From Novipirellula aureliae (lineage in GTDB: Bacteria; Planctomycetota; Planctomycetia; Pirellulales; Pirellulaceae), in assembly GCF_007860185.1 (NCBI RefSeq), contig NZ_SJPY01000002.1, forward strand, positions 316,374 to 380,373: 64,000 bases of DNA, in the 5' to 3' direction. Shown here piece after piece: positions 1 through 64,000 of this stretch (positions are counted from its first letter, which is position 1; the number at the start of each line of letters is the position of its first letter). The notes under the pieces are model-generated. The model worked only from the letters and a program-made list of their open reading frames with translations, made no database searches and was not told where the DNA came from. Made by a program: the position numbers and the translations under genes.

Positions 1-394
1 TGCTAACGGAGTTGGTGACGGCGATAATTTCGTCTTCGAGCGTCGGTTCAAGGAGATCCTCTATTTCTTTCCCTGTTGGCAGGTCAAAATCCGGTTGGGT
101 CCCATTAAGATTCGGGCCCTCGCCCTGTCTGATCGGTTGAACCAGCGACATGGTTGGAAATTCAAAACGGGCTAAAAGCCAAACCAAGGACAACATCAAA
201 ACCAACGTTCCGATGAACAAAATCACCGCAAAAAACAGGCTAGATACGCGATCAAAGCGGCTCGTACGCAGTTTTTCGCGTTCTTGAATCCGTTCAAGCC
301 GCCTCGGTTCAAATGAGTCGGATGTTGGCATATCGGACGCGATTGCATCGGATACGGCTGTATCCGACAGTAATTGATCAGTGGCCGACGACAT
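1..394 (-). CDS. Single-pass membrane protein, unknown function (partial, runs off left edge)
   Basis: Reading the minus strand from the ATG at 394 gives 131 codons without a stop to the window edge, so the C-terminus is missing. The first 45 residues are polar and rich in Ser, Asp and Arg (start MSSATDQLLSD). A clear hydrophobic helix follows at about residues 52-75 (SSLFFAVILFIGTLVL and on), then a polar acidic segment. A GGAAGG Shine-Dalgarno at 402-407 sits 7 nt before the ATG and supports this start. The topology is a cytoplasmic N-terminus, one helix and a periplasmic or paryphoplasmic remainder. I recognise no domain in the visible part. The gene is read away from the tRNA-Phe gene, so the two are divergent. 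Confidence 0.7.
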   Translation of the reverse strand, partial: MSSATDQLLSDTAVSDAIASDMPTSDSFEPRRLERIQEREKLRTSRFDRVSSLFFAVILFIGTLVLMLSLVWLLARFEFPTMSLVQPIRQGEGPNLNGTQPDFDLPTGKEIEDLLEPTLEDEIIAVTNSVS

Positions 395-649
395 AAGTGA
401 ACCTTCCGAGCAAGAGACCTGCGCTAGCTACAAATAGATCCGAAGCGCCGATTGTAACGTATCGAAGGGCGTGACACCAAGACATTTGCAGACGATCGCA
501 GTAGGTTTGTTTACATCCCTCGGTCCGGATCGTTCTAAAAAACACATGCAAGGACCGGCCCAAATTGGGCCTTGCCAGCCCTATCCCCGATGATTAAACT
601 CTGCCCAAGCAACGGCAACGTGGTTTTTCTATTTATCGCGTGCGTTGTC

Positions 650-722
650 GGTCAGATAGCTCAGTTGGTAGAGCACGGCCCTGAAAAGGCCGGTGTCGGC
701 GGTTCGAGCCCGCCTCTGACCA
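650..722 (+). tRNA. tRNA-Phe (anticodon GAA)
   Basis: A full cloverleaf can be drawn. The acceptor stem GGTCAGA (650-656) pairs with TCTGACC (715-721), with discriminator A at 722. The D arm is GCTC...GAGC. The anticodon stem CGGCC/GGCCG carries loop CTGAAAA, with anticodon GAA at 683-685. The T arm is GGCGG-TTCGAGC-CCGCC. The 3' CCA is not encoded (A722 is followed by CTT), so maturation needs the CCA-adding enzyme, for which a candidate is encoded at 17702-19033. Confidence 0.97.
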
Positions 723-843
723 CTTCTTTTCGTCGCCTACCCTCCTAGAACGGAATTCAAGGCGTCGCCCTCTTCAAAGCGGATTCGCCGGGAACGCGGA
801 TTCGGCGGGAACAATGTTCGCAGAGGCGATTCGGCTCCACAGG

Positions 844-1938
844 CTATTCCTGCAGCGATGGCATCGGGCCCGAAAAATCAAGTTGCCCATCAAGGACATC
901 GGATGAGGACGGCGGATGAACTTCAAACGGACTACCTTCCAATAGCGGAGCCAGTTGCGAAGATGAGCCCTTTGGGGTCTTGTTTATTTTCCCAGGTGCG
1001 TCGATCGTTTCACTGGAAACCGACGGTACACCTGGCATGAACCGTGCGGCGGGCGAACCGGCATTCTGCTCAATCATGGGACTCGCGTTCGCCAGTCCCA
1101 ACATCCCAGGTGTAACGGGAACCATTGTTGTGACCGATTGTGGATAAGCACTCGGACTTTGACATTTGCAACAACGTTCACACGTTTCCGTCGCCTTCCA
1201 AAACATTAACTCTTCCAAACACGAACGTGTGGAGACAAAGATCCGGTCACCGGGTTGGAGTTGATAATTGGTCGTCGTGTCACCAAGTTGAGTGATTTCG
1301 CGGTAACAAATCGGCAGCGTGACGCGGCATGAACACGGCGTCGTCGGACGAGCTAACAACATTTTGCACATGGATGCATCGCTCGTTAAACCGCCCGCTG
1401 CCAAAATACCATCGAGCACCGTTTCGTATCCTGTCAGCGGATAACTGCCAGGCGAATTGACGGCGCCAAGGACGTAAAAACGGTGAACCGGTTCAAGCAG
1501 CCGAATATTGATCACGATCTTCTTTGGAACACCGTCTTGCTTGGCATCATTTCCTTGCTCGGATACTTCGATTTGATTTTCGATTGTTTGTTCGACCAAT
1601 TTTTCTGCGTCTTCGACTGTCAAACCAGCGACCACGGCACGTCCAAATCGCCCCAAGTCTAAACTGCCGTCCGCCATCACGCGTTGATCGGCTGGCAAGC
1701 GGATGGCTGAATCAAAATCGGCTGGCTCAATGAGAAGTTCGTCGCCTGGTTCCAGATAATGCACCGGCAGTACGGTGCGATGGAGTTCACGAGGCAGATC
1801 CGCAGAACTTGGCGAGCATGCTAAAACCTCTTCCGCCTGATCCGTCAGGAAACTACCGCTCGGAAACAACGAAAGTCCAAGGGTGCTGCAACCACAAACA
1901 GGCAACAGCAACAGGACGATGAATAAACTTCGGTGCAT
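844..1938 (-). CDS. Polysaccharide export lipoprotein (Wza-like, Poly_export + SLBB)
   Basis: The 364-residue protein begins with a lipoprotein signal (hydrophobic residues 4-13, lipobox VCGC, predicted lipidated Cys17). Residues of about 55-135 match the Poly_export domain (VHYLEPGDELLIEP, then a repeated-glycine stretch and TVEDAEKLVEQ). Residues of about 145-200 look like an SLBB fold (FYVLGAVNSPGSYPL, then LDGILAAGGLT). Such proteins form the outer-membrane or periplasmic part of capsule/exopolysaccharide secretion. Unusual features are a Cys-rich segment at about residues 240-265 (CERCCKC) and a long Ser/Pro-rich tail, which could be disulphide-bonded or surface exposed. No polymerase or tyrosine kinase partner lies beside it. 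The family call is firm; the transported polymer is unknown. Confidence 0.85.
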   Translation of the reverse strand: MHRSLFIVLLLLPVCGCSTLGLSLFPSGSFLTDQAEEVLACSPSSADLPRELHRTVLPVHYLEPGDELLIEPADFDSAIRLPADQRVMADGSLDLGRFGRAVVAGLTVEDAEKLVEQTIENQIEVSEQGNDAKQDGVPKKIVINIRLLEPVHRFYVLGAVNSPGSYPLTGYETVLDGILAAGGLTSDASMCKMLLARPTTPCSCRVTLPICYREITQLGDTTTNYQLQPGDRIFVSTRSCLEELMFWKATETCERCCKCQSPSAYPQSVTTMVPVTPGMLGLANASPMIEQNAGSPAARFMPGVPSVSSETIDAPGKINKTPKGSSSQLAPLLEGSPFEVHPPSSSDVLDGQLDFSGPMPSLQE

Positions 1939-2508
1939 AGCGGTTTACTTGTGATGGAAGTGGTTTTCACCCCGAGCGACACATACTCCACTTGATTTGT
2001 CGCAATCTGGGCCCGGTTGCCGTTTCTACCGCAGCGAAAGTCGCCGAGACTTTCGGCTTTCGGACGCTCTTGACCGTTGCCGAAACCCCTGGCGAGTTTC
2101 GCTACCAAAACTCGCAGCCTCTGCGGCCTAGCCCGGATGATTCATGGGCTTGCAAATTGTTTTGCTAACGTCTACGCCTTCAAGCGTTTACGTTCATTGC
2201 TCGAAAAATAGTCTGCGTATTAGCCGTTTTGGCGTTAGCGGGCTGTCGATTTAATCGGTTTGACTCGACTTATCGTTTAACGCCAAGCCGTAGGCGACCG
2301 CTTACGGAAAAGCTGACGCCTTCGGCTTGGCGTTAAACGATTAAATCGACAGGCCGTTAGCCACGGTTCACACGACAAATCACGCAGCCGTGGCTATCGC
2401 CAAAACGGCTAATGAATCATCCGGGCTAGGTTTGTTGCTAATACTATCGTCACCACCCGCTCATCCGCGTGCCTACGATCACAATTGCTGGCACCATTTA
2501 AGTGACCG
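1939..2508. other. 570-bp intergenic region holding repeat copy A
   Basis: No credible gene. Most of the stretch (2127-2430) is the nested palindromic element described separately. The 188 bp next to the export gene (1939-2126) probably hold its promoter, but I see no convincing -35/-10 pair. The 78 bp between the element and the AsmA-like gene form that gene's 3' region. Confidence 0.6.
2127..2430. repeat. Nested palindromic element, copy A (most complete copy)
   Basis: The 304-bp element is bounded by perfect 19-bp terminal inverted repeats (2127-2145 and 2412-2430, ending CCTAGCCCGG... and ...CCGGGCTAGG). An inner inverted pair at 2221-2239 and 2393-2411 differs at one base. Innermost is a palindromic core at 2243-2352, exactly 110 bp, starting CTGTCGATTTAATCG and ending CGATTAAATCGACAG. 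The same core occurs at 7934, 12477, 32656 and 48744, always 110 bp long. Copy A has the same orientation as copy E and is opposite to B, C and D. It encodes no protein and lies 78 bp beyond the stop of the AsmA-like gene. It is probably a non-autonomous (MITE/REP-like) element. Confidence 0.9.
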
Positions 2509-5500
2509 TTAAGGTTTGACACTCGGCATGTCGTCCGAGTCGCTGAACAGAATTCCGCTGCAATTCAGACCGAAGACTTCGCCCAACAGATACCGAACGG
2601 CTTCGTCACGCAGCGTCGAAAGAGGCTTCAGTCGCAAACTTGGATCGGACAAGGTGCCGACCACATCGACGTAGATGGTACGGTTGCTAAGCAATTGGTT
2701 GATTCGAATCAACAACGAAATCGGACTGACGTAATCGAGTGCAATCGCCTGCAAATAGGCGTCCGCTAGCTGGTTCGATTCGAAATTGCCAGTTGAGATA
2801 ACCGCCGCAATTTCCATGCGTTGATTGGCGAGTTGCACCGAACCGTCCGCGATCACTTTCAACGGAGAGCTGGAAAGGACAAGTTCCTGGATGCTTGCTC
2901 GCCCGCCAGCAATGGTGCCGTTCATGCGACCATCGTCAATGCGAATTCCAGCCAATGGAACCACCCCCAGGAATCGTTGAGCTTCGGACAATCCAGGGAT
3001 CGCACTCGCTTGACTACCGTCCAGTTCGGTTTCGAAAGAACCTTTTAGATCGTTGAGTCCCTTGATGCCTTCGCCAGCGAGAACGAGAGAGCCACGAATT
3101 TGTCCGTGGTTGGTCGAGGACCGCGAACCGCTCGCCTGGGCAATCAGCTGACCAAAATCGACACGATCGAAGGACCACTGACTCTGCAAGTCGAAACCAC
3201 TCGCGCGGGAGGTCGAATGGAACCTGGCCGCTCCTTTTAATCGTCCGCCCGCGGTCGCGCCGACCAAGCTGGGAAGCTCAAAGTCCCATCGCCCACTTTG
3301 AACCGAATAGGCCGCCAGGATGCCACTATGGACGTCACGAACGGCGATATTGGTAACCATTGTGTCACTCGCTTGCACCGAACCGCGAACTCGCAATGGT
3401 TCACCACCGGAAACAGACAGATTTCCTGACATCGTTCCCTCGACATAACTCGCGATCGTTTCGGAAACCCAGAGCATCGACTGAGAGGCATCGACCGCCT
3501 CAAAGCGAACGTCCAAGTTGCCTTCCCCCAGCGGCCCTGCCCCCGCTTGAAGGTCCCAACGACCAACGACATCAATACGACCATCCGCAAAATTCCCAGT
3601 CAATCGATCGATTCGCATGACGCGATCACTCAATCGGACGACGGCGTCGATTTGCCGACTAAGAACGACGGGCCCCAACCCGAGCCGATCCAACCTCAGC
3701 TTTGCACTGACCTCGCTCGGCGTTTCGACGGTCCCGTCAAGAGACAATCGGCCTCGCAATTCACGATACCTTAACGACGGCAGGTAGCGATCGGGAACGA
3801 ACGTAACCAAGCGATTCAGTTCGATCGATGCCGCTGAAAAGTCGATCGCTGTCGGCTTGCCGAACAAATCTTGCCATGACATTTTGGTGTCAGCGGGCGC
3901 CACCGTTCTGACTGAAACCTTACCGCCAAACAGCATGCCTTGGCCGCCGAGTTCCATGCTGCTTCCATCGCTTGAAACCAAGGCCGTTAGATTACCGATC
4001 GACTCCTCACCAAGTTTGATCGAATCGATCTCGATCGTTGCCTCTCCAATCTGTTTCGCTGGGAAACGCCACTGTCCTGCTGGAACTTTCCAATCGACTT
4101 GACCGGAGGTTCTCAGGGACAACAACACGTCGAATGGAAACAGCGCATCGGAATGAAAAATGGGCGAAACATCCTTCCAAGCGAGGTTGATTTGGTTCGT
4201 TTCCGCAGGATCATCAACGACGGCCCCTTTTAAGATCGTTGCACTTCCGGTGACCTGACCTTGAAAGAGATCGGCGACCAAGTTGGAAAGCTCGAAACGA
4301 TCATTGGCAACGTTATATTCTGCGAGAACGCGTTTTAGGATGACTCCGTTCTCCGGTGCATCCATCGGCAAGCCTGCCTCGCCTTGGCTGATCGGATGAA
4401 TTTCAATATGAGTTTCGTCCAACGTGAAGGCGTGTTCGATGAGCCCGAGGTCGACGCCAGCGATTCGCAGGTTGGGTGAGGCTAGCCGTCCGCTCGACGC
4501 CCATTGCGAACGAGCCAATTTGCCGTCGGCGCGAAGGTCGAGATCAAGCTCCCCTTCGATCGTCGAGTTTGCTGAGAACCCTACCAAATCGGCCACCACA
4601 CCGAGCGGCAAATCGTTCGATCGAGCAGCAATGCGAAATGCTTGGTCGCCAACCATCTCGACTCGAGCCGATGCGACGGCTGATAATCCAGCGGCTTGAG
4701 GAGACTCAACCTCGAGCCGCTCGGCGGCCAGCACGCCGCCAGAGATCGAGACCACACCGGTGCGGATATTGAGGGGCAGCGAACCGGCTCGGCTAAGTCG
4801 GTTGACTTGCAAGTTGGCAGTCGCATTCCAACTGGCGATCTCGCCCACGTTTTCGACAGGCCCCGCGAATTGAATTTTGCCCGAAGCGATTCCGGAGAGC
4901 GGCTCGGACTTCTTGTCCTGCGAAAAAACAATCAGCAAATCATAGAGAGGCTGAACGGGAATCGACTCGACGTCCAAGTTGATTTGCAAATCTTTAAGCG
5001 GAGAAAGCTCGATTGCCGCATCGCCAACGACAGAGCCAGGTCGGGACGATCCCGATGCCCCCCCGCTCGATTGGGATGGGACGCTTGCATCGATCAAATT
5101 CCCCGAAAAACGATCGATCCTCATCACCCCTTCGTCGAGCTCGACCGTCGCTTGGAAATCGCTCAGCAATAATTTTTCAAACCGAAGTCGATTCGCCGAG
5201 ACCAGACCATCAATTCGATACTTTTTCGCATCGGTGAGTGCATTGAGGGGAACGGAAACCTCAAAACGAACCGTCACATTGCCATTGAGGTCGATCGGGA
5301 CCCCAAGCCCAATTCGATCGAGTCGGTGGTTGAGTTTTTTGACATCAATCTCGTCAAAATTCCACTGCGACGTCCAATAGCGGATCTTTTTCGCTTCGCC
5401 GTTAGCCGGGGGGGCTGCTTTCACAAGGCTTTCGGCTTGCTCTTGTGCATTGGCGATTCGGGCACCCCCGAGCGTACCAATTCCAAATGTACCGAGAAGA

Positions 5501-5625
5501 AAAAGCCAAATACCTAGCCCCCAAATGGTCCTGACGCGGTATACTGCGGTCTTGAGAGTCGATTGTATCGTCATGACAGCTTTAAAACGCATCGAAAAAG
5601 TGAAGGAATGTGTTTCTATCGTCAT
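2509..5625 (-). CDS. AsmA-like envelope protein (AsmA/TamB-type beta-rich repeats)
   Basis: The ATG at 5625 gives 1038 residues. The open frame extends upstream to a TTG at 5691, and in-frame ATGs at 5592 and 5574 would place the membrane helix nearer the N-terminus. None has a good Shine-Dalgarno, so the start is uncertain. One hydrophobic helix (WGLGIWLFLLGTFGIGTLGG) is followed by about 950 residues of alternating short beta-strand-like segments. The C-terminal 120 residues resemble the AsmA C-terminal region (repeated DGSVQLANQRMEIAA-like strands, YVDVVGTLSDPSLRLKP). Such proteins are anchored in the inner membrane and span the envelope; known members affect lipid transport or outer-membrane assembly. 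No operon partner is adjacent. The AsmA-superfamily assignment is fairly secure; the specific role is not. Confidence 0.75.
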   Translation of the reverse strand: MTIETHSFTFSMRFKAVMTIQSTLKTAVYRVRTIWGLGIWLFLLGTFGIGTLGGARIANAQEQAESLVKAAPPANGEAKKIRYWTSQWNFDEIDVKKLNHRLDRIGLGVPIDLNGNVTVRFEVSVPLNALTDAKKYRIDGLVSANRLRFEKLLLSDFQATVELDEGVMRIDRFSGNLIDASVPSQSSGGASGSSRPGSVVGDAAIELSPLKDLQINLDVESIPVQPLYDLLIVFSQDKKSEPLSGIASGKIQFAGPVENVGEIASWNATANLQVNRLSRAGSLPLNIRTGVVSISGGVLAAERLEVESPQAAGLSAVASARVEMVGDQAFRIAARSNDLPLGVVADLVGFSANSTIEGELDLDLRADGKLARSQWASSGRLASPNLRIAGVDLGLIEHAFTLDETHIEIHPISQGEAGLPMDAPENGVILKRVLAEYNVANDRFELSNLVADLFQGQVTGSATILKGAVVDDPAETNQINLAWKDVSPIFHSDALFPFDVLLSLRTSGQVDWKVPAGQWRFPAKQIGEATIEIDSIKLGEESIGNLTALVSSDGSSMELGGQGMLFGGKVSVRTVAPADTKMSWQDLFGKPTAIDFSAASIELNRLVTFVPDRYLPSLRYRELRGRLSLDGTVETPSEVSAKLRLDRLGLGPVVLSRQIDAVVRLSDRVMRIDRLTGNFADGRIDVVGRWDLQAGAGPLGEGNLDVRFEAVDASQSMLWVSETIASYVEGTMSGNLSVSGGEPLRVRGSVQASDTMVTNIAVRDVHSGILAAYSVQSGRWDFELPSLVGATAGGRLKGAARFHSTSRASGFDLQSQWSFDRVDFGQLIAQASGSRSSTNHGQIRGSLVLAGEGIKGLNDLKGSFETELDGSQASAIPGLSEAQRFLGVVPLAGIRIDDGRMNGTIAGGRASIQELVLSSSPLKVIADGSVQLANQRMEIAAVISTGNFESNQLADAYLQAIALDYVSPISLLIRINQLLSNRTIYVDVVGTLSDPSLRLKPLSTLRDEAVRYLLGEVFGLNCSGILFSDSDDMPSVKP

Positions 5626-5956
5626 CGGGTGATTTGATCTGGGAACTGTTTTTTTCCAAAACGGAGCTGAATGTTTCCCCTTTTTGCTCAAATGCCCAAC
5701 TTAATCGATTTTTCGGGCTCGTTCGCCCTAGAAATGGCTCGTTCGGGCTTGGGCAATAAATGCCTCCAAGTTATACATAAGGCGAGTTTGTCCACCGAAG
5801 ACAACTGTGCAATTTACAATCCAATTCAACGCTAAGTTTTACCCATTTCACCTGCGATACGTCGTTCCAAGAGCCACTGCGCGGCAAATCAAAGCCTGCT
5901 GCAACCTTCGGATGACGGACTAGCAACACACCAAATCAAAAGATGGTTCACCCATT
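5626..5956. other. Divergent intergenic region
   Basis: A 331-bp gap between the AsmA-like gene (minus) and the disordered protein gene (plus). It must hold both promoters. A short imperfect repeat, CGGGCTCGTTCG at 5718-5729 and GGCTCGTTCGGGC at 5743-5755, is visible. I find no convincing sigma70 hexamers and no RNA gene. Confidence 0.4.
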
Positions 5957-7642
5957 ATGAGATCAGACCACTGGAATTTCCTAGCCAATTTGCTGGGATC
6001 TCCCGGCAGCTCGAGTCCTGCCGAGGAAGCCGCTCCCTCCGAATCCGCAGCCAAAGACAAGCTAGACGAAAAAGAACAAGAATCGCCGAAACAAGAGGAG
6101 AAAGCAGCTCCGGCTGAAGCCGAGCCTGCGGATTTCGTCGAAGATTCGGACGACGAACCACCACAGAGTGTGGAGGACGTCATCGAAGCACTCCGTTCGG
6201 TAAAGCCGCCGCAAGTCATTCCCGGTTTCGGGCCGCCAAAGAAATTCGGGCCGCCAAAGAAATCGGAGCAAAAGACAAAACCCTCCTCCTTGCCCGCTCA
6301 AGACAAACCCAAACCATCCGTCGAAGCTCGCTCCCCGCTTCCACCGAGCTCCGAGCCGGTTACGGTTTGCGAATTGGAAACGCAAGACGACGATTCGGGA
6401 GATCTCGACGAAGTATGGGGCAGCTTGGCCAGCCAGCTCGGTGTCGCAAAAGACGACGCGTCCCCTTCGCCACGGCCAAATAAAAGTGCCGAGAGCGAGC
6501 CAGCGAAAAAACGTGGTCCTACCGCTACGCAACAAACCTCCGAACCAACAGAGCCAAAGCGAGCGAAAACGAGCGGGTTTGGCAGCGGACTTGGCCTGGA
6601 TCTTGGTGAGGAACCGGAGGAACTTGAACCCGAACGAGAAGCGGAATCCGAACCGGTTGCCGAAGAAACGCCACGGGTTCATGCTCGTGGTCGTGATTCT
6701 CAACCAAACGAACCGCAGCGTGGCCGAAGTCGTCGTCCCGTCGATGAACCGATCGCAAAAGCAGACGAAATTCTATCCAGGCCCCGAGCGTTCGATTTTG
6801 ACGACGAAGAAGACGAAGAAGAACAAGAGATCGTCAGTGAATCCAGTTTGCCACAAACCGAACAGAAAAGCGGCCGTTCAAACAACGCGAAGGAACCAAC
6901 CCGAGACGGGACCGGAAGCCAACGATCGAGTCGCCGTGATTCGCGAAGTGATGAATCTGGCGACGATGGCGAGCGACCACGCCGCCGTGGGCGTCGCCGC
7001 GGTGCACGCCAACGTGTTAGCGAAGAAGAACTGGAGCAACCTGAACGAAAAGCCTCGAGGCGTTCGAAAGACGACATCGATGACGATGACGTCGAATTGG
7101 TTGAAACCGTTGAAGTCAAAAAAAATGACTCCAGCGATGATGACGACGCACCAAAATCTCGTTCACGGCGCCGCGGACGACGTGGCGGACGACGTGGCCG
7201 AAACCGCGACGCAGATCGCGAACAAACCAGCGAATCCCAAATTAGCGATCGCGACGACGATTTGATCGACGATGTGCTAAGCAAAAAATCCGCATTTGAT
7301 GACGACCACGAAGACGACGAAGAAGTCGAAGTGATCCGTCGCGGCCGACGACCCTCACGCTCCGGACGCGATTCGCAAAACGAAGCGACGGACAGTAAAA
7401 CGGCCGAGTCCGACGCGGAACCACGCCGGCGTAGCCGCGGTCGTGGACGTGGTAGTCGCAGCGAAGGTGATGGAAAAAACACTGGCAGTGAGTCGAAGGA
7501 ATCTCGCTCAAGAGAACCACGACCGAAAGTACCAACCTGGCTCGAAACCGTCTCGGTACTCGTCGATTCGAATGTCGAAAACCACAAGAAGACGCCTGCC
7601 AGGAACAACGGTGGCGGACGTAATCGCGGCCGCCGCAAGTAG
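5957..7642 (+). CDS. Intrinsically disordered Asp/Glu- and Arg/Gly-rich protein, possible RNA-binding protein
   Basis: The 561-residue protein has almost no hydrophobic core. Acidic runs (DFDDEEDEEEQE, DDIDDDD, DDDHEDDEEVE) alternate with basic Arg/Gly blocks (RRRGRRRGARQR, SRRRGRRGGRRGRN, RRRSRGRGRGSR), and Pro/Lys repeats (GFGPPKKFGPPKK) lie near residue 95. Only the N-terminus (WNFLANLLG) and the C-terminal motif VPTWLETVSVLVDSN look structured. The tail ends in RNNGGGRNRGRRK. The charge pattern resembles the disordered tails of RNase E and RGG-type RNA-binding proteins, but no catalytic domain is present. There is no signal peptide, so it is cytoplasmic. The opposite strand is also open over most of this gene because of the biased composition. 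Function unknown; nucleic-acid binding or condensate formation is inference. Confidence 0.75.
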   Translation: MRSDHWNFLANLLGSPGSSSPAEEAAPSESAAKDKLDEKEQESPKQEEKAAPAEAEPADFVEDSDDEPPQSVEDVIEALRSVKPPQVIPGFGPPKKFGPPKKSEQKTKPSSLPAQDKPKPSVEARSPLPPSSEPVTVCELETQDDDSGDLDEVWGSLASQLGVAKDDASPSPRPNKSAESEPAKKRGPTATQQTSEPTEPKRAKTSGFGSGLGLDLGEEPEELEPEREAESEPVAEETPRVHARGRDSQPNEPQRGRSRRPVDEPIAKADEILSRPRAFDFDDEEDEEEQEIVSESSLPQTEQKSGRSNNAKEPTRDGTGSQRSSRRDSRSDESGDDGERPRRRGRRRGARQRVSEEELEQPERKASRRSKDDIDDDDVELVETVEVKKNDSSDDDDAPKSRSRRRGRRGGRRGRNRDADREQTSESQISDRDDDLIDDVLSKKSAFDDDHEDDEEVEVIRRGRRPSRSGRDSQNEATDSKTAESDAEPRRRSRGRGRGSRSEGDGKNTGSESKESRSREPRPKVPTWLETVSVLVDSNVENHKKTPARNNGGGRNRGRRK

Positions 7643-8070
7643 AAGAGGCGTACCTTCCATGACAAACTCGTCACAAGACTCCTACCTTGTGACGGATTGC
7701 TTCGCAGGACCCCGCCTGCTTCGCGCCAACGCAGGAAGCGGTATCGTTCCGATGTAGCCGTTCACGGCCTTTGGCCATGAACGAGCATTCTTAATCCTAA
7801 CCCTACTCATAATCTTAATCCATTCATTGGCAAGATTCGGATATTTGTTTGCATTGGACGCAAGAATGGATCGTGATTCCGCTCAGTGAAATTTGCATGG
7901 AGTTGGTTCGCAATCCGCCGGCAACGAAACCGCCTGTCGATTTAATCGTTTAACGCTTAGCCGAAGGCGTCAGCTTTCCCATAGTCGGTCGCCTATGGCT
8001 TGGCGTTAAACAACAAGTCGAGTCAAACCGATTCAATCGACAGGCAGCCTATTGCCCCGGCGAACGGGCC
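7643..8070. other. Convergent intergenic region with repeat copy B
   Basis: 428 bp between the convergent disordered-protein gene and proS. From 7752 it carries a stretch (GTAGCCGTTCACGG, then a run of AATCCTA/AATCTTA-like words) that reappears in inverted and degraded form at about 32884-32955, near repeat copy D. Repeat copy B occupies 7829-8043. No gene seen. Confidence 0.55.
7829..8043. repeat. Nested palindromic element, copy B (core plus shared left module)
   Basis: The 110-bp palindromic core is at 7934-8043. It begins CTGTCGATTTAATCG and ends ATTCAATCGACAG, with one change in the terminal arm. The preceding 105 bp (7829-7933) are very similar to the sequence preceding core D at 32551-32655, with roughly a dozen differences by eye. 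This copy therefore belongs to a sub-type with its own left module (TTTGCATTGGACGCAAGAA...). It lacks the outer CCTAGCCCGG-type ends seen in copies A and C. It ends 27 bp before the proS stop codon on the minus strand. Confidence 0.85.
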
Positions 8071-9585
8071 TCAATATGCTTTTGCAAAGATCGCTTTTTG
8101 AGTCGTTTTTTCGCCTGTCAGAAAACATGTTCCGGTCTGCTCGTCGGCATCCCTCGGGATACAGCGAATCGTCACTTTGAGTTCCTTAAGCAGCGAATCG
8201 AGTTGTTCTTCACTTGAGAAGAAACAGTTCGCGAAGCCGCCGTGAACCTCTGGTTGATCTTCATTCTTTGGTGTAAAGAAATCTCGAAAATCCTTTTCAT
8301 TTGTGATTTCGACTGTATTCTTCTCGCGAAGCTCTAACGCTCGGTCGAATAGGCTTTGCTGCATTTCGGTAAGAATTTTGTCGATCGATGTAACAAATTC
8401 GCTGCGTGAGATCCCAAAGCTTTTCGCTTGATCACGCCGTCCAACAAAAACCGCGTTTTTCTCGATATCCTTTGGCCCAACTTCGACGCGAATCGGAACG
8501 CCCCGTTTAACGTGGTACCATTTCTTTTCGCCACCACGCATATCGCGGTCGTCGATTTCGATGCGAACCGAACTGCCCGCATACGTTTGCTCGCTCAATT
8601 CTTTGCGCAGGGATTCGACGTACTCGATCACCTCGGCTCGCTGTGATTGATCTCGGTAGATCGGCAAGATGACAATTTGCGTTGGTGCCAACCGTGGCGG
8701 AAGGACAAAACCATCGTCATCACTATGCGTCATGATCAGGGCTCCGACCAATCGAGTTGAAACCCCCCAGCTCGTCGTCCAAGCGAATTCACGTTCACCA
8801 TTTTCCGCTTGGAAGACGATCTCTTGAGCCTTGGAAAAGTTTTGACCAAGAAAGTGGCTGGTCCCCGCTTGCAATGCCTTGCGGTCTTGCATCATCGCCT
8901 CGATCGACAACGTTTCGATAGCCCCCGGAAAACGCTCGGCCGGCGTCTTGCTGCCGATAATCACTGGCATCGCCATCCAATTTTCGGCAAAGTCTGCATA
9001 GACGTTAACCATCCGCTCGGTTTCTTCGATCGCCTCTTGGCTCGTCGCATGAACGGTATGACCTTCTTGCCATAAAAATTCCGCCGTACGCAAAAACATC
9101 CGCGTACGCATCTCCCAACGCATCACGTTGGCCCACTGATTGATCAAAATCGGCAAGTCGCGATAACTCTGCACCCACTTTGCATAAGTCGCTCCAATGA
9201 TCGTTTCACTTGTCGGGCGAATAATAAGCGGCTCTTCGAGTTTACCCGCAGGCCGTAAACCGCCGTTGGGGTCAGGCTCCAAACGATGATGGGTGACGAC
9301 TGCACATTCTTTGGCAAATCCCTCGACATGCTCGGCTTCTTTTTCCAAATAACTCATTGGAATCAGCAGCGGAAAGTAGGCGTTACTGTGCCCGGTCGCT
9401 TTGAACATGTCATCAAGCGCCCGCTGCATGTTCTCCCACAAACTATAACCCCACGGCTTGATCACCATACAACCGCGAACGGGTGAGTTTTCTGCGAGGT
9501 CAGCGGCTTTGATCACCTGCTGGTACCACTCGGGGTAATCTTCACTGCGAGTAGGTTTGATCGCGGTTTGGGCTGCTTTTGCCAT
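8071..9585 (-). CDS. proS: Prolyl-tRNA synthetase, archaeal/eukaryotic-like type (ProS type 3)
   Basis: The enzyme charges tRNA-Pro with proline. The 504-residue length and absence of the large bacterial editing insertion fit the short ProS type found in archaea, eukaryotes and some bacteria. Visible class II features are the N-terminal catalytic entry (VRGCMVIKPWGYSLWENMQ), motif 2 (VMRWEMRTRMFLRTAEFLWQ followed by EGHTVHAT) and motif 3-like GALIMTHSDDDG. An anticodon-binding domain follows at about residues 300-400 (APTQIVILPI), with the characteristic C-terminal domain ending in Tyr (IFAKAY). The ATG at 9585 gives the expected N-terminus. It lies downstream of the 16S gene on the same strand but is separated from it by a strong terminator. 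Confidence 0.96.
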   Translation of the reverse strand: MAKAAQTAIKPTRSEDYPEWYQQVIKAADLAENSPVRGCMVIKPWGYSLWENMQRALDDMFKATGHSNAYFPLLIPMSYLEKEAEHVEGFAKECAVVTHHRLEPDPNGGLRPAGKLEEPLIIRPTSETIIGATYAKWVQSYRDLPILINQWANVMRWEMRTRMFLRTAEFLWQEGHTVHATSQEAIEETERMVNVYADFAENWMAMPVIIGSKTPAERFPGAIETLSIEAMMQDRKALQAGTSHFLGQNFSKAQEIVFQAENGEREFAWTTSWGVSTRLVGALIMTHSDDDGFVLPPRLAPTQIVILPIYRDQSQRAEVIEYVESLRKELSEQTYAGSSVRIEIDDRDMRGGEKKWYHVKRGVPIRVEVGPKDIEKNAVFVGRRDQAKSFGISRSEFVTSIDKILTEMQQSLFDRALELREKNTVEITNEKDFRDFFTPKNEDQPEVHGGFANCFFSSEEQLDSLLKELKVTIRCIPRDADEQTGTCFLTGEKTTQKAIFAKAY

Positions 9586-11506
<1,921 letters not shown>

Positions 11507-11710
11507 GTATTGTTTCACCAGACCCGCCGAAGCGAGACCGGGTAAAGTCAAATTAAACCGAAAGCTGATACTAGCGTGGGAGCCTCGGTAAAGACTCCCA
11601 GCGATTCGCCATTTGTTTTTTGATGCCCGATCCCGCTGGCCTAAACCAGAAAAACCGAACTCAAACAGCAACCTCGCACTGCTGAACTCAACAGATACTC
11701 ATTCATCACC

Positions 11711-11725
11711 AAATTGTCAAAGATC
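11711..11725 (-). promoter_or_regulatory. boxA-like antitermination site in 16S leader
   Basis: The minus strand reads GATCTTTGACAATTT, similar to bacterial boxA (YGCTCTTTAACA consensus) that recruits NusB/NusE in rRNA leaders. It lies about 150 nt downstream of the proposed start point and about 205 nt before the mature 16S. The call rests on motif and location only. Confidence 0.4.
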
Positions 11726-11873
11726 GATATTGCCTTGCTAGAAGGCCTCTGTTCTCGGCAGCTTTGTAGTCGATTCGACCACAGGCTGTCAAGCCCAGTT
11801 TTGTTTTGATTTCGCAAAACATTGAACTTAGCGTTACGCTGCCGAAGCAGGTTGCCGTCGTTCAAGGTTCGAG

Positions 11874-11901
11874 ATCTTACAGTCTCGCGTCGGCTAGTCA
11901 A
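11874..11901 (-). promoter_or_regulatory. Probable sigma70-type promoter of the 16S rRNA gene
   Basis: On the minus strand a -35 TTGACT (11901-11896), a 16-bp spacer and a -10 TAAGAT (11879-11874) match the sigma70 consensus at 5 of 6 and about 4 of 6 positions; the -10 is preceded by TG. It is the best hexamer pair I found upstream of the 16S gene and would give a leader of about 360 nt. Confidence 0.6.
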
Positions 11902-12362
11902 CCGCTGTTTGAAAGAAAGTTAATAAAAACTTCATTCGACTTTCACTGCTGAGTTAGAGAGTGGAACCTTGCGGTTCGGTCCTCTGCGACTCGCGGTGAA
12001 GCGTGTCACTCATCAAGTGAGGCGGAAAGATACGGGGCAGACTCGAAGTTGGCAAGTGCCTTTCGGCAGTTTTCTGGAAATTCTTTTCAGCTTCACGCCA
12101 ATGTTGTCTTTTTACTAGGGTTTTTGCGAAGTTTAGACACTGATTGATCGTGAATTTTCGATCAAAGAATGGTTCGTTTTCCTAGCGAGCGCCGTGTTCT
12201 CCCTTCCGACTCGAGCAATTATCGGCGGTTTGCCTGCATGAACTTTGCTTCAATTGGTGGCAAATGCTGGATTTGTTTGCTGAGTCGAGGGCCGCAGGGG
12301 CTGGTTGGAGCGTTTACCCAGCCCGTTGCGCCGGCAGACAAACCGATGGGCCTTTGCCCCGC

Positions 12363-12625
12363 TAACCCGGATTATTCATGGGTTCGCATAATGTTTCGAT
12401 AACTCCCATGCAGCAAAGCGTTTACATTCATTGGTCGAAAAACAGTCTGCGCATTAGCCGTTTTGGCGCTAGCGGCCTGCTGATTTAATCGTTTAACGCT
12501 TAGCCGAAGGCGTCAGCTTTTTCATAAGCGGTCGCCTACGGCTTGGCGTTAAACGATAAGTCGAGTCAAACCGATTAAATCGACAGCTTACTAGCGCCAA
12601 AACGCCTAATGAATAATCCGGGCTA
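12363..12625. repeat. Nested palindromic element, copy C
   Basis: The 263-bp element has terminal inverted repeats TAACCCGGATTATTCAT (12363-12379) and its near-complement (12609-12625, one mismatch). Inner flanks TAGCCGTTTTGGCGCTAGC (12455-12473) and its partner (12591-12608) surround the 110-bp core at 12477-12586. The left flank shares TTTACATTCATTGGTCGAA-like sequence with copy A. The core has the same orientation as B and D. It lies between the 16S upstream region and the 3' end of der. Confidence 0.88.
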
Positions 12626-12757
12626 ACGCTTTCGGATCAATCTCGTGAGAACAATCGCTCGCAAATCCGTGCAGATACCTACAGCCTGCAGGCTCGAGGT
12701 GCGTCAAGATCTCGTTTTCGAGCAGTGGACGAGGTAACGAGCCCTTTTGGCCCCCCC

Positions 12758-12841
12758 GTGCAGTAAGGGATGTGCAGTAAGGGATGTGCAGTAAGGGATG
12801 TGCAGTAAGGGATGTGCAGTAAGGGATGTGCAGTGAGGGAC
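12758..12841. repeat. Six tandem copies of a 14-bp repeat inside an imperfect palindrome
   Basis: GTGCAGTAAGGGAT is repeated six times head-to-tail (84 bp); the last unit has one A-to-G change. The array is flanked by an imperfect inverted repeat: GTGGACGAGGTAACGAGCCC starting at 12726 pairs with GGGACTCGTCGCCTCGTCCAC ending near 12857. There are no spacers, so this is not a CRISPR array. It lies about 60 bp beyond the der stop codon. Confidence 0.93.
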
Positions 12842-12904
12842 TCGTCGCCTCGTCCACTACGACCAACCCTAATTTTCAACTTGGACCGCAGCATTCGACC
12901 CATT

Positions 12905-14245
12905 CTACGCCTTTTCCTGCTCGTCCCCTTCGCGGTGTCGTTTGTGCAAATACAGTTTGATCGGCACTTCTCCATAGGGTAAATGATCTCGAAGCACGTT
13001 CAGTAGATACCGTTTGTAATCATTCCCAAACGCCTTCGGCTCCGTACACATCAGCACAACCGTGGGCGGCTCGGTTGCGACTTGCGTGGCAAAAAAGATC
13101 TTCGGTCGGCGATTTTGATACATCGGCGCGGGGTGACTATCGACCGCTGCACGAATGACTCGGTTTAAAACGCCCGTCGAAACACGCTCGCGTGATTGTT
13201 TGAACAGCATTGCGGCGTGATTGAGCAGTGTTTTGCAGTTTTTCCCGGTTTGCCCCGTAATAAACGCGATCGGCGCATAGGCTAATGACGGAAATTGAGC
13301 TCGGATGTAATGGACCCAGCGGTCGGTGGGGACTTTTCCATGATATTGATCCCACTTATTGATCACAAAGATCACAGGTTTGTGGTGCTCCATCACATAA
13401 CCGATTAACTGCTTGTCGACTTTACTGACCGTTTCTGCCGCGTCAAAGAACACCAGTACCACGTCGGCGCGGCGAATCGAACGTTGGGCACGGTGCATCC
13501 CGTAGTACTCCAGGTCCGTCCGTTGGCTCTTCCGCTTCCTCAAACCTGGCGTATCGATCGCCATGAACTTTTGGTCATCCATCTCAAAGAGCACGTCGAC
13601 GCTGTCCCGGGTCGTTCCCGGGATTTCGCTGACGATCATGCGGTCATCCTCGCTCAGCGTATTCACAAACGTGCTTTTTCCAACGTTTCGGCGGCCCACG
13701 ATCGCGATCTTCATTTCGGGAGCCGATGTGTCTTCATCGTCGGTTGGCTCGGGTAAGCGGTCGACGATTAGTTCCAACAACTCGTCACGGTTGCGATTTT
13801 GAGTTGTACTAACGCACACCAATCGTCCGCGACCAAGCCGCTGGAAGTCGGCGGCTAAGTTGTCTTGATGCCCTTGATCGGCCTTGTTTGCAACCAAAAT
13901 CACCGGTTTTTCGATCGTCCTGAGCCGCTCGGACACCTCCTCGTCAAGCGGCATCACGCCCGCTTGAACGTCGACGACGAGCACGATCACATCGGCAACA
14001 TTGAGCGCCATCTCAATTTGGTGGCGGACATCGGCTGTCAAATTGTCCGCATCTTCAACGCCCATGCCGCCCGTATCGATCAGTTCGAAAAAACGGTCAT
14101 CGGTTTCGATAAGCGTCATCATTCGATCGCGGGTAACCCCCTCGTAATCATCGACAATGGCCAGTCGACGACGGGCGATCCAGTTGAAAAGACTACTTTT
14201 TCCGACATTGGGGCGACCGACAATAGCAACGCGAGGAACCGGCAT
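12905..14245 (-). CDS. der: GTPase Der (EngA), double-GTPase ribosome assembly factor
   Basis: Two tandem G domains are visible. The first has G1 GRPNVGKSS, G3 DTGG and G4 NKAD. The second, at about residue 180, has G1 GRRNVGKST, G3 DTPG and G4 NKWD. A KH-like domain closes the protein (RPKIFFATQVATEPPTVVLMC, KRYLLNVLR). Der binds the 50S precursor and is needed for 23S maturation. The open frame extends 21 codons upstream with a hydrophobic, non-Der-like sequence. I place the start at the ATG at 14245, which gives MPVPRVAIVGRPNVG, 446 residues and the usual family N-terminus. No strong Shine-Dalgarno is visible at either start. It is divergent from the uracil-DNA glycosylase gene. Confidence 0.95.
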   Translation of the reverse strand: MPVPRVAIVGRPNVGKSSLFNWIARRRLAIVDDYEGVTRDRMMTLIETDDRFFELIDTGGMGVEDADNLTADVRHQIEMALNVADVIVLVVDVQAGVMPLDEEVSERLRTIEKPVILVANKADQGHQDNLAADFQRLGRGRLVCVSTTQNRNRDELLELIVDRLPEPTDDEDTSAPEMKIAIVGRRNVGKSTFVNTLSEDDRMIVSEIPGTTRDSVDVLFEMDDQKFMAIDTPGLRKRKSQRTDLEYYGMHRAQRSIRRADVVLVFFDAAETVSKVDKQLIGYVMEHHKPVIFVINKWDQYHGKVPTDRWVHYIRAQFPSLAYAPIAFITGQTGKNCKTLLNHAAMLFKQSRERVSTGVLNRVIRAAVDSHPAPMYQNRRPKIFFATQVATEPPTVVLMCTEPKAFGNDYKRYLLNVLRDHLPYGEVPIKLYLHKRHREGDEQEKA

Positions 14246-14454
14246 GGAAATGAACTTGTAAAGGAAAATAAGTAAAAACAGACGTGTGAGTATGATCGTA
14301 TTCAGCACAACCTAAAACAAATAGCCCCAAACACGACGGATCGGAACAACTTGTCCGCCTCGGAGAGACGCGCCGACGGGTGCGATGGTTTCGAAGGTGG
14401 ATTCGATCCACTACGATTCTAACGCTTCTATCTCACATTCGCATTGGCTTTATC

Positions 14455-15387
14455 ATGGCTGACCCTGCTTCTTCCGATCCACAACGAACGGGCGATCTTG
14501 ATCGCGACAACACCTTGCTGCAAGCTGCTGCGTTTGCGGAACATTTGCAGCGATCGGGCGTTGCCTTTCTTCCCAGAGCCAACCCGGACCGGGTCGCAGA
14601 ATTCAAGCAGCGGTTTGCTCCGTCAATTCCGATCGCTCCTGCGACGGAGAAGAAGGCCGCCGTCGAACAGGTTGCCGAAGAGAAGATCCTCCCAAAACCG
14701 CCTGAATCCCGGCCTGAATCCCGGCCTGAATCCCGGCCTGAATCCCGGCCTGAATTCCAGTCCACGTCGATCCGTGGCGAAGCCGCGAAGCGATACCCTT
14801 GCGAAGCACGGCCCGTTTCCCAAAGAACGGCGGAGCTCGATACGCTCGCCAGCACCGTTGCCGCATGTACCAAGTGTCCAGAACTCGTTCACTGTCGAAC
14901 GCAGACGGTTTTCGGCGAAGGAGATCCGCAAGCCCGATTCGTGTTTTTCGGCGAAGGCCCAGGCGCCGACGAAGACAGGACAGGACGCCCGTTTGTTGGA
15001 AAAGCAGGTCAATTGCTAGACAAGATGATCGTCGCATGCAAGCTGACTCGGGACGAAGTCTATATTTTGAATACCGTCAAATGTCGCCCCCCCGGCAATC
15101 GCAATCCTGAACCCGAAGAAATCGAGAATTGCCGCCCCTTTTTCGAAAGCCAGCTAGAAATCATTCGCCCTCAGTACATCGTTTGCCTCGGTGCCGTGGG
15201 CACGCAAGCTCTGCTGAGGTCGAAATTACCGATCGGAAAACTAAGAGGAAAATTTCATCGCTATTTCGATTCGAAAGTCGTGGCGACCTACCATCCAGCT
15301 TACTTGCTAAGAAATCCTGCCGCCAAAAAGGCCGCCTGGGCCGATCTCCAAATGATGCTCAAAGATGCCGGGATCTCACTTCGCTAG
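14455..15387 (+). CDS. Uracil-DNA glycosylase, family 4 (Fe-S type), with N-terminal repeat tail
   Basis: Residues of about 130-310 form the family-4 UDG domain. They show Cys pair CTKC, motif [18 protein letters not shown], further cluster Cys in [11 protein letters not shown] and IENCRPF, and the HPAYLLR motif near the C-terminus. The enzyme removes uracil from deaminated DNA in base excision repair. The N-terminal 120 residues are a low-complexity extension containing about four ESRP repeats encoded by a 12-bp tandem repeat. I prefer the ATG at 14455 ([10 protein letters not shown]); an upstream in-frame ATG at 14380 would add 25 residues of unlikely sequence. The extended N-terminus is typical of planctomycete homologues, but the repeat itself may vary between strains. 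Confidence 0.92.
14701..14760 (+). repeat. 12-bp coding tandem repeat (ESRP units)
   Basis: CCTGAATCCCGG occurs four times perfectly (14701-14748) plus one degenerate copy (14749-14760, CCTGAATTCCAG), inside the uracil-DNA glycosylase gene. The unit length is a multiple of three, so copy-number change would keep the frame. Confidence 0.95.
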
Positions 15388-15607
15388 GCAGGGGCAAGCG
15401 GGCGCTATGCGAACCCAATCCGCTCCGAGAACCGAGCATCACTCGACTTTGCTAGCATTAAGGGCGTGAATTTTTCCCCTTGACCTCTTCGGCTTAATGG
15501 TGACAATTCGAATTCACCGGTCGAGCATTAGGATTTTGCTCGTCGCCGTCGGCAAAGGATTTGCCGAAAATGATTTCGAAATCGCGATGTGCAGGGAGGC
15601 CATCACC

Positions 15608-17191
15608 ATGCGTCATACCGTAAACGCTTCTTCCGCTCGTTTCAGCACCTCTTCCCTATCCAGTGCTCCCGAATCGGGTGACCGATCGAACGAATCGGCC
15701 AACAAGGGTGCCCCCCCCCAGCCCACCTTCCGATCGCTACGCAGCCTACTCGCTCACGCTCGTTTTTTCTCTGGCGACGATGTTTCCTTCCACTCGATCG
15801 CCGAAAGTGCCGCTTCGGCGGAACCGGGCCAGTTGGTGGTTTATCGAATCGGAGAGATTTGCCCGAGCCAACTCATCGCCGATGCCCTTGCTCGTGGTGC
15901 AGCAGGCATTCTGACGGAACAAATATTGCCCTGTCCGATTCCCCAGTGCATTGTTGGCGATGTCGATTTGACGTTGGCCGATTTGCAATCTCGCCTACTC
16001 GATCGCCCGGACCGTAAACTGCTGACCGTTGGCGTCTACGGTTCAGCGGGCAAAACGACGACTTCGCTACTCGTTGCCCAGTTGCTGCGTAGTATCGGGC
16101 TGCGAACTTCCTATCAAACCGATCTTGGCTCGAGTGATGGGATTGTGCAAACGACCTCACCCGAGCGTGTTCCGGCGGCGGGAGCCCTTGTCGAGTGGCT
16201 GGGCGAATCGTATGACGCAGGTGCCAAGACAGCCGTGATCGAATTGTCAGACGACGCCGCCAAACATGGCCGATACGACTGCATCGAGTTCGACTTGTTG
16301 ATCGTAACAGGTTCCACGGTAACCGAGAACGACTTCGGCCCATCGGGTTTAACTTGCGTGCTCGAGCGAGTTGCCTCGCAAGGCGTGGTCATTGCGTCGG
16401 CGGACCAGCCAGGTGTGCTAAGGACGATCAAAAATCACGGTTCAAATGTGATGACGTACGGTGTTCGTTCGGACGCGGATGTCACCGCAAAAGTGATCGA
16501 TCAAGAAGGCGGCATGTCAACACTGATGATGACTCACGAAACGTTGTCCGTCGTGATGGAAACCCCGCTTTGTGGAGCCGCGATGGCACTCAATCACGCT
16601 GCGGCCGCGGTTGTGGGGATCCTACTCAACCAACCGCTATCGGAGGTCGTCGAGCATCTGGGTGGGCTGCGGAGTGTTCCAGGCCGGATGCAGACATTAT
16701 CCGCATTCGGTCAAGCGGACGTGATCGTTGACGCTGCCCGTACCCCCGAGCAAATTTCTTCCACCCTCCGAGCCGCTCGGCTGATGAAGCAGCCTGGCGG
16801 CCGATTGTGGTGTGTGATGGCGATTGATCCTGGTGCGGCCCCCGCCCACTTGGCGTTGATTGGCAGTCATGCGGAAAGGTTTTCGGACCGTCCGATTTTG
16901 AGCTGTGTGATGGAAGCCAAAGAGAGTTTCTTGCAAGCGTCTCATGCCGTTTTGGATGGCGTGAAAAAGTGTGCGATGATGCGATTGGTCGCTGATCACC
17001 GCCGTGCGGTCGAGTGGGCAATGCAAGAAGCATCCCCAAACGATACGATCATTTGCATCGGAGGAATCGGCAATGCGTCCGCAGACGCCCAGCGTTCCAA
17101 AATCGAGCAAATCACTAACTGGATCGAATCCTCACGTTCCTCCACCCAAGAAGAGGCCGAGCCAAAGATTTTGTCGATGTTCGCAAAGTAG
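15608..17191 (+). CDS. Degenerate MurE-like Mur-ligase homologue
   Basis: The layout of UDP-MurNAc-tripeptide ligase is recognisable across 527 residues. There is an N-terminal SxxxxPGxLVV domain, a P-loop GSAGKTTTS (MurE has GTNGKTT), a central domain ending in NHAAAAVVGILL...VPGRMQTL, and a C-terminal VIVDAARTPEQISSTLRAAR that corresponds to MurE VDYAHTPDAL. Key positions differ: the DHLDYH segment is replaced by TENDFGPSG, the carbamylated-Lys region and the DNPR substrate motif are not seen, and AHTP has become AARTP. It may be an inactive paralogue or act on another substrate. The ATG at 15608 is chosen because GGGAGG at 15594-15599 sits 8 nt upstream; the frame is open back to 15497. 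It is convergent with the Nudix gene. Confidence 0.75.
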   Translation: MRHTVNASSARFSTSSLSSAPESGDRSNESANKGAPPQPTFRSLRSLLAHARFFSGDDVSFHSIAESAASAEPGQLVVYRIGEICPSQLIADALARGAAGILTEQILPCPIPQCIVGDVDLTLADLQSRLLDRPDRKLLTVGVYGSAGKTTTSLLVAQLLRSIGLRTSYQTDLGSSDGIVQTTSPERVPAAGALVEWLGESYDAGAKTAVIELSDDAAKHGRYDCIEFDLLIVTGSTVTENDFGPSGLTCVLERVASQGVVIASADQPGVLRTIKNHGSNVMTYGVRSDADVTAKVIDQEGGMSTLMMTHETLSVVMETPLCGAAMALNHAAAAVVGILLNQPLSEVVEHLGGLRSVPGRMQTLSAFGQADVIVDAARTPEQISSTLRAARLMKQPGGRLWCVMAIDPGAAPAHLALIGSHAERFSDRPILSCVMEAKESFLQASHAVLDGVKKCAMMRLVADHRRAVEWAMQEASPNDTIICIGGIGNASADAQRSKIEQITNWIESSRSSTQEEAEPKILSMFAK

Positions 17192-17239
17192 ACCGGGCCG
17201 ACCAACGGGAAGTCCCGGCATCCACCGCATACCGAAACC

Positions 17240-17674
17240 TCAAAACGGCACACCGACGTCGATTTCGCCGCTTTGGATCGCTTCGACGAATTGTGGTAGG
17301 CTCGGTAGCATGTTGCGTTGCATTTTGATTTGCCCGCTGGTCATCCAATGAACCTCAGCGACTTCCTCGGGGTTTGCTACAGGTAGAACATCGGGATCGA
17401 GTTCGGATAGCCACCATGACAGCAGTGTTCCCCAGGGCGTGATACTACGCCAACAGAGACGCACCGGCGTAACATCGATCGCCAATTCTTCTTGCATTTC
17501 GCGAACCAACGCGAACTCTTCGGTTTCCCCCTTTTCAATCGTGCCGCCTGGCAAGCATAGTTTTCCCGGGGCGGGGACGGTCAAGGAGCGGCGAATGATG
17601 AGGAGCCGTTCATCGCGAAAAATAACGCCGACGACACCTCGTTTTTTGCCGATTTTCTGAAATGGCTTGGTCAT
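17240..17674 (-). CDS. Nudix hydrolase
   Basis: The 144-residue protein carries a Nudix box (GX5EX7REUXEEXGU) starting at about residue 44: G-T-I-E-K-G-E...R-E-M-Q-E-E-L-A-I. All metal-binding Glu residues are present, and the penultimate Gly is replaced by Ala. Such enzymes cleave nucleoside diphosphates linked to other groups using Mg2+. The substrate cannot be read from the sequence; the short single-domain architecture and the PGKLCLPGGTIE lead-in are generic. It is divergent from the CCA-adding enzyme gene, only 27 bp away, so the two upstream regions overlap. Confidence 0.88.
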   Translation of the reverse strand: MTKPFQKIGKKRGVVGVIFRDERLLIIRRSLTVPAPGKLCLPGGTIEKGETEEFALVREMQEELAIDVTPVRLCWRSITPWGTLLSWWLSELDPDVLPVANPEEVAEVHWMTSGQIKMQRNMLPSLPQFVEAIQSGEIDVGVPF

Positions 17675-17685
17675 ACTACGCTTTT

Positions 17686-17696
17686 AGAAAGGAGGT
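17686..17696 (+). promoter_or_regulatory. Very strong Shine-Dalgarno for the CCA-adding enzyme
   Basis: AGAAAGGAGGT is identical over 11 nt to the complement of the 16S 3' end in this same window (9968-9978) and ends 5 nt before the GTG at 17702. It decides the start as GTG 17702 rather than the ATG at 17726. Few genes here have a comparable site. Confidence 0.85.
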
Positions 17697-17701
17697 CACT
17701 C

Positions 17702-19033
17702 GTGCACAATTGTGAGAGTGAAATGGATGCTTCAAACAAGATAAACGCATTGAAATCAATTACCACCCCATACGAATTTCCCGATCAATCGCTCAAGTCG
17801 GCTCAAGCTATCGAAGCTCTCGTGGTTGTGAAACGATTAAGCGAGGCAGGCTTCACCGCCTATTTTGCTGGCGGATGTGTTCGCGATGCCCTACTTGGTA
17901 AAGCTCCCAAAGACTTTGACGTCGCGACCGATGCCGTTCCCGCGGCGATCCAGGAACTGTTTGGCAAGCGTAAAACACTGGCCTTTGGAGCGAGCTTTGG
18001 TGTGATCGGCGTATTACCATCCGCTTCCGATCGCCGAAAGTCGATCGTTCCAATCACACCAACCGAGGTCGCAACCTTTCGTAGTGACGGTCTCTATAGC
18101 GACGGACGGCGGCCTGATAGCGTCCATTTCGGCAACGCGGAAGCGGATGCCCAGCGGCGCGACTTTACGATCAACGGCCTATTCTACGATCCAATCAAAC
18201 GCAGAATCGTCGATTACGTTGGCGGTGTCGAGGATATCGAACGCCAACTTCTCCGAACGATTGGAAACCCTCACGAGCGGTTTTCCGAAGACAAACTGCG
18301 AATGCTTCGTGCGGTTCGCTTCACCACCACACTCGGCTTCTCGATCGCCGAACCGACAGCCGATGCGGTTCGCGGACACGCGGCTTCGATCGGATCGGTG
18401 AGTGGTGAGCGCATTGGCGTGGAAATGCGACGAACGATGAGCTCGAATCACGCGCTCGATGGACTCGGGCATCTACAAGCCTTGGGGCTGTCTCGCTATG
18501 TACTTCCAGAACTCGAAAAAGCCGACCGTCGCTTGCTCGATCGGTTACTGACCGAGGATCGTACCCAAGATTTCTCGACCTCGCTAGCTTGTATCCTGCT
18601 CGCCATTGATGAGCCAATGAACGCACTGCGTTCGATCACCGAGCGTTGGAAGTTGTCCAATGAGGAAGTTCGAGTTGTGACGTCGGCGATTCACCATAGT
18701 CCCACCCTGATTCGTGCAAACACACTTCCTTGGGCGGAGGTACAACCCATTTTGGTCGACCGTGACGCCGAGGCAATCGTGGAAGTCAGCGCCGCATTGG
18801 CTCGAGCCACCGACGCCCCCTCTTCGGGAATTCACTTAGCTTTGGAAGCCTTGAAGTGGCCTCGCGAACGGCTTGATCCCAACCCGCTCATTGGTGGTGA
18901 TGACTTGAAAGATCTCGGCGTCCCAACGGGGCCTGTTTACGCAAAGCTATTGAGGCAGGTTCGACAGCGGCAGTTGAACGGAGAGTTTGAAACGAAAGCT
19001 CAAGCGGTTGCCTTTGTGAAGGGGCAGGTGTGA
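17702..19033 (+). CDS. cca: CCA tRNA nucleotidyltransferase / poly(A) polymerase family
   Basis: The enzyme adds CCA (or poly(A)) to RNA 3' ends. The class II nucleotidyltransferase signature is clear: GGCVRDALLG, then the metal-binding DxD in KDFDVATDA, then the ATFRSDG and RRDFTINGLFYDP motifs, and a head/neck region with LRMLRAVRF. The length of 443 residues is normal. The start is a GTG set by the strong ribosome-binding site just upstream. The tRNA-Phe gene in this window lacks an encoded CCA, which fits a CCA-adding role, but motif reading alone cannot exclude a poly(A) polymerase. It follows the Nudix gene divergently. Confidence 0.9.
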   Translation: MHNCESEMDASNKINALKSITTPYEFPDQSLKSAQAIEALVVVKRLSEAGFTAYFAGGCVRDALLGKAPKDFDVATDAVPAAIQELFGKRKTLAFGASFGVIGVLPSASDRRKSIVPITPTEVATFRSDGLYSDGRRPDSVHFGNAEADAQRRDFTINGLFYDPIKRRIVDYVGGVEDIERQLLRTIGNPHERFSEDKLRMLRAVRFTTTLGFSIAEPTADAVRGHAASIGSVSGERIGVEMRRTMSSNHALDGLGHLQALGLSRYVLPELEKADRRLLDRLLTEDRTQDFSTSLACILLAIDEPMNALRSITERWKLSNEEVRVVTSAIHHSPTLIRANTLPWAEVQPILVDRDAEAIVEVSAALARATDAPSSGIHLALEALKWPRERLDPNPLIGGDDLKDLGVPTGPVYAKLLRQVRQRQLNGEFETKAQAVAFVKGQV

Positions 19034-19183
19034 GCTAGGCTGGTTTTAAACAGGGCTCGACAAGGGCAAGCCTGGGCCGCCAAATCTTTGGGATGGACTC
19101 AACCACGAGCCTTGCGCGAGTTTTCGTCCCGCTAGATCTCTGTCCCACAAAAATTCCCCGCGCACATCATTCGTCGTTAAGCC

Positions 19184-20059
19184 TTAAAAATTACACCACA
19201 CGCACTCGATTTTCTTTTCCTTCGTCGGCCCCGCAGCGGCCTTGTTGTCGATCAGGAATTCATGCCGATTCCAATTTTGCTTGTGTTCCCATTTTGCATA
19301 CAGTTCGCTGGGGTAACCGCTCAACATAAACTTGCCCTGGATGGCCGATAGCGTCTCGAGTAGCTTCACATGTTCGGCCTCGGTCATTTCATGCGTGTAC
19401 TCTTTGGTTGTCGAACGCGTGTCGTGAACATAGGGCGGATCGCAGTAGAACAGGGTTTTAAAGCCATCTTGTTTGCGAATGACTTTATTGGCGTCCTGAT
19501 TCAGGATAACGACACCTTGCAATCGCTGATGCACATCGTGCAATCCTTCGACGACGTTAAGCCAGGCGGATGCCTGTTCGTTCATCCGGCTTCGCGTGCG
19601 ATTTCGAGACAGTGTCGCAAAGTCTCTCATGAGTCCTTGGCGGGACTGTCTGGCTAGAATAAAGAACTGAACCGCTCGCTCGATCGGCGTTGCATCCTGA
19701 TTGAAATTCTCCGTATGCGAGAGCTCATAAGCTCGATTGAACTCGGCTTCGCTAAACGGCGTCATCTCCATTCTTCGTCGAAAGGCATCGAAGTGCTCAG
19801 GATCTTGCAAAACCCTCCAAAAGTTGATCAGTTCACCGTGCAAATCGTTAGCGACTTCACTACTGCCCCTCTCCGCCGCGGTTAGTTTTTCATCGCCAAC
19901 CGCCATCCAATCGCGATTCGGATCGCGGGCCAGCAGAATTCCGCCACCACCGAAAAAGGGCTCCACGTAGTGCAGATGCGGCGGCATCAAATCGAGGATC
20001 CATTTGCGCAGATAATACTTACCGCCGTGCCACTTCAAAGGCTGAGTCAATGTCGCCAT
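19184..20059 (-). CDS. DNA adenine N6-methyltransferase, D12/Dam class (orphan)
   Basis: The 291-residue protein has the D12-class order: N-terminal KWHGGKYYL, AdoMet motif I VEPFFGGGG at about residue 35, and catalytic motif IV DPPY at about residue 215, followed by HEMTEAEHVKLLETL. It transfers a methyl group to N6 of adenine in a short target sequence. No restriction endonuclease or specificity subunit is adjacent, so it is an orphan. It could be a housekeeping epigenetic enzyme or a relic of a phage or restriction system. The C-terminus (AAAGPTKEKKIECVWCNF) resembles phage-type Dam proteins. Recognition sequence unknown. Confidence 0.92.
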   Translation of the reverse strand: MATLTQPLKWHGGKYYLRKWILDLMPPHLHYVEPFFGGGGILLARDPNRDWMAVGDEKLTAAERGSSEVANDLHGELINFWRVLQDPEHFDAFRRRMEMTPFSEAEFNRAYELSHTENFNQDATPIERAVQFFILARQSRQGLMRDFATLSRNRTRSRMNEQASAWLNVVEGLHDVHQRLQGVVILNQDANKVIRKQDGFKTLFYCDPPYVHDTRSTTKEYTHEMTEAEHVKLLETLSAIQGKFMLSGYPSELYAKWEHKQNWNRHEFLIDNKAAAGPTKEKKIECVWCNF

Positions 20060-20226
20060 AAATCCATTGCGTCTGGGAAGGCATTTTAAGAAACGAGGAA
20101 GCTGTGGTTGGTGACTGAAAAGATACTGTCTCGTCGGTGTTTGTTCCAGACGTTAAGAAAAGCCTCTCCGTGAATGCTGGAATCCAGACCTTAGCCGATT
20201 TGGACACCGAGAGCCAAAACCAATCA

Positions 20227-20255
20227 TTGACAATAATCGTCAGACAAAGTTAGTT
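20227..20255 (+). promoter_or_regulatory. Candidate sigma70-type promoter ahead of the FAH-family gene
   Basis: A perfect -35 TTGACA (20227-20232) and a weak -10-like TTAGTT (20250-20255) are separated by 17 bp and lie 65 bp upstream of the ATG at 20320. Only the -35 is convincing. Confidence 0.35.
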
Positions 20256-20319
20256 TACACAGCGTCACCTTTGCGAGACGAAAGGTGTCTATCGAAAAAC
20301 GCTCCATCGAGAACACCCC

Positions 20320-21171
20320 ATGCGAATATGCCGGTTCCTGGATTCCGAGAATCAAGCTCAGTATGCGATCTACGAATCGGATCGAATCTGTCCCATCAGC
20401 TCATTTGCCGAACCGCCCGCAAGCAGCAAAGACATTTTCGAGCGAGGTTCATCGTGGCTCGCAAGTTTGCCCAAACCACAGCCCGAACAGTGGCAGACCG
20501 CTCCCGAGCGATGGTTGCCTCCTGTTGCCGACCCAGGAAAGATTCTTTGCATCGGCCTGAACTACCGCGACCATGCAATCGAAACCGGTTCGGAAATCCC
20601 GACGGAGCCGGTTGTGTTTTGCAAGTTCAATACAGCATTGATTGGTCATGGTGCAACGATTCGCCTTCCGAACATCTCAAGCAAAGTCGATTACGAAGCC
20701 GAGTTGGTTGTCGTCATTGGAAAAATGGCCAAGCACGTATCGGTTGAGCAAGCGGCCGATCATGTGTTCGGTTACACGTGCGGCCATGACGTCTCGGCTC
20801 GCGATTGGCAAAAAGGACGTCCGGGTGGCCAATGGTTGCTCGGCAAAACATTTGACACCTTTGCACCACTGGGGCCTTGCATCGTTACCGCCGACGAAAT
20901 TTCAGACGCGACAAATCTGCGAGTTCGCATGCATCTTAATGGCGATACGGTTCAAGACAGCACGACGGCGCAATTGATTTTTCCAATCGCCGAGTTGATC
21001 TCTCACCTATCGCAGATCATGACCTTGTTGCCAGGCGACCTGATCTTTACTGGCACACCGCCTGGTGTCGGTGCAGCCCGCAAGCCACCGGTATTTTTGA
21101 AGCCTGGCGATGAATGCACCGTCGAGATCGAAGGGATTGGAAAATTAACGAACCGTTGTGAAGCGGAATAA
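20320..21171 (+). CDS. Fumarylacetoacetate hydrolase (FAH) family protein
   Basis: The 283-residue protein has a short N-terminal domain (residues 1-70) and the FAH fold. It shows [16 protein letters not shown], the metal-binding acidic cluster in [42 protein letters not shown] and the closing [16 protein letters not shown]. Family members hydrolyse, decarboxylate or isomerise beta-diketo acids in aromatic catabolism, or act as oxaloacetate decarboxylases or acylpyruvases. No catabolic neighbours are present, so the substrate is open. It is convergent with the FHA gene, with only 7 bp between the stop codons. Confidence 0.9.
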
Positions 21172-21178
21172 CAAACCG

Positions 21179-21595
21179 CTAAACGTTCTCGTTTGGGGGC
21201 ATTCCAATTTCCAAATCATAGTCAAGGATCTTCATCCGCTGAGTTTCATCGAGATCTAAAATTTCGACACCGTTTTCGCTATCGTCATCGATTGCTTCTT
21301 CGGTCAGTTCGATTCGCAACGTCAACCTGCCAATTTGAACCTCAGTACCAGGGCGGACAACCGCTCTATCGACCCGTTGTTCATCAACGTAAATTCCATT
21401 TTTGGACCCCAGATCGCGGACGACAAGTGAGCCATAGGGATCGATAAAGAATTGGCAATGCCGTCGGCTGATCGATATGTCATCGATCGTAATATCCGCC
21501 GAGTTACAACGCCCGACAACAACCGGAGCCATTAGAACCCACTCCCCATCGATCTCGCTATTGGAGTTGTCAATCAAAACGAATTTGTAATTCAT
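21179..21595 (-). CDS. FHA-domain protein
   Basis: The forkhead-associated domain at about residues 20-100 shows the pThr-binding signature: VGRCNSADITIDD, SRRHCQF, DLGSKNGIYVD. An acidic tail of about 35 residues (EEAIDDDSENG, LDLDETQR) follows. FHA domains bind phosphothreonine peptides, usually downstream of Ser/Thr kinases, but no kinase gene is next to it. I place the start at the ATG at 21595 (MNYKFVLIDN), preceded by a GAGG-containing site; the longer frame from 21643 adds 16 residues with no support. 138 residues, cytoplasmic. Confidence 0.9.
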   Translation of the reverse strand: MNYKFVLIDNSNSEIDGEWVLMAPVVVGRCNSADITIDDISISRRHCQFFIDPYGSLVVRDLGSKNGIYVDEQRVDRAVVRPGTEVQIGRLTLRIELTEEAIDDDSENGVEILDLDETQRMKILDYDLEIGMPPNENV

Positions 21596-21870
21596 GATAA
21601 GTCTGCCTCGAAAAGCGTTTAGCACATCCATCTGGAAAGGCACGAAAGCGAATTCGATTTTACTACAGATTCATAGCCGCTGCTTGCTATCAATGAAAAA
21701 TCATGAAGAATTGCAAAGAAACCGTTGCTCCTGCCCTAATAACATTCTAACCGCGTGAGTTGCCTTCCGCACGCGTTACAATGCTTGGCGCGCGGCCTGA
21801 TGGTCACGCCGTTTAACGAGCAAGCGACGACCGCAAAGTCGCCTGATTGATTCGGGCGAACTGTCTGGCA

Positions 21871-22887
21871 CTAGGACTGACGATGGTAATCGGCCACCAC
21901 CTCGATAATGGCATCGAGATTTTTGGAGGGTTGGTAACCGATGGTCTCTCGGATTCTGGTGAGATCAGGCACTCGGCGGCGAATATCTTCGAACGATTCA
22001 TCGTATGCCGCCGCGTAGCTTTGAAACTCGATTTTGGATTTCGAACCTAGCTGGGCGATCACTTTTTCGGCAAGTTGCAGGATCGAAATCGGCTCATCGC
22101 TACCGATATTGTAAACTCGCCCTGCTGCCTCTGGCTTGTCGACCAAATCGATGACAGCACCGACGATATCATCAACGTGTGCGAAGCAGCGGACTTGGTG
22201 GCCGTCATCGTGGACCACCAACGGATCTCCCCGCAAAGCCGCTTCCACGAAGCGGGGCAATACCATCCCGTAGGCTCCCGTTTGGCGGGGGCCGACGACG
22301 TTAAAGAACCGGCCAACGACGGCAGGCAATTGTTTCTCTTTATAAAACGCTAACGCCAAAAACTCATCAATCGCTTTCGACACTCCGTAGCTCCAGCGAG
22401 GTTTCGTCGTCGCTCCGAAAACCAGGTCGTCCTCTTCACTGTAAAGCTCTTTGGGATTCTTCCCATAAACCTCACTGGTACTGGCGATGAAACAGGGAAT
22501 TCGCTGCCCACGACTGGCCCGCTCACCCAATCGATTCAAGATAAGCTGGGTAGGATAGATATTTCGTTCGATCGTTTGAATCGGCTGTTTAGCAATCAAA
22601 GCGACCCCCACGGCTGCGGCCAAGTGGTAGACCCGGTCGGCTCGGTCGACCACATCATGGACGACCGTTTTGTCTTCAACGGAGTCCTCGATATACTCCA
22701 GTGATGGATGATCGAGTAAATGGGCCAAGTGGTCTTTCGACCCGGTAGACAAATCATCAACGACGATGACATCATGACCACGATGGAGCAAACGCTCGGT
22801 CAGATGCGAACCGATAAACCCGGCTCCGCCGGTTACAAGACACTTTAGTTTTTCCACCACTCCGACCGTTTCAAAAAGAGAATGCAA
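21871..22887 (-). CDS. NAD-dependent nucleotide-sugar epimerase/decarboxylase (extended SDR)
   Basis: The 338-residue protein is an extended short-chain dehydrogenase. It has the Rossmann motif TGGAGFIGSH at about residue 19, acidic VVDDLSTG for NAD, catalytic Ser/Thr in ASTSEVYG, and catalytic YGVSK (Tyr-x3-Lys). Sugar-binding RFFNVVGPRQ and FAHVDDIV follow. It most resembles UDP-glucose 4-epimerase and UDP-glucuronate decarboxylase proteins that supply sugars for polysaccharides. The two cannot be told apart without alignment. It may serve the export system whose lipoprotein is at 844-1938, but they are not linked in an operon. Confidence 0.88.
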   Translation of the reverse strand: MHSLFETVGVVEKLKCLVTGGAGFIGSHLTERLLHRGHDVIVVDDLSTGSKDHLAHLLDHPSLEYIEDSVEDKTVVHDVVDRADRVYHLAAAVGVALIAKQPIQTIERNIYPTQLILNRLGERASRGQRIPCFIASTSEVYGKNPKELYSEEDDLVFGATTKPRWSYGVSKAIDEFLALAFYKEKQLPAVVGRFFNVVGPRQTGAYGMVLPRFVEAALRGDPLVVHDDGHQVRCFAHVDDIVGAVIDLVDKPEAAGRVYNIGSDEPISILQLAEKVIAQLGSKSKIEFQSYAAAYDESFEDIRRRVPDLTRIRETIGYQPSKNLDAIIEVVADYHRQS

Positions 22888-23088
22888 GTTTGATTTTACG
22901 TGTTTTATCTAAGCCTGTACGGGCGAACGTCGCGACAGGTTGACTGGTTTGTTAGCAAAAAGCATAGGAAACACCCATTTATTTTGCAGATCCCTGGTCA
23001 TTGGTTTTGACGGTGTCACTCCTTAAACGATCGCCCAGGCCTCCTTAAACTATCGGCTAAGATCGTTCGCCGCTAGAATTGAGTAGAA

Positions 23089-26000
23089 ATGTTTATGAAT
23101 TACTGCCTCGTTTTGTTGTTCGGAGTCTCTCTCGTGTTTTCACTCAGGTTTTTGGTAGCGAAACCCGTCAAGAGTTTCGATCCCCACGTGATTCGCCGAA
23201 AACCTTGGCGACTTTTGCTAGGGGCCAATCCAAAAACGAAGCTGTTGGCGGCTGTGCTGATTAGCGTCGTTACCGCGACGACGCAAGTATCGGGAGCGGA
23301 AGAGTCGAGTGAAGCCGCAATCGCTGTCTATGCCGATGCTGCCAATTTCCAAACCAATGGAGCGATCGAGCTGGCGATAGAGAGTTGGAAGAAGTTCTTA
23401 GCCGACTATCCGAACGATCCGATGGCGTCAAAAGCGGCCCACTACTTGGGGGTCTGCTACATGCAGCAGGAAGAACCCGACTACGCTGCCGCAGCGGCTT
23501 CCTTCGGCAAAGCACTGGCAGATTCGGATTATGATCTCCGTGAAGAGAGTTTGGCGAACCAAGGTTGGTGTCTGTACTCGGCCGCTGGGGAAGCTCCGAG
23601 CCGCGACGCAGCGAAGCTGAAAGAGACGATAGAGTCGTTCTCTCAATTGCGATCGGAGTTCCCGAAGAGCCAGTTTCTTGACCGATCGTTGTTCTACAGT
23701 GGCGAGGCCGCCTACGGGCTCGGTAATCCGAAACAAGCGATCGAGCTTTACAACGAGCTATTGGCACTTCCCGACGCCAAAGAATCTCCGCTGCGATGTG
23801 ATGCGCTGTACGCACGCGGTGTCGCCTATGAAGAACTCGACCAATTCGACCATGCGGTTTCTTCTTTTCTTCAGCTGCTTAGCACCTGTGATAGGAACGA
23901 GCTGATTACCGACGTTCGCTTGCGTCTCGGTGACACAGCGATCATGCGCAAGGATTACGATGAGGCGATCACACAATTCGATCAAGCCTTTACAGTCGCC
24001 GAGAACGATGACGACAAATCGTACGCGCTTTTTCGACAAGCCTACGCTTTAGTGCAAGCCGATCGATCCGGTGAAGCCGCTGAAAAGTATGAGCAACTCT
24101 TGAAAGAGTATCCCAATTCTGCCAACGCCGCGGCGGCAACGTTGGCGTCCGCCCAAAGCACCTATCGAAGTGGTGATGCGGATGAAGCAGCAAAGCGTTT
24201 CGAGCGGGTCTTGGAATTAAATCTTCCCGAAGCGTCGACCGAGGCCGCCCATTGGTTGTCAAGAATCTACTTGAGCAAGAACGATCCTGAGACGGCGCAA
24301 CAGATTGTCCGTCGCCAACTCGCGCAGCTGAAGCAACAGGCACCGGGAGCGGGAGGCCCGTTCGAATTGGAACTGAAACTCGATTTGGCCGAAGCCTTGT
24401 CGATGAACCCCGACACGATCGAACAATCGTTCGCCGAATTTCATGCGGTTTACAAGGCGTCGCCCGATGGCCCCACCGCCCCGCGAGCCCTTTACAACTC
24501 GGCATTCTCATCACTGCAATTGAACAGGCCCGAGCAAGCGATCGAAATGGCAGCGGAATTCATTGACCGATTCCCCGACGATATGTTGGCACCCGACGTC
24601 CGGTTCATTCAGGCGGAAGGCTTGTTTTTCACGCAAAAATACGACCAAGCGGCCGCGATCTACCAAGCACTTTTGATCGCGAAGGATCTCGGTGACGAGT
24701 TCCAACGACCACTGTGGGTGCTGCGAGCGGCAGCGGCTCTCAACGCCGATGGCGAACTCGATCAATCGATCGAACTGCTTCGAAAGGAAACGCCAAAATT
24801 GCCTCAGCCGGACCAACGGGCAGAAGCGCAAATGATGCTCGGCCAAGCCTTGATGGCGTCCGAAAAGTACGTCGAGGCTGGCGCTGCGTTCAAGGCCTGC
24901 CACACGGCAGCTCCTGATTGGCCCCGTGCCGATGAGGCGTTACTGCTAGCGGGACAGTCGTTTTTTCTGGCCGGACAAAAGCAACAGGCACAAACGATTT
25001 GGCGACAAATCATCGACGCTCAGCCCGATGGACGGATGGCTGACCAAAGCCGCTACAAGTTGGCTCAGATCGCTGCGAATCAGGGCGATCCCCAAACGGC
25101 GATCGAGCTTTACGACAAAATCATCGCCTCCAAAGCAGACCCTGGCTTGATGCCCTACGCATTCTATTCCCGTGCCCTTTTACAGATGGACGAGGCCGAA
25201 TACCAACAAGCGATCGATTCTCTCGACACCCTGCTCAGCCAATATGAACAGCATCCAATTCGGGGCGAAGCGCTGCTGGCACGCGGCATGAGCTATCGGA
25301 ACCTCAATCAATTGGATCCAGCACGTAGCGACCTAGAGGACTATTTGGCGCTGCAGCCAACGGGAGTTGATTTGGGGCACGGCTTGTACGAATTAGCTCT
25401 CGTCGACCAAAAACAAAACAAACCTCTGCAAGCGGCCGAACGGCTCAATCGAATCGTTGAGCAAGTCCCCGACTATCCGTCAATTGACAAGGTGCTCTAT
25501 GAGCTCGGTTGGTCTTACCGGGAATCCGAACAGAACGAAGCCGCCGTAGACATTTTCACCCGGTTGGTCGACCAATCGTCAGACAATTCGTTGACCAGTG
25601 AAGCGGCTTACTATCTCGGACAAAGCTATTACGAGTCAAAGGATTGGCAACAAGCGGCGAAATATTTTGCCTCGGCAGCCGAGAAATCGGAGGAAGCAGA
25701 GCTTTCCGAGAAATCGCTCTATCGGCTTGGTTGGTCTTGGTTCAAAGCCAACGACTTGGCGGCTGCGGAATCGGCGTTTGCAAAACAAGCAGCAAAACAT
25801 CCCGACGGCGCCCTGACGCTCGATGCCCTGATGATGGTCGGCGAAAGCCGGTTCAACCGAAACGATTACCAAGCCGCCCTCGAAGCCTATCGGGTAGCTC
25901 GAGAACGTATCGATTCGAATGATGAAACGTCGAAAACGATCCGCGATGCGAATGATCGCCAAGTTCGTGAGTTGATTCTGCTGCACGGAGGACAAAGCGC

Positions 26001-26505
26001 TGCTCAATTACAAGAGTGGCAGCAAGCGATCGAGTGGTACGATGAACTTCGATTTCGTTTCCCTTCCACCGCTTACCTGGCACAAGTCTTTTACGAAACC
26101 GGCTTCGCCTACCAACAATTTCAAGACGATGAAAAAGCTCTGCAAATGTACGGTGAGGTTGCCAACAACTATCGAAATGTGGTTGCCGCGCGAGCTCGTT
26201 TTATGATGGGGCAGATCCAATTTGCCAACAAACGCTTCGATTTGGCAATTCCTGAGTTTCAACGTGTGATCTATGGTTTTGGAGCGGAAAAATCCGCGGA
26301 GCCTATCAAGGATTGGCAAGCCAAGAGCGGTTTCGAAGCGGCCCGCTGCTCGGAGATTTTAGCGCAACAGGCGAGAACCCCCTCAGCGAAGCAGAAGGCG
26401 TTAGGGTTTGCGACGAAGTTTTACGAGTATGTGGTCAGCAAACATCCGAATCATGAGTTGGCCGAAAAGTCACAATCCCGGTTAGAAGCACTTCAAAATA
26501 AGTAA
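23089..26505 (+). CDS. Large secreted TPR-repeat protein (first gene of ExbBD operon)
   Basis: The 1138-residue protein has two N-terminal hydrophobic segments (residues 3-25 and about 50-68, the latter ending in a signal-peptide-like VSGAEES). It then consists almost entirely of tetratricopeptide repeats of about 34-37 residues (recurring A..Y..LL..YP, EAAYYLGQSYYESKDW, LYRLGWSWFKANDLAAAE). About 25 repeats are suggested by length. Repeat spacing resembles BamD/CpoB-type envelope TPRs. The stop TAA overlaps the ATG of the ExbB-like gene by one base (26505), indicating translational coupling. It probably acts as a periplasmic scaffold for the channel encoded next. Start is ATG 23089 without a clear Shine-Dalgarno. 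Confidence 0.85.
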   Translation: MFMNYCLVLLFGVSLVFSLRFLVAKPVKSFDPHVIRRKPWRLLLGANPKTKLLAAVLISVVTATTQVSGAEESSEAAIAVYADAANFQTNGAIELAIESWKKFLADYPNDPMASKAAHYLGVCYMQQEEPDYAAAAASFGKALADSDYDLREESLANQGWCLYSAAGEAPSRDAAKLKETIESFSQLRSEFPKSQFLDRSLFYSGEAAYGLGNPKQAIELYNELLALPDAKESPLRCDALYARGVAYEELDQFDHAVSSFLQLLSTCDRNELITDVRLRLGDTAIMRKDYDEAITQFDQAFTVAENDDDKSYALFRQAYALVQADRSGEAAEKYEQLLKEYPNSANAAAATLASAQSTYRSGDADEAAKRFERVLELNLPEASTEAAHWLSRIYLSKNDPETAQQIVRRQLAQLKQQAPGAGGPFELELKLDLAEALSMNPDTIEQSFAEFHAVYKASPDGPTAPRALYNSAFSSLQLNRPEQAIEMAAEFIDRFPDDMLAPDVRFIQAEGLFFTQKYDQAAAIYQALLIAKDLGDEFQRPLWVLRAAAALNADGELDQSIELLRKETPKLPQPDQRAEAQMMLGQALMASEKYVEAGAAFKACHTAAPDWPRADEALLLAGQSFFLAGQKQQAQTIWRQIIDAQPDGRMADQSRYKLAQIAANQGDPQTAIELYDKIIASKADPGLMPYAFYSRALLQMDEAEYQQAIDSLDTLLSQYEQHPIRGEALLARGMSYRNLNQLDPARSDLEDYLALQPTGVDLGHGLYELALVDQKQNKPLQAAERLNRIVEQVPDYPSIDKVLYELGWSYRESEQNEAAVDIFTRLVDQSSDNSLTSEAAYYLGQSYYESKDWQQAAKYFASAAEKSEEAELSEKSLYRLGWSWFKANDLAAAESAFAKQAAKHPDGALTLDALMMVGESRFNRNDYQAALEAYRVARERIDSNDETSKTIRDANDRQVRELILLHGGQSAAQLQEWQQAIEWYDELRFRFPSTAYLAQVFYETGFAYQQFQDDEKALQMYGEVANNYRNVVAARARFMMGQIQFANKRFDLAIPEFQRVIYGFGAEKSAEPIKDWQAKSGFEAARCSEILAQQARTPSAKQKALGFATKFYEYVVSKHPNHELAEKSQSRLEALQNK

Positions 26506-27647
26506 TGGATAAGATGATTGAAAATCGGGAACGAAATACAGGACTGACAAGAACAGGGCTGACAGCGCTAGACGCAGGTTCCCAGAACGCTCGTGAGTAC
26601 CAGGCAATCGCAATGCCCGAAGCTAGCGTCTCCGGCTCACCAAAACGGACGCTTTCATCAAATCCGGGAAAAACGGCCCTGATGATGGGTGTGATACTAG
26701 CTGCGTGTCTTGCGCTAAGCCCTAGAGCCAGTGCACAACCAAATTCAGAGATCCCGTTTAACGAAGCCGATATTCAGGATGTCATGAATGACGGGTCCGA
26801 GGAAGGATCCACGAGTCCGCCGGCTGCGGACGATTCGATGCACATCGATCTGTTGTCCCTGGTCGGCCGCGGTGGTGGCTTCATGATTCCGATCGGGATC
26901 ATGAGTTTATTGGTCGTCGCACTGGCTGTGGAACGAGTGATCTCGCTGACTCGGCGAAAGATCGTACCCAAGAAATTCGTTCGCGAGATCGAAGACATGA
27001 TGGAAACGCCTGCTGCATTTCAGCCCTGCGAGGCCTTTCGCATTTGTGACGATTACCCCTCTCCAGCGTCAAGTGTTGTTCGCGGGATGCTGCTGCGCAC
27101 GGGCCAACCGATCGGTGAGATTGAGAATGCTGCTACCGAGATGATCCAACGTGAAGCGGATCGAAATTCCGCTCCGATCCGCTGGTTGCATCTGGCCGCA
27201 GCCGCAACTCCGCTAATGGGACTACTCGGAACCGTTTGGGGAATGATCGTCGCCTTTCACGAATCAACAACGCTAACGGCCGATCGAAGCCGTAGCGAGC
27301 AACTTTCTGAAGGGATTTATACGGCGTTAGTGACAACGCTGGCCGGATTGATCGTCGCAATCCCAGCTGCGATCTTAGCCCAGTATCTAGAAAATCGCTT
27401 GGCAAAATTGTTTCATCGAGTTGAGGATCTGGCGTTCGAGTTGGCTCCACACATGGCTCGCTTTGTGGGACGCGAACAACTTGATTCAGAAGGAAATCGT
27501 CGCAAAATGCCCCCTCATTCCGCGCCGGCTGATGCGGGCCATGATGGGCGAGGAGGCAACGCAACACCACCTCCGATCGCCGCTGGCAAATCGCCCTCCA
27601 AAGAAAAGTCGAGACCAAACCGTAGTGCGACAAAGGGGGCTTCGTAA
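26505..27647 (+). CDS. MotA/TolQ/ExbB-type proton channel protein with N-terminal extension
   Basis: The 380-residue protein is longer than typical ExbB/TolQ (about 230-240). After an N-terminal tail there is a signal-like helix at about residues 58-78 (ending ASAQPN), then an acidic linker, then the three-helix channel core: helix 1 GGFMIPIGIMSLLVVALAVER, helix 2 LHLAAAATPLMGLLGTVWGMIVAF, helix 3 ALVTTLAGLIVAIPAAILAQYLENR. The conserved Thr/Pro/Gly pattern of MotA_ExbB is intact. The C-terminal 60 residues are polar. It couples proton flow to work with the ExbD-like partner, whose ATG overlaps this stop codon (27647). The signal-like first helix suggests a periplasmic N-terminal domain not found in E. 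coli ExbB. Confidence 0.92.
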   Translation: MDKMIENRERNTGLTRTGLTALDAGSQNAREYQAIAMPEASVSGSPKRTLSSNPGKTALMMGVILAACLALSPRASAQPNSEIPFNEADIQDVMNDGSEEGSTSPPAADDSMHIDLLSLVGRGGGFMIPIGIMSLLVVALAVERVISLTRRKIVPKKFVREIEDMMETPAAFQPCEAFRICDDYPSPASSVVRGMLLRTGQPIGEIENAATEMIQREADRNSAPIRWLHLAAAATPLMGLLGTVWGMIVAFHESTTLTADRSRSEQLSEGIYTALVTTLAGLIVAIPAAILAQYLENRLAKLFHRVEDLAFELAPHMARFVGREQLDSEGNRRKMPPHSAPADAGHDGRGGNATPPPIAAGKSPSKEKSRPNRSATKGAS

Positions 27648-28090
27648 TGGCTGTCGAAATAAAACGATCGGCGGTCGCCGGCACACTCAGTCTGACGCCG
27701 CTCATCGACGTTGTGTTTCTGTTGCTCATCTTCTTTCTCGTCACCAGCGAGTTTGAAGAACAAGAGCGGCGTTTGGATATTGTCCTACCCACCGCGACAA
27801 GTGCCGTGCCGATGACCAGTAAACCTCGCGAAGTGGTTGTCGATATCGATTCGGAAGGGACCTTGTATCTAGGTGGCGAAGTCACATCGATCGCGAAGCT
27901 AAAAACGTTGCTCGACGCCGCAGTGGCCAGCAACCCAACCAATCAAACCGTTGTCATTCGTGCGGATCAAGCGAGTTCATTTCAGCCCGTCGTTAGCGTC
28001 ATGGATGTTTGCAATCGAACAGGAGTCAGTGATTATTCAGTAACCACAACCGAAGGCCCCGCAGACGCTGACGCGTCCGCCAACCGATAA
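27647..28090 (+). CDS. ExbD/TolR-type proton channel subunit
   Basis: 147 residues, normal for the family. A short cytoplasmic N-terminus precedes a single helix with the essential proton-relay aspartate (LTPLIDVVFLLLIFFLVTS, Asp at about residue 21). A periplasmic ExbD/TolR domain follows (VVVDIDSEGTLYLGG, VVIRADQASSFQPVVSVMD). The ATG overlaps the stop of the ExbB-like gene. With TPR, ExbB-like and cyclase-like proteins it makes a four-gene unit. The next gene starts 88 bp downstream. Confidence 0.94.
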   Translation: MAVEIKRSAVAGTLSLTPLIDVVFLLLIFFLVTSEFEEQERRLDIVLPTATSAVPMTSKPREVVVDIDSEGTLYLGGEVTSIAKLKTLLDAAVASNPTNQTVVIRADQASSFQPVVSVMDVCNRTGVSDYSVTTTEGPADADASANR

Positions 28091-28178
28091 GTGGTAGCCA
28101 AGCTTTTGCCGATTCCCGTCGCCGACCGGAATCGCCAAAAGGCTGGACTCCAATCACTCCTAAAGGAAAAATCTGAAT

Positions 28179-30995
28179 TTGAATCGTCGAAAAGCCAAAT
28201 CGAATCCTCGTTTGAACCGAGAGGGAATACGAATCACCGAGAGGAGTGCGCGTGGCCCGAGGTCAGGCTCGGATCGGTCGGCATGGTTGCTCGATGCATG
28301 GTTGGCGGGCTTGTCGGCGCTCGTGTTGTATCTGATCGTGACCCGCCTTCGCTTCGATGATCCTCGGTGGCTCTACAATGGCTGGACCTATGCGGTTGCG
28401 GTCCCGGTTGTGGCATTGGCATTGGCGGTTGCATTTCACGGTTGGGCGTCTCAATACGTCCAAAAATCGATTCAAATCGGTTTTATGTTCAGTGTCTTTA
28501 TTCATCTGCTACTGCTGTTGTTGGCGGTCAATGTGGTCGTGTTTAACCAGTTTTTCCCAGAAGCTTTTACGGGAGTAAAACCGGAGCGATCACCGATTCG
28601 AAAAACGGTCCCCGAGTATCTTTTTCAAACTCCTGAAGAAACCGCGACGACACCCGACTGGTCTCGTCCGGTCGAGGTGGAAACGACGTCACGTGCGATT
28701 CCGAAGGAGATTCGTCAATTACCTCCGGTTGAAAACTCGGCACCAAAACTGGAGATGCCTCGACCGCCCGAGCCTGACGATCGTCCGATGCAAAAATTTT
28801 TGATGAAACGGAAAGAGGTCCAAGAGGCGCAGCCGAAACCAGCCGATTCGCCAGCGAAACTGGCTCGCCGTAAACGTTCCGAAGAAAGAATGACGTCGCC
28901 ACAAACAGAGCAACTAAGAAGTCCTTCAATCGAGGTTCCGAAGCTTGAGGTCGAAGCGGTCGAAATGGCGACTAGCCGAACTGCCGAACGTCGGTTGACC
29001 AATGAGACCAAGCGGCAAATGCAAGCCTCGTCGATTTTGCCATCGCGCGCCAATCGGTCGGCTGAGTTCACTCCCACATCGCCAGTACCGATCGTAGCGA
29101 ATGTGCGGGCAACTTCGGAAGCTCTTCCCAAACTTGGCGAAATGGGTCTGACACCACGCCAGCGAGCTCGCATGGAAAGTCGGTCGGTAAAACCGGCTGG
29201 CGCAAGTCCGTCGGCTCAAACGGTTGCCATCGCTCGAATCGATGAGGCCGCCGACCAAATGCTCTCGCCGGTGGACGTGGCGATGCCGCGTCGTGGGGAG
29301 ACACAGGGGGCTCAGCTGAGGCCTGCTGAGTCCAATGAAGGAGTCAGTGCTCCGTCGTTGGAATTATCCCCGGCATCCCCAGGTGACATTCGCCGGCGAG
29401 ACTTGTCTGCGTTGGCAGGTGTTCCGGATGTACGACCCGATGCATCTGAGCAGGCAAGGCCATCGCGACATCCGCGCAACCCGCGTAATGAGCTAATGCC
29501 CGCCGGAACTCCCTCCTTGTCCGAGAGGGTTGCAACGTCGGCGGCAAAACAAAACGCACCTCCAATCGACGAGGTTGCCGAACGCAGCGAGTTCGGCCCC
29601 GAGCGGCGTCGATCGGAGTCGAATATTCCAATGCACCAAGTTGCTCCGGACATCCGTTTGGGGCCAAGCTTGGATGTGCTCTCGCCCGAATCGATTGCAG
29701 GACTTGCCGAGCGTCCCGACCGATTCGCAGGCGTTGTACCATCGACCCAAATGCCCGATTTGGGCTCGCTAGAAATGACCAATCGGCCTCGCAAACGCCG
29801 TGAAATTGGTGGTCCGGTGACCCCAGCGGGCAGTGAGGTCGCGGCGGTCGAATCGTTCAGCCGCCGCGTCATGCGAACCCAAGGCGGCGCCGCCCCGACC
29901 CCCGCTGGAATGGTCGGACCAGCAACCGAGGAAGCGATTGAACTCGGTTTGACCTATCTAGCGGATACCCAAAATGAGGATGGTAGTTGGTCGCTCGCAG
30001 GTCATGGGCCGGCGGGCCAACGTGAAGAGGTGATGATGCGAAGCGACACCGCCGCAACCGGACTTTGCTTGCTAGCGTTTCAAGGTGCCGGATACACCCA
30101 TCGACAACATCAGTACGCCGATACGGTCAGTCGTGGTTTAAAGTTTCTGCTAGAGAACCAAAAAACAAACGGTGATTTGTATCGCCCCGAGGACCGCTTC
30201 AGCAATCAAAATGTAGCATTCTATAGTCACGGCATTGCGGCATTGGCCCTCTGTGAAGCATACGGAATGACGCAAGATGATGAGTTAAAGGTAGCCGCAC
30301 AACGGTCGCTCGATTATATCGGCAATACTCAACATGCTCGGTTGGGAGGTTGGCGGTACATGGCTCAGGTCAGTAGCGACACCAGCGTATCAGGATGGAT
30401 GATGATGTCACTCAAGAGCGGTGAGTTGTCAGGACTAAATGTGCCCGATGGCGTCTACGCTGGCATCGATCGTTGGCTTGACTATGCGCAGATGAATTCC
30501 GTGCGTGCGGATCGTTATCGCTACGATCCGTTCGCTGCCGACACACCCGCCCAGCGACATGGGCGGGAAGTGACACCGACAATGACCGCCGTCGGTATCT
30601 TCATGCGAATGTACTCCGGTTGGCGGCGTGACAACAAAGACATGCAATCTGCTGCGGAGTATCTCTTAGAACATCCGCCTGAAATGGGATCGCCAGCAAC
30701 AAGGCCATCCGATGTACGGTTGTCAAAACGAGACGCCTATTATTGGTACTATGCCACGCAGGTCATGTTTCACATGGGCGGCACGTACTGGGAACGATGG
30801 AATGCCTACTTGAATCCGTTACTACTGAAAAGCCAGATCAAGTCGGGTGAGAAAGCAGGTAGCTGGGACCCCAAATTCCCGGTCGAAGACCGTTGGAGTC
30901 CCCACGGCGGTCGACTTTATGTGACCACGATGAACCTGCTCAATCTCGAAGTCTACTATCGGCATTTGCCGATCTACGACCAAGTTGCCGAATAG
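28179..30995 (+). CDS. Membrane-anchored Pro-rich protein with C-terminal prenyltransferase/squalene-cyclase-like toroid
   Basis: The 938-residue protein has three parts. (1) Hydrophobic helices lie at about residues 35-52, 70-90 and 98-125. (2) A polar, Pro/Arg-rich segment of about 450 residues follows, reminiscent of a TonB-style periplasm-spanning linker. (3) A C-terminal domain from about residue 585 has terpenoid-cyclase/prenyltransferase repeats: TYLADTQNEDGSWSL, DTAATGLCLLAFQGAG, GLKFLLENQKTNGDLY, GGWRYMAQ, TMTAVGIFMRM and WSPHGGRLYVTTMNLLNLEVYYR. The DxDD cyclase motif is not seen, so it is probably a binding or non-cyclase enzyme domain. The start is a TTG at 28179 with AGGA 11 nt upstream; no in-frame ATG exists before the first helices. 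It ends the operon begun at 23089. Confidence 0.8.
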   Translation: MNRRKAKSNPRLNREGIRITERSARGPRSGSDRSAWLLDAWLAGLSALVLYLIVTRLRFDDPRWLYNGWTYAVAVPVVALALAVAFHGWASQYVQKSIQIGFMFSVFIHLLLLLLAVNVVVFNQFFPEAFTGVKPERSPIRKTVPEYLFQTPEETATTPDWSRPVEVETTSRAIPKEIRQLPPVENSAPKLEMPRPPEPDDRPMQKFLMKRKEVQEAQPKPADSPAKLARRKRSEERMTSPQTEQLRSPSIEVPKLEVEAVEMATSRTAERRLTNETKRQMQASSILPSRANRSAEFTPTSPVPIVANVRATSEALPKLGEMGLTPRQRARMESRSVKPAGASPSAQTVAIARIDEAADQMLSPVDVAMPRRGETQGAQLRPAESNEGVSAPSLELSPASPGDIRRRDLSALAGVPDVRPDASEQARPSRHPRNPRNELMPAGTPSLSERVATSAAKQNAPPIDEVAERSEFGPERRRSESNIPMHQVAPDIRLGPSLDVLSPESIAGLAERPDRFAGVVPSTQMPDLGSLEMTNRPRKRREIGGPVTPAGSEVAAVESFSRRVMRTQGGAAPTPAGMVGPATEEAIELGLTYLADTQNEDGSWSLAGHGPAGQREEVMMRSDTAATGLCLLAFQGAGYTHRQHQYADTVSRGLKFLLENQKTNGDLYRPEDRFSNQNVAFYSHGIAALALCEAYGMTQDDELKVAAQRSLDYIGNTQHARLGGWRYMAQVSSDTSVSGWMMMSLKSGELSGLNVPDGVYAGIDRWLDYAQMNSVRADRYRYDPFAADTPAQRHGREVTPTMTAVGIFMRMYSGWRRDNKDMQSAAEYLLEHPPEMGSPATRPSDVRLSKRDAYYWYYATQVMFHMGGTYWERWNAYLNPLLLKSQIKSGEKAGSWDPKFPVEDRWSPHGGRLYVTTMNLLNLEVYYRHLPIYDQVAE

Positions 30996-31064
30996 GCTGA
31001 ACGTAGCCGGTCTTCAAGTCGTTTTCTTTCGAAATGAAACAGAGCCGTCGTTATGTTGTCGGCA

Positions 31065-31868
31065 TTATTTTTTGATCTCTGGTTGAAATTTTGGACGAGA
31101 GTGTGAATTGATGAAGGCGGCGATGTCAAAAGCTTCTTGCTCGGTCAGGTCGGCGTCATCGAGCGGCATCGCAACCTTTAACCACGATGCCATCTTGAGC
31201 ACTTTGGCAAGACCGGCGCCGTCATTATAGGATTGTTCGCCCCACACCGGAGGACCTTCGTCCGATCCGCTGCCGTCCTCAAGATGGCAATCCGCACAAC
31301 GGTCGGCGTACAGCGACCTTCCATTCGGAATGTCTGGCTCGATCGCGTCGCCATCAAGAAAGGTCAAATGATTCGGCCCAAGCGGAGCGGTTGGGTTCAT
31401 GTCAATCGGCGTCTGGCGTGACAGCCACGTGAGATAAGCTGCAATCGCGACTGAAACCTTACTTCCATTGGCCGGACGAGAACCATTTTGACTGCGAAGA
31501 AAACAATTGGCGATTCGTTCCTCCAGCGTGATCACCGCCGATTCGCGTGGCGAATAGGCTGGATAGGCCGCTGCCACTCCAACGAATGAAGCGGCTTGAG
31601 GATGCTGTCCGGCATCCAAATGACAGGAGGTGCAATTCAACGAGTTGCCGACCAGCGGCTTCGTCATCGGATGCGAACTTGTTTCCCTCACTAACGTCTC
31701 CCCCAAACGAACCATCTCGCCCAACTCGCCCGGCGGATAGCCGCCCGTTTCCCCATCGGAGCCGTCGTCGGTTGCAGTGGTTGCTTTCGGGGTTGCCTCT
31801 TGATTCCACGCCGTGGAACCAATTGCGAGCGTGAATGCACAAACGAATGCTGCTGGGAAAATTTTCAT
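31065..31868 (-). CDS. Dihaem c-type cytochrome, TsdA-like (thiosulfate dehydrogenase family candidate)
   Basis: The 267-residue protein has a signal peptide (residues 1-21) and two CxxCH haem sites: CTSCH at about residue 79 and CADCH at about residue 190. The N-terminal haem domain resembles TsdA: a CxSCHLDAG start, PAYSPRESAVITLEERI, and a Cys in IANCFLRSQNG. In TsdA a cysteine in this region is an axial ligand of the active-site haem. The second half is a class I cytochrome c domain ending AFDIAAFINSHSRPKF. It would act in the periplasm, oxidising thiosulfate to tetrathionate or the reverse, or simply carrying electrons. No sulfur-oxidation genes are adjacent, so the enzyme call is tentative; the dihaem cytochrome call is firm. 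Confidence 0.85.
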   Translation of the reverse strand: MKIFPAAFVCAFTLAIGSTAWNQEATPKATTATDDGSDGETGGYPPGELGEMVRLGETLVRETSSHPMTKPLVGNSLNCTSCHLDAGQHPQAASFVGVAAAYPAYSPRESAVITLEERIANCFLRSQNGSRPANGSKVSVAIAAYLTWLSRQTPIDMNPTAPLGPNHLTFLDGDAIEPDIPNGRSLYADRCADCHLEDGSGSDEGPPVWGEQSYNDGAGLAKVLKMASWLKVAMPLDDADLTEQEAFDIAAFINSHSRPKFQPEIKK

Positions 31869-32267
31869 GGAGCAAGTTTCAAAGTGGAGGTTTCAAGACG
31901 GATTGGATTGCCATCATCTATTCTGCAATCGCTTTTCCCTGAAGTGAACCGCCACGGTAACCAGAGACGGTAACCAGAGACGGTAACCAGAGATCGATCC
32001 CGAAATCGGCTTCACGCGAATAGAGGTGATGCAGTCGGTTGCAGATCCTGCACTTCTTTGCGTCACGTGTCGCACTCGGCCGTTCCTTCCAACGGGCTTT
32101 ACGAAGCAAGTAGCCAATTGGCACGTTGATTGCGATAGGGCGAAACAAAGATCATCGCGGATCGAAGCCCAGGCGGACTTCGATTCGGTGGATTGTGATC
32201 GGGTTCTGCCACCGCTGCGATAACGCAGAAAAATGGTCTTACCGATCTTCACTGAGGAGACCTCAAC
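31869..32267. other. Intergenic region between divergent cytochrome and small secreted protein genes
   Basis: 399 bp. It contains the 13-bp tandem repeat at 31955-31993 and a 13-nt hairpin around the Shine-Dalgarno of the next gene (TGAGG-AGA-CCTCA, 32253-32265). The rest shows no gene and no promoter I would defend. Confidence 0.45.
31955..31993. repeat. Three tandem copies of a 13-bp repeat
   Basis: CGGTAACCAGAGA occurs three times in a row upstream of the cytochrome gene (about 90-125 bp from its ATG). A role as a regulator binding site is possible but unproven. Confidence 0.9.
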
Positions 32268-32450
32268 ATGTCACCAATCTTCCGTTACACCCTGACCGTC
32301 GCATTCTTGGTTGCCGTTCTATCGTCGGCGAGTATCGCTAGCGCTTCGCACATCCGCAATCCCATTGAGCGACGTCAACATGCCGAACGCGGCTTCTTCG
32401 TAAAGGACACCGGCCATCACGTAAGGACGATACACCTATTCCGACGGTAG
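32268..32450 (+). CDS. Small secreted protein of unknown function (60 residues)
   Basis: The short frame begins with a textbook signal peptide (MSPIFRYTLTVAFLVAVLSS, cleavage likely after ASIASAS). A mature part of only about 32 residues is rich in His and Arg (HIRNPIERRQHAER, HHVRTIHLFRR). A strong GAGGAG at 32254-32259 stands 8 nt before the ATG, inside a small hairpin (TGAGG-AGA-CCTCA) that could hide it. This supports real translation. The mature part may be truncated by mutation, because the DNA after the stop leads into repeat material. No family recognised. Confidence 0.55.
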   Translation: MSPIFRYTLTVAFLVAVLSSASIASASHIRNPIERRQHAERGFFVKDTGHHVRTIHLFRR

Positions 32451-33061
32451 TGGAAAGGAATCGTCGCTCGGTCGTGAAGTGAAAGACGGTCCTAAAGACG
32501 CTCGCAGTCGTCGATCTCGACGGCTGTGCTTTGTCAAAACGAAGAATGAGGGCGAGATTCGGGCATTTGTTTGCATTGGACGCAAGAATGGATCGTGATT
32601 CCACTGAGTGAATTTTGTATAGAGCTGGTTCGCAATCCGCCGTCAACGAAACGGCCTGTCGATTTAATCGTTTAACGCTTAGCCGAAGGCGTCAGCTTTT
32701 CCATAATCGGTCGCCTATGGCTTGGCGTTAAACAATAAGTCGAGTCAAACCGATTAAATCGACAGCCCGCTATCGCCAAAACGGCTAATGAATAATCCAG
32801 GCTAGCCAAACTTGAGGAAACTCAATCCCCAAGCCTGCTCGGATAAACGGGACTGCTTTGTTCCTGTCGCCTACACCGCAGGGTTAAGATGAAGAGTAGG
32901 ATTATGATCAAGGGCAACCGGTCAAGGGCGAAGCCCGTGAACGGCTACGAGAATTTTTCGTGGCTGTGGCTTCTCACCGCAGCTTGCTTGGGGACAGACT
33001 CCCCCAGCCACTCTTTTGCCAAGCCTAAAATCAAACGGTGACAAAGCATCAACGGCAACTT
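32451..33061. other. Convergent intergenic region with repeat copy D
   Basis: 611 bp with no credible gene. Repeat copy D occupies 32551-32804. At about 32884-32955 lies a degraded, inverted version of the sequence next to copy B (GTGAACGGCTAC, plus AAGATGAAGAGTAGGATTATGAT). The remaining sequence before the next stop codon shows nothing recognisable. Confidence 0.55.
32551..32804. repeat. Nested palindromic element, copy D
   Basis: The 110-bp core is at 32656-32765 (orientation as B and C). Its right flank GCTATCGCCAAAACGGCTA (32769-32787) is followed by the outer end ATGAATAATCCAGGCTA (32788-32804). Its left 105 bp (32551-32655) match the left module of copy B, not the left flank of A or C. 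It is therefore a chimera of the two sub-types. It lies 3' of the secreted-protein gene at 33062 (minus) and of the small secreted protein (plus). Confidence 0.88.
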
Positions 33062-33904
33062 TTAGCGGCTACCACACGCTTCATTGATTGCCTTTGCAAG
33101 TTGACTCAGTAGATCCGCATCGTACGAATCTCGACATGCCAACCTTTGCAATGGATCCGTCCATGAAAAATCGGTTCCGGGAGGAAGTGCTTCCAAAGCG
33201 AAAGCGTTCTCGTTTGGCACGCCAAGAAAGAACTGATCTCCATCGACGTGAATCGCCCGGTCTTCTCGTGTGTTTTCGGCGACGATACGTAGCGGATCGG
33301 CAACCAATAACCTGTTTCGGCCATCTTTTTTATCAAACAACCAAGTCGCCAGTGAAAGCTTCCCGTTGGTTGGGTTGATCCATACCAAATGACGATTGAC
33401 GACACGGCGGTGCTGGTTGAAACGGTCGAATATCGCTGGAACATCAAACAGAAAAAGGGTCGTCGTGCGAACAATCACTTGTACCTGTTTGCATTGTTCC
33501 TCGTTTTCGCCGAGCACTCGTCGTTCGATAAAACCAAGTGAAGCTCCAAGATCGGTGGCGTTTGCAGAATCAATGACGACCAATTGCGAGTTGATCATTG
33601 TTGAATAACCGACCCCGGTATTCACCAAGGTGTATTTGGAGGATTGTGGATCACGATTGACTTGCGTCATGATCGTCAAACGGAACTTTGCGACAGCATC
33701 TCGGATCGAGCGCCCCATCGCATCCACATCGCCGCTGGCGATTCGCGGTGTCGCGATCAAGACAATTCGGTTCCATGGCGATGCCCCCGATTGTTCAACA
33801 ACCAACCCTGGCGGCAGCGTCGTGATCGGCTCGCCATACGCCGCTTCACTAGACGGCACAAGCAAGCATACAATGAGACAAAGCAAAAAGTTGAGTCGAT
33901 TCAT
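33062..33904 (-). CDS. Secreted protein of unknown function
   Basis: 280 residues with a clear signal peptide (MNRLNFLLCLIVCLLVPSS, cleavage near AYG). The mature part is globular and mixed alpha/beta. The stretch VVIDSANATDLGASLGF resembles a nucleotide- or ligand-binding segment only loosely. Two Cys lie at the C-terminus (LACRD, EACGSR) and one in EQCKQVQVIV. I recognise no family. It is divergent from the ABC ATPase gene 69 bp away, so they could share control, but there is no further evidence linking them. Confidence 0.75.
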   Translation of the reverse strand: MNRLNFLLCLIVCLLVPSSEAAYGEPITTLPPGLVVEQSGASPWNRIVLIATPRIASGDVDAMGRSIRDAVAKFRLTIMTQVNRDPQSSKYTLVNTGVGYSTMINSQLVVIDSANATDLGASLGFIERRVLGENEEQCKQVQVIVRTTTLFLFDVPAIFDRFNQHRRVVNRHLVWINPTNGKLSLATWLFDKKDGRNRLLVADPLRIVAENTREDRAIHVDGDQFFLGVPNENAFALEALPPGTDFSWTDPLQRLACRDSYDADLLSQLAKAINEACGSR

Positions 33905-33973
33905 GTTTCAAAAAGCCAGAGAGACGGTCGTGCCAACATCCTAACTTGAAAGCGTCGCAAGGCAAACGACCCC

Positions 33974-34705
33974 ATGAACAGCCCCTCGAAAAAAAATTTG
34001 CCTGATAAAGGCCCATCCAATCCCTCTTTACCGTTGGTCGAGCTCGAAGATGTCAGTCGACATTATACCGATGGTGATGTGATGGCCCTCAACCACGTCA
34101 GTCTGTCGATTCGTCACGGGGAATTTTTGGCAATCGCCGGACCAAGTGGCTGCGGGAAATCAACGCTTCTCAATATGATTGGCGCCCTCGATCGCCCAAC
34201 GTCGGGAAGCGTCCGATTTTGTGGAAAAACCATTGATGCGACGATGAATTTGGACCGATTGAGGTCGCAGCAAATCGGCTTCGTATTTCAATCTTTTTAC
34301 TTATTGCCCAATTTGACCGCAGAGGAAAATGTGCAGTTGCCAATGTTCGGAATCGAGCCTGATGCCAAAAGACGAACGGACATAGCCAAAGAACTATTGA
34401 GCGAAGTCGGGCTTTCAGACCGCATGAAGCATTTTTCATGGCAGCTTTCCAATGGCCAACGCCAACGCGTCGCAATCGCTCGTGCGTTGGCCAACCGCCC
34501 CGTATTGGTTCTGGCCGATGAGCCGACCGGAGCACTCGATTCGGAAAGTGGAACGAGCGTCATGCGACTCTTGACTCGATTTTGCCATGACCGCGACCGT
34601 AGTCTGGTCGTCGTCACCCACGACAACTCGGTAGCCAAACAAGCTGACCGCGTTGTGCAACTTCACGATGGCAAAGTCATTCGTGACAAGGCGAGCGGCC
34701 GATAG
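33974..34705 (+). CDS. ABC transporter ATP-binding protein, LolD/MacB type
   Basis: The 243-residue protein has Walker A GPSGCGKST, a Q-loop in FVFQSFYLLPNLT, signature LSNGQRQRVAIARAL (third position Asn instead of Gly), Walker B VLVLADEPTGALD, and the H-loop VVVTHD. The spacing and GALD D-loop are typical of LolD/MacB/FtsE-type ATPases that work with FtsX-fold permeases. A permease of exactly that fold lies at 45697-46944, at the other end of the PKS/NRPS operon and on the opposite strand. The two probably form one exporter flanking the cluster. No membrane-fusion protein is seen. The gene is convergent with the NRPS gene across a strong palindromic terminator. Confidence 0.93.
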   Translation: MNSPSKKNLPDKGPSNPSLPLVELEDVSRHYTDGDVMALNHVSLSIRHGEFLAIAGPSGCGKSTLLNMIGALDRPTSGSVRFCGKTIDATMNLDRLRSQQIGFVFQSFYLLPNLTAEENVQLPMFGIEPDAKRRTDIAKELLSEVGLSDRMKHFSWQLSNGQRQRVAIARALANRPVLVLADEPTGALDSESGTSVMRLLTRFCHDRDRSLVVVTHDNSVAKQADRVVQLHDGKVIRDKASGR

Positions 34706-34714
34706 GAAATTCAT

Positions 34715-34771
34715 GTCGTGGATCTTGTTGAAGATCCTGTCGCCTTTTGGATCTCTAACAAGATCCACGAC
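34715..34771. terminator. Bidirectional terminator between ABC ATPase and NRPS genes
   Basis: A perfect 15-bp inverted repeat (GTCGTGGATCTTGTT at 34715-34729; complement at 34757-34771) surrounds a 27-nt loop. On the plus side it is followed by GGTTTTAAAATAC. It sits in the 82-bp gap between convergent genes, 10 bp after one stop and 16 bp from the other. The U-tract is imperfect, so efficiency is uncertain. Confidence 0.65.
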
Positions 34772-34787
34772 CGAAGGTTTTAAAATA

Positions 34788-37700
34788 CTATCGGACGACT
34801 GCCCATTTACTCTGCACCAATTGCTTCGCCAACTCAGCAACATGCGGTTGCGACAACATACTGTGGTGATGACCGGGGACTTTGATCACATCGACATGCG
34901 TTGCCAGTTTCGACCACCCTCGATCTAGTGGTCCCACCGTTTCGACGGGGATATCAAGGGGCCGATAGAAATCGATGGGTATCGTTAGTGGAGCGAGCCG
35001 ATAGTGATTGGCCAACTGAACGTGGTGATGAAACAGTCTCTGCATATCGGACAATGTTTTTTGCACGATTTCCTCGGGTACGTTCTCATCCAAAACACCA
35101 AGCTTCTTGGCATGTTCCCACAAAAAGGGCAACTGCTCAGCCGGAGAAAGCTGTCCGAGTTGCTCCAGTGACAGATCGATGCCATACTCGCGTCCAACGT
35201 TTTGCTCGTCCGCTGGTGCGATGAGATCGGTTGAGCCAGCGGGAATCGACGTGTCGAGCAAAATCAGCCGTATAACGTGACGTCCTTTGGCTTGCAGTTG
35301 TTTTGCAACTTCCACGGCAATCAATCCACCAAGTGACCATCCGCCGACGATCAGCGCACCATGAGCGTCGATTTGTTCAATCGCTTCGACATACTCTGCA
35401 GCCATCGTTTCGACGGTTTCAGGTAGCTTTTCATCGCCATGAAGTCCTCTTGAGCGGATTGCATAAAATGGCTGATCGACAGGCAATTGCTTAGACAAAT
35501 CACGATAGCAGACAACGATTCCGCCAGGCGGATGGACCATAAAAATCGGCGGCCTATCGCCGAGTGGTTGCCATGCCATGATTAAAGACGCTCGGTCCGA
35601 GGATCCTGACGGGGAACGCAGGGTTGATCGATCAGCTCCGAGGCCTCGATGAAGTTCCCTTAGCCTAAGTGCGAGGCCGCGAATGTCGGTTTGATCGAAC
35701 AGCAGGGCCACGGGGACTCGCACCCCAAGATCGTCGCTAAGCTTCGATGCAAGTATCGCTGCTTGCAAAGAACTACCACCCGCGTCGAAGAAATCCTCGT
35801 CGACTCGGACGTCATCTCGCTCAAGAATCTCTTTCCATCTGTCAACCATCAACGACTCGAGCGAATCGATTGGCAGCCCCGAATCGTTTGATTCCGCGTG
35901 GCTCTCCCACGATCGCTCGGCCATCTTCACAAGCGATTTACGATCGACTTTTCCATTTGCATTTCTTGGAAGTTGGTCAAGCGAATTCACTTGAGCGGGA
36001 CGTTTGAAGCGAGGCAAGTCGGTGAGCAGTCGATCGATGTTGACGGGTTCGCTATCCGCTTGCTGAGAGATGACAATGAATGCAGCAAGCACGGCACGGT
36101 CATGTTCGCCGACGACACATACCGCTGCATCGGCAACCGCTGGATCATTTCGCAAATGGTTTTCGATCTCTGCGAGTTCAATACGATACCCGCGTAACTT
36201 GACTTGGTCATCGACACGTCCCAAAAACTCAATGAGCCCATCGGCATTGACACGTCCAAGATCGCCAGTCAAATAGGCTCGCCCTGCATTTAGCGAATCG
36301 AGTGACCGAAACACTTTCGCCGTTTCCGATGGCTGGTTTAAGTACCCACGAGCGAGCCCTTTACCACAAATTGCGATTTGCCCTACCACCCCGTCGGGTA
36401 CCGGATTGAATGGGTCGTCCAGTATAACAATTTCGCTTCCTGAGATCGGCGTGCCAATCGGGACCGGCTTTCTCGGATCGTGATTGAGCGGTGTTTGGTA
36501 GGCGGTGGCTTCGATCGCGGCTTCGGTCGGCCCATAAAAATTCCAGAGCGACGGATTGCTAATCTCGCGCAGCAAACGCGGCAGATCGGTCGGCATCGGT
36601 TCGCCACCGGTCCAAATTTGCTTGAGCGTTTGAACGCGTGAGAAACGAGGATGCGATACGATCACTCGCAAAAAGCTTGGGTTGGCTGCCAAAACGGTGA
36701 TTCGCTGGTCGACCAAGGTATCGATGATGTCATCGAGATCGGGAACCGATGGTGAGGATCGCCTGGGCCAAATGATCGTGGCCCCTTGGTGAAGCGCCGT
36801 TAAGAGGATGCCTAACCCAGCATCAAATTGATGCGACAACAGCGAGATCACGCGATCTTTTGAAGTCAAAGGGACATTTTGCCGGCGCCACGAAAGCGTG
36901 TTGGCGATCGCAGCATGTTCAATCATGACACCTTTTGGACGCCCCGTTGAGCCCGAGGTATAGATCACATAAGCCAAGTCATTCGGGGCGTTCGAAATGT
37001 CGGGAACCGCCGGAGCATGCTCCGATTCGGATAAGACCGATCGGATATCGATGGTTTCGAAATTCGACTCGTCTACATTGCTCGTTCCGTCCAAGTCGAG
37101 TGGACGGTCGGTGATGACGACGACCGGCTGAGTATCGGCAAGCCAAGAGGAAATTTCGAGGGAAGGATGGTCGGCATCGAGTGGCACAATCGCCGCACCA
37201 CTTTGCACAACCGCACGAAGTGCGATGGCGAAAAGAGGACCGCTGGCCATAACAACGGCCACGTGCTGATTGGCCTGCACACCAAGACTTAGAAGCTTTG
37301 CCGTTAAACGATTGCATAACCGCCGAAAGTGCCTGGGTGAATACTGACAATCGGTTGGGCCACCGAGTAGATTGGCAGTGTCACTTCCCGCCTCGAGTAA
37401 AAAGCCGAGCGTTGCTCGGTCGGATGGCAAGTCGACCGGCGCGTCGACCGGCACAACCGGTTGAGCTTTTTGGATTGGCCAAGCAATCGATGAAACTCGG
37501 TTTTCCGATTGTTGGAGCAGAGTGAGAGTCAAGCGTTGGAAATTGTCACGAAGCCTACGCATCGAATCATCACGAAACAGATCGGTACAGTAACAAACCA
37601 TCCCGCCAATTCGCTCTGCAGCCGTATCGAAAACAAACTCAATGTCGTAATGACAGGTCGGGTGGGAAATCGGGAACGGTTGCTGTTGCAATCCCCCCAT

Positions 37701-38924
37701 CTCGACGCTAGTGGTTTGCGATGGCATCAGAAAAGCAGCGTGATTCGATTTCGATTTCAAGTGCGAGTTTTCGAACGTACAGAGCGATTGAACCAACGGA
37801 GCTCGGCTCGTATCGCGGGGGGGGTTGGCATCTTTAACCATTTCGGAAAATGGATAGCGTTCGTGATCCAGCCCCAACAGCATGTTCGAAGCGGTTTGCT
37901 GAACCAATTCGCCGAAGCTCCGATCCTCTGATAAATCGGCTCGCATCGGCAACACATTTGAAAAATAGCCAACCGTGTTTTCGAATTGCCGCTCGCTCCG
38001 TCCTGATGATGAAAGTCCAATTAGAAAATTCTCTTGCCGACTGTAGCGTCCGAGCAAAACCTGCACCGCTGCCAACAGAACAGCATTGGTCGTCACGCCA
38101 CACTTTTTGGCGAAACCGCGAATGGTACTTGAAGTTTTCTTTTCAAAACGGATCGCGGTTGAACGAGCTTGGCCGCTGAATTTGCTCGGCCTCGCAAAGT
38201 CCAGTGGCAATTCAAGCGCCGTATCGACACCGGCGGTTTGAGATTGCCAATAGTCTCTCGATCCAATGCATTCGTCAGATTCCAAAAACTCGCTTTGCTT
38301 CCTAGCGAAGTGCGAATAGTTGTTAATCGGTTCGGCGAGCCTAGGTGAGCGACCGACCAAAAGGGAGGGATAGATCTCCTGAAGCTCTTCCAGGATCAAC
38401 ATCAACGACCAAAAATCGGTGACGATGTGGTGTGCTGTGGCGACCACGACCGATTCCATATCGCCAGTATGCCAAACCGATAAACGGAGCAGTGGACCGT
38501 TTTCCAGGTCGAAAGGCCGTCGAACCTCTTCGAGCACGCGGTGGCGAAGTTCCTCATCGCTAGCCCCGATTGCTAGCTCCGTTCGGATTTCCGGAGGCAA
38601 GGATGCATGAACGGTTTGTTCTAGTACCCCATCACGATCTAAGAATGTCGTTCGAAGTGAGTGATGACGTTCAGCCAAACGATTCATCGTCTTCGTAAGC
38701 GTTTCGACATCCAATCGGGATCGAATACGCGAGGGCAAGAACACATTGTAAGCGGTTGAATCTGGATCACGACGATAAGCGTGCCAAAGCCCCTGTTGCT
38801 GAGCCGACATGCAAAACCGGGTCACAGCTTTCGCTTTGTCTCGTAGCAAACGTTTCAGAAGCTCCCGTTTTTCGGATGGCGACAAATCGGCTAACGACAG
38901 AGGTTGTGGAATCGATTCGCTCAC
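34788..38924 (-). CDS. Nonribosomal peptide synthetase, C-A-PCP-TE
   Basis: 1378 residues in four domains. The condensation domain (about 38-470) has catalytic AHHIVTD; the Gly after Asp is Phe in this enzyme. The adenylation domain (about 500-990) has A3 YTSGSTGRPKG, A5 NFYGPTEAAIEAT, A7 LTGDLGR, A8 GRVDDQVKLRGYRIEL and A10 NGKVDR. The carrier domain has GGSSLQAA with the phosphopantetheine Ser at about 1048. The C-terminal thioesterase (about 1140-1378) has nucleophile GWSLGG at about 1195. By-eye pocket residues (D, A, G, S, I, T, F, I, E) match no substrate I can name. It would add one amino acid to the polyketide delivered by the PKS and release the product. The start GTG overlaps the PKS stop (GTGA), so translation is coupled. 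Confidence 0.95.
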   Translation of the reverse strand: MSESIPQPLSLADLSPSEKRELLKRLLRDKAKAVTRFCMSAQQQGLWHAYRRDPDSTAYNVFLPSRIRSRLDVETLTKTMNRLAERHHSLRTTFLDRDGVLEQTVHASLPPEIRTELAIGASDEELRHRVLEEVRRPFDLENGPLLRLSVWHTGDMESVVVATAHHIVTDFWSLMLILEELQEIYPSLLVGRSPRLAEPINNYSHFARKQSEFLESDECIGSRDYWQSQTAGVDTALELPLDFARPSKFSGQARSTAIRFEKKTSSTIRGFAKKCGVTTNAVLLAAVQVLLGRYSRQENFLIGLSSSGRSERQFENTVGYFSNVLPMRADLSEDRSFGELVQQTASNMLLGLDHERYPFSEMVKDANPPRDTSRAPLVQSLCTFENSHLKSKSNHAAFLMPSQTTSVEMGGLQQQPFPISHPTCHYDIEFVFDTAAERIGGMVCYCTDLFRDDSMRRLRDNFQRLTLTLLQQSENRVSSIAWPIQKAQPVVPVDAPVDLPSDRATLGFLLEAGSDTANLLGGPTDCQYSPRHFRRLCNRLTAKLLSLGVQANQHVAVVMASGPLFAIALRAVVQSGAAIVPLDADHPSLEISSWLADTQPVVVITDRPLDLDGTSNVDESNFETIDIRSVLSESEHAPAVPDISNAPNDLAYVIYTSGSTGRPKGVMIEHAAIANTLSWRRQNVPLTSKDRVISLLSHQFDAGLGILLTALHQGATIIWPRRSSPSVPDLDDIIDTLVDQRITVLAANPSFLRVIVSHPRFSRVQTLKQIWTGGEPMPTDLPRLLREISNPSLWNFYGPTEAAIEATAYQTPLNHDPRKPVPIGTPISGSEIVILDDPFNPVPDGVVGQIAICGKGLARGYLNQPSETAKVFRSLDSLNAGRAYLTGDLGRVNADGLIEFLGRVDDQVKLRGYRIELAEIENHLRNDPAVADAAVCVVGEHDRAVLAAFIVISQQADSEPVNIDRLLTDLPRFKRPAQVNSLDQLPRNANGKVDRKSLVKMAERSWESHAESNDSGLPIDSLESLMVDRWKEILERDDVRVDEDFFDAGGSSLQAAILASKLSDDLGVRVPVALLFDQTDIRGLALRLRELHRGLGADRSTLRSPSGSSDRASLIMAWQPLGDRPPIFMVHPPGGIVVCYRDLSKQLPVDQPFYAIRSRGLHGDEKLPETVETMAAEYVEAIEQIDAHGALIVGGWSLGGLIAVEVAKQLQAKGRHVIRLILLDTSIPAGSTDLIAPADEQNVGREYGIDLSLEQLGQLSPAEQLPFLWEHAKKLGVLDENVPEEIVQKTLSDMQRLFHHHVQLANHYRLAPLTIPIDFYRPLDIPVETVGPLDRGWSKLATHVDVIKVPGHHHSMLSQPHVAELAKQLVQSKWAVVR

Positions 38925-41900
38925 GACGTCGTTTCCGGGGGCATATATTGAGAGGCCAATTCCGCCAACAAACGGTCGACTTGGCCGTCATCCATTTGAT
39001 CGACCGTCTCATGAATTTGTTGAGTGGCACCGGTGACATTTGTTTCGTCGCTTGAGGCCGAATCCACAACCGTCGATGGAACCGGGGACGGCATCCCAAT
39101 GAACTCGATCGTTTTCGCAGCAATCAACTGAATCGATGCACCACGCATCAATTCAGACAACGGCATGGAAATTTGAAATTGACTTTCAATCCAATTACGT
39201 AGTTCGACCGCCATCAACGAGTCGAGCCCCAGTTCCAACAAGCTCCGACCGCGATCGATTTGCTCCGCCCTAAGGCCAAGCAGCACTTTCAACTTGCTTG
39301 TCAGCATTTCTTCGATCTGATCATGCTGTTCCGATGAATCGACAAGAAGCAATTGCTCAAGACTGAATACTTGACTTGAATCCGCCCCATCGTTTCGGAT
39401 CAGGTGGACGAAGCGGGGTGAGACATTTTGCGTCAATCCCAACCCTCGCCATAAAGACCAATCCATTCTAAGCACGCTCGCCTGTATCGCGTCGGTAGAC
39501 AACAAACTTTCAAGGCACTGCGTCGCTTCCCTAACGCTAAAGCTAAGCACCCCCTGCCTTTCAAGCCGAGCCCCTAGTTCTTTCCGCTGAGCGAGGTAGC
39601 CGACTTCGCCGAGATGCCCCCAATTCACTACAAGGGCGGGCAAACCTTTGGATCGGCGGAGGTAAGCAAGCCCATCGAGTGCCGCGTTGGCCGCTGCGTA
39701 GTTGGCTTGTCCAGCATGTCCAAAAATGCTTGACAACGACGAGAACAAAACGAACTGATCGAGCGTCTCGGGGACGATTGTTTTATCGAGCGATGCGCGA
39801 TGTAGATTCCAACCGCCCACGACTTTCGGATTCAATACTCGATACAATGTCGGCGAATCCAAATCCTCAAGCAAGCGATCCTCCAGAACCATTGCCGTAT
39901 GATAGATTCCACCGAGCGGAGGAAGTACGTTGTGGATGTGCCTCAGTGTATCCGCCACCTGCTCATACACCGTAACATCGGTCCGCCGCAGCGTAACGGT
40001 CGTACCAAGCGATTCGATCTGGTCGATCGTTTGACGCTGTTGAGCATTCGGACTTGTGCTCCGTCCACTTAGTACCAAATGCCCCGCACCACAGCGAGCC
40101 ATCCAAAGGGCGATTTCCAGCCCGAAACCACCAAGTCCACCAGCGATCCAATAGGTTTTCTCTTTCGAAAACAGCTCGCTTTGACCCATCGACAAACGAT
40201 CGCTTGCATTCGGATAAATTTCAGAAGGTGATGTGGGATAGCTTACCGAAACCTTACCAATATGTTTTGCCTGCTGCATGTAACGAAACGCCTCCTTCAC
40301 ATGATCCGCATCAAAAGATCGGAGCGGCAGCGGTTCGAGTTCGCCCGTTTCGAAGCGTGTCGAAAGCCGCCTCAATTCCGTCCCCATCGATTTCGGGGCA
40401 GTCGTGAATAGCTGATCCAAATCGATAGCAAAGAAGGCAAGGTTATTCTTAAAGGGCGCCAAGTCGAGCGACTGATCGCCGTAGATATCACGCTTACCAA
40501 TCTCCAAAAACCTGCCGCCCGGTTTCAATAGCGTCAAGCCTTTTCGAATCGCCTCGCCCGGCAGCGAATTCAAGATCGCATCGACCCCTTCGCCAGAGGT
40601 TTGCTTGCGAACGTTGTCGGCAAACTCTAGACTTCTTGAATCGCCGATCGACTCGACACCCAAAGCACGCACGAAATCGCGTTTTTCGTCGCTGCCGGCA
40701 GTCGCATGAATCTGCAATCCGATTTGCTTGGCCAACTGAATGGCTGCCAAACCGACGCCTCCGCTTGCGGAATGGATCAGAATCGATTCACCAGACCGCA
40801 ATCGAGCACAATGGTTGAGGGCATAGTCCGCAGTCAAAAACGCGATCGGAATCGTGGCCGCTTGATCGGCGGTTAACGTACTAGGTTTGCGAGCAATCAG
40901 TGCTTCGTTAATGACCGCATGTGTTCCAAACGACCCTTTTGCGATCGCGATCACCTGGTCCCCCACCTCCCATTGCCTAACAGCATCTCCGATGCTAACG
41001 ACTGTACCGCAACATTCGGCTCCCAGCATAACGGGCCCATCAGGCAACCCGGGATAGAGATCGAGTGCCTTCATCACATCGCTAAAATTCAAACCTGTCG
41101 CATCGATTTCAATCCGTACCTCATCGGGCGCAAGCGGAGCAGTATGCAGCGTTTCGTATCGCAAATCTCCGATACCGCTGGTGCGCCCCATCGCAAGCCG
41201 ACAAGACTGTGAACGATGTTGCCCCACTTGTCTACCTCGTCGAGGCAAGGGGACCGAATAATTCGGCACGAAACGGCGAACATGCCGAACGCCATCCCGA
41301 TAGAGAATTTCATCTTCGGAATCGTCTAGCGAGAGTTCTTCGAGCAGCGACGCCAACTGCTCTGACACACTGCTTCGAGGTAGATCAACAAGACGAGTAC
41401 GTAGCAGCGAACACTCGCTAATCAATACTCGCCCCATTCCGATCAGTGGCGTTTGGCAATAGGTGATCGTGTCCGGTTCTTCGTCACTTGACTGAGCCTC
41501 CGTCGTCACAATCATGAAACGAGGAATCATCGTGTTGGCGTTGGAATCGCATGAAGCCTCTTCGCGTTTCCGCTGCCACGCTTGAATAAATGCCAAGGGT
41601 GCTTCACAAGTCGTTGCCAGACTCTCAATGACATCGTGTTCGGATTCAATCGATTCATCGACATCCAATCCCCAAGCAAAAGCAACGTCGGTGATGGTGT
41701 CGATTGGAATCGCTGCGAGCAAACGATCCCATTGGGGACCTGCCTCCGCATTCACCTCATACCGTTTATTTCGGTTAATCGCAAACGATTCACCCTGCCG
41801 AACCTGATACACTTCTTCGCCATCGAGATGTTGGATAAGACTTTGTGACAACTCATGCTGGGCCCCAAAGATCAACCATCGCCGCTCCTTCGGAATCTCC

Positions 41901-44900
41901 GATTCGCTTTCTGTCGAAACGCTTGGCTCCCATCGATAACGGTACAACAAGTCCGCCAACCGCTCCGACACCGCTTTCGAATTTGCGACACGACTTTCGA
42001 AGCCTTCGATGACGGCAACGACATTCCCTGCTTTGTCCCAAAGGGTCAGATCGGCGAGCATGCGGTAGGCATCCTTGAACCGAATCTGGGTGTAGACCTG
42101 CAAATCCGTGCATCCGCGTCCACTCGCATTGCAGCGGATCGTCGCGATACGGTGCGGCAAGTACAGGCCGCCCACCTTGTAATCAAACAATTCATCGGCC
42201 ACGATCATCGAGTGGAAACAGGCATCTAGCAATGCAGGATGCAGGATGTACTGGCTCGCCTCGTCATGCAAAGACTCGGGAAGTCGAACGTGGACGATTG
42301 CTTCACCTTTTCGGCGGACCCCATCGACAACGCCTTGAAAACTCTTTCCATAATTCAACCCGAGTTTTTCACAGTAGTCATAACAGCGACGGGCTGATAC
42401 CGTTTCAATCATTCCTGCTCGAACGGTTGCCTCGTCGAACGAGTCAAGAATCGCTGAATCGTCACCGCTAAGCGAAATGGTTGCCAAGCGATGCCATTGG
42501 TCCGAATCAGGTTCTTTGAATCGCAGCTCCATTCGATTTCGATCACCGCGATAAGTTGTCGATAAATTGACAGCACGATCGTTATCGAGGACCAAGGGTT
42601 GGTGAATCGAGAGATCGTCCAGCCGAATCGATTCGGTTCCTTCGTCAGCGACCGAGGCCGAAACCGCTAGTGCGGTTTCGATAATCGCAGCAGCCGGAAA
42701 GAGGCAATGATGACGGACTTGATGATCGGCCAGATAAGGATGCGTTTTCGTCGACAACTGGCACCGCCATGCGGGATCAGGATTTCCCAAGCGGGTGTCG
42801 AGCAGTGGATGAAAGTCAGGTTGCAATCGAGTACGTCGCGATTGATCCGATTCTGCCCACAACCGTTCGCGTTCAATCGGGTAGTGAGGCAACCGTAGTC
42901 GCTGCTTTGGCCGATCGGCAATGACCGACCAATCGATCGGCGCATCAACTTGATAAAGTTTTGTGAACGCTTCTCGAAATGCTGTCACGTCGTCGACATC
43001 ACGATGCATCGACGAAACGGTATGAATCGACTTTCCAACCTTGGCAAAGCATTCATTGATCGAGTAGGACAAGACAGGATGTGGACCGAGTTCGATGGCA
43101 ATCGCGAATCCCTGTTCAGCAGCAGACTGCATCGCCGGTGCGAACAAGACACCCTGTCGAACATTGTCCCACCAATAGTTGGCATCGGTCGTCGAACTTG
43201 AATTGCCGTCGATTGGGCCACCCATGATTGGGGCACCCGTGATTGGGGCACCCGTTACCGTTGAGATCATCATCGTATGCGGAGCGTGCGGTGTGATGCC
43301 GGCGAGCGAGCGTTTGAGTTCGGCTTCGACAGGATCCATTTGAGGACTATGAAATGCATACTCGACAGCCAAGTGACGACAGAAAACACCTCGTGATAGT
43401 AGACGATCCGCGATTTGGTGAACGGCATCCGTATCGCCCGAGATCGTGACACTTTCGGGACCATTGACGGCAGCAAGCGACAGCAGATTTTCTCGCCCCG
43501 CAATCATTTCACGAGCTTCGTCCGCTGTTATTCCGGCAGCGATCATCGCGCCGTGCGAGCTTGCCAAATCCATCGTTCGTCCGCGATGGACGGCGACCGT
43601 ACAAGCGTCCTCCAACGACAAAGCGCCCGACAAATAGGCTGCGGCAATCTCACCGACACTGTGCCCGACAATCGCTGACGGGCGAATACCGAACTCAGCC
43701 CATTGTGCTGCTAAAGCGACCTGAATCGCAAACAATGCAGGCTGAGCGATCGAGGTTTCCTGGAACCGGGATTCCGATTCGCTCCGATGCATCTCCTTGA
43801 CTAACGACCACTCGACATGGCGAGCAATTTCTCGATCACATCGATCGATGGTTTCTTTGAAACTGGAATTCGCTACATACAAACGGCGTCCCATCTGGCA
43901 ATACTGAGCCCCCTGCCCGCAGCAGACAAACAGAACCCCCGTTTCTCGCTGCGATTTGGAAACCGCTTGATCTTTGGAAGTCTGTTCCGATTGGAGCTTG
44001 CGTAAACCGGTTGCAAATTCGTCACGGTCATGGCCGAACACGACCGCTCGAGCACGCAGATGACTACGTTGATGGCTGGCCGCGCCGACGACATCTTGTG
44101 GACGAAGCGCAGAGCGAACCGTGTCCTCCTCGAGCCAATCGGCCCACTGGTTGGCGACAACCGGTAGACGTTCGGGTGAATGGGCCGACACAGGCAAAGG
44201 GAGACCGACTTGATGGTATCGGTGGCATCCTGCCGCCGGACTTGGATCGGATGATTGGCAAAGTGGCGGCAGGATGCCACCATTACGAGAGACGTCTTCG
44301 ACCACAACGTGTGCGTTGGCCCCGCCGTAACCGAAGCCATTGATGCCCGCGATGCGGCGACCGGAGATCGTATCCCAAGGCGTTGTTTCAAGTGGCAACT
44401 GCAGATGGTTTTCGGCAAATTGGATTGCTGGATTGAGGGATTTGAAATGGAGATGTTTGGGAATCGTTCGATGCCGCATCGCCAACGCGACCTTCAACAC
44501 GCTGGCGATCCCCGCTCCCGCTTCGAGGTGCCCAATGTTCGTTTTGACACTGCCGAGATAGCAGGGACTTGACCGCTGCGATCCCTGAAGCGTTGCATTT
44601 CCAATCACATTTCCAATCGCGGCAGCTTCAATCGGGTCTCCGACCGGGGTTCCGGTGCCGTGAGCTTCGACGTAACTCACCAAGGTGGGGTCGATCTGAG
44701 CAGCGCGGTAAGCCGCCCGCATCAGATCTTGCTGAGCATTTTGGCTGGGCACCGTCATCCCGTCGGAATGGCCATCTTGATTGATAGCCGTGGAACGGAT
44801 AACACAATAGATATCGTCCCCATCGCGAACCGCATCCCGATAGCGTTTGAGGGCGACGATGCCAGCCCCTTCGCTGCGGACGTAACCGTCCGCTCGTGCG

Positions 44901-45601
44901 TCAAACGTCTTGCAGCAACCATCGGGTGACAAGACACCGAGCTGACTAAACGCCACGAAAAAGTCAGGTAGTAACAGTGCATTGACTCCACCCGCCAACG
45001 CCATATTCGCGTTCCCCGATCGCAGGCTTTCGCACGCCATATGGAGAGCAACGAGCGAGGAGGAGCAAGCGGTGTCAACGGCTACACTGGCACCGCGCAG
45101 ATCAAAACAGTAGCTGATTCGATTCGCCGCAATGCTGCTCGAACCACCGGTATTGCTATAAGCTCCCAAGACGCTGCGATCTTCAAAACTAAGCGATGCA
45201 ACGGAGTAATCAATACTACTAATGCCGACAAAGACCGACACCGGTTGGCCAGCGACCGTTTCGACGGGAACGCCGGCATCCTCGAACGCTTGCCAGCTTG
45301 CTTCGAGCAGCATGCGTTGCTGAGGATCCATCGCGGCGGCTTCTCGTGGCGAAATGCCGAACAACGGAGGATCAAAACCGTCAACCGCGTCGACATAGCC
45401 TCCCCAGCGGCTGTTGGTCTTGCCCGGCTTCACCTTTCCCGCCGAGTAAAACTTGTCCACGTTCCAGCGGTCGGCTGGCGTTTCGGAGATGACACAACGC
45501 CCATCGCGGAGCAGTCGCCAGAATTGTTCGGGCGTATTTGCACCCCCTGGGAAACGACATCCGAGTCCGATGATGGCAATCGAATCGGGTTGCTTATTCA
45601 T
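38921..45601 (-). CDS. Highly reducing type I polyketide synthase, KS-AT-DH-psiKR-ER-KR-ACP
   Basis: 2226 residues. KS (about 6-430): active DTACSSS, His in EAHGTGTP and NIGHLEAG. AT (about 555-870): GHSVGE and YAFHS, which favours malonyl-CoA. DH (about 930-1200): DHQVRHHCLFP, where the usual Gly of HxxxGxxxxP is His; partner Asp in HPALLDACF. A structural half-KR lies at about 1240-1470. ER (about 1477-1795): HSASGGVG for NADPH. KR (about 1815-2000): GGLGGFG, catalytic FSSLSS and NYAAAN, with LED at the LDD position (B-type-like). ACP: LGLDSLMAVEL at about 2126. All reductive activities are present, so a saturated chain is expected; whether it acts once or iteratively is unknown. The ATG at 45601 (MNKQPDSIAIIGLG) is preferred over a TTG at 45634. 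It lies in an operon with the permease upstream and the NRPS downstream. Confidence 0.95.
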   Translation of the reverse strand: MNKQPDSIAIIGLGCRFPGGANTPEQFWRLLRDGRCVISETPADRWNVDKFYSAGKVKPGKTNSRWGGYVDAVDGFDPPLFGISPREAAAMDPQQRMLLEASWQAFEDAGVPVETVAGQPVSVFVGISSIDYSVASLSFEDRSVLGAYSNTGGSSSIAANRISYCFDLRGASVAVDTACSSSLVALHMACESLRSGNANMALAGGVNALLLPDFFVAFSQLGVLSPDGCCKTFDARADGYVRSEGAGIVALKRYRDAVRDGDDIYCVIRSTAINQDGHSDGMTVPSQNAQQDLMRAAYRAAQIDPTLVSYVEAHGTGTPVGDPIEAAAIGNVIGNATLQGSQRSSPCYLGSVKTNIGHLEAGAGIASVLKVALAMRHRTIPKHLHFKSLNPAIQFAENHLQLPLETTPWDTISGRRIAGINGFGYGGANAHVVVEDVSRNGGILPPLCQSSDPSPAAGCHRYHQVGLPLPVSAHSPERLPVVANQWADWLEEDTVRSALRPQDVVGAASHQRSHLRARAVVFGHDRDEFATGLRKLQSEQTSKDQAVSKSQRETGVLFVCCGQGAQYCQMGRRLYVANSSFKETIDRCDREIARHVEWSLVKEMHRSESESRFQETSIAQPALFAIQVALAAQWAEFGIRPSAIVGHSVGEIAAAYLSGALSLEDACTVAVHRGRTMDLASSHGAMIAAGITADEAREMIAGRENLLSLAAVNGPESVTISGDTDAVHQIADRLLSRGVFCRHLAVEYAFHSPQMDPVEAELKRSLAGITPHAPHTMMISTVTGAPITGAPIMGGPIDGNSSSTTDANYWWDNVRQGVLFAPAMQSAAEQGFAIAIELGPHPVLSYSINECFAKVGKSIHTVSSMHRDVDDVTAFREAFTKLYQVDAPIDWSVIADRPKQRLRLPHYPIERERLWAESDQSRRTRLQPDFHPLLDTRLGNPDPAWRCQLSTKTHPYLADHQVRHHCLFPAAAIIETALAVSASVADEGTESIRLDDLSIHQPLVLDNDRAVNLSTTYRGDRNRMELRFKEPDSDQWHRLATISLSGDDSAILDSFDEATVRAGMIETVSARRCYDYCEKLGLNYGKSFQGVVDGVRRKGEAIVHVRLPESLHDEASQYILHPALLDACFHSMIVADELFDYKVGGLYLPHRIATIRCNASGRGCTDLQVYTQIRFKDAYRMLADLTLWDKAGNVVAVIEGFESRVANSKAVSERLADLLYRYRWEPSVSTESESEIPKERRWLIFGAQHELSQSLIQHLDGEEVYQVRQGESFAINRNKRYEVNAEAGPQWDRLLAAIPIDTITDVAFAWGLDVDESIESEHDVIESLATTCEAPLAFIQAWQRKREEASCDSNANTMIPRFMIVTTEAQSSDEEPDTITYCQTPLIGMGRVLISECSLLRTRLVDLPRSSVSEQLASLLEELSLDDSEDEILYRDGVRHVRRFVPNYSVPLPRRGRQVGQHRSQSCRLAMGRTSGIGDLRYETLHTAPLAPDEVRIEIDATGLNFSDVMKALDLYPGLPDGPVMLGAECCGTVVSIGDAVRQWEVGDQVIAIAKGSFGTHAVINEALIARKPSTLTADQAATIPIAFLTADYALNHCARLRSGESILIHSASGGVGLAAIQLAKQIGLQIHATAGSDEKRDFVRALGVESIGDSRSLEFADNVRKQTSGEGVDAILNSLPGEAIRKGLTLLKPGGRFLEIGKRDIYGDQSLDLAPFKNNLAFFAIDLDQLFTTAPKSMGTELRRLSTRFETGELEPLPLRSFDADHVKEAFRYMQQAKHIGKVSVSYPTSPSEIYPNASDRLSMGQSELFSKEKTYWIAGGLGGFGLEIALWMARCGAGHLVLSGRSTSPNAQQRQTIDQIESLGTTVTLRRTDVTVYEQVADTLRHIHNVLPPLGGIYHTAMVLEDRLLEDLDSPTLYRVLNPKVVGGWNLHRASLDKTIVPETLDQFVLFSSLSSIFGHAGQANYAAANAALDGLAYLRRSKGLPALVVNWGHLGEVGYLAQRKELGARLERQGVLSFSVREATQCLESLLSTDAIQASVLRMDWSLWRGLGLTQNVSPRFVHLIRNDGADSSQVFSLEQLLLVDSSEQHDQIEEMLTSKLKVLLGLRAEQIDRGRSLLELGLDSLMAVELRNWIESQFQISMPLSELMRGASIQLIAAKTIEFIGMPSPVPSTVVDSASSDETNVTGATQQIHETVDQMDDGQVDRLLAELASQYMPPETTS
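44221..44281. repeat. 17-bp perfect inverted repeat inside the PKS KS-AT linker
   Basis: GGTGGCATCCTGCCGCC (44221-44237) is repeated as its exact complement at 44265-44281, with a 27-nt loop. It is translated into the linker between KS and AT (NGGILPPL...PAAGCHRYH), a part of the protein that tolerates insertion. It looks like a small palindromic element caught in a coding region, or a stable mRNA hairpin. Confidence 0.85.
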
Positions 45602-45696
45602 AGAATGATTCGTAAAGGTGGCTATGACGTTCAAAAAGACTACTCTGAGTATCTTAGGGTAGTTTTCAAGATCGATCGTTCAATCGTCCCCTCCGC

Positions 45697-46944
45697 TTAT
45701 CGCTCACGAAAAGCTTGAGCCGGTAGCAATTGTGCGGCCCGCCATGCTGGCAAGATCGCTCCAAACAAGCCAATCCCTACACCCATCATCATTCCTTCCA
45801 TCATGACAATGGGATCAATCACTGAATCCAACATCCCTTGGACTGCCGGCGATTGACTCAAAAGCCAAGTCAACCCAGCAGCTGCCGCGCATCCCAACAA
45901 ACTAGCGAGGATTGCCAACAAGCACGATTCGCCCAAAATCATCGCGACCACCCGGCGGCGCGACCATCCAATCGCGCGAAGAATCCCGATCTCGGCCGTC
46001 CGTTCCATCACACTGGTCATCATCGTATTGAGCGTCCCAATGGCCCCGATCATGATGGCGATCACAGACGTCATCCACGCCATCGCCGACGCGATTTGCA
46101 TCCGTGTATCGGTGGCCACAAACTCTTCGGTCGCCAGCGGCAATAGTCTGGCATCGACGGCTTTGATCCGCGATATCACCTCATCGACTTGACGAACGTT
46201 CACGCCATCTGCCACTCGAACATTCACGTACGTTACCTGACCCGCTCGTCCCGTTAATTCTTGAAGGAGTGACAACGGCACAAGCATCGATCCATTTTCC
46301 CAAGTGCTACGGCTCGTGAAAACACCTGCGACGAGGTAGGGCTGATCGAACAAGTTGACCGATTGTCCAGCCCTGATCCCCAAACGATCGGCCAGATGAA
46401 CGCCAAGCCACAGCCGATTCTCTAGGTCTTGATTCCCTAGGTCTTGATTCACTAGGTTGCCGTCTTCGAATTGAAAGTTATCCATCATCCAGGAATCGGT
46501 CGGCATCCCCATCGCGGGAATGCCGTAAACGCCTTCGTCTTCAAGTGACACCGTTTCGAGCAACATCGGTGATGCCATTGCGACCCCTTTGACATCGGCA
46601 ATCCGCTCAGCAAGCGATTGGTCAATCGAGCTGCTAAGCCGATCGGCGGAACCTTGCCTCGAAACGACAATATCGACGCCATGACTATCGTAAACGTCGG
46701 CGAAAGAGTTTTTGAAATTGCTGGCAATACCAAGTAAGGCAACGACAGCGGCAATCGCGCTCGCCAAAGCCACAAGCGTCAGGGTAGTGCGAAGCGGTCG
46801 CCTACGGAGGTTCTTCCAAATCAAAGAGGAGAAATGCACGATCTTCGGACGCTCGAGAAAGAAACTTGAATCAAATCGGAAAAGTTGCAGTCGTTTCGAC
46901 GTTGATAGTCTAACCGATTGAGCCACCTGTGATGAGTCGATCAC
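45697..46944 (-). CDS. MacB/FtsX-type ABC transporter permease
   Basis: The 415-residue frame starts at a GTG (46944); a GTG at 46839 (VHFSSLIWKNLRRRP) would give a more typical family N-terminus. The order is helix 1 (TLTLVALASAIAAVVALLGI), a periplasmic MacB-type domain of about 200 residues, then three helices (VIAIMIGAIGTLNTMM; LAILASLLGCAAAAGLTWLL; MMMGVGIGLFGAILPAWRAA) with the FtsX motif TAEIGILRAIGWSRR. It is the first gene of the permease-PKS-NRPS operon, 95 bp ahead of the PKS start. Its ATPase partner is probably the gene at 33974-34705. A short 15-bp tandem duplication (CTAGGTCTTGATTCC/A, about 46423-46452) encodes NQDLGNQDL in the periplasmic domain. Confidence 0.9.
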   Translation of the reverse strand: MIDSSQVAQSVRLSTSKRLQLFRFDSSFFLERPKIVHFSSLIWKNLRRRPLRTTLTLVALASAIAAVVALLGIASNFKNSFADVYDSHGVDIVVSRQGSADRLSSSIDQSLAERIADVKGVAMASPMLLETVSLEDEGVYGIPAMGMPTDSWMMDNFQFEDGNLVNQDLGNQDLENRLWLGVHLADRLGIRAGQSVNLFDQPYLVAGVFTSRSTWENGSMLVPLSLLQELTGRAGQVTYVNVRVADGVNVRQVDEVISRIKAVDARLLPLATEEFVATDTRMQIASAMAWMTSVIAIMIGAIGTLNTMMTSVMERTAEIGILRAIGWSRRRVVAMILGESCLLAILASLLGCAAAAGLTWLLSQSPAVQGMLDSVIDPIVMMEGMMMGVGIGLFGAILPAWRAAQLLPAQAFRER

Positions 46945-47017
46945 ATCATGGGTGCCCCAATGTTGTCTCCATTGTCACATTCGTTTTCCGATTCCTCCGG
47001 TTGATTCGAACAATCGC

Positions 47018-48136
47018 ATGTACCGTTGTTTCCTGCTTTGTGTCTTTCTTTTGTCTTTCAGCGGCTGCCGTCATTGGCCGTTGCGCGTCGACATGCTTGG
47101 CAACGTCGGCGGCAAAATGCAAATGAATGGCGACATGAATGTGACCGGCGACACTCGCGTCGACGGCACGATGAAGATGATCGGCGACTTAAATACCAGT
47201 ATCAAAGCGAACAATACCGCTTCCCCCTTGTCTCCCGTCACGGTTGAAGGAAACGCCGATTCATCCGGTCGTGTTGCCGTCATCGATGTCGATGGCTTGC
47301 TCGTGTATCAGAATGGCAGCGGCATTGGGTCGATGGGTGAAAACCCCGTCGCATTGTTCCAAGAAAAGATTCGGACGGTTGAAAGGGATCCGGCCGTAGC
47401 CGCCGTCGTGTTGCGAATTGATTCACCGGGTGGTGGAGTGACCGCGACCGACATGATGTGCGAAACACTGCGCCGATTCAAAGCATCCCGAGGCATCCCG
47501 GTCGTCGCCTGCGTTTTGAGCACCGGTGCCGGAGGTGCTTACCAACTAGCCGTTCAAGCGGATCATGTCATTGCTCACCCGACATCGATTGTCGGCGGTA
47601 TTGGCGTGATTTTGAATCTATACAGCATGGAGGATACGCTCGGCCAATACAATATCGCCGCTATCCCTGTCAAATCGGGAGAGAAAATCGACGGTGGGAC
47701 GCCCGTGCGAACGATGGAACCGGAGGAACGGAAACTACTACAAGGAATCGCGGACGAGTTTCACCAGCGATTTGTCGACGACGTCAAAACACGCCGTCCG
47801 CAGCTGGTCGCAGCAAACGATGCCGCGAAAATCGACGATTGGTTTGATGGCCGCGTCGTCACCGGCCAATCAGCAGCCGAAGCGTCCTTGGTGGATCAAA
47901 CGGGTTATCTCGACGATGCGATTCGTGTCGCAAAACAGATGGGAAACCTTGATGCCAACGCGTCGGTCGTGATGCTACGGCGTGACAACGACCGTGCTCA
48001 TACAACCTTAGACGTTACGCCAAACGAATCCCCATTAGGCTCGCTACTGCCACTCAACATTCCCGGCTTAGACCGCAGCCGATTGCCGACATTCATGTAC
48101 CTCTGGCAAATCGAACCCAGCTTCGCAACCCGCTAA
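47018..48136 (+). CDS. S49 (SppA-like) peptidase homologue lipoprotein, catalytic Ser apparently lost
   Basis: The ATG at 47018 gives a lipoprotein signal (MYRCFLLCVFLLSFSGC, lipidation Cys17). The frame is open upstream to a GTG at 46952. A Met/Gly-Asp-rich spacer is followed by the S49 domain: VAVIDVDGLLV, VAAVVLRIDSPGGGVTATD, then VVACVLSTGAGGAYQLAVQADHVIAHPTSIVGGIGV. In SppA the nucleophile lies in AASGGY(Y/W); by eye the corresponding position here is Gly (GAGGAYQ). The general-base Lys region (VKSGEKIDGGTP) is kept. It may be a pseudo-protease, unless a nearby Ser (LST) substitutes. 372 residues. Divergent from the secondary-metabolite operon. Confidence 0.8.
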   Translation: MYRCFLLCVFLLSFSGCRHWPLRVDMLGNVGGKMQMNGDMNVTGDTRVDGTMKMIGDLNTSIKANNTASPLSPVTVEGNADSSGRVAVIDVDGLLVYQNGSGIGSMGENPVALFQEKIRTVERDPAVAAVVLRIDSPGGGVTATDMMCETLRRFKASRGIPVVACVLSTGAGGAYQLAVQADHVIAHPTSIVGGIGVILNLYSMEDTLGQYNIAAIPVKSGEKIDGGTPVRTMEPEERKLLQGIADEFHQRFVDDVKTRRPQLVAANDAAKIDDWFDGRVVTGQSAAEASLVDQTGYLDDAIRVAKQMGNLDANASVVMLRRDNDRAHTTLDVTPNESPLGSLLPLNIPGLDRSRLPTFMYLWQIEPSFATR

Positions 48137-48412
48137 TTGGCTGGCTCGTAGCGTAGGCTGGGTCGACGGGCGGCGGACCCGGCATCTGCAACTTAACAAT
48201 TAGCAAACACGGGCTCGGTTTCTAGCCGAGCCTACAATGCTTGGTGTTAAGTTTTGCCCGCTAATCACGCCAATGAACGCGAATAAGAACTGACCGTCAA
48301 CGTTCTGCGTGAAGCTTGCATGATAACCACCACAGTGACTACACTCACTATTGCTTGCTGCCTTTAAGTGGTTTGGTTTTGCACAGGGGTTGTGAAGTTC
48401 ACCAAGGCGGCC

Positions 48413-48676
48413 ATGAGCATTCCGACGAAAGTATACGCCATGCGAAAACGATCATCATCGGCGAGTGGTTCCCCCGGTATCGTGGAAGGCGGATACCGGA
48501 ACTTGGTTTCAAGCGTTGAAGAAAAAGCTCGGCGAGAGGTCGAAGCTCGGTATGCTGACCAATGGAACGCGGCCGGAATGGCTGGGCGTTGGAAACTAAA
48601 ACGCAAAAGGAATGCCGAGCTTGCCGAGCTCGTGGCAAATAACATGCCCGACGTTTCACCCGACGCTCTTTTCTGA
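48413..48676 (+). CDS. Small basic protein of unknown function
   Basis: An 87-residue frame from the ATG at 48413 (MSIPTKVYAMRKRSSSASG; the frame is open upstream to 48368). It has a charged amphipathic helix-like middle (VSSVEEKARREVEARYADQW) and a basic segment (GRWKLKRKRNAELAELV). Weak AAGG upstream. Copies of a short sequence (TGTAGGCTGGGTC, and GCTTGGTGTT) flank it on both sides at about 48155-48250 and 48685-48720, so the gene may sit in a mobile or repeat-rich patch. No family recognised; it could be spurious. Confidence 0.45.
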   Translation: MSIPTKVYAMRKRSSSASGSPGIVEGGYRNLVSSVEEKARREVEARYADQWNAAGMAGRWKLKRKRNAELAELVANNMPDVSPDALF

Positions 48677-48743
48677 TGTCGTCATTGTAGGCTGGGTCTG
48701 GGGTGCTCAAAAGCTTGGTGTTCATGTGATCGTAACTTGCGGC

Positions 48744-48892
48744 CTGTCGATTTAATCGGTTTGACGCGACTGATTGTTTAACGCCAAGCCATAGGCGACC
48801 GATTATGAAAAAGCTGACGCCTTCGGCTAAGCGTTAAACGATTAAATCGACAGGCCGCTATCGCCAAAACGGCTAATGAATCATCCGGGCTA
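48744..48892. repeat. Nested palindromic element, copy E (overlaps a stop codon)
   Basis: The 110-bp core is at 48744-48853 (orientation as copy A). It is followed by GCTATCGCCAAAACGGCTA (48857-48875) and the outer end ATGAATCATCCGGGCTA (48876-48892). The final CTA (48890-48892) is, on the minus strand, the TAG stop of the giant envelope protein gene. The left outer flank seen in A and C is missing. The long palindrome immediately after the stop could also act as an mRNA 3'-end stabiliser. Confidence 0.9.
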
Positions 48893-51800
48893 AACCTCAT
48901 TCACTGGTTTCAGCGAGAATGTTAGTGCTGCGGCGAGAAAGGCTAGAAGGGCGAGTGCGACGGCCGCTTGCCAAGGATTGAGTCGAAATTGTGAGCCAAA
49001 GTCGAGATCGAGCTCGAGCGGGGTGTTCTCGGCGACTTGCACGCTGCGGCTGAAGCTGTAGACCGCACCTTCTTCCGGCAAGCTGATGATGATTGCCTGC
49101 GGAGCGGGTTCGGTGGTGCGTTGATGCTGGACCAATCGACCGGCGATCTGCTGTAAGACGGCGTTGTCTTCGGTGGTGTTCCCTTGAAGCAACTGACTCA
49201 GCTGCTGCGGACGAAAGTTCAATGCATCTTGCTGGAGGATTGGATTGATCGCGGCGGCCTCGCGCAGTTGCTTGTTGTCCGTCAACGCGTTATCGGTTGC
49301 TTTGTTGTCGAGATAGAGACGCTGGCGGCGCGTATTGAGTCCGACGATCGCTTGTTGCGTTTGCAAATTCTCTAACTGGACGCGTGCGTCTTCGTTGGAA
49401 GCGGCGTCGAGCGCGTACTGATTCGCGACACTGTTGAGCGCCCAACTGGCCTTGGTCTGTTCGCCAGCCTGGAGAAGTTGGTTTGCTTGTTCAAGCAGCC
49501 GAGCGGCGTTTTGTGCTTGGGCTTGCCGTCTGCTACTCATTTTCGACAAGTACGAACTTCGGTCGTAGTGCCCCTGATTGGCCATCCCAATCAGCTCGAG
49601 ATTCCCATCATTGTCGGTTAGCAAGAATCCTTCGGGCGCGACAACGTTCCACTGGATATTCTCCAGGGGCACGTTTAGCTCGGGACTGGTTAGATTTAGA
49701 TTTCCCAAGCGATCTCCGGTTACCGTATAAACAAATCGAACGGTTGCCGTACGGTCGTCGATACCAGGCAGAATGTAAAATTGCCAAGCATTGGCATCGT
49801 CTCCTAAGCGAATTGAGTTCACACTTTCTCCATTGACAAAAATGCTGAACAGCTCGCCGCCCTCGGGCAGACCAACGGTCAGGCTGCTACGCCGGATGAC
49901 CTCCATCGTCACGTCGACCGCCGTCAATTGATCACCGGTCGGTGACAGCACGGTGGTTAACAGCCCTTTGGCGACGCGCAGCTTGAGTGCGTCGGCAAGC
50001 GAATGTCGCTGGGTATGAATCGTGAGCGAATCGGTGGGCGTCATCGCGCGGAGCGTTAGCGCCGGAGCGTTTCGATTTCCCGAATTACGTAGTGATGGAG
50101 GAACGGTGTTCCAGTCAGCACGCTGCCATCCTTGCGACAGCGGATCGTGCTCCAACTCGAGCCGTCCACCAGCGCGGACCGCAAAATAGTAGGCGAGCTG
50201 TCGAGCTTGAGGGAATCCGGCTGGGATTAGCGTTTCGTCGTCATTTTCGCGGTCTCCACGCCGTTCGTATTCGATTCGAAAATCAACTCTGCCGACAACA
50301 CGACGCTTGAACTGGACTTCCCAAATATTGGAATCGGGTGCCGTCCGAAGGAAGTCGCTGACCGTGTCACCAGTGGCGCGAAGCGTTCTGGTCTCGTCAT
50401 CGCTCGTCATCGGCAGCGTCACCTGCAACGTTCGAATCGAAGCGTTCTGTATGTTGAAATTGGCGATCAAGGCTGAACGCGTCTGACCCTCTCGCAGAGT
50501 GATTTCATGCAACACATGACCGGTCACCCAAGGATCGAGTTTTTCAATGCCGAGTACCAAATCCCAATCACGTTGCAACAACCGAAACGCGAGTGAACCT
50601 TGTGCCATGCCACCCAAGGTACGAGGATCCGTCTCCGAAACGTTTTGGCGTGAGACCGTTCTCAATCGAATACCGGTCGTGGGCCTTACCACAAGATCGC
50701 CCGATTGGCGATCAGCTTCGTTTAACTGGAAATGCGGGACCTCCCAGTCGCCGGCATCGGTGGGTGCGAGTCCCGACAATGTCAGAGAGAAACTTTGCGA
50801 CCCGATGGTTTTCCCGTTCAAATGGAGAATGATTCGACGCTCGTCACCTTCGCTCAGTTCAGCCCAATGGTGAAGTGCTGCGCCCGAAAGCGACTCGACC
50901 TCCAGCCCCTCTGGCAAAGGAAAGCTCAGTTGGAACAACCCAGCTCTGGAAATTTGGGCGGTAAAATTGACGCCCAGGACCACGCGTTCGTCGCCCAGTG
51001 AGAGCACTTGTTTGCTGATAACGCGAACTTCCGGTTCAACGGCGCCGACACGCAACACCAATTCACCGCCGTCGGCTCCATATCGATACACGCGATGCAA
51101 GACCGCTTGTTTGTTCGGTATTAAGCTGGCGTCGAAATCACCCAAGTTGACCGCCGACATTTGCTTCGACTCTAATTTCTCCGGTTGTGCATCGGAGCCA
51201 AATCCAACGGCGACCAGCCCGATCTCGCCACCAGCACCGACAACTTTCAGTGGAGCCAGATTGACATCGGCGGGCAGCGGATCGAGACCGCGCTGGGTGT
51301 CGATGATAATATCGAATGCTTTCGCCTGAACGGGCTCGACTTCCACGGTTAATCGTCCTTTGTCGGCATCGAATTGCCAGGATCCGATGGGGCCGCTCAC
51401 CTCGCTCACGGTCAGTCCTTTCGGGACAAGGATGTCCAATTCACTGACTTGGCCTTGCGAAGTGCGGATGTGAAGACGGTGACGTCCATCGACGACACCG
51501 GGACTTGGCAGGTAGAAGTTCGATGCCTCGACAAAGAATTGTGTCTCCTCCACGCTGACGTCACGAGCCTTCGGTTTGAGCATTAGGCTTGCCTTGCCAG
51601 GACCTAGCAGCACCTTGGCTTTGGTTTCGACGTCATCGGCCGGAACGGATTCGATCTGCACGGCGGTCGGGCACGTTAATTCCCAGCCTCCTTCGTCGTA
51701 GCTAACCTTGATTTGCTGGATTGACGCCGCACCGGTCAACACCGGCACGCCGACGGTTGGCTTCACCGATTCCAGCCGATATTCGAACTCTGCCTTGTAG

Positions 51801-54800
51801 TGGATCGGTTTTTCCGGCTCATCATTCTCGCCATCGGCAGACGCATCGACCGTGATCGGAATACGAATCACGTAGCTCAGCCCTTCGCCCGGCACGTCTT
51901 CTTTGGTAAGACGCAAACCTTCACCTTCGAAACGAGTTAACACAGCGGGAGCCTTTAACAACAGAAATCTGTCGCCAGGTTTCCCAAACAACTCGACGCT
52001 TCCAGCCGCGGTAAGACGCGAGTCAACATGCGTGACTTGCCACTGTTGGGTGATGGATTCGGCCGCATCGAAACGATCGGGGACCGCTGCAAACACGGAA
52101 GTCCACGAAGAAGCAACCGTCAACGCAAACAAGGCGATCGTCGTCGAAACGGCACCCGTCGAATCGGCATTCGAAGTGGTGTCGACTGCCGCTGCTTTCT
52201 TCGCTTTCCTTCGGTCGGCGGTGCGGCGAATCCAATGCCCCACTCCGCGAATCGACGTCCACGCTGGACGAACAAAGAGCAAGATCAGGATCGCGAGGCC
52301 AAGCAAGGCATAGAACCACGGTGCACCACCGCCTTGCAACAAAACCCCCAAGGCCACAAGCAGAATCCCTCCGCAACGGATGGCAGCTTTGGCCGTCGTC
52401 TCGCTCGTGCCAAAGGCCATCAGCTTCTTCCGGTCGAAACGACCGAAAACGGAGCCGTCGGCGCTAGCCGCGGGTTCGGAATGAAGGCTCGTTTCATCAC
52501 CCGCGGCTAGCGCCGTCGGCTCAGATAACAGAGGGGCCTTAGCGTTTTTCGCACTCGAAACGAATGACCAGACGATCGCTGCGATGCCAGACAGCAATGC
52601 GACGATCCCGAGTGTGGAAAGGTCGACTCGCCACAAGGGCGTGTTGCTCACTTGAAGTTGAACAAGTTCGCCGGCCGATAGAACGGGCAGACTCAACTGC
52701 AACGGCATCGGCGATCCAACCTGAGATAACGCCTGCTTTGCGGTTGAAACACACACCCAGATGGCAATCCCCAAACTGACTAACCCCAGCAAACGCATCC
52801 ACCCGAGTTTACAGGACGTAAAGATTCCAATCGTGGTAAAAAGACCGATCAGCAACAGCGAAACGATCCCTCGTCGTACCACCCAATCAAAACCGGATGG
52901 CCGCAATACGGGAAAAGACGTATCAACGGTTCCCCGTCCAGGCACCAACACACGTTTTTCATCCCCCGTGATACTCCATTGAGTTTTCAGAACCGGCGCA
53001 AACACGATCGGCAACGTTACTTCGGGATTCGATTCATTGACGGTCGGTTTGCCCAACCGCAAGCTGACTTCGATCGGAATGTTCGGATCAGTCCCACCAG
53101 GTAGGGGAATCAAGGTGGCGTCATCCGCGGAGCGCGCCGTGACGGGTTGGCCATTGACCGACACTTCCCACAACCGCACCGGGTCCCCGGGCAGTTTGAC
53201 CTTAAGCGTGCGTCGACCACGTGATTTAACGTAGTAGAGAACATCCGTCACGAGTTCGCCGTCTTGAGAGACACGACTGTTGGCTTCCGAAAACTCGACG
53301 ACTTGAGTCACGGTCGTGCCAGGTTCAAACCAGTTCACTTTCAGATTCAAATCAAACGGCCGCTGAGTGTATTGCCACGTGCCCAAAGGCGGCGCCGTGC
53401 TAAGCAAACGAAACTCGGCCGGCAACTCCAGTGGATCAAGTTTCAGCATATCCTCGGAAACCGTCAGGGTTTCTATCTCTACCTGCATGGGGCTGACGAC
53501 TTGGATGTAGCCTCGTTCACCCTGTACGCCAACGGGCGTAACCTGCCCCGCCCGGAACGAGCCATTTCCTGTTGTTTCGCTTGGTTTTTCTTCGAATGTC
53601 ACCAACAACGTGTACCCTCCCATCACCGGCTGATGCAGCGTAACAATCAACGTATCGTCCTCTCGGCGCCAAGTGCGGACATCCTGACCATCGACCATCA
53701 CATTGCCCATCGTTGCAGGCACCTCGATCCTCCACTGCGAAACCGGAGCGCCGGTGACGAAGTAGTTGATCAGCGCGCTGCCGTATACCGTTTCTTGACT
53801 GAGTGAATAGAGATGAAACACGTCCGCCTGCACACTCCGTTGGAGGACTTCGATTCGCATCTTGGCTGACCAGCCAGGTTCGCGAATGCGGAAGGATTGT
53901 TGAAGACCAGCAGTCGGTTTAGGAAAGTACGATAGCGGCTTCTCAACGAGCAAATCGGTTTCAACGACCGCGATCCGGAAACCAGGCGCACCAACGATTC
54001 CAATATCGCCACGCACGGTCTTTGCGTCGGGGTATTCGATTCGCGGCAAATCCCAATCCCCAGCGGCTGCGGACTCACTCTTTTCCAAGTGCAGTGAAAC
54101 CAACTGTCGACCCGCAACATCCTGAGCAAACATCACCTTCAAGTTCCGACGTCCATCGGCGACCTCGGATGCCGCGATGTAATCGGCCACACTGGCGCCC
54201 GTGACCGAAACGACCGAGTACTCGGCGGGAATACCAAAATCCCACTCGCGGATCGGCGCTTCGCGAATGTCCAATTCAATGTCAGTGTTGATCACACGAT
54301 CCGCTTCCGTCAGTTGATAAAGAACCAGTTCCGAGACATTGACCTCAGGCTGGATTCGATCCGCGGCAACCGTAAAGGTGTGATCCGCCGCGGGAAACCG
54401 ATACACGAATACTTGCCTCGCCTCAGCTGGCTCGCCGGGAAATTGCTCAGGCGCCAACTGGGTCAGCCCACTCAACTCGGTCGGCTCGAGACGTACCGAA
54501 CCCAAATTGGTAAGTCGGAGGTAACCCGAATGGCGAATCGCACCCACCGGGTTCAATCGAAGACCCTCGACACGTACCGGAAAAGCACCTACCGCGGTTT
54601 GGCTGCGAACCTTAATTTGACTGGTCCCGGTGATAGGTTGACTGAGCGTCGCGGTGAGCTGTCGGTCCTCCCCGACCTCCGTCACTTCCCAGGCGACGAT
54701 ATTGCTACCTTGAACGTCGAGTATTTCTCCTGGGCCATGCAACCGAATACGAATTGACCGTAGCTCGCCCTGTAGAACATGGTAGTCGATCTGGTGATTT

Positions 54801-56053
54801 TGACGCAGCAGTCCCGTGCCGACCTTTGCTTCGACATGCCCCGAAGTGGTAAAAAAGAGTTTTCCCTCACCGGCTTTACGCGCCGTTTTCCATTGCATTC
54901 GAGCACGACCTGTGGCAGGCAAGAATCCCAACCAAGAATGGTTGTCGCGGATCGGCACGACCGATTCTTGGTCACGATGAAATTCCAGATCGGCGTCGAG
55001 TCCGTCCAGGGATATCGGCACGACGGCGCTGGCAGCGATCGTGAAATCCATGCTGTGTCCGTTGGCCTTGGGAGTGGCGAGTTTGGCAACGAAATCGAGA
55101 GTCACCGGAAATGTCCCCGCCTTGGCGAACACGAGTTTGTAGACGGGACGCTCGTTTTCGATCGCAAGCCGCAATCGAAAATCCTGACTGGTGGGCAATT
55201 CGCTCACCGCCGCGTTGCCAGCAAGAATCGTTATTTCCGCCTCGTCCTTGGCAACCGTGGCCGTACTGCGAAGCTGAAAATGGGCAGAGTTTCCATCGGA
55301 CTGCACTTCGCCTTTGACGGTCGTATCAACCAACTCCACCGCGGCCGGTGATGCTCCACTTTGACTCAGCGAAAGCTTGATTTGACCGCCTGTCGCGGTG
55401 TGAAATCGGTTTGCTCGATCGTCAGCCTCGAGGGGAGCGAATCCGGTTGCTGCCGTAACCACTCCCTCCACTTCCGCGGCGTAGTCGAGACTCACCATCG
55501 AGTCGAAACCTACCGACTCTCCTGGCGTAAGATGCGTTAGTTCAACCGTAGCAGGAAGTTGCAGCTCATTCGAACGAATGTTGATCCGAGGCGAGATCTC
55601 AGAGACATTCTGCTTCAATTCCAGGTCGAGAAAACGCTGGCTTCCGACTTGCCGCACCGACCACGACTGAATACTGTCGCCTTGAACATCGGTCACCTTT
55701 CCTTCGCCATTTATTCCAAAGCTAAACTTTTCGGCTTCGCCTTGGATGACTTCAATGGATAACTGAATCGACTGCTCGATCTGCTCCGCGCCAACCTGCA
55801 CCGCGGCATTGGCACGCGCCGTATAGAAAACGGGCGGCTTAGGAATATGGCCGCGTGCTTCGACCGTGATCGTTCCCGTACCATCGTCCGCGATCGAACT
55901 GTTGATCGTAGCCTTGCCGGGTGGATCTTGTGCCAAACACGGGTTCGCTAAAACGCTTGCCACACCGATGGCTCCGATCATCGCAATCGTGCAACAATAG
56001 CCAGACGCAAGGCGGATTCTTGATGATGTTTTTGTAGTCATGTCTAATCTCAT
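48890..56053 (-). CDS. Giant envelope protein (about 2390 residues), internally duplicated, unknown function
   Basis: The start is the ATG at 56053, with AGGA 8 nt upstream; the frame is open to 56296, but that part reads through a GC-rich repeat. A signal peptide (residues 1-40, ending NPCLAQ) is followed by about 1020 residues of beta-rich sequence, then about six hydrophobic helices between 1064 and 1321. The last (STTIALFALTVASSWTSVFAAVPD) looks like a second signal peptide. A further 850 residues of beta-rich sequence follow, then a Gln/Ala-rich helical segment (about 2180-2330) and a C-terminal helix (AAVALALLAFLAAALTF). The halves share AGDW(D/E)(L/V)P...GD(I/L)...G(F/I)R(I/L) and VNG(Q/E)(P/S)V patterns, suggesting duplication and fusion. 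It lies downstream of the ECF sigma and VWA genes on the same strand. No known family recognised. Confidence 0.85.
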   Translation of the reverse strand: MRLDMTTKTSSRIRLASGYCCTIAMIGAIGVASVLANPCLAQDPPGKATINSSIADDGTGTITVEARGHIPKPPVFYTARANAAVQVGAEQIEQSIQLSIEVIQGEAEKFSFGINGEGKVTDVQGDSIQSWSVRQVGSQRFLDLELKQNVSEISPRINIRSNELQLPATVELTHLTPGESVGFDSMVSLDYAAEVEGVVTAATGFAPLEADDRANRFHTATGGQIKLSLSQSGASPAAVELVDTTVKGEVQSDGNSAHFQLRSTATVAKDEAEITILAGNAAVSELPTSQDFRLRLAIENERPVYKLVFAKAGTFPVTLDFVAKLATPKANGHSMDFTIAASAVVPISLDGLDADLEFHRDQESVVPIRDNHSWLGFLPATGRARMQWKTARKAGEGKLFFTTSGHVEAKVGTGLLRQNHQIDYHVLQGELRSIRIRLHGPGEILDVQGSNIVAWEVTEVGEDRQLTATLSQPITGTSQIKVRSQTAVGAFPVRVEGLRLNPVGAIRHSGYLRLTNLGSVRLEPTELSGLTQLAPEQFPGEPAEARQVFVYRFPAADHTFTVAADRIQPEVNVSELVLYQLTEADRVINTDIELDIREAPIREWDFGIPAEYSVVSVTGASVADYIAASEVADGRRNLKVMFAQDVAGRQLVSLHLEKSESAAAGDWDLPRIEYPDAKTVRGDIGIVGAPGFRIAVVETDLLVEKPLSYFPKPTAGLQQSFRIREPGWSAKMRIEVLQRSVQADVFHLYSLSQETVYGSALINYFVTGAPVSQWRIEVPATMGNVMVDGQDVRTWRREDDTLIVTLHQPVMGGYTLLVTFEEKPSETTGNGSFRAGQVTPVGVQGERGYIQVVSPMQVEIETLTVSEDMLKLDPLELPAEFRLLSTAPPLGTWQYTQRPFDLNLKVNWFEPGTTVTQVVEFSEANSRVSQDGELVTDVLYYVKSRGRRTLKVKLPGDPVRLWEVSVNGQPVTARSADDATLIPLPGGTDPNIPIEVSLRLGKPTVNESNPEVTLPIVFAPVLKTQWSITGDEKRVLVPGRGTVDTSFPVLRPSGFDWVVRRGIVSLLLIGLFTTIGIFTSCKLGWMRLLGLVSLGIAIWVCVSTAKQALSQVGSPMPLQLSLPVLSAGELVQLQVSNTPLWRVDLSTLGIVALLSGIAAIVWSFVSSAKNAKAPLLSEPTALAAGDETSLHSEPAASADGSVFGRFDRKKLMAFGTSETTAKAAIRCGGILLVALGVLLQGGGAPWFYALLGLAILILLFVRPAWTSIRGVGHWIRRTADRRKAKKAAAVDTTSNADSTGAVSTTIALFALTVASSWTSVFAAVPDRFDAAESITQQWQVTHVDSRLTAAGSVELFGKPGDRFLLLKAPAVLTRFEGEGLRLTKEDVPGEGLSYVIRIPITVDASADGENDEPEKPIHYKAEFEYRLESVKPTVGVPVLTGAASIQQIKVSYDEGGWELTCPTAVQIESVPADDVETKAKVLLGPGKASLMLKPKARDVSVEETQFFVEASNFYLPSPGVVDGRHRLHIRTSQGQVSELDILVPKGLTVSEVSGPIGSWQFDADKGRLTVEVEPVQAKAFDIIIDTQRGLDPLPADVNLAPLKVVGAGGEIGLVAVGFGSDAQPEKLESKQMSAVNLGDFDASLIPNKQAVLHRVYRYGADGGELVLRVGAVEPEVRVISKQVLSLGDERVVLGVNFTAQISRAGLFQLSFPLPEGLEVESLSGAALHHWAELSEGDERRIILHLNGKTIGSQSFSLTLSGLAPTDAGDWEVPHFQLNEADRQSGDLVVRPTTGIRLRTVSRQNVSETDPRTLGGMAQGSLAFRLLQRDWDLVLGIEKLDPWVTGHVLHEITLREGQTRSALIANFNIQNASIRTLQVTLPMTSDDETRTLRATGDTVSDFLRTAPDSNIWEVQFKRRVVGRVDFRIEYERRGDRENDDETLIPAGFPQARQLAYYFAVRAGGRLELEHDPLSQGWQRADWNTVPPSLRNSGNRNAPALTLRAMTPTDSLTIHTQRHSLADALKLRVAKGLLTTVLSPTGDQLTAVDVTMEVIRRSSLTVGLPEGGELFSIFVNGESVNSIRLGDDANAWQFYILPGIDDRTATVRFVYTVTGDRLGNLNLTSPELNVPLENIQWNVVAPEGFLLTDNDGNLELIGMANQGHYDRSSYLSKMSSRRQAQAQNAARLLEQANQLLQAGEQTKASWALNSVANQYALDAASNEDARVQLENLQTQQAIVGLNTRRQRLYLDNKATDNALTDNKQLREAAAINPILQQDALNFRPQQLSQLLQGNTTEDNAVLQQIAGRLVQHQRTTEPAPQAIIISLPEEGAVYSFSRSVQVAENTPLELDLDFGSQFRLNPWQAAVALALLAFLAAALTFSLKPVNEV

Positions 56054-56145
56054 TCTAAGTTTCCTAGGCGCGAAGCGACGGCAGGTATTCAACACTGGTG
56101 GTTTAGGGATTGTTAAGTTTTTGTGCATCGACGGTCCGTTTTGAT

Positions 56146-56326
56146 TCACCTCCACCAGCGGAGCTGGGGGAGGTCGAGCGACGCCGTTCAGGCGTACGCG
56201 AGGGAGGGGGGCGTGCTCGCTGCTCGCTGCTCGCCGTAAAGCCAGCGCGGTCGCCCCCCTCCCGGACGAGGCTTCCGCCCGTCCGGCCTCCCCCAAACTT
56301 CGTTTTGGGGAGGCGGTTAAGTTGTT
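56146..56326. repeat. GC-rich compound palindromic repeat (several hairpins)
   Basis: Consecutive hairpins are: CCTCCACCAGC/GCTGGGGGAGG near 56150-56173; ACGCC/AGGCGT near 56180-56195; a 12-bp perfect arm pair GGGAGGGGGGCG (56202-56213) and CGCCCCCCTCCC (56252-56263); GGACG/CGTCC near 56263-56283; and CCTCCCCCAAAC-TTCG-TTTTGGGGAGG near 56287-56313. It is a different family from the 110-bp-core elements and is the only copy in the window. Confidence 0.75.
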
Positions 56327-56347
56327 GACTTGTTAAAATTAAAAGAA

Positions 56348-56376
56348 CACAGCCGCTACGGTGGCAGGCGGCTGTG
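56348..56376 (-). terminator. Intrinsic terminator after the VWA gene
   Basis: On the minus strand a 9-bp stem CACAGCCGC/GCGGCTGTG (arms 56368-56376 and 56348-56356, 11-nt loop) is followed by TTCTTTTAATTTT. It lies 7 bp after the VWA stop. It suggests that transcription of the giant gene is at least partly independent of the sigma-VWA pair. Confidence 0.7.
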
Positions 56377-56383
56377 GCCATTA

Positions 56384-59300
56384 TTATTTCCCGCTCAATT
56401 GGCGGGCCTGTTCGATCATCTGTTGAAGCTGCCCAACGCGATCAACGTTGCGGTCTCGATCCGGCAATCCGGCGATCAAATTGGATAATGTTTTCATATC
56501 AACGGTCGCCCCGACCGCATCGCCACGAAGACGTGCGGCCAACAGCGCCGCCGTCGTGGCGATACGCAGCGACGGTGAGGACTGGTCCGGTCGCGGTGCG
56601 TCCGGTTCGTAAGGAATGGGCCAGCGATTTTCAGTCATCTGTCCAGTCGACAGGTCACGAAATCGCACCGACACCGACCCGACATCGCCCTCGCCATCAG
56701 GCAGGGCCTCGAATTGATACATCGCCACACCGGCCTCTGCCGCTGCCATTTCGGCCGCATCCACTTCGTCGTTGCGAAAGTCTTCCGTTTTGAGCCGGTG
56801 CTTTTCAAACCCCAGCAACTTGTAGCGTCCAACCCGCTTGGGATTGAACTCAACTTGCACTTTGACGTTCTTGGCCGACGGACGCAGCGCACCGGCAATT
56901 TGACGAGCGAAGCCATCCTCGGTGGCTTCAAGCGAATCAAGCAGGTAGTATCGACCGTCACCCTTGCGTGTGAGCGCTTCAAGGATTTCATCGTTCAAAC
57001 CCTCGGCGCTGATACCCGCTGCGTCAAAGGCGATGCCCGCCCCTCGCATCGCCTCGATCATTTGCGATAGGCGCTGGGGATTTGCATTGCCCAGATTAAC
57101 CGCCCCATCGGTGAGCAAGATGATGCGGTTTTGGGCACCGGCGACCTGTTGCTCACGCGCTTTCTCGAAAGCGAGTTGCAAGGCCGCTTCAATATTGGTT
57201 CCGCCTTCGCTGGGCAAGTTTTCAATCAGCTCGACCATTTGTTTCGATTCCGATCCGCTTACTTTGTCAGCCAGCAATCGCGGCTGACGTGCAAAGCTGA
57301 TTAACGTGACCTGATCGATCGGCTTCAGTTGCGCCGCGAGCAGCGCAAAAGCCCGCCGAACCGTTTGCTGGCGATCGATGCGTTCCATCGACCCCGAGTT
57401 GTCAAGCAATAAGGTCAGTCGCAGCGGCGTGTTGCTCGCACGCCCTGCGGCAGCTGTCCGCATCGAGACGCGTAACAGATTCCGCTGCTGCAAGAAAGGA
57501 TGAGCCGATTGTTCGACACGACAGGCAACCTTCTCATCTTGGCGTGGCATCGGATCGCCATAGTCAAAAGCGTTGACGAACTCTTCAATGCGAATCTTCG
57601 CAGGTTCGGGCCATGTTCCACTGGCCAGTGCCGCGCGGGCGAGTTTGAAAGAAACGTCGCTGACGTGCAGCGAGAACGTCGAGAACGCTTCTTCCTGGGC
57701 CTTCTGTTCCTCCAATCCGACTGGAATCGCCAGTTTTTGAACCTCGTCAAAGTCAAACGACTCGGAATCATCCATCAGAATATCACGACCATCTTGGCTT
57801 TGTTTCCCATCCCACGTCGAATCCGCCAGCGACTGACTTCCGAGCGATTCACTCGGTTTCCCTTTGTCATTCATTGGAACGTAACGTGAATCGTTTTCCG
57901 CATTCAGGGAGTAACGAGGCACGACCGTGTTGCTTGTAACGCCTGCAGGCCCTTCAAGAGGCACTTGCCCTTCCGAGCTTTGCTGACCCGCCCGCTCCTT
58001 CTTTGAGACACGATCGGTTAGCCCCAACGCCGTACCCATTATTGGGGCCGGTTGTTTCGGAGAACTAGGCTGTGTTGTAGGAGGCGAGACGCTGCGAAAC
58101 AGCCTCGAAACATTCGGTGTTCTCGATAAACCTGGTATCGCGAGCGTTTCCTCTTCCATTTCAAAGTCTTCTTCGACCTCTTTGTCTGATTTCAAGCGAC
58201 TGAGCTTATTGCCTAAAGCCGTCTTTTCGTCCGCGGCGTTGGGGATCGTTCCAGACGCAAATCCTTTGTCAGCCGGCTGGTTGACGCGTTCGTCTCGTTC
58301 AAGATCCTTGTCGCCCAACTCCATCAATAATTCGATGGTGCCGCTAGCATCGATGCGCCGACTGCTCATGTCTTGCCATCTCTCTTCATCGGGATGCTGG
58401 AACGCTGGTTCCAGGTGTGCTTGAGCGTCCGCGTTTCCGTCACGCTTCCGTTCGCCAACGATGCGTTCCTTGACGGTTTCCTCTTTATGATCGCGGACAA
58501 CCTCCGAACCTACGTAAAGTTGTTCTAAATCTTTCCCTGCCTCCGGCTTTGAAACATTTGGCGGCGACTGCCGTGCGGCGTACCCGCCTCCGCCGCCTCC
58601 TACACCACCGCCTCGCAGCCCGTCTCCATATTCAACGCCCTCCGCTTTTCCGGCGATGCCTCCCATAAGGATCTGGGAGTCATTCATCCCGTCGTCAGAG
58701 AATCGCAAATTTGCATCGGTTCCTTCCCGTTGAGATTGCGACTGCCATTGGCCAGCAGCCAGAGACCCCAAGTCCTCCAGTTCTGGCAAATCAACTGTGA
58801 CCGCTTCGCCTGCCTCCTCCATCCAGCCGCCAGCGAATCGTCCAGCGACGCGACCGATATCGCCGTCTCTGTCACCGAGTTCTAACTTGTGTTCTAAATT
58901 GTCCGAGCGTTCGGATAATCCTACTGGCCCTGACCCGCTGGCGCCACGCCCTGGCCGATTAGACATGATTCCGTCTGACGGGGGCTCGGCAGATGAAGTC
59001 GGAGACGACACATCATCGTATCGAGAGGAAGGAGTCGGCAAACGGGTTTTGCCATCTAGGCTTTCTCGAATGGACGAAAGTGCCGACATGAAAGCAAGCT
59101 CATTTTCGGGCGCCGCTTCGTTTGCTACCGCATCATCGGACGAGGCCATCCATCCGCGTAGGACCGATGGTTCGCTGTCAAACGACCACTGCCGCTCCTC
59201 GTCTACCTCTTTCTCAGTCGCACGATCATTATGGAAATCATGGATGATCGTTGTCCCACCGCTCAATTGCGGTGAACTTGCCATGGGTCTGCGGCCGAGG

Positions 59301-59713
59301 TTGGGAAACATCATGCATCCAAAGAATCCGACAACGCAAAATACGGCTGCTATCTTGGCGATGCTCGTCAGCCAACGTCTCGTCTTTGAATGACCTCGAT
59401 CCGCCAACCCATCGGCGAGTTGCAACGCGGGCATCGATGGCGACTCGCCATCAATCGCTGAGAGAATGGCGTCACGCTTTTCGGTGGGCAACTTCCAGTC
59501 CTCGTTCGGATCCGCGAAGTGACCGCTGGCGACATCCCTCAGTAGCCCGTGCAATGCTTGAATGTCGGCTTGATACGAAGCGAGTTCAGGACGCTGAGCA
59601 ATAAGACGCTCCAGCTGCTCCCTTTCAAGATCGGACACTTCGCCCAGGACGAGCGCCACGATGCGTGCTTCAAGCTCAGGGTCAAGCGATGGGTAGTTCG
59701 TTTTTTCGTTCAT
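56384..59713 (-). CDS. Anti-sigma-like / transmembrane / VWA-domain protein (YfbK-like C-terminus)
   Basis: 1109 residues. Residues of about 1-95 resemble a planctomycete anti-sigma N-terminus (DPELEARIVALVLGEVSDLEREQLERLIAQ) without zinc-binding His/Cys. One membrane helix follows at about 115-135 (KIAAVFCVVGFFGCMMFP). Then comes a long low-complexity, Gly/Ser/Glu-rich region of about 500 residues. The C-terminal 450 residues contain a YfbK-type segment (VSDVSFKLARAALASGTWP, EEFVNAFDYGDP), a VWA domain with intact MIDAS (DNSGS near residue 769, GGTN, TDGAVN) and a DUF3520-like end. Its ATG overlaps the sigma-factor stop (ATGA), so translation is coupled. Likely role: it holds the sigma factor at the membrane and senses ligand or metal-dependent adhesion outside. 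Confidence 0.85.
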   Translation of the reverse strand: MNEKTNYPSLDPELEARIVALVLGEVSDLEREQLERLIAQRPELASYQADIQALHGLLRDVASGHFADPNEDWKLPTEKRDAILSAIDGESPSMPALQLADGLADRGHSKTRRWLTSIAKIAAVFCVVGFFGCMMFPNLGRRPMASSPQLSGGTTIIHDFHNDRATEKEVDEERQWSFDSEPSVLRGWMASSDDAVANEAAPENELAFMSALSSIRESLDGKTRLPTPSSRYDDVSSPTSSAEPPSDGIMSNRPGRGASGSGPVGLSERSDNLEHKLELGDRDGDIGRVAGRFAGGWMEEAGEAVTVDLPELEDLGSLAAGQWQSQSQREGTDANLRFSDDGMNDSQILMGGIAGKAEGVEYGDGLRGGGVGGGGGGYAARQSPPNVSKPEAGKDLEQLYVGSEVVRDHKEETVKERIVGERKRDGNADAQAHLEPAFQHPDEERWQDMSSRRIDASGTIELLMELGDKDLERDERVNQPADKGFASGTIPNAADEKTALGNKLSRLKSDKEVEEDFEMEEETLAIPGLSRTPNVSRLFRSVSPPTTQPSSPKQPAPIMGTALGLTDRVSKKERAGQQSSEGQVPLEGPAGVTSNTVVPRYSLNAENDSRYVPMNDKGKPSESLGSQSLADSTWDGKQSQDGRDILMDDSESFDFDEVQKLAIPVGLEEQKAQEEAFSTFSLHVSDVSFKLARAALASGTWPEPAKIRIEEFVNAFDYGDPMPRQDEKVACRVEQSAHPFLQQRNLLRVSMRTAAAGRASNTPLRLTLLLDNSGSMERIDRQQTVRRAFALLAAQLKPIDQVTLISFARQPRLLADKVSGSESKQMVELIENLPSEGGTNIEAALQLAFEKAREQQVAGAQNRIILLTDGAVNLGNANPQRLSQMIEAMRGAGIAFDAAGISAEGLNDEILEALTRKGDGRYYLLDSLEATEDGFARQIAGALRPSAKNVKVQVEFNPKRVGRYKLLGFEKHRLKTEDFRNDEVDAAEMAAAEAGVAMYQFEALPDGEGDVGSVSVRFRDLSTGQMTENRWPIPYEPDAPRPDQSSPSLRIATTAALLAARLRGDAVGATVDMKTLSNLIAGLPDRDRNVDRVGQLQQMIEQARQLSGK

Positions 59714-60282
59714 GAGATTTTTTCGAATCCTAGCGGTCGCAACTTAGCTGCCAGATCATTCAAAATGTGGTGCAAACGGTATCCGACGTTGCTGATACTG
59801 AGCCCCGTCGCTTCGCTGATCTCGCGATACTTGAGGCCGTCAAAATACTTCAACTTCACCAATTGACGATCATCCTCGTCGAGTTCTTCGAGCATCTGGT
59901 TGAGAGACCCCGAGGCCTCGATGCGCAACATCATTGCGTCGGGCGACTCGTCGTGGACACCCTGTGATTGCGTGTCGCCATTGTCACTACTGAGCACTTC
60001 ACGTCGGTTATCACGCACATAGTTGTAGACGCGATTACGTACACTTCGGAACAACCACGCTCGGGGCGATTCGATATCGTCCCAATGAATATGCAGCTGC
60101 AAGAAGGCTTCTTGCACAATGTCCTCGGCCACAGCACGCCGGCCGACCAACGAAAACGCATACCGCAACAACGGCGCCTCTTCGGCATCGAACAAAGTCC
60201 GTACCGTTGGCGCGCACCCCTCTTTCCGGGCGGTGCAATTGACTCGGGGAGTCGATTTCGTCATCAGCTCGATTCGCGACAC
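59710..60282 (-). CDS. ECF-family RNA polymerase sigma factor
   Basis: 190 residues with both ECF regions. Region 2 (about 35-95): LLRYAFSLVGRRAVAEDIVQEAFLQL and SPRAWLFRSVRNRVYNYVRDNRR, which contact the -10 element. Region 4 (about 125-180): LNQMLEELDEDDRQLVKLKYFDGLKYREISEATGLSISNVGYRLH, a helix-turn-helix for the -35 element. The GTG start at 60282 has AGGA 8 nt upstream; an ATG at 60264 is an alternative. It is the first gene of a unit with the anti-sigma/VWA gene, which starts within its stop codon. ECF genes often activate their own promoter, but I could not identify one. Confidence 0.95.
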   Translation of the reverse strand: MSRIELMTKSTPRVNCTARKEGCAPTVRTLFDAEEAPLLRYAFSLVGRRAVAEDIVQEAFLQLHIHWDDIESPRAWLFRSVRNRVYNYVRDNRREVLSSDNGDTQSQGVHDESPDAMMLRIEASGSLNQMLEELDEDDRQLVKLKYFDGLKYREISEATGLSISNVGYRLHHILNDLAAKLRPLGFEKIS

Positions 60283-60430
60283 ATGGCATTCCTAAATCAC
60301 GACAAACGCATCCTCTCATACGAAAGAACCAATTGGACGCGTTTCCTTAGGGAAATCTGGAGATATTTTTGCATCTCTCGGCGGACGACGTCGTTTTTCA
60401 GCCGAACGCACCCCTGATCGGGCCTAAACG

Positions 60431-61327
60431 TCAATCTAGTTTGCGACGGAGTTTTCTTACCGTCTCTTGGATCACTAGCGGGAACTTGCTGCGCAGAAAA
60501 TTGCTACTACCAAACCAAACTGGCGGTTCATGCAGCACGATATTCACGCTGACCAAACAGGCGTCTGCGAGCGACTCGTCGATACTTCCAAGCGATTGCA
60601 CGAGAATGTAGCCGCCCGCACCTCGGTATGGCAAAGCATTGCCTTCGATTTGATTGCCAAGTGAGTCACGATCGAGTGGGGACCATCGTGCGGCATAACG
60701 ATCAGACGAGTCGATCGAATCGAGCAATCGCCAACTTGAAATGACACTCGAATCGGCATGAGTCGTTTGGGACGCAACAACGCCTCGAAGTAGTACGCGA
60801 TTCATCAACGGCACGGTGGCGAATCCGAAATGAACGTCGGGTGACATACGGATCCCACGATCGAGCAATTGTGCAGTGGTCAATTGCACGAACGCTTCGT
60901 CGGATGAAGGATTGGCTTCTCGTTTCGGATCGTTGTCGTTACGGCCTGTGAAAACAGATGACATCCAGTCGCGATCCCGCAACCGCTCGAGGCTTTCGTG
61001 GATAACGAATTGAAATCGGATCGAATGTCCGATGCGTTTATTGGAATCGTCGTAAAGGTAATCCAAATCGATCGAGATCGGAGCGGTAACACTGTCGCGA
61101 GTGAATCGTTTCCAATCGTATCGCTGAGCGATCCGATCTCGCTGGCCTGGATCCGACCGATCCATTATCTCCGGCTTATCGAGTTTTACGGTCACCTCAG
61201 CCGTCAACGCGATCCCCTGTTCGGTCAACGACTGCAGCATTTCATCGCCTCCGCTAGCATTTCCGCTGTAAATCAAAACGCTGTGGATCAAGAAAACGAT
61301 CGTCCAAACAAAACGAGAAACTCGCAT
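60431..61327 (-). CDS. Secreted protein of unknown function
   Basis: About 298 residues from the ATG at 61327 (MRVSRFVWTIVFLIHSVLIY, signal peptide ending near NASGG). In-frame ATGs at 61348 and 61375 are possible alternatives, and no start has a good Shine-Dalgarno. The mature part is mixed alpha/beta with motifs such as TAEVTVKLDKPEI, SIRFQFVIHESLERL and GYILVQSLGS; the end is basic (RSKFPLVIQETVRKLRRKLD). No family recognised. It lies 149 bp upstream of the sigma-factor start on the same strand and could belong to the same regulatory unit, but the gap suggests its own transcript. Confidence 0.72.
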   Translation of the reverse strand: MRVSRFVWTIVFLIHSVLIYSGNASGGDEMLQSLTEQGIALTAEVTVKLDKPEIMDRSDPGQRDRIAQRYDWKRFTRDSVTAPISIDLDYLYDDSNKRIGHSIRFQFVIHESLERLRDRDWMSSVFTGRNDNDPKREANPSSDEAFVQLTTAQLLDRGIRMSPDVHFGFATVPLMNRVLLRGVVASQTTHADSSVISSWRLLDSIDSSDRYAARWSPLDRDSLGNQIEGNALPYRGAGGYILVQSLGSIDESLADACLVSVNIVLHEPPVWFGSSNFLRSKFPLVIQETVRKLRRKLD

Positions 61328-61507
61328 TTTTGCGAATCGACAACTCATCGTCAGTCGTTGGTATGAAGTCATCATTACGAAGCTAAAATGGGGTGATCAT
61401 TCCGGGTAGAATGCAATCGTAATCGCAAACGCGTTGATTGGGCGAGGTTCATCGAACTTTTTTTGCCCATGATGGCAGCGACTGGAAAACCAGGTACATT
61501 AAGTCGT

Positions 61508-62320
61508 ATGAGCACTACAATCAAACTTGCCGTTCATGGAGCGGCCGGGCGCATGGGGCGTCGAGTTGTTGCCCTTGCGTCCGAAGACAACTCCCTGCAA
61601 ATCGTTTCGGCGATCGATCATGAATCCAACCCGCGTAGAGGCCAAGACGCTGGCGTTATCGCTGGATTTGCACCGATCGGTGTGAATCTGACAAGCGTTT
61701 GGCCTGAGGAAGAGGTCGACGTCGTCATCGACTTTTCGCTGCCTGAAGCGATCGATCGCTGTATCGAAAATTGTGTCGAAGCGACCATACCGTTGGTCGT
61801 TGCAACGACGGGATTGTCGGAGGCGCAGCAAGCAAAGCTGAAAGCCGCCGGCGAATTGATCCCGGTCGTTTGGGCACCAAGCATGTCATTGGCTGTCAAC
61901 TTGACGATGAAGCTAGCCGCAGAGGTTGCCGAAACGCTTGACGACGTAGCAGGCGGTTTGGATGTCGAAATCATCGAACGGCACCATCGGTTTAAGACGG
62001 ATGCACCGAGTGGCACAGCCCTCAAGTTTGGTGAATTGATTGCCAAGAAACTGGGGCCTGAGACGAGGCATGTTCATGGCCGCGAGGGACAAACGGGCGA
62101 GCGAACGCAAAGCGAAATCGGCTATCACGCCGTCCGTGTCGGTGACAACCCCGGTGAACATACGATTGTTTTCGGGATGCTCGGCGAGCGCATCGAGCTA
62201 AAAGTCGCGGCGAGCAACCGTGATTGCTATGCCAGCGGTGCGATCGCAGCAGCCAAATGGTTGATCGGACGTCCCAAAGGAATCTACAACATGTTCGATG
62301 TCCTAGGACTTGATGCTTAG
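61508..62320 (+). CDS. dapB: 4-hydroxy-tetrahydrodipicolinate reductase
   Basis: The enzyme reduces hydroxy-tetrahydrodipicolinate with NAD(P)H in the lysine/meso-diaminopimelate pathway. The ATG at 61508 (MSTTIKLAVHGAAGRMGR) gives 270 residues, normal for the family; the frame extends to 61463 without support. Visible motifs are the nucleotide-binding GAAGRMG, VIDFSLPEA, VVATTGLS and the catalytic signature ERHHRFKTDAPSGTAL, with the tetrahydrodipicolinate-binding residues. The end, YNMFDVLGL, is also characteristic. It is followed 21 bp later by a small CxxC-protein gene on the same strand. Confidence 0.97.
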   Translation: MSTTIKLAVHGAAGRMGRRVVALASEDNSLQIVSAIDHESNPRRGQDAGVIAGFAPIGVNLTSVWPEEEVDVVIDFSLPEAIDRCIENCVEATIPLVVATTGLSEAQQAKLKAAGELIPVVWAPSMSLAVNLTMKLAAEVAETLDDVAGGLDVEIIERHHRFKTDAPSGTALKFGELIAKKLGPETRHVHGREGQTGERTQSEIGYHAVRVGDNPGEHTIVFGMLGERIELKVAASNRDCYASGAIAAAKWLIGRPKGIYNMFDVLGLDA

Positions 62321-62341
62321 CCACTCTTCCAGTAGTTAACG

Positions 62342-62707
62342 ATGGCGAAATGTGACCAAGGATATCTTTGCGAAGTTTGTGGCAACGACGTTACCGGAAT
62401 TGTCGATAGCGACTTGTACCTACGGTATGTGATCGGCGAACTCGACCCGGAGGTGCTACACACTTCACCCGAGCGTCACTTGCGCTGTAACCCTGTTTTG
62501 GCTCAGTTTATTGACCATGTGGATTTCGAACCGGTCGTCGTTTTGGGCGAACTATCACGCAATCATTTGGACACTGAATTTGTGAGCCAGCGGTCCAAGC
62601 TGGTCACTCGCGGTTATGAGCGGCTTAGAGAAATTGCTGCGGAAGAAGGCGTCCGAGATGTGACCGCATATCCGTTGCCGGATGTAATCGATCGCTATCG
62701 AGGATAG
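62342..62707 (+). CDS. Small CxxC protein of unknown function
   Basis: 121 residues beginning MAKCDQGYLCEVCGNDV; three Cys in the first 13 residues include a CxxC knuckle that could bind zinc. The rest is acidic and soluble (DSDLYLRYVIGELDPEVL, RHLRCNPVLAQFIDHVDF, GYERLREIAAEEGV). It is in tandem with dapB, 21 bp downstream, so probably co-transcribed. I do not recognise the family; similar short proteins occur in other planctomycetes as far as I recall, but this needs a search. Confidence 0.75.
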   Translation: MAKCDQGYLCEVCGNDVTGIVDSDLYLRYVIGELDPEVLHTSPERHLRCNPVLAQFIDHVDFEPVVVLGELSRNHLDTEFVSQRSKLVTRGYERLREIAAEEGVRDVTAYPLPDVIDRYRG

Positions 62708-62718
62708 ATGTGATTCCT

Positions 62719-62873
62719 ATTAGCCGCTTTGGCGATAGCCACGATTCCGACGGAATGCTCGACCAACCCTTGAGCTGCGTCCATGGCCATTACCTTTTAC
62801 CTTTCGTGCCCTCGGCACTCCCTAACGCGACTCCCCAAAACCGTAACCGGGGCTAATGCCCAAACGGCTGATT
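62719..62873. repeat. Possible relic of the nested palindromic element (flanks only)
   Basis: TAGCCGCTTTGGCGATAGC (62720-62738) and GCCCAAACGGCTGAT (starting near 62858) resemble the inner flanks of copies A-E with a few changes each. The 110-bp core between them is absent or unrecognisable. It lies in the 200-bp gap before the transporter gene and may be a decayed copy. Confidence 0.4.
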
Positions 62874-62907
62874 TATTGTTCCACTCCTCCCAAAAACGAC
62901 TTGTCTC

Positions 62908-64000
62908 GTGCGAAGCAATCTTTTCAAACAGGGCTTTTTGAGCCTACTCGCCAGCCAGTTTTTTGGTGCGATGAACGACAATGTGCTCAAGGGCGTGTTG
63001 ACGTTCATGGTCATTGATGGAGCGTGGAAAGGGTTATTAGGCGATGGCGGGCAAGGAATCGTCGGGATTTGTTTTACGATCCCGTTTATCTTGCTATCGG
63101 GTTACGCTGGCCAAATTGCGGACCGCTATTCGAAACGCTCCGTCACACTCTGGGTCAAGATCGCCGAAATACCGATCGCCATTGTTGCAGGCATTGGTTT
63201 TGTCACCGGCAATCTGTGGCTAACCTTATTTGCGTTGGTTGCCTTGACATGCCAAAGTGCTTTTTTTGGGCCAGCAAAATACGGGATGATTCCCGAACTC
63301 GTCGACGATTCGGATCTCAGCCGTGCCAACGGTACGATCAACATGATGACCAATGTTGCGGTGATCGCTGGTACATTAATCGCCGGAGCGGTTAGTGATG
63401 TTTACAGTCCTCAAAACGGTGCGGTGGGAATACGATGGATTCCCATCGCAACACTCCTTTCGATTTCCATTGCGGGATTGATTGCAGCCTGGTTTTTAAC
63501 ACCGCTGCAACCAGGGGCGCGAAGTTTGAAATTCGACTTTAACCCCTTCACGACTTACATCCTCACCATTCGGGAAATGGCGAAAACACGACTGTTAATG
63601 GTCATGATGGCTTGGGGTTATTTTTATCTGCTTGCTGGCATCGCTCTGTTCATCGTCCCAGAATACACGATCGTCCTTGGCATCAATCGGAGCGAAGCGA
63701 GCGTCTTGATGGGAGTGCTCGGTGTTGCGATCGGAGTCGGTTGTGCGGTTGCCGGTTTAATCTCAGGGCATCGAATCGAAGTTCGTTTGATCCCGATCGG
63801 CGCGGCAGGCTTGGTATTGTTTTTCGCCCTACTCGGGCTCGTACCACCTTCCTTACCCGATCGAGCACCGATGATCCGAGTAGCGTTAAGCAACGTCGCC
63901 CTCTTCATCCTGGGGGCTGGCTTCTTCGCAGGATTCTACATTATCCCGTTGCAGGCACTCCTGCAAAAGCTGTCACCGGATGATGAGCGAGGGCGATTTT
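62908..64000 (+). CDS. MFS transporter, LplT/acyl-phospholipid transporter-like (partial, runs off right edge)
   Basis: From a GTG at 62908 the frame is open for 364 codons to the window edge. The N-terminus (SLLASQFFGAMNDNVLKGVL) and FFGPAKYGMIPELVDDSDLSRANG are hallmarks of the LplT-type lysophospholipid transporter family and of the transporter half of bifunctional acyl-ACP synthetase/acyltransferase proteins. About ten hydrophobic helices are visible (for example IVGICFTIPFILLSGYAG, VAVIAGTLIAGAV, LLAGIALFIVP). No Shine-Dalgarno precedes the GTG, so the start is tentative. The missing C-terminus would show whether an acyltransferase domain is fused. Confidence 0.85.
   Translation, partial: MRSNLFKQGFLSLLASQFFGAMNDNVLKGVLTFMVIDGAWKGLLGDGGQGIVGICFTIPFILLSGYAGQIADRYSKRSVTLWVKIAEIPIAIVAGIGFVTGNLWLTLFALVALTCQSAFFGPAKYGMIPELVDDSDLSRANGTINMMTNVAVIAGTLIAGAVSDVYSPQNGAVGIRWIPIATLLSISIAGLIAAWFLTPLQPGARSLKFDFNPFTTYILTIREMAKTRLLMVMMAWGYFYLLAGIALFIVPEYTIVLGINRSEASVLMGVLGVAIGVGCAVAGLISGHRIEVRLIPIGAAGLVLFFALLGLVPPSLPDRAPMIRVALSNVALFILGAGFFAGFYIIPLQALLQKLSPDDERGRF

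Follow-up and report, generated by a model that had tools for sequence, protein, structure and literature searches.

The window, the whole stretch of 64,000 nucleotides from Novipirellula aureliae that was analysed here (G000:C2:316374-380373, genome size 7.27 Mb), carries a minus-strand operon of an ABC permease (45697..46944; PF12704 and PF02687, MacB_PCD and FtsX), a PKS (38921..45634) with the domain order KS-AT-DH-ER-KR-ACP and an NRPS (34788..38924) with the domain order C-A-PCP-TE (PF00668, PF00501, PF00550 and PF00975). The stop codon of the PKS and the start codon of the NRPS overlap as GTGA. At the far end of the operon lies a convergent plus-strand gene for a LolD/MacB/DevA-like ABC ATPase without membrane domain (33974..34705; PF00005). 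Reading frames, strands, domains and overlap are all as described in the initial annotation of this DNA, which had set the limits of the locus at 33974-46944. These limits are too narrow and leave out two genes that also belong to the locus: P6 (33062..33904, minus strand), which encodes a secreted protein of no recognised family and is divergent from the ATPase gene, and a gene for an S49 (SppA-like) lipoprotein (46952..48136, plus strand; PF01343), divergent from the permease gene. The orthologues of the permease begin at GTG 46839, which is therefore its probable start, and comparison with orthologues likewise makes ATG 47018 the likely start of the S49 gene; for the PKS, the probable start is ATG 45601.

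In the genera g1 and g12 the genes are arranged as S49 (divergent), permease, PKS, NRPS and then the convergent ATPase. In another family, f8 (L204, from G135), the permease, a PKS-NRPS fusion protein of 3554 aa, the convergent ATPase, P6, a PPTase and S49 are all contiguous, so that S49 and P6 recur with the locus in two arrangements. The permease-PKS-NRPS order was also found in named MAGs, and in those PKS-bearing relatives that were examined, the permease and the PKS orthologue are neighbours. Since the order is kept in other genomes, a chance arrangement is excluded.

One contig carries the permease-PKS-NRPS unit twice, in opposite orientation and with identical scores (G378:C58:8845-20783 and 46039-57977), a pattern that reflects either recent duplication or an artefact of the assembly. 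Elsewhere in the window, a predicted protein of 2468 aa (48890-56296, minus strand) had no Pfam match at 1e-5 and is neighboured by a VWA/YfbK-like protein and a sigma-70-like factor. The region 23089-30995 (plus strand) encodes a TPR protein of 1138 aa and, after it, a small operon whose last product is large and looks membrane-anchored; as far as seen, it bears no relation to the PKS-NRPS locus.

Composition of the PKS-NRPS assembly line

Pfam matches and active-site motifs in the translations indicate that an intact PKS extension module, a C-A-PCP unit and a release domain are all present. The PKS (PF00109/02801, PF00698, PF21089/PF14765, PF08240/00107, PF08659 and PF00550) has neither a loading domain nor a methyltransferase according to Pfam, and it carries every domain that full saturation of the chain requires. 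The NRPS consists of a single C-A-PCP unit and a thioesterase, and the modules of both proteins are conserved across relatives. This domain content supports the earlier prediction that an acyl chain would be joined to a single amino acid and released by the TE.

The closest solved structure to the PKS is mycocerosic acid synthase (MAS) and the closest NCBIfam model is Pks2, although the PKS scores far below the Pks2 equivalog cut-off. Both MAS and Pks2 are iterative PKSs with the same KS-AT-DH-ER-KR-ACP content, and the chain length is therefore unreadable from one module; the original reading of one reducing module as one extension does not follow. The AT carries the motif YAFH, which we take to be malonyl-type. 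Unlike MAS and Pks2, the PKS is predicted to pass its chain to an NRPS condensation domain via docking tails. In the split forms, a docking-like tail resembling MDDGQVDRLLAEL closes the PKS, and the NRPS opens with a docking-like helix resembling LSPSEKRELLKRLL. PKS and NRPS are fused in family f8 and in G368, and elements of the LSPSEKRELLKRLL and MDDGQVDRLLAEL types are missing from both fused proteins examined; confinement of the tails to the split forms is the behaviour expected of docking elements.

Located by motif, the ten-residue A-domain code of the window reads DAGAWGFIEK. The other NRPS orthologues mostly have D-A-G-P-W-G-(F/L)-(V/I)-E-K, with one clear outlier, DAVQWGYCQK. A code this nearly constant points to one amino-acid substrate, which most relatives probably share. 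The code had no match in the literature searched and is not known to equal any established specificity code, so no amino acid is named. A PPTase had been noted as absent, which is true of the window; the genome, however, has three PPTase-family matches, none of them inside the locus, and in the family f8 relatives an Sfp-type PPTase (PF01648) is located inside it.

One iterative PKS joined to C-A-PCP-TE is also the architecture of the HSAF / polycyclic tetramate macrolactam systems. Compared with HSAF, the locus has an ER, its PKS and NRPS are usually split, and tailoring enzymes are not linked. The C-A-PCP-TE end and the single PKS of iterative type, which some relatives have in fused form, would suit a product cyclised by the TE in the same manner (tetramic acid or lactone/lactam), whereas an ER and full reduction usually remove the acidic carbon for Dieckmann closure, except where the final cycle goes unreduced. 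We regard such a cyclised product, which would be compatible with export, as rather unlikely.

Co-inheritance of the permease and the ATPase

A total of 396 genomes of the order were sampled. Permease matches fall into two groups, with 29 genomes scoring at least 447 bits, taken as carriers of an orthologue, and the rest at most 381; the 29 genomes are spread over three families. A PKS orthologue is present in 23 of the 29 (including G225, where it is on a contig of 3.3 kb). The ATPase adjoins the NRPS in g1, g12 and f8 and is found elsewhere in g24, g63 and G368; in total it lies away from the PKS-NRPS, often together with P6, in 11 of the 23 PKS-bearing genomes, a count in which G225 was left unplaced because its contig is short. 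In G025 the permease-PKS pair, the NRPS and the ATPase-P6 pair are on three separate contigs of at least 0.8 Mb each. The description of the locus as bracketed by the two halves of one exporter accordingly holds in about half of the relatives and fails in those 11.

In a tree of 66 ATPase sequences, those of the PKS-bearing genomes and of G241 form one clade against all paralogues (support 100/99), and membership of the clade holds whether the ATPase is linked to the PKS or unlinked. A single ATPase clade in the PKS-bearing genomes means that the exporter halves travel together, and the tree is better evidence than adjacency for treating permease and ATPase as one system. Going by their sequences, the two are complementary, co-inherited halves of one ABC system. 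Loss of export-partner linkage in relatives had been named as a result that would count against the original proposal; the linkage is indeed partly refuted, but co-inheritance stands, and the proposed MacB-like export system is supported in the form of a split MacB/Lol-like exporter co-inherited with the PKS-NRPS.

A permease with MacB_PCD and FtsX and a cognate ATPase place this system among the type VII (MacB/LolCDE-like) ABC exporters. It shares the MacB_PCD and FtsX permease and the LolD/DevA-like ATPase with the 4-TM, type VII systems MacB, LolCDE and DevBCA; the best NCBIfam models for the ATPase are MacB, LolD and DevA, with every score below the curated cut-off. In MacB the NBD is fused to the permease, whereas here the ATPase is a separate gene. 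MacAB-TolC needs a fusion protein, whereas the neighbouring genes here lack an HlyD-type domain, which sets the locus apart from that system; neither a membrane-fusion protein nor an outer-membrane channel was found in the locus. LolCDE has two different permease subunits and the locus has one, so that the genes of the locus by themselves do not make up a LolCDE system either. The S49 lipoprotein and P6 are extra with respect to MacB, LolCDE and DevBCA.

The permease occurs without a PKS orthologue in six of the 29 genomes (G241, G391, G406, G361, G349 and G331), which have distant PKSs only, or none at the cut-off used, and the orthologous ATPase is missing too in five of these six. A permease kept without the PKS, and mostly without the ATPase, can serve another purpose. 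The sixth, G241, keeps permease, S49, ATPase and P6, as would be expected of immunity genes in a non-producer, and might suggest that the four proteins form a self-protection module that clears the product from the membrane of its producer, not a secretion system. G241 is, however, a single clear case, and export and protection are compatible. The linkage of related sets to different megasynthases, described below, suits protection and export alike, and we consider protection in place of secretion unlikely.

Two candidates from the PKS-less genomes were rejected. By raw identity, those of g72 seemed to keep the same ATPase, but the tree places all five with the paralogues. The gene upstream of the permease was considered as a replacement synthase and dropped, as its sequence looks like an MFS transporter.

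The S49 lipoprotein, P6 and recurrence of the export set

The S49 protein of the locus gives a clear sequence match to the SppA proteins of B. subtilis and E. coli. When aligned to B. subtilis SppA, the window protein has Gly at the nucleophile position and Ile at the lysine position. The Ser/Lys dyad of SppA is lost in 22/22 S49 proteins of the locus, all with Gly at the nucleophile position, and is kept in 10/10 canonical SppAs from related genomes; across 28 proteins of the dead class the lysine position is occupied by Ile (21), Val (6) or Thr (1). The locus proteins differ from SppA by these changes (Ser to Gly, Lys to Ile/Val), by a lipobox with an invariant Gly-Cys and by a C-terminal motif of their own, and without the dyad they fall outside SppA proper. 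The S49 lipoprotein is thus predicted to be catalytically dead. It is the only S49 protein (E<=1e-8) in each of G000, G001, G013 and G025, where it is next to the permease, and several genera as well as a further family have it adjacent or close by. A control comparison found dead-class members unlinked to the locus in other genomes as well. One dead-class member (L308, G056:C161:2200-6000) has Ser at the nucleophile position (GASGAYY), and a further S49-like frame, 495 aa long, lies on the same stretch.

P6 had no match in Pfam or NCBIfam. In most relatives the orthologues of P6 and of the ATPase form a divergent pair, even where this pair is unlinked from the PKS; the two adjoin in the window, G002, G013 and G276, and P6 lies elsewhere in G001. 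The AlphaFold model of P6 is beta-rich (pLDDT 89.9) and found no clear fold match in the PDB (best Foldseek E 0.06, best Z 2.5), which is not proof of a new fold. That P6 acts as a carrier is speculation.

Among 56 paralogous permease loci, the stretch read also contained an ATPase in 40, a KS or C domain in 18, S49 in 13 and P6 in 7, and two permeases were present in 15. Across 16 genomes, 9/27 condensation-domain loci lie within 10 kb of a related permease against 0.17 expected (binomial 7e-14), as do 9/39 S49 loci against 0.22 expected (1e-12); these probabilities are too small, as related genomes were counted as independent, but the cases are spread over seven and nine genomes, respectively. 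Related sets of permease, ATPase, S49 and P6 adjoin unrelated NRPS/PKS genes far above chance. Similarity to LolCDE, and the 38/56 paralogous permease loci without PKS or NRPS in the stretch examined, would fit a general envelope system (e.g. for lipoprotein or lipid trafficking) whose proximity to PKS/NRPS genes is incidental. The association with condensation-domain loci and the ATPase clade that tracks PKS presence both argue against it, and we hold this reading to be quite improbable.

Proposed role of the locus

We consider it fairly probable that one amphiphilic small molecule is both made and exported by the products of this locus. Most likely they synthesise an N-acyl amino acid-like lipid and export it by a dedicated system, with product, chain length and direction of transport as we infer them. 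The PKS would act iteratively, or extend a fatty starter drawn from primary metabolism, with its carriers and those of the NRPS primed by a PPTase encoded elsewhere (a HetI-like protein on contig C1). The C domain would then amidate one amino acid with the acyl chain, and the TE would release an N-acyl amino acid or else a short, cyclic derivative. The MacB/LolCDE-type exporter would lift the product from the inner membrane, and docking, carriage or protection may fall to P6 and the dead S49 lipoprotein as non-enzymatic partners in the envelope. A broader and more tentative proposal, which we think somewhat unlikely in its entirety, is a Lol-like planctomycete route for small molecules, in which a split MacB/LolCDE-type exporter, a dead SppA lipoprotein serving as receptor at the membrane and secreted P6 as carrier would take amphiphilic PKS/NRPS cargo across the envelope and be re-used with different megasynthases.

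A planctomycete route to N-acyl amino acids is represented by the stieleriacine cluster of Stieleria maiorica, for which stand-alone N-acyl amino acid synthases using lauryl-ACP have been proposed, not a PKS-NRPS (PMC7293339). Of the Pfam and NCBIfam matches to the genes scanned in and beside the locus, none named a family of stand-alone N-acyl amino acid synthases. The conserved PKS-NRPS pathway with its co-inherited exporter is new in this particular combination, and no earlier description of the cluster, of planctomycete MacB-type export or of S49 proteins in gene clusters was found in the literature accessible outside subscription journals. Planctomycete natural products with known genes are very few. 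A conserved assembly line whose adenylation code hardly varies is a concrete target. With its dead protease relative and its protein of no recognised family, the export set that recurs here can serve as a marker for further clusters in the order, and it poses a testable question on how lipid-like products move across the planctomycete envelope.

At L215 (8422-11001) and L220 (1-2454), of g72, ATPase paralogues adjoin a distant NRPS-like gene and genes that, judged from sequence, are ketoacyl-synthase-like and desaturase-like. This arrangement is conserved in two genomes and is another candidate cluster with the same transporter family.
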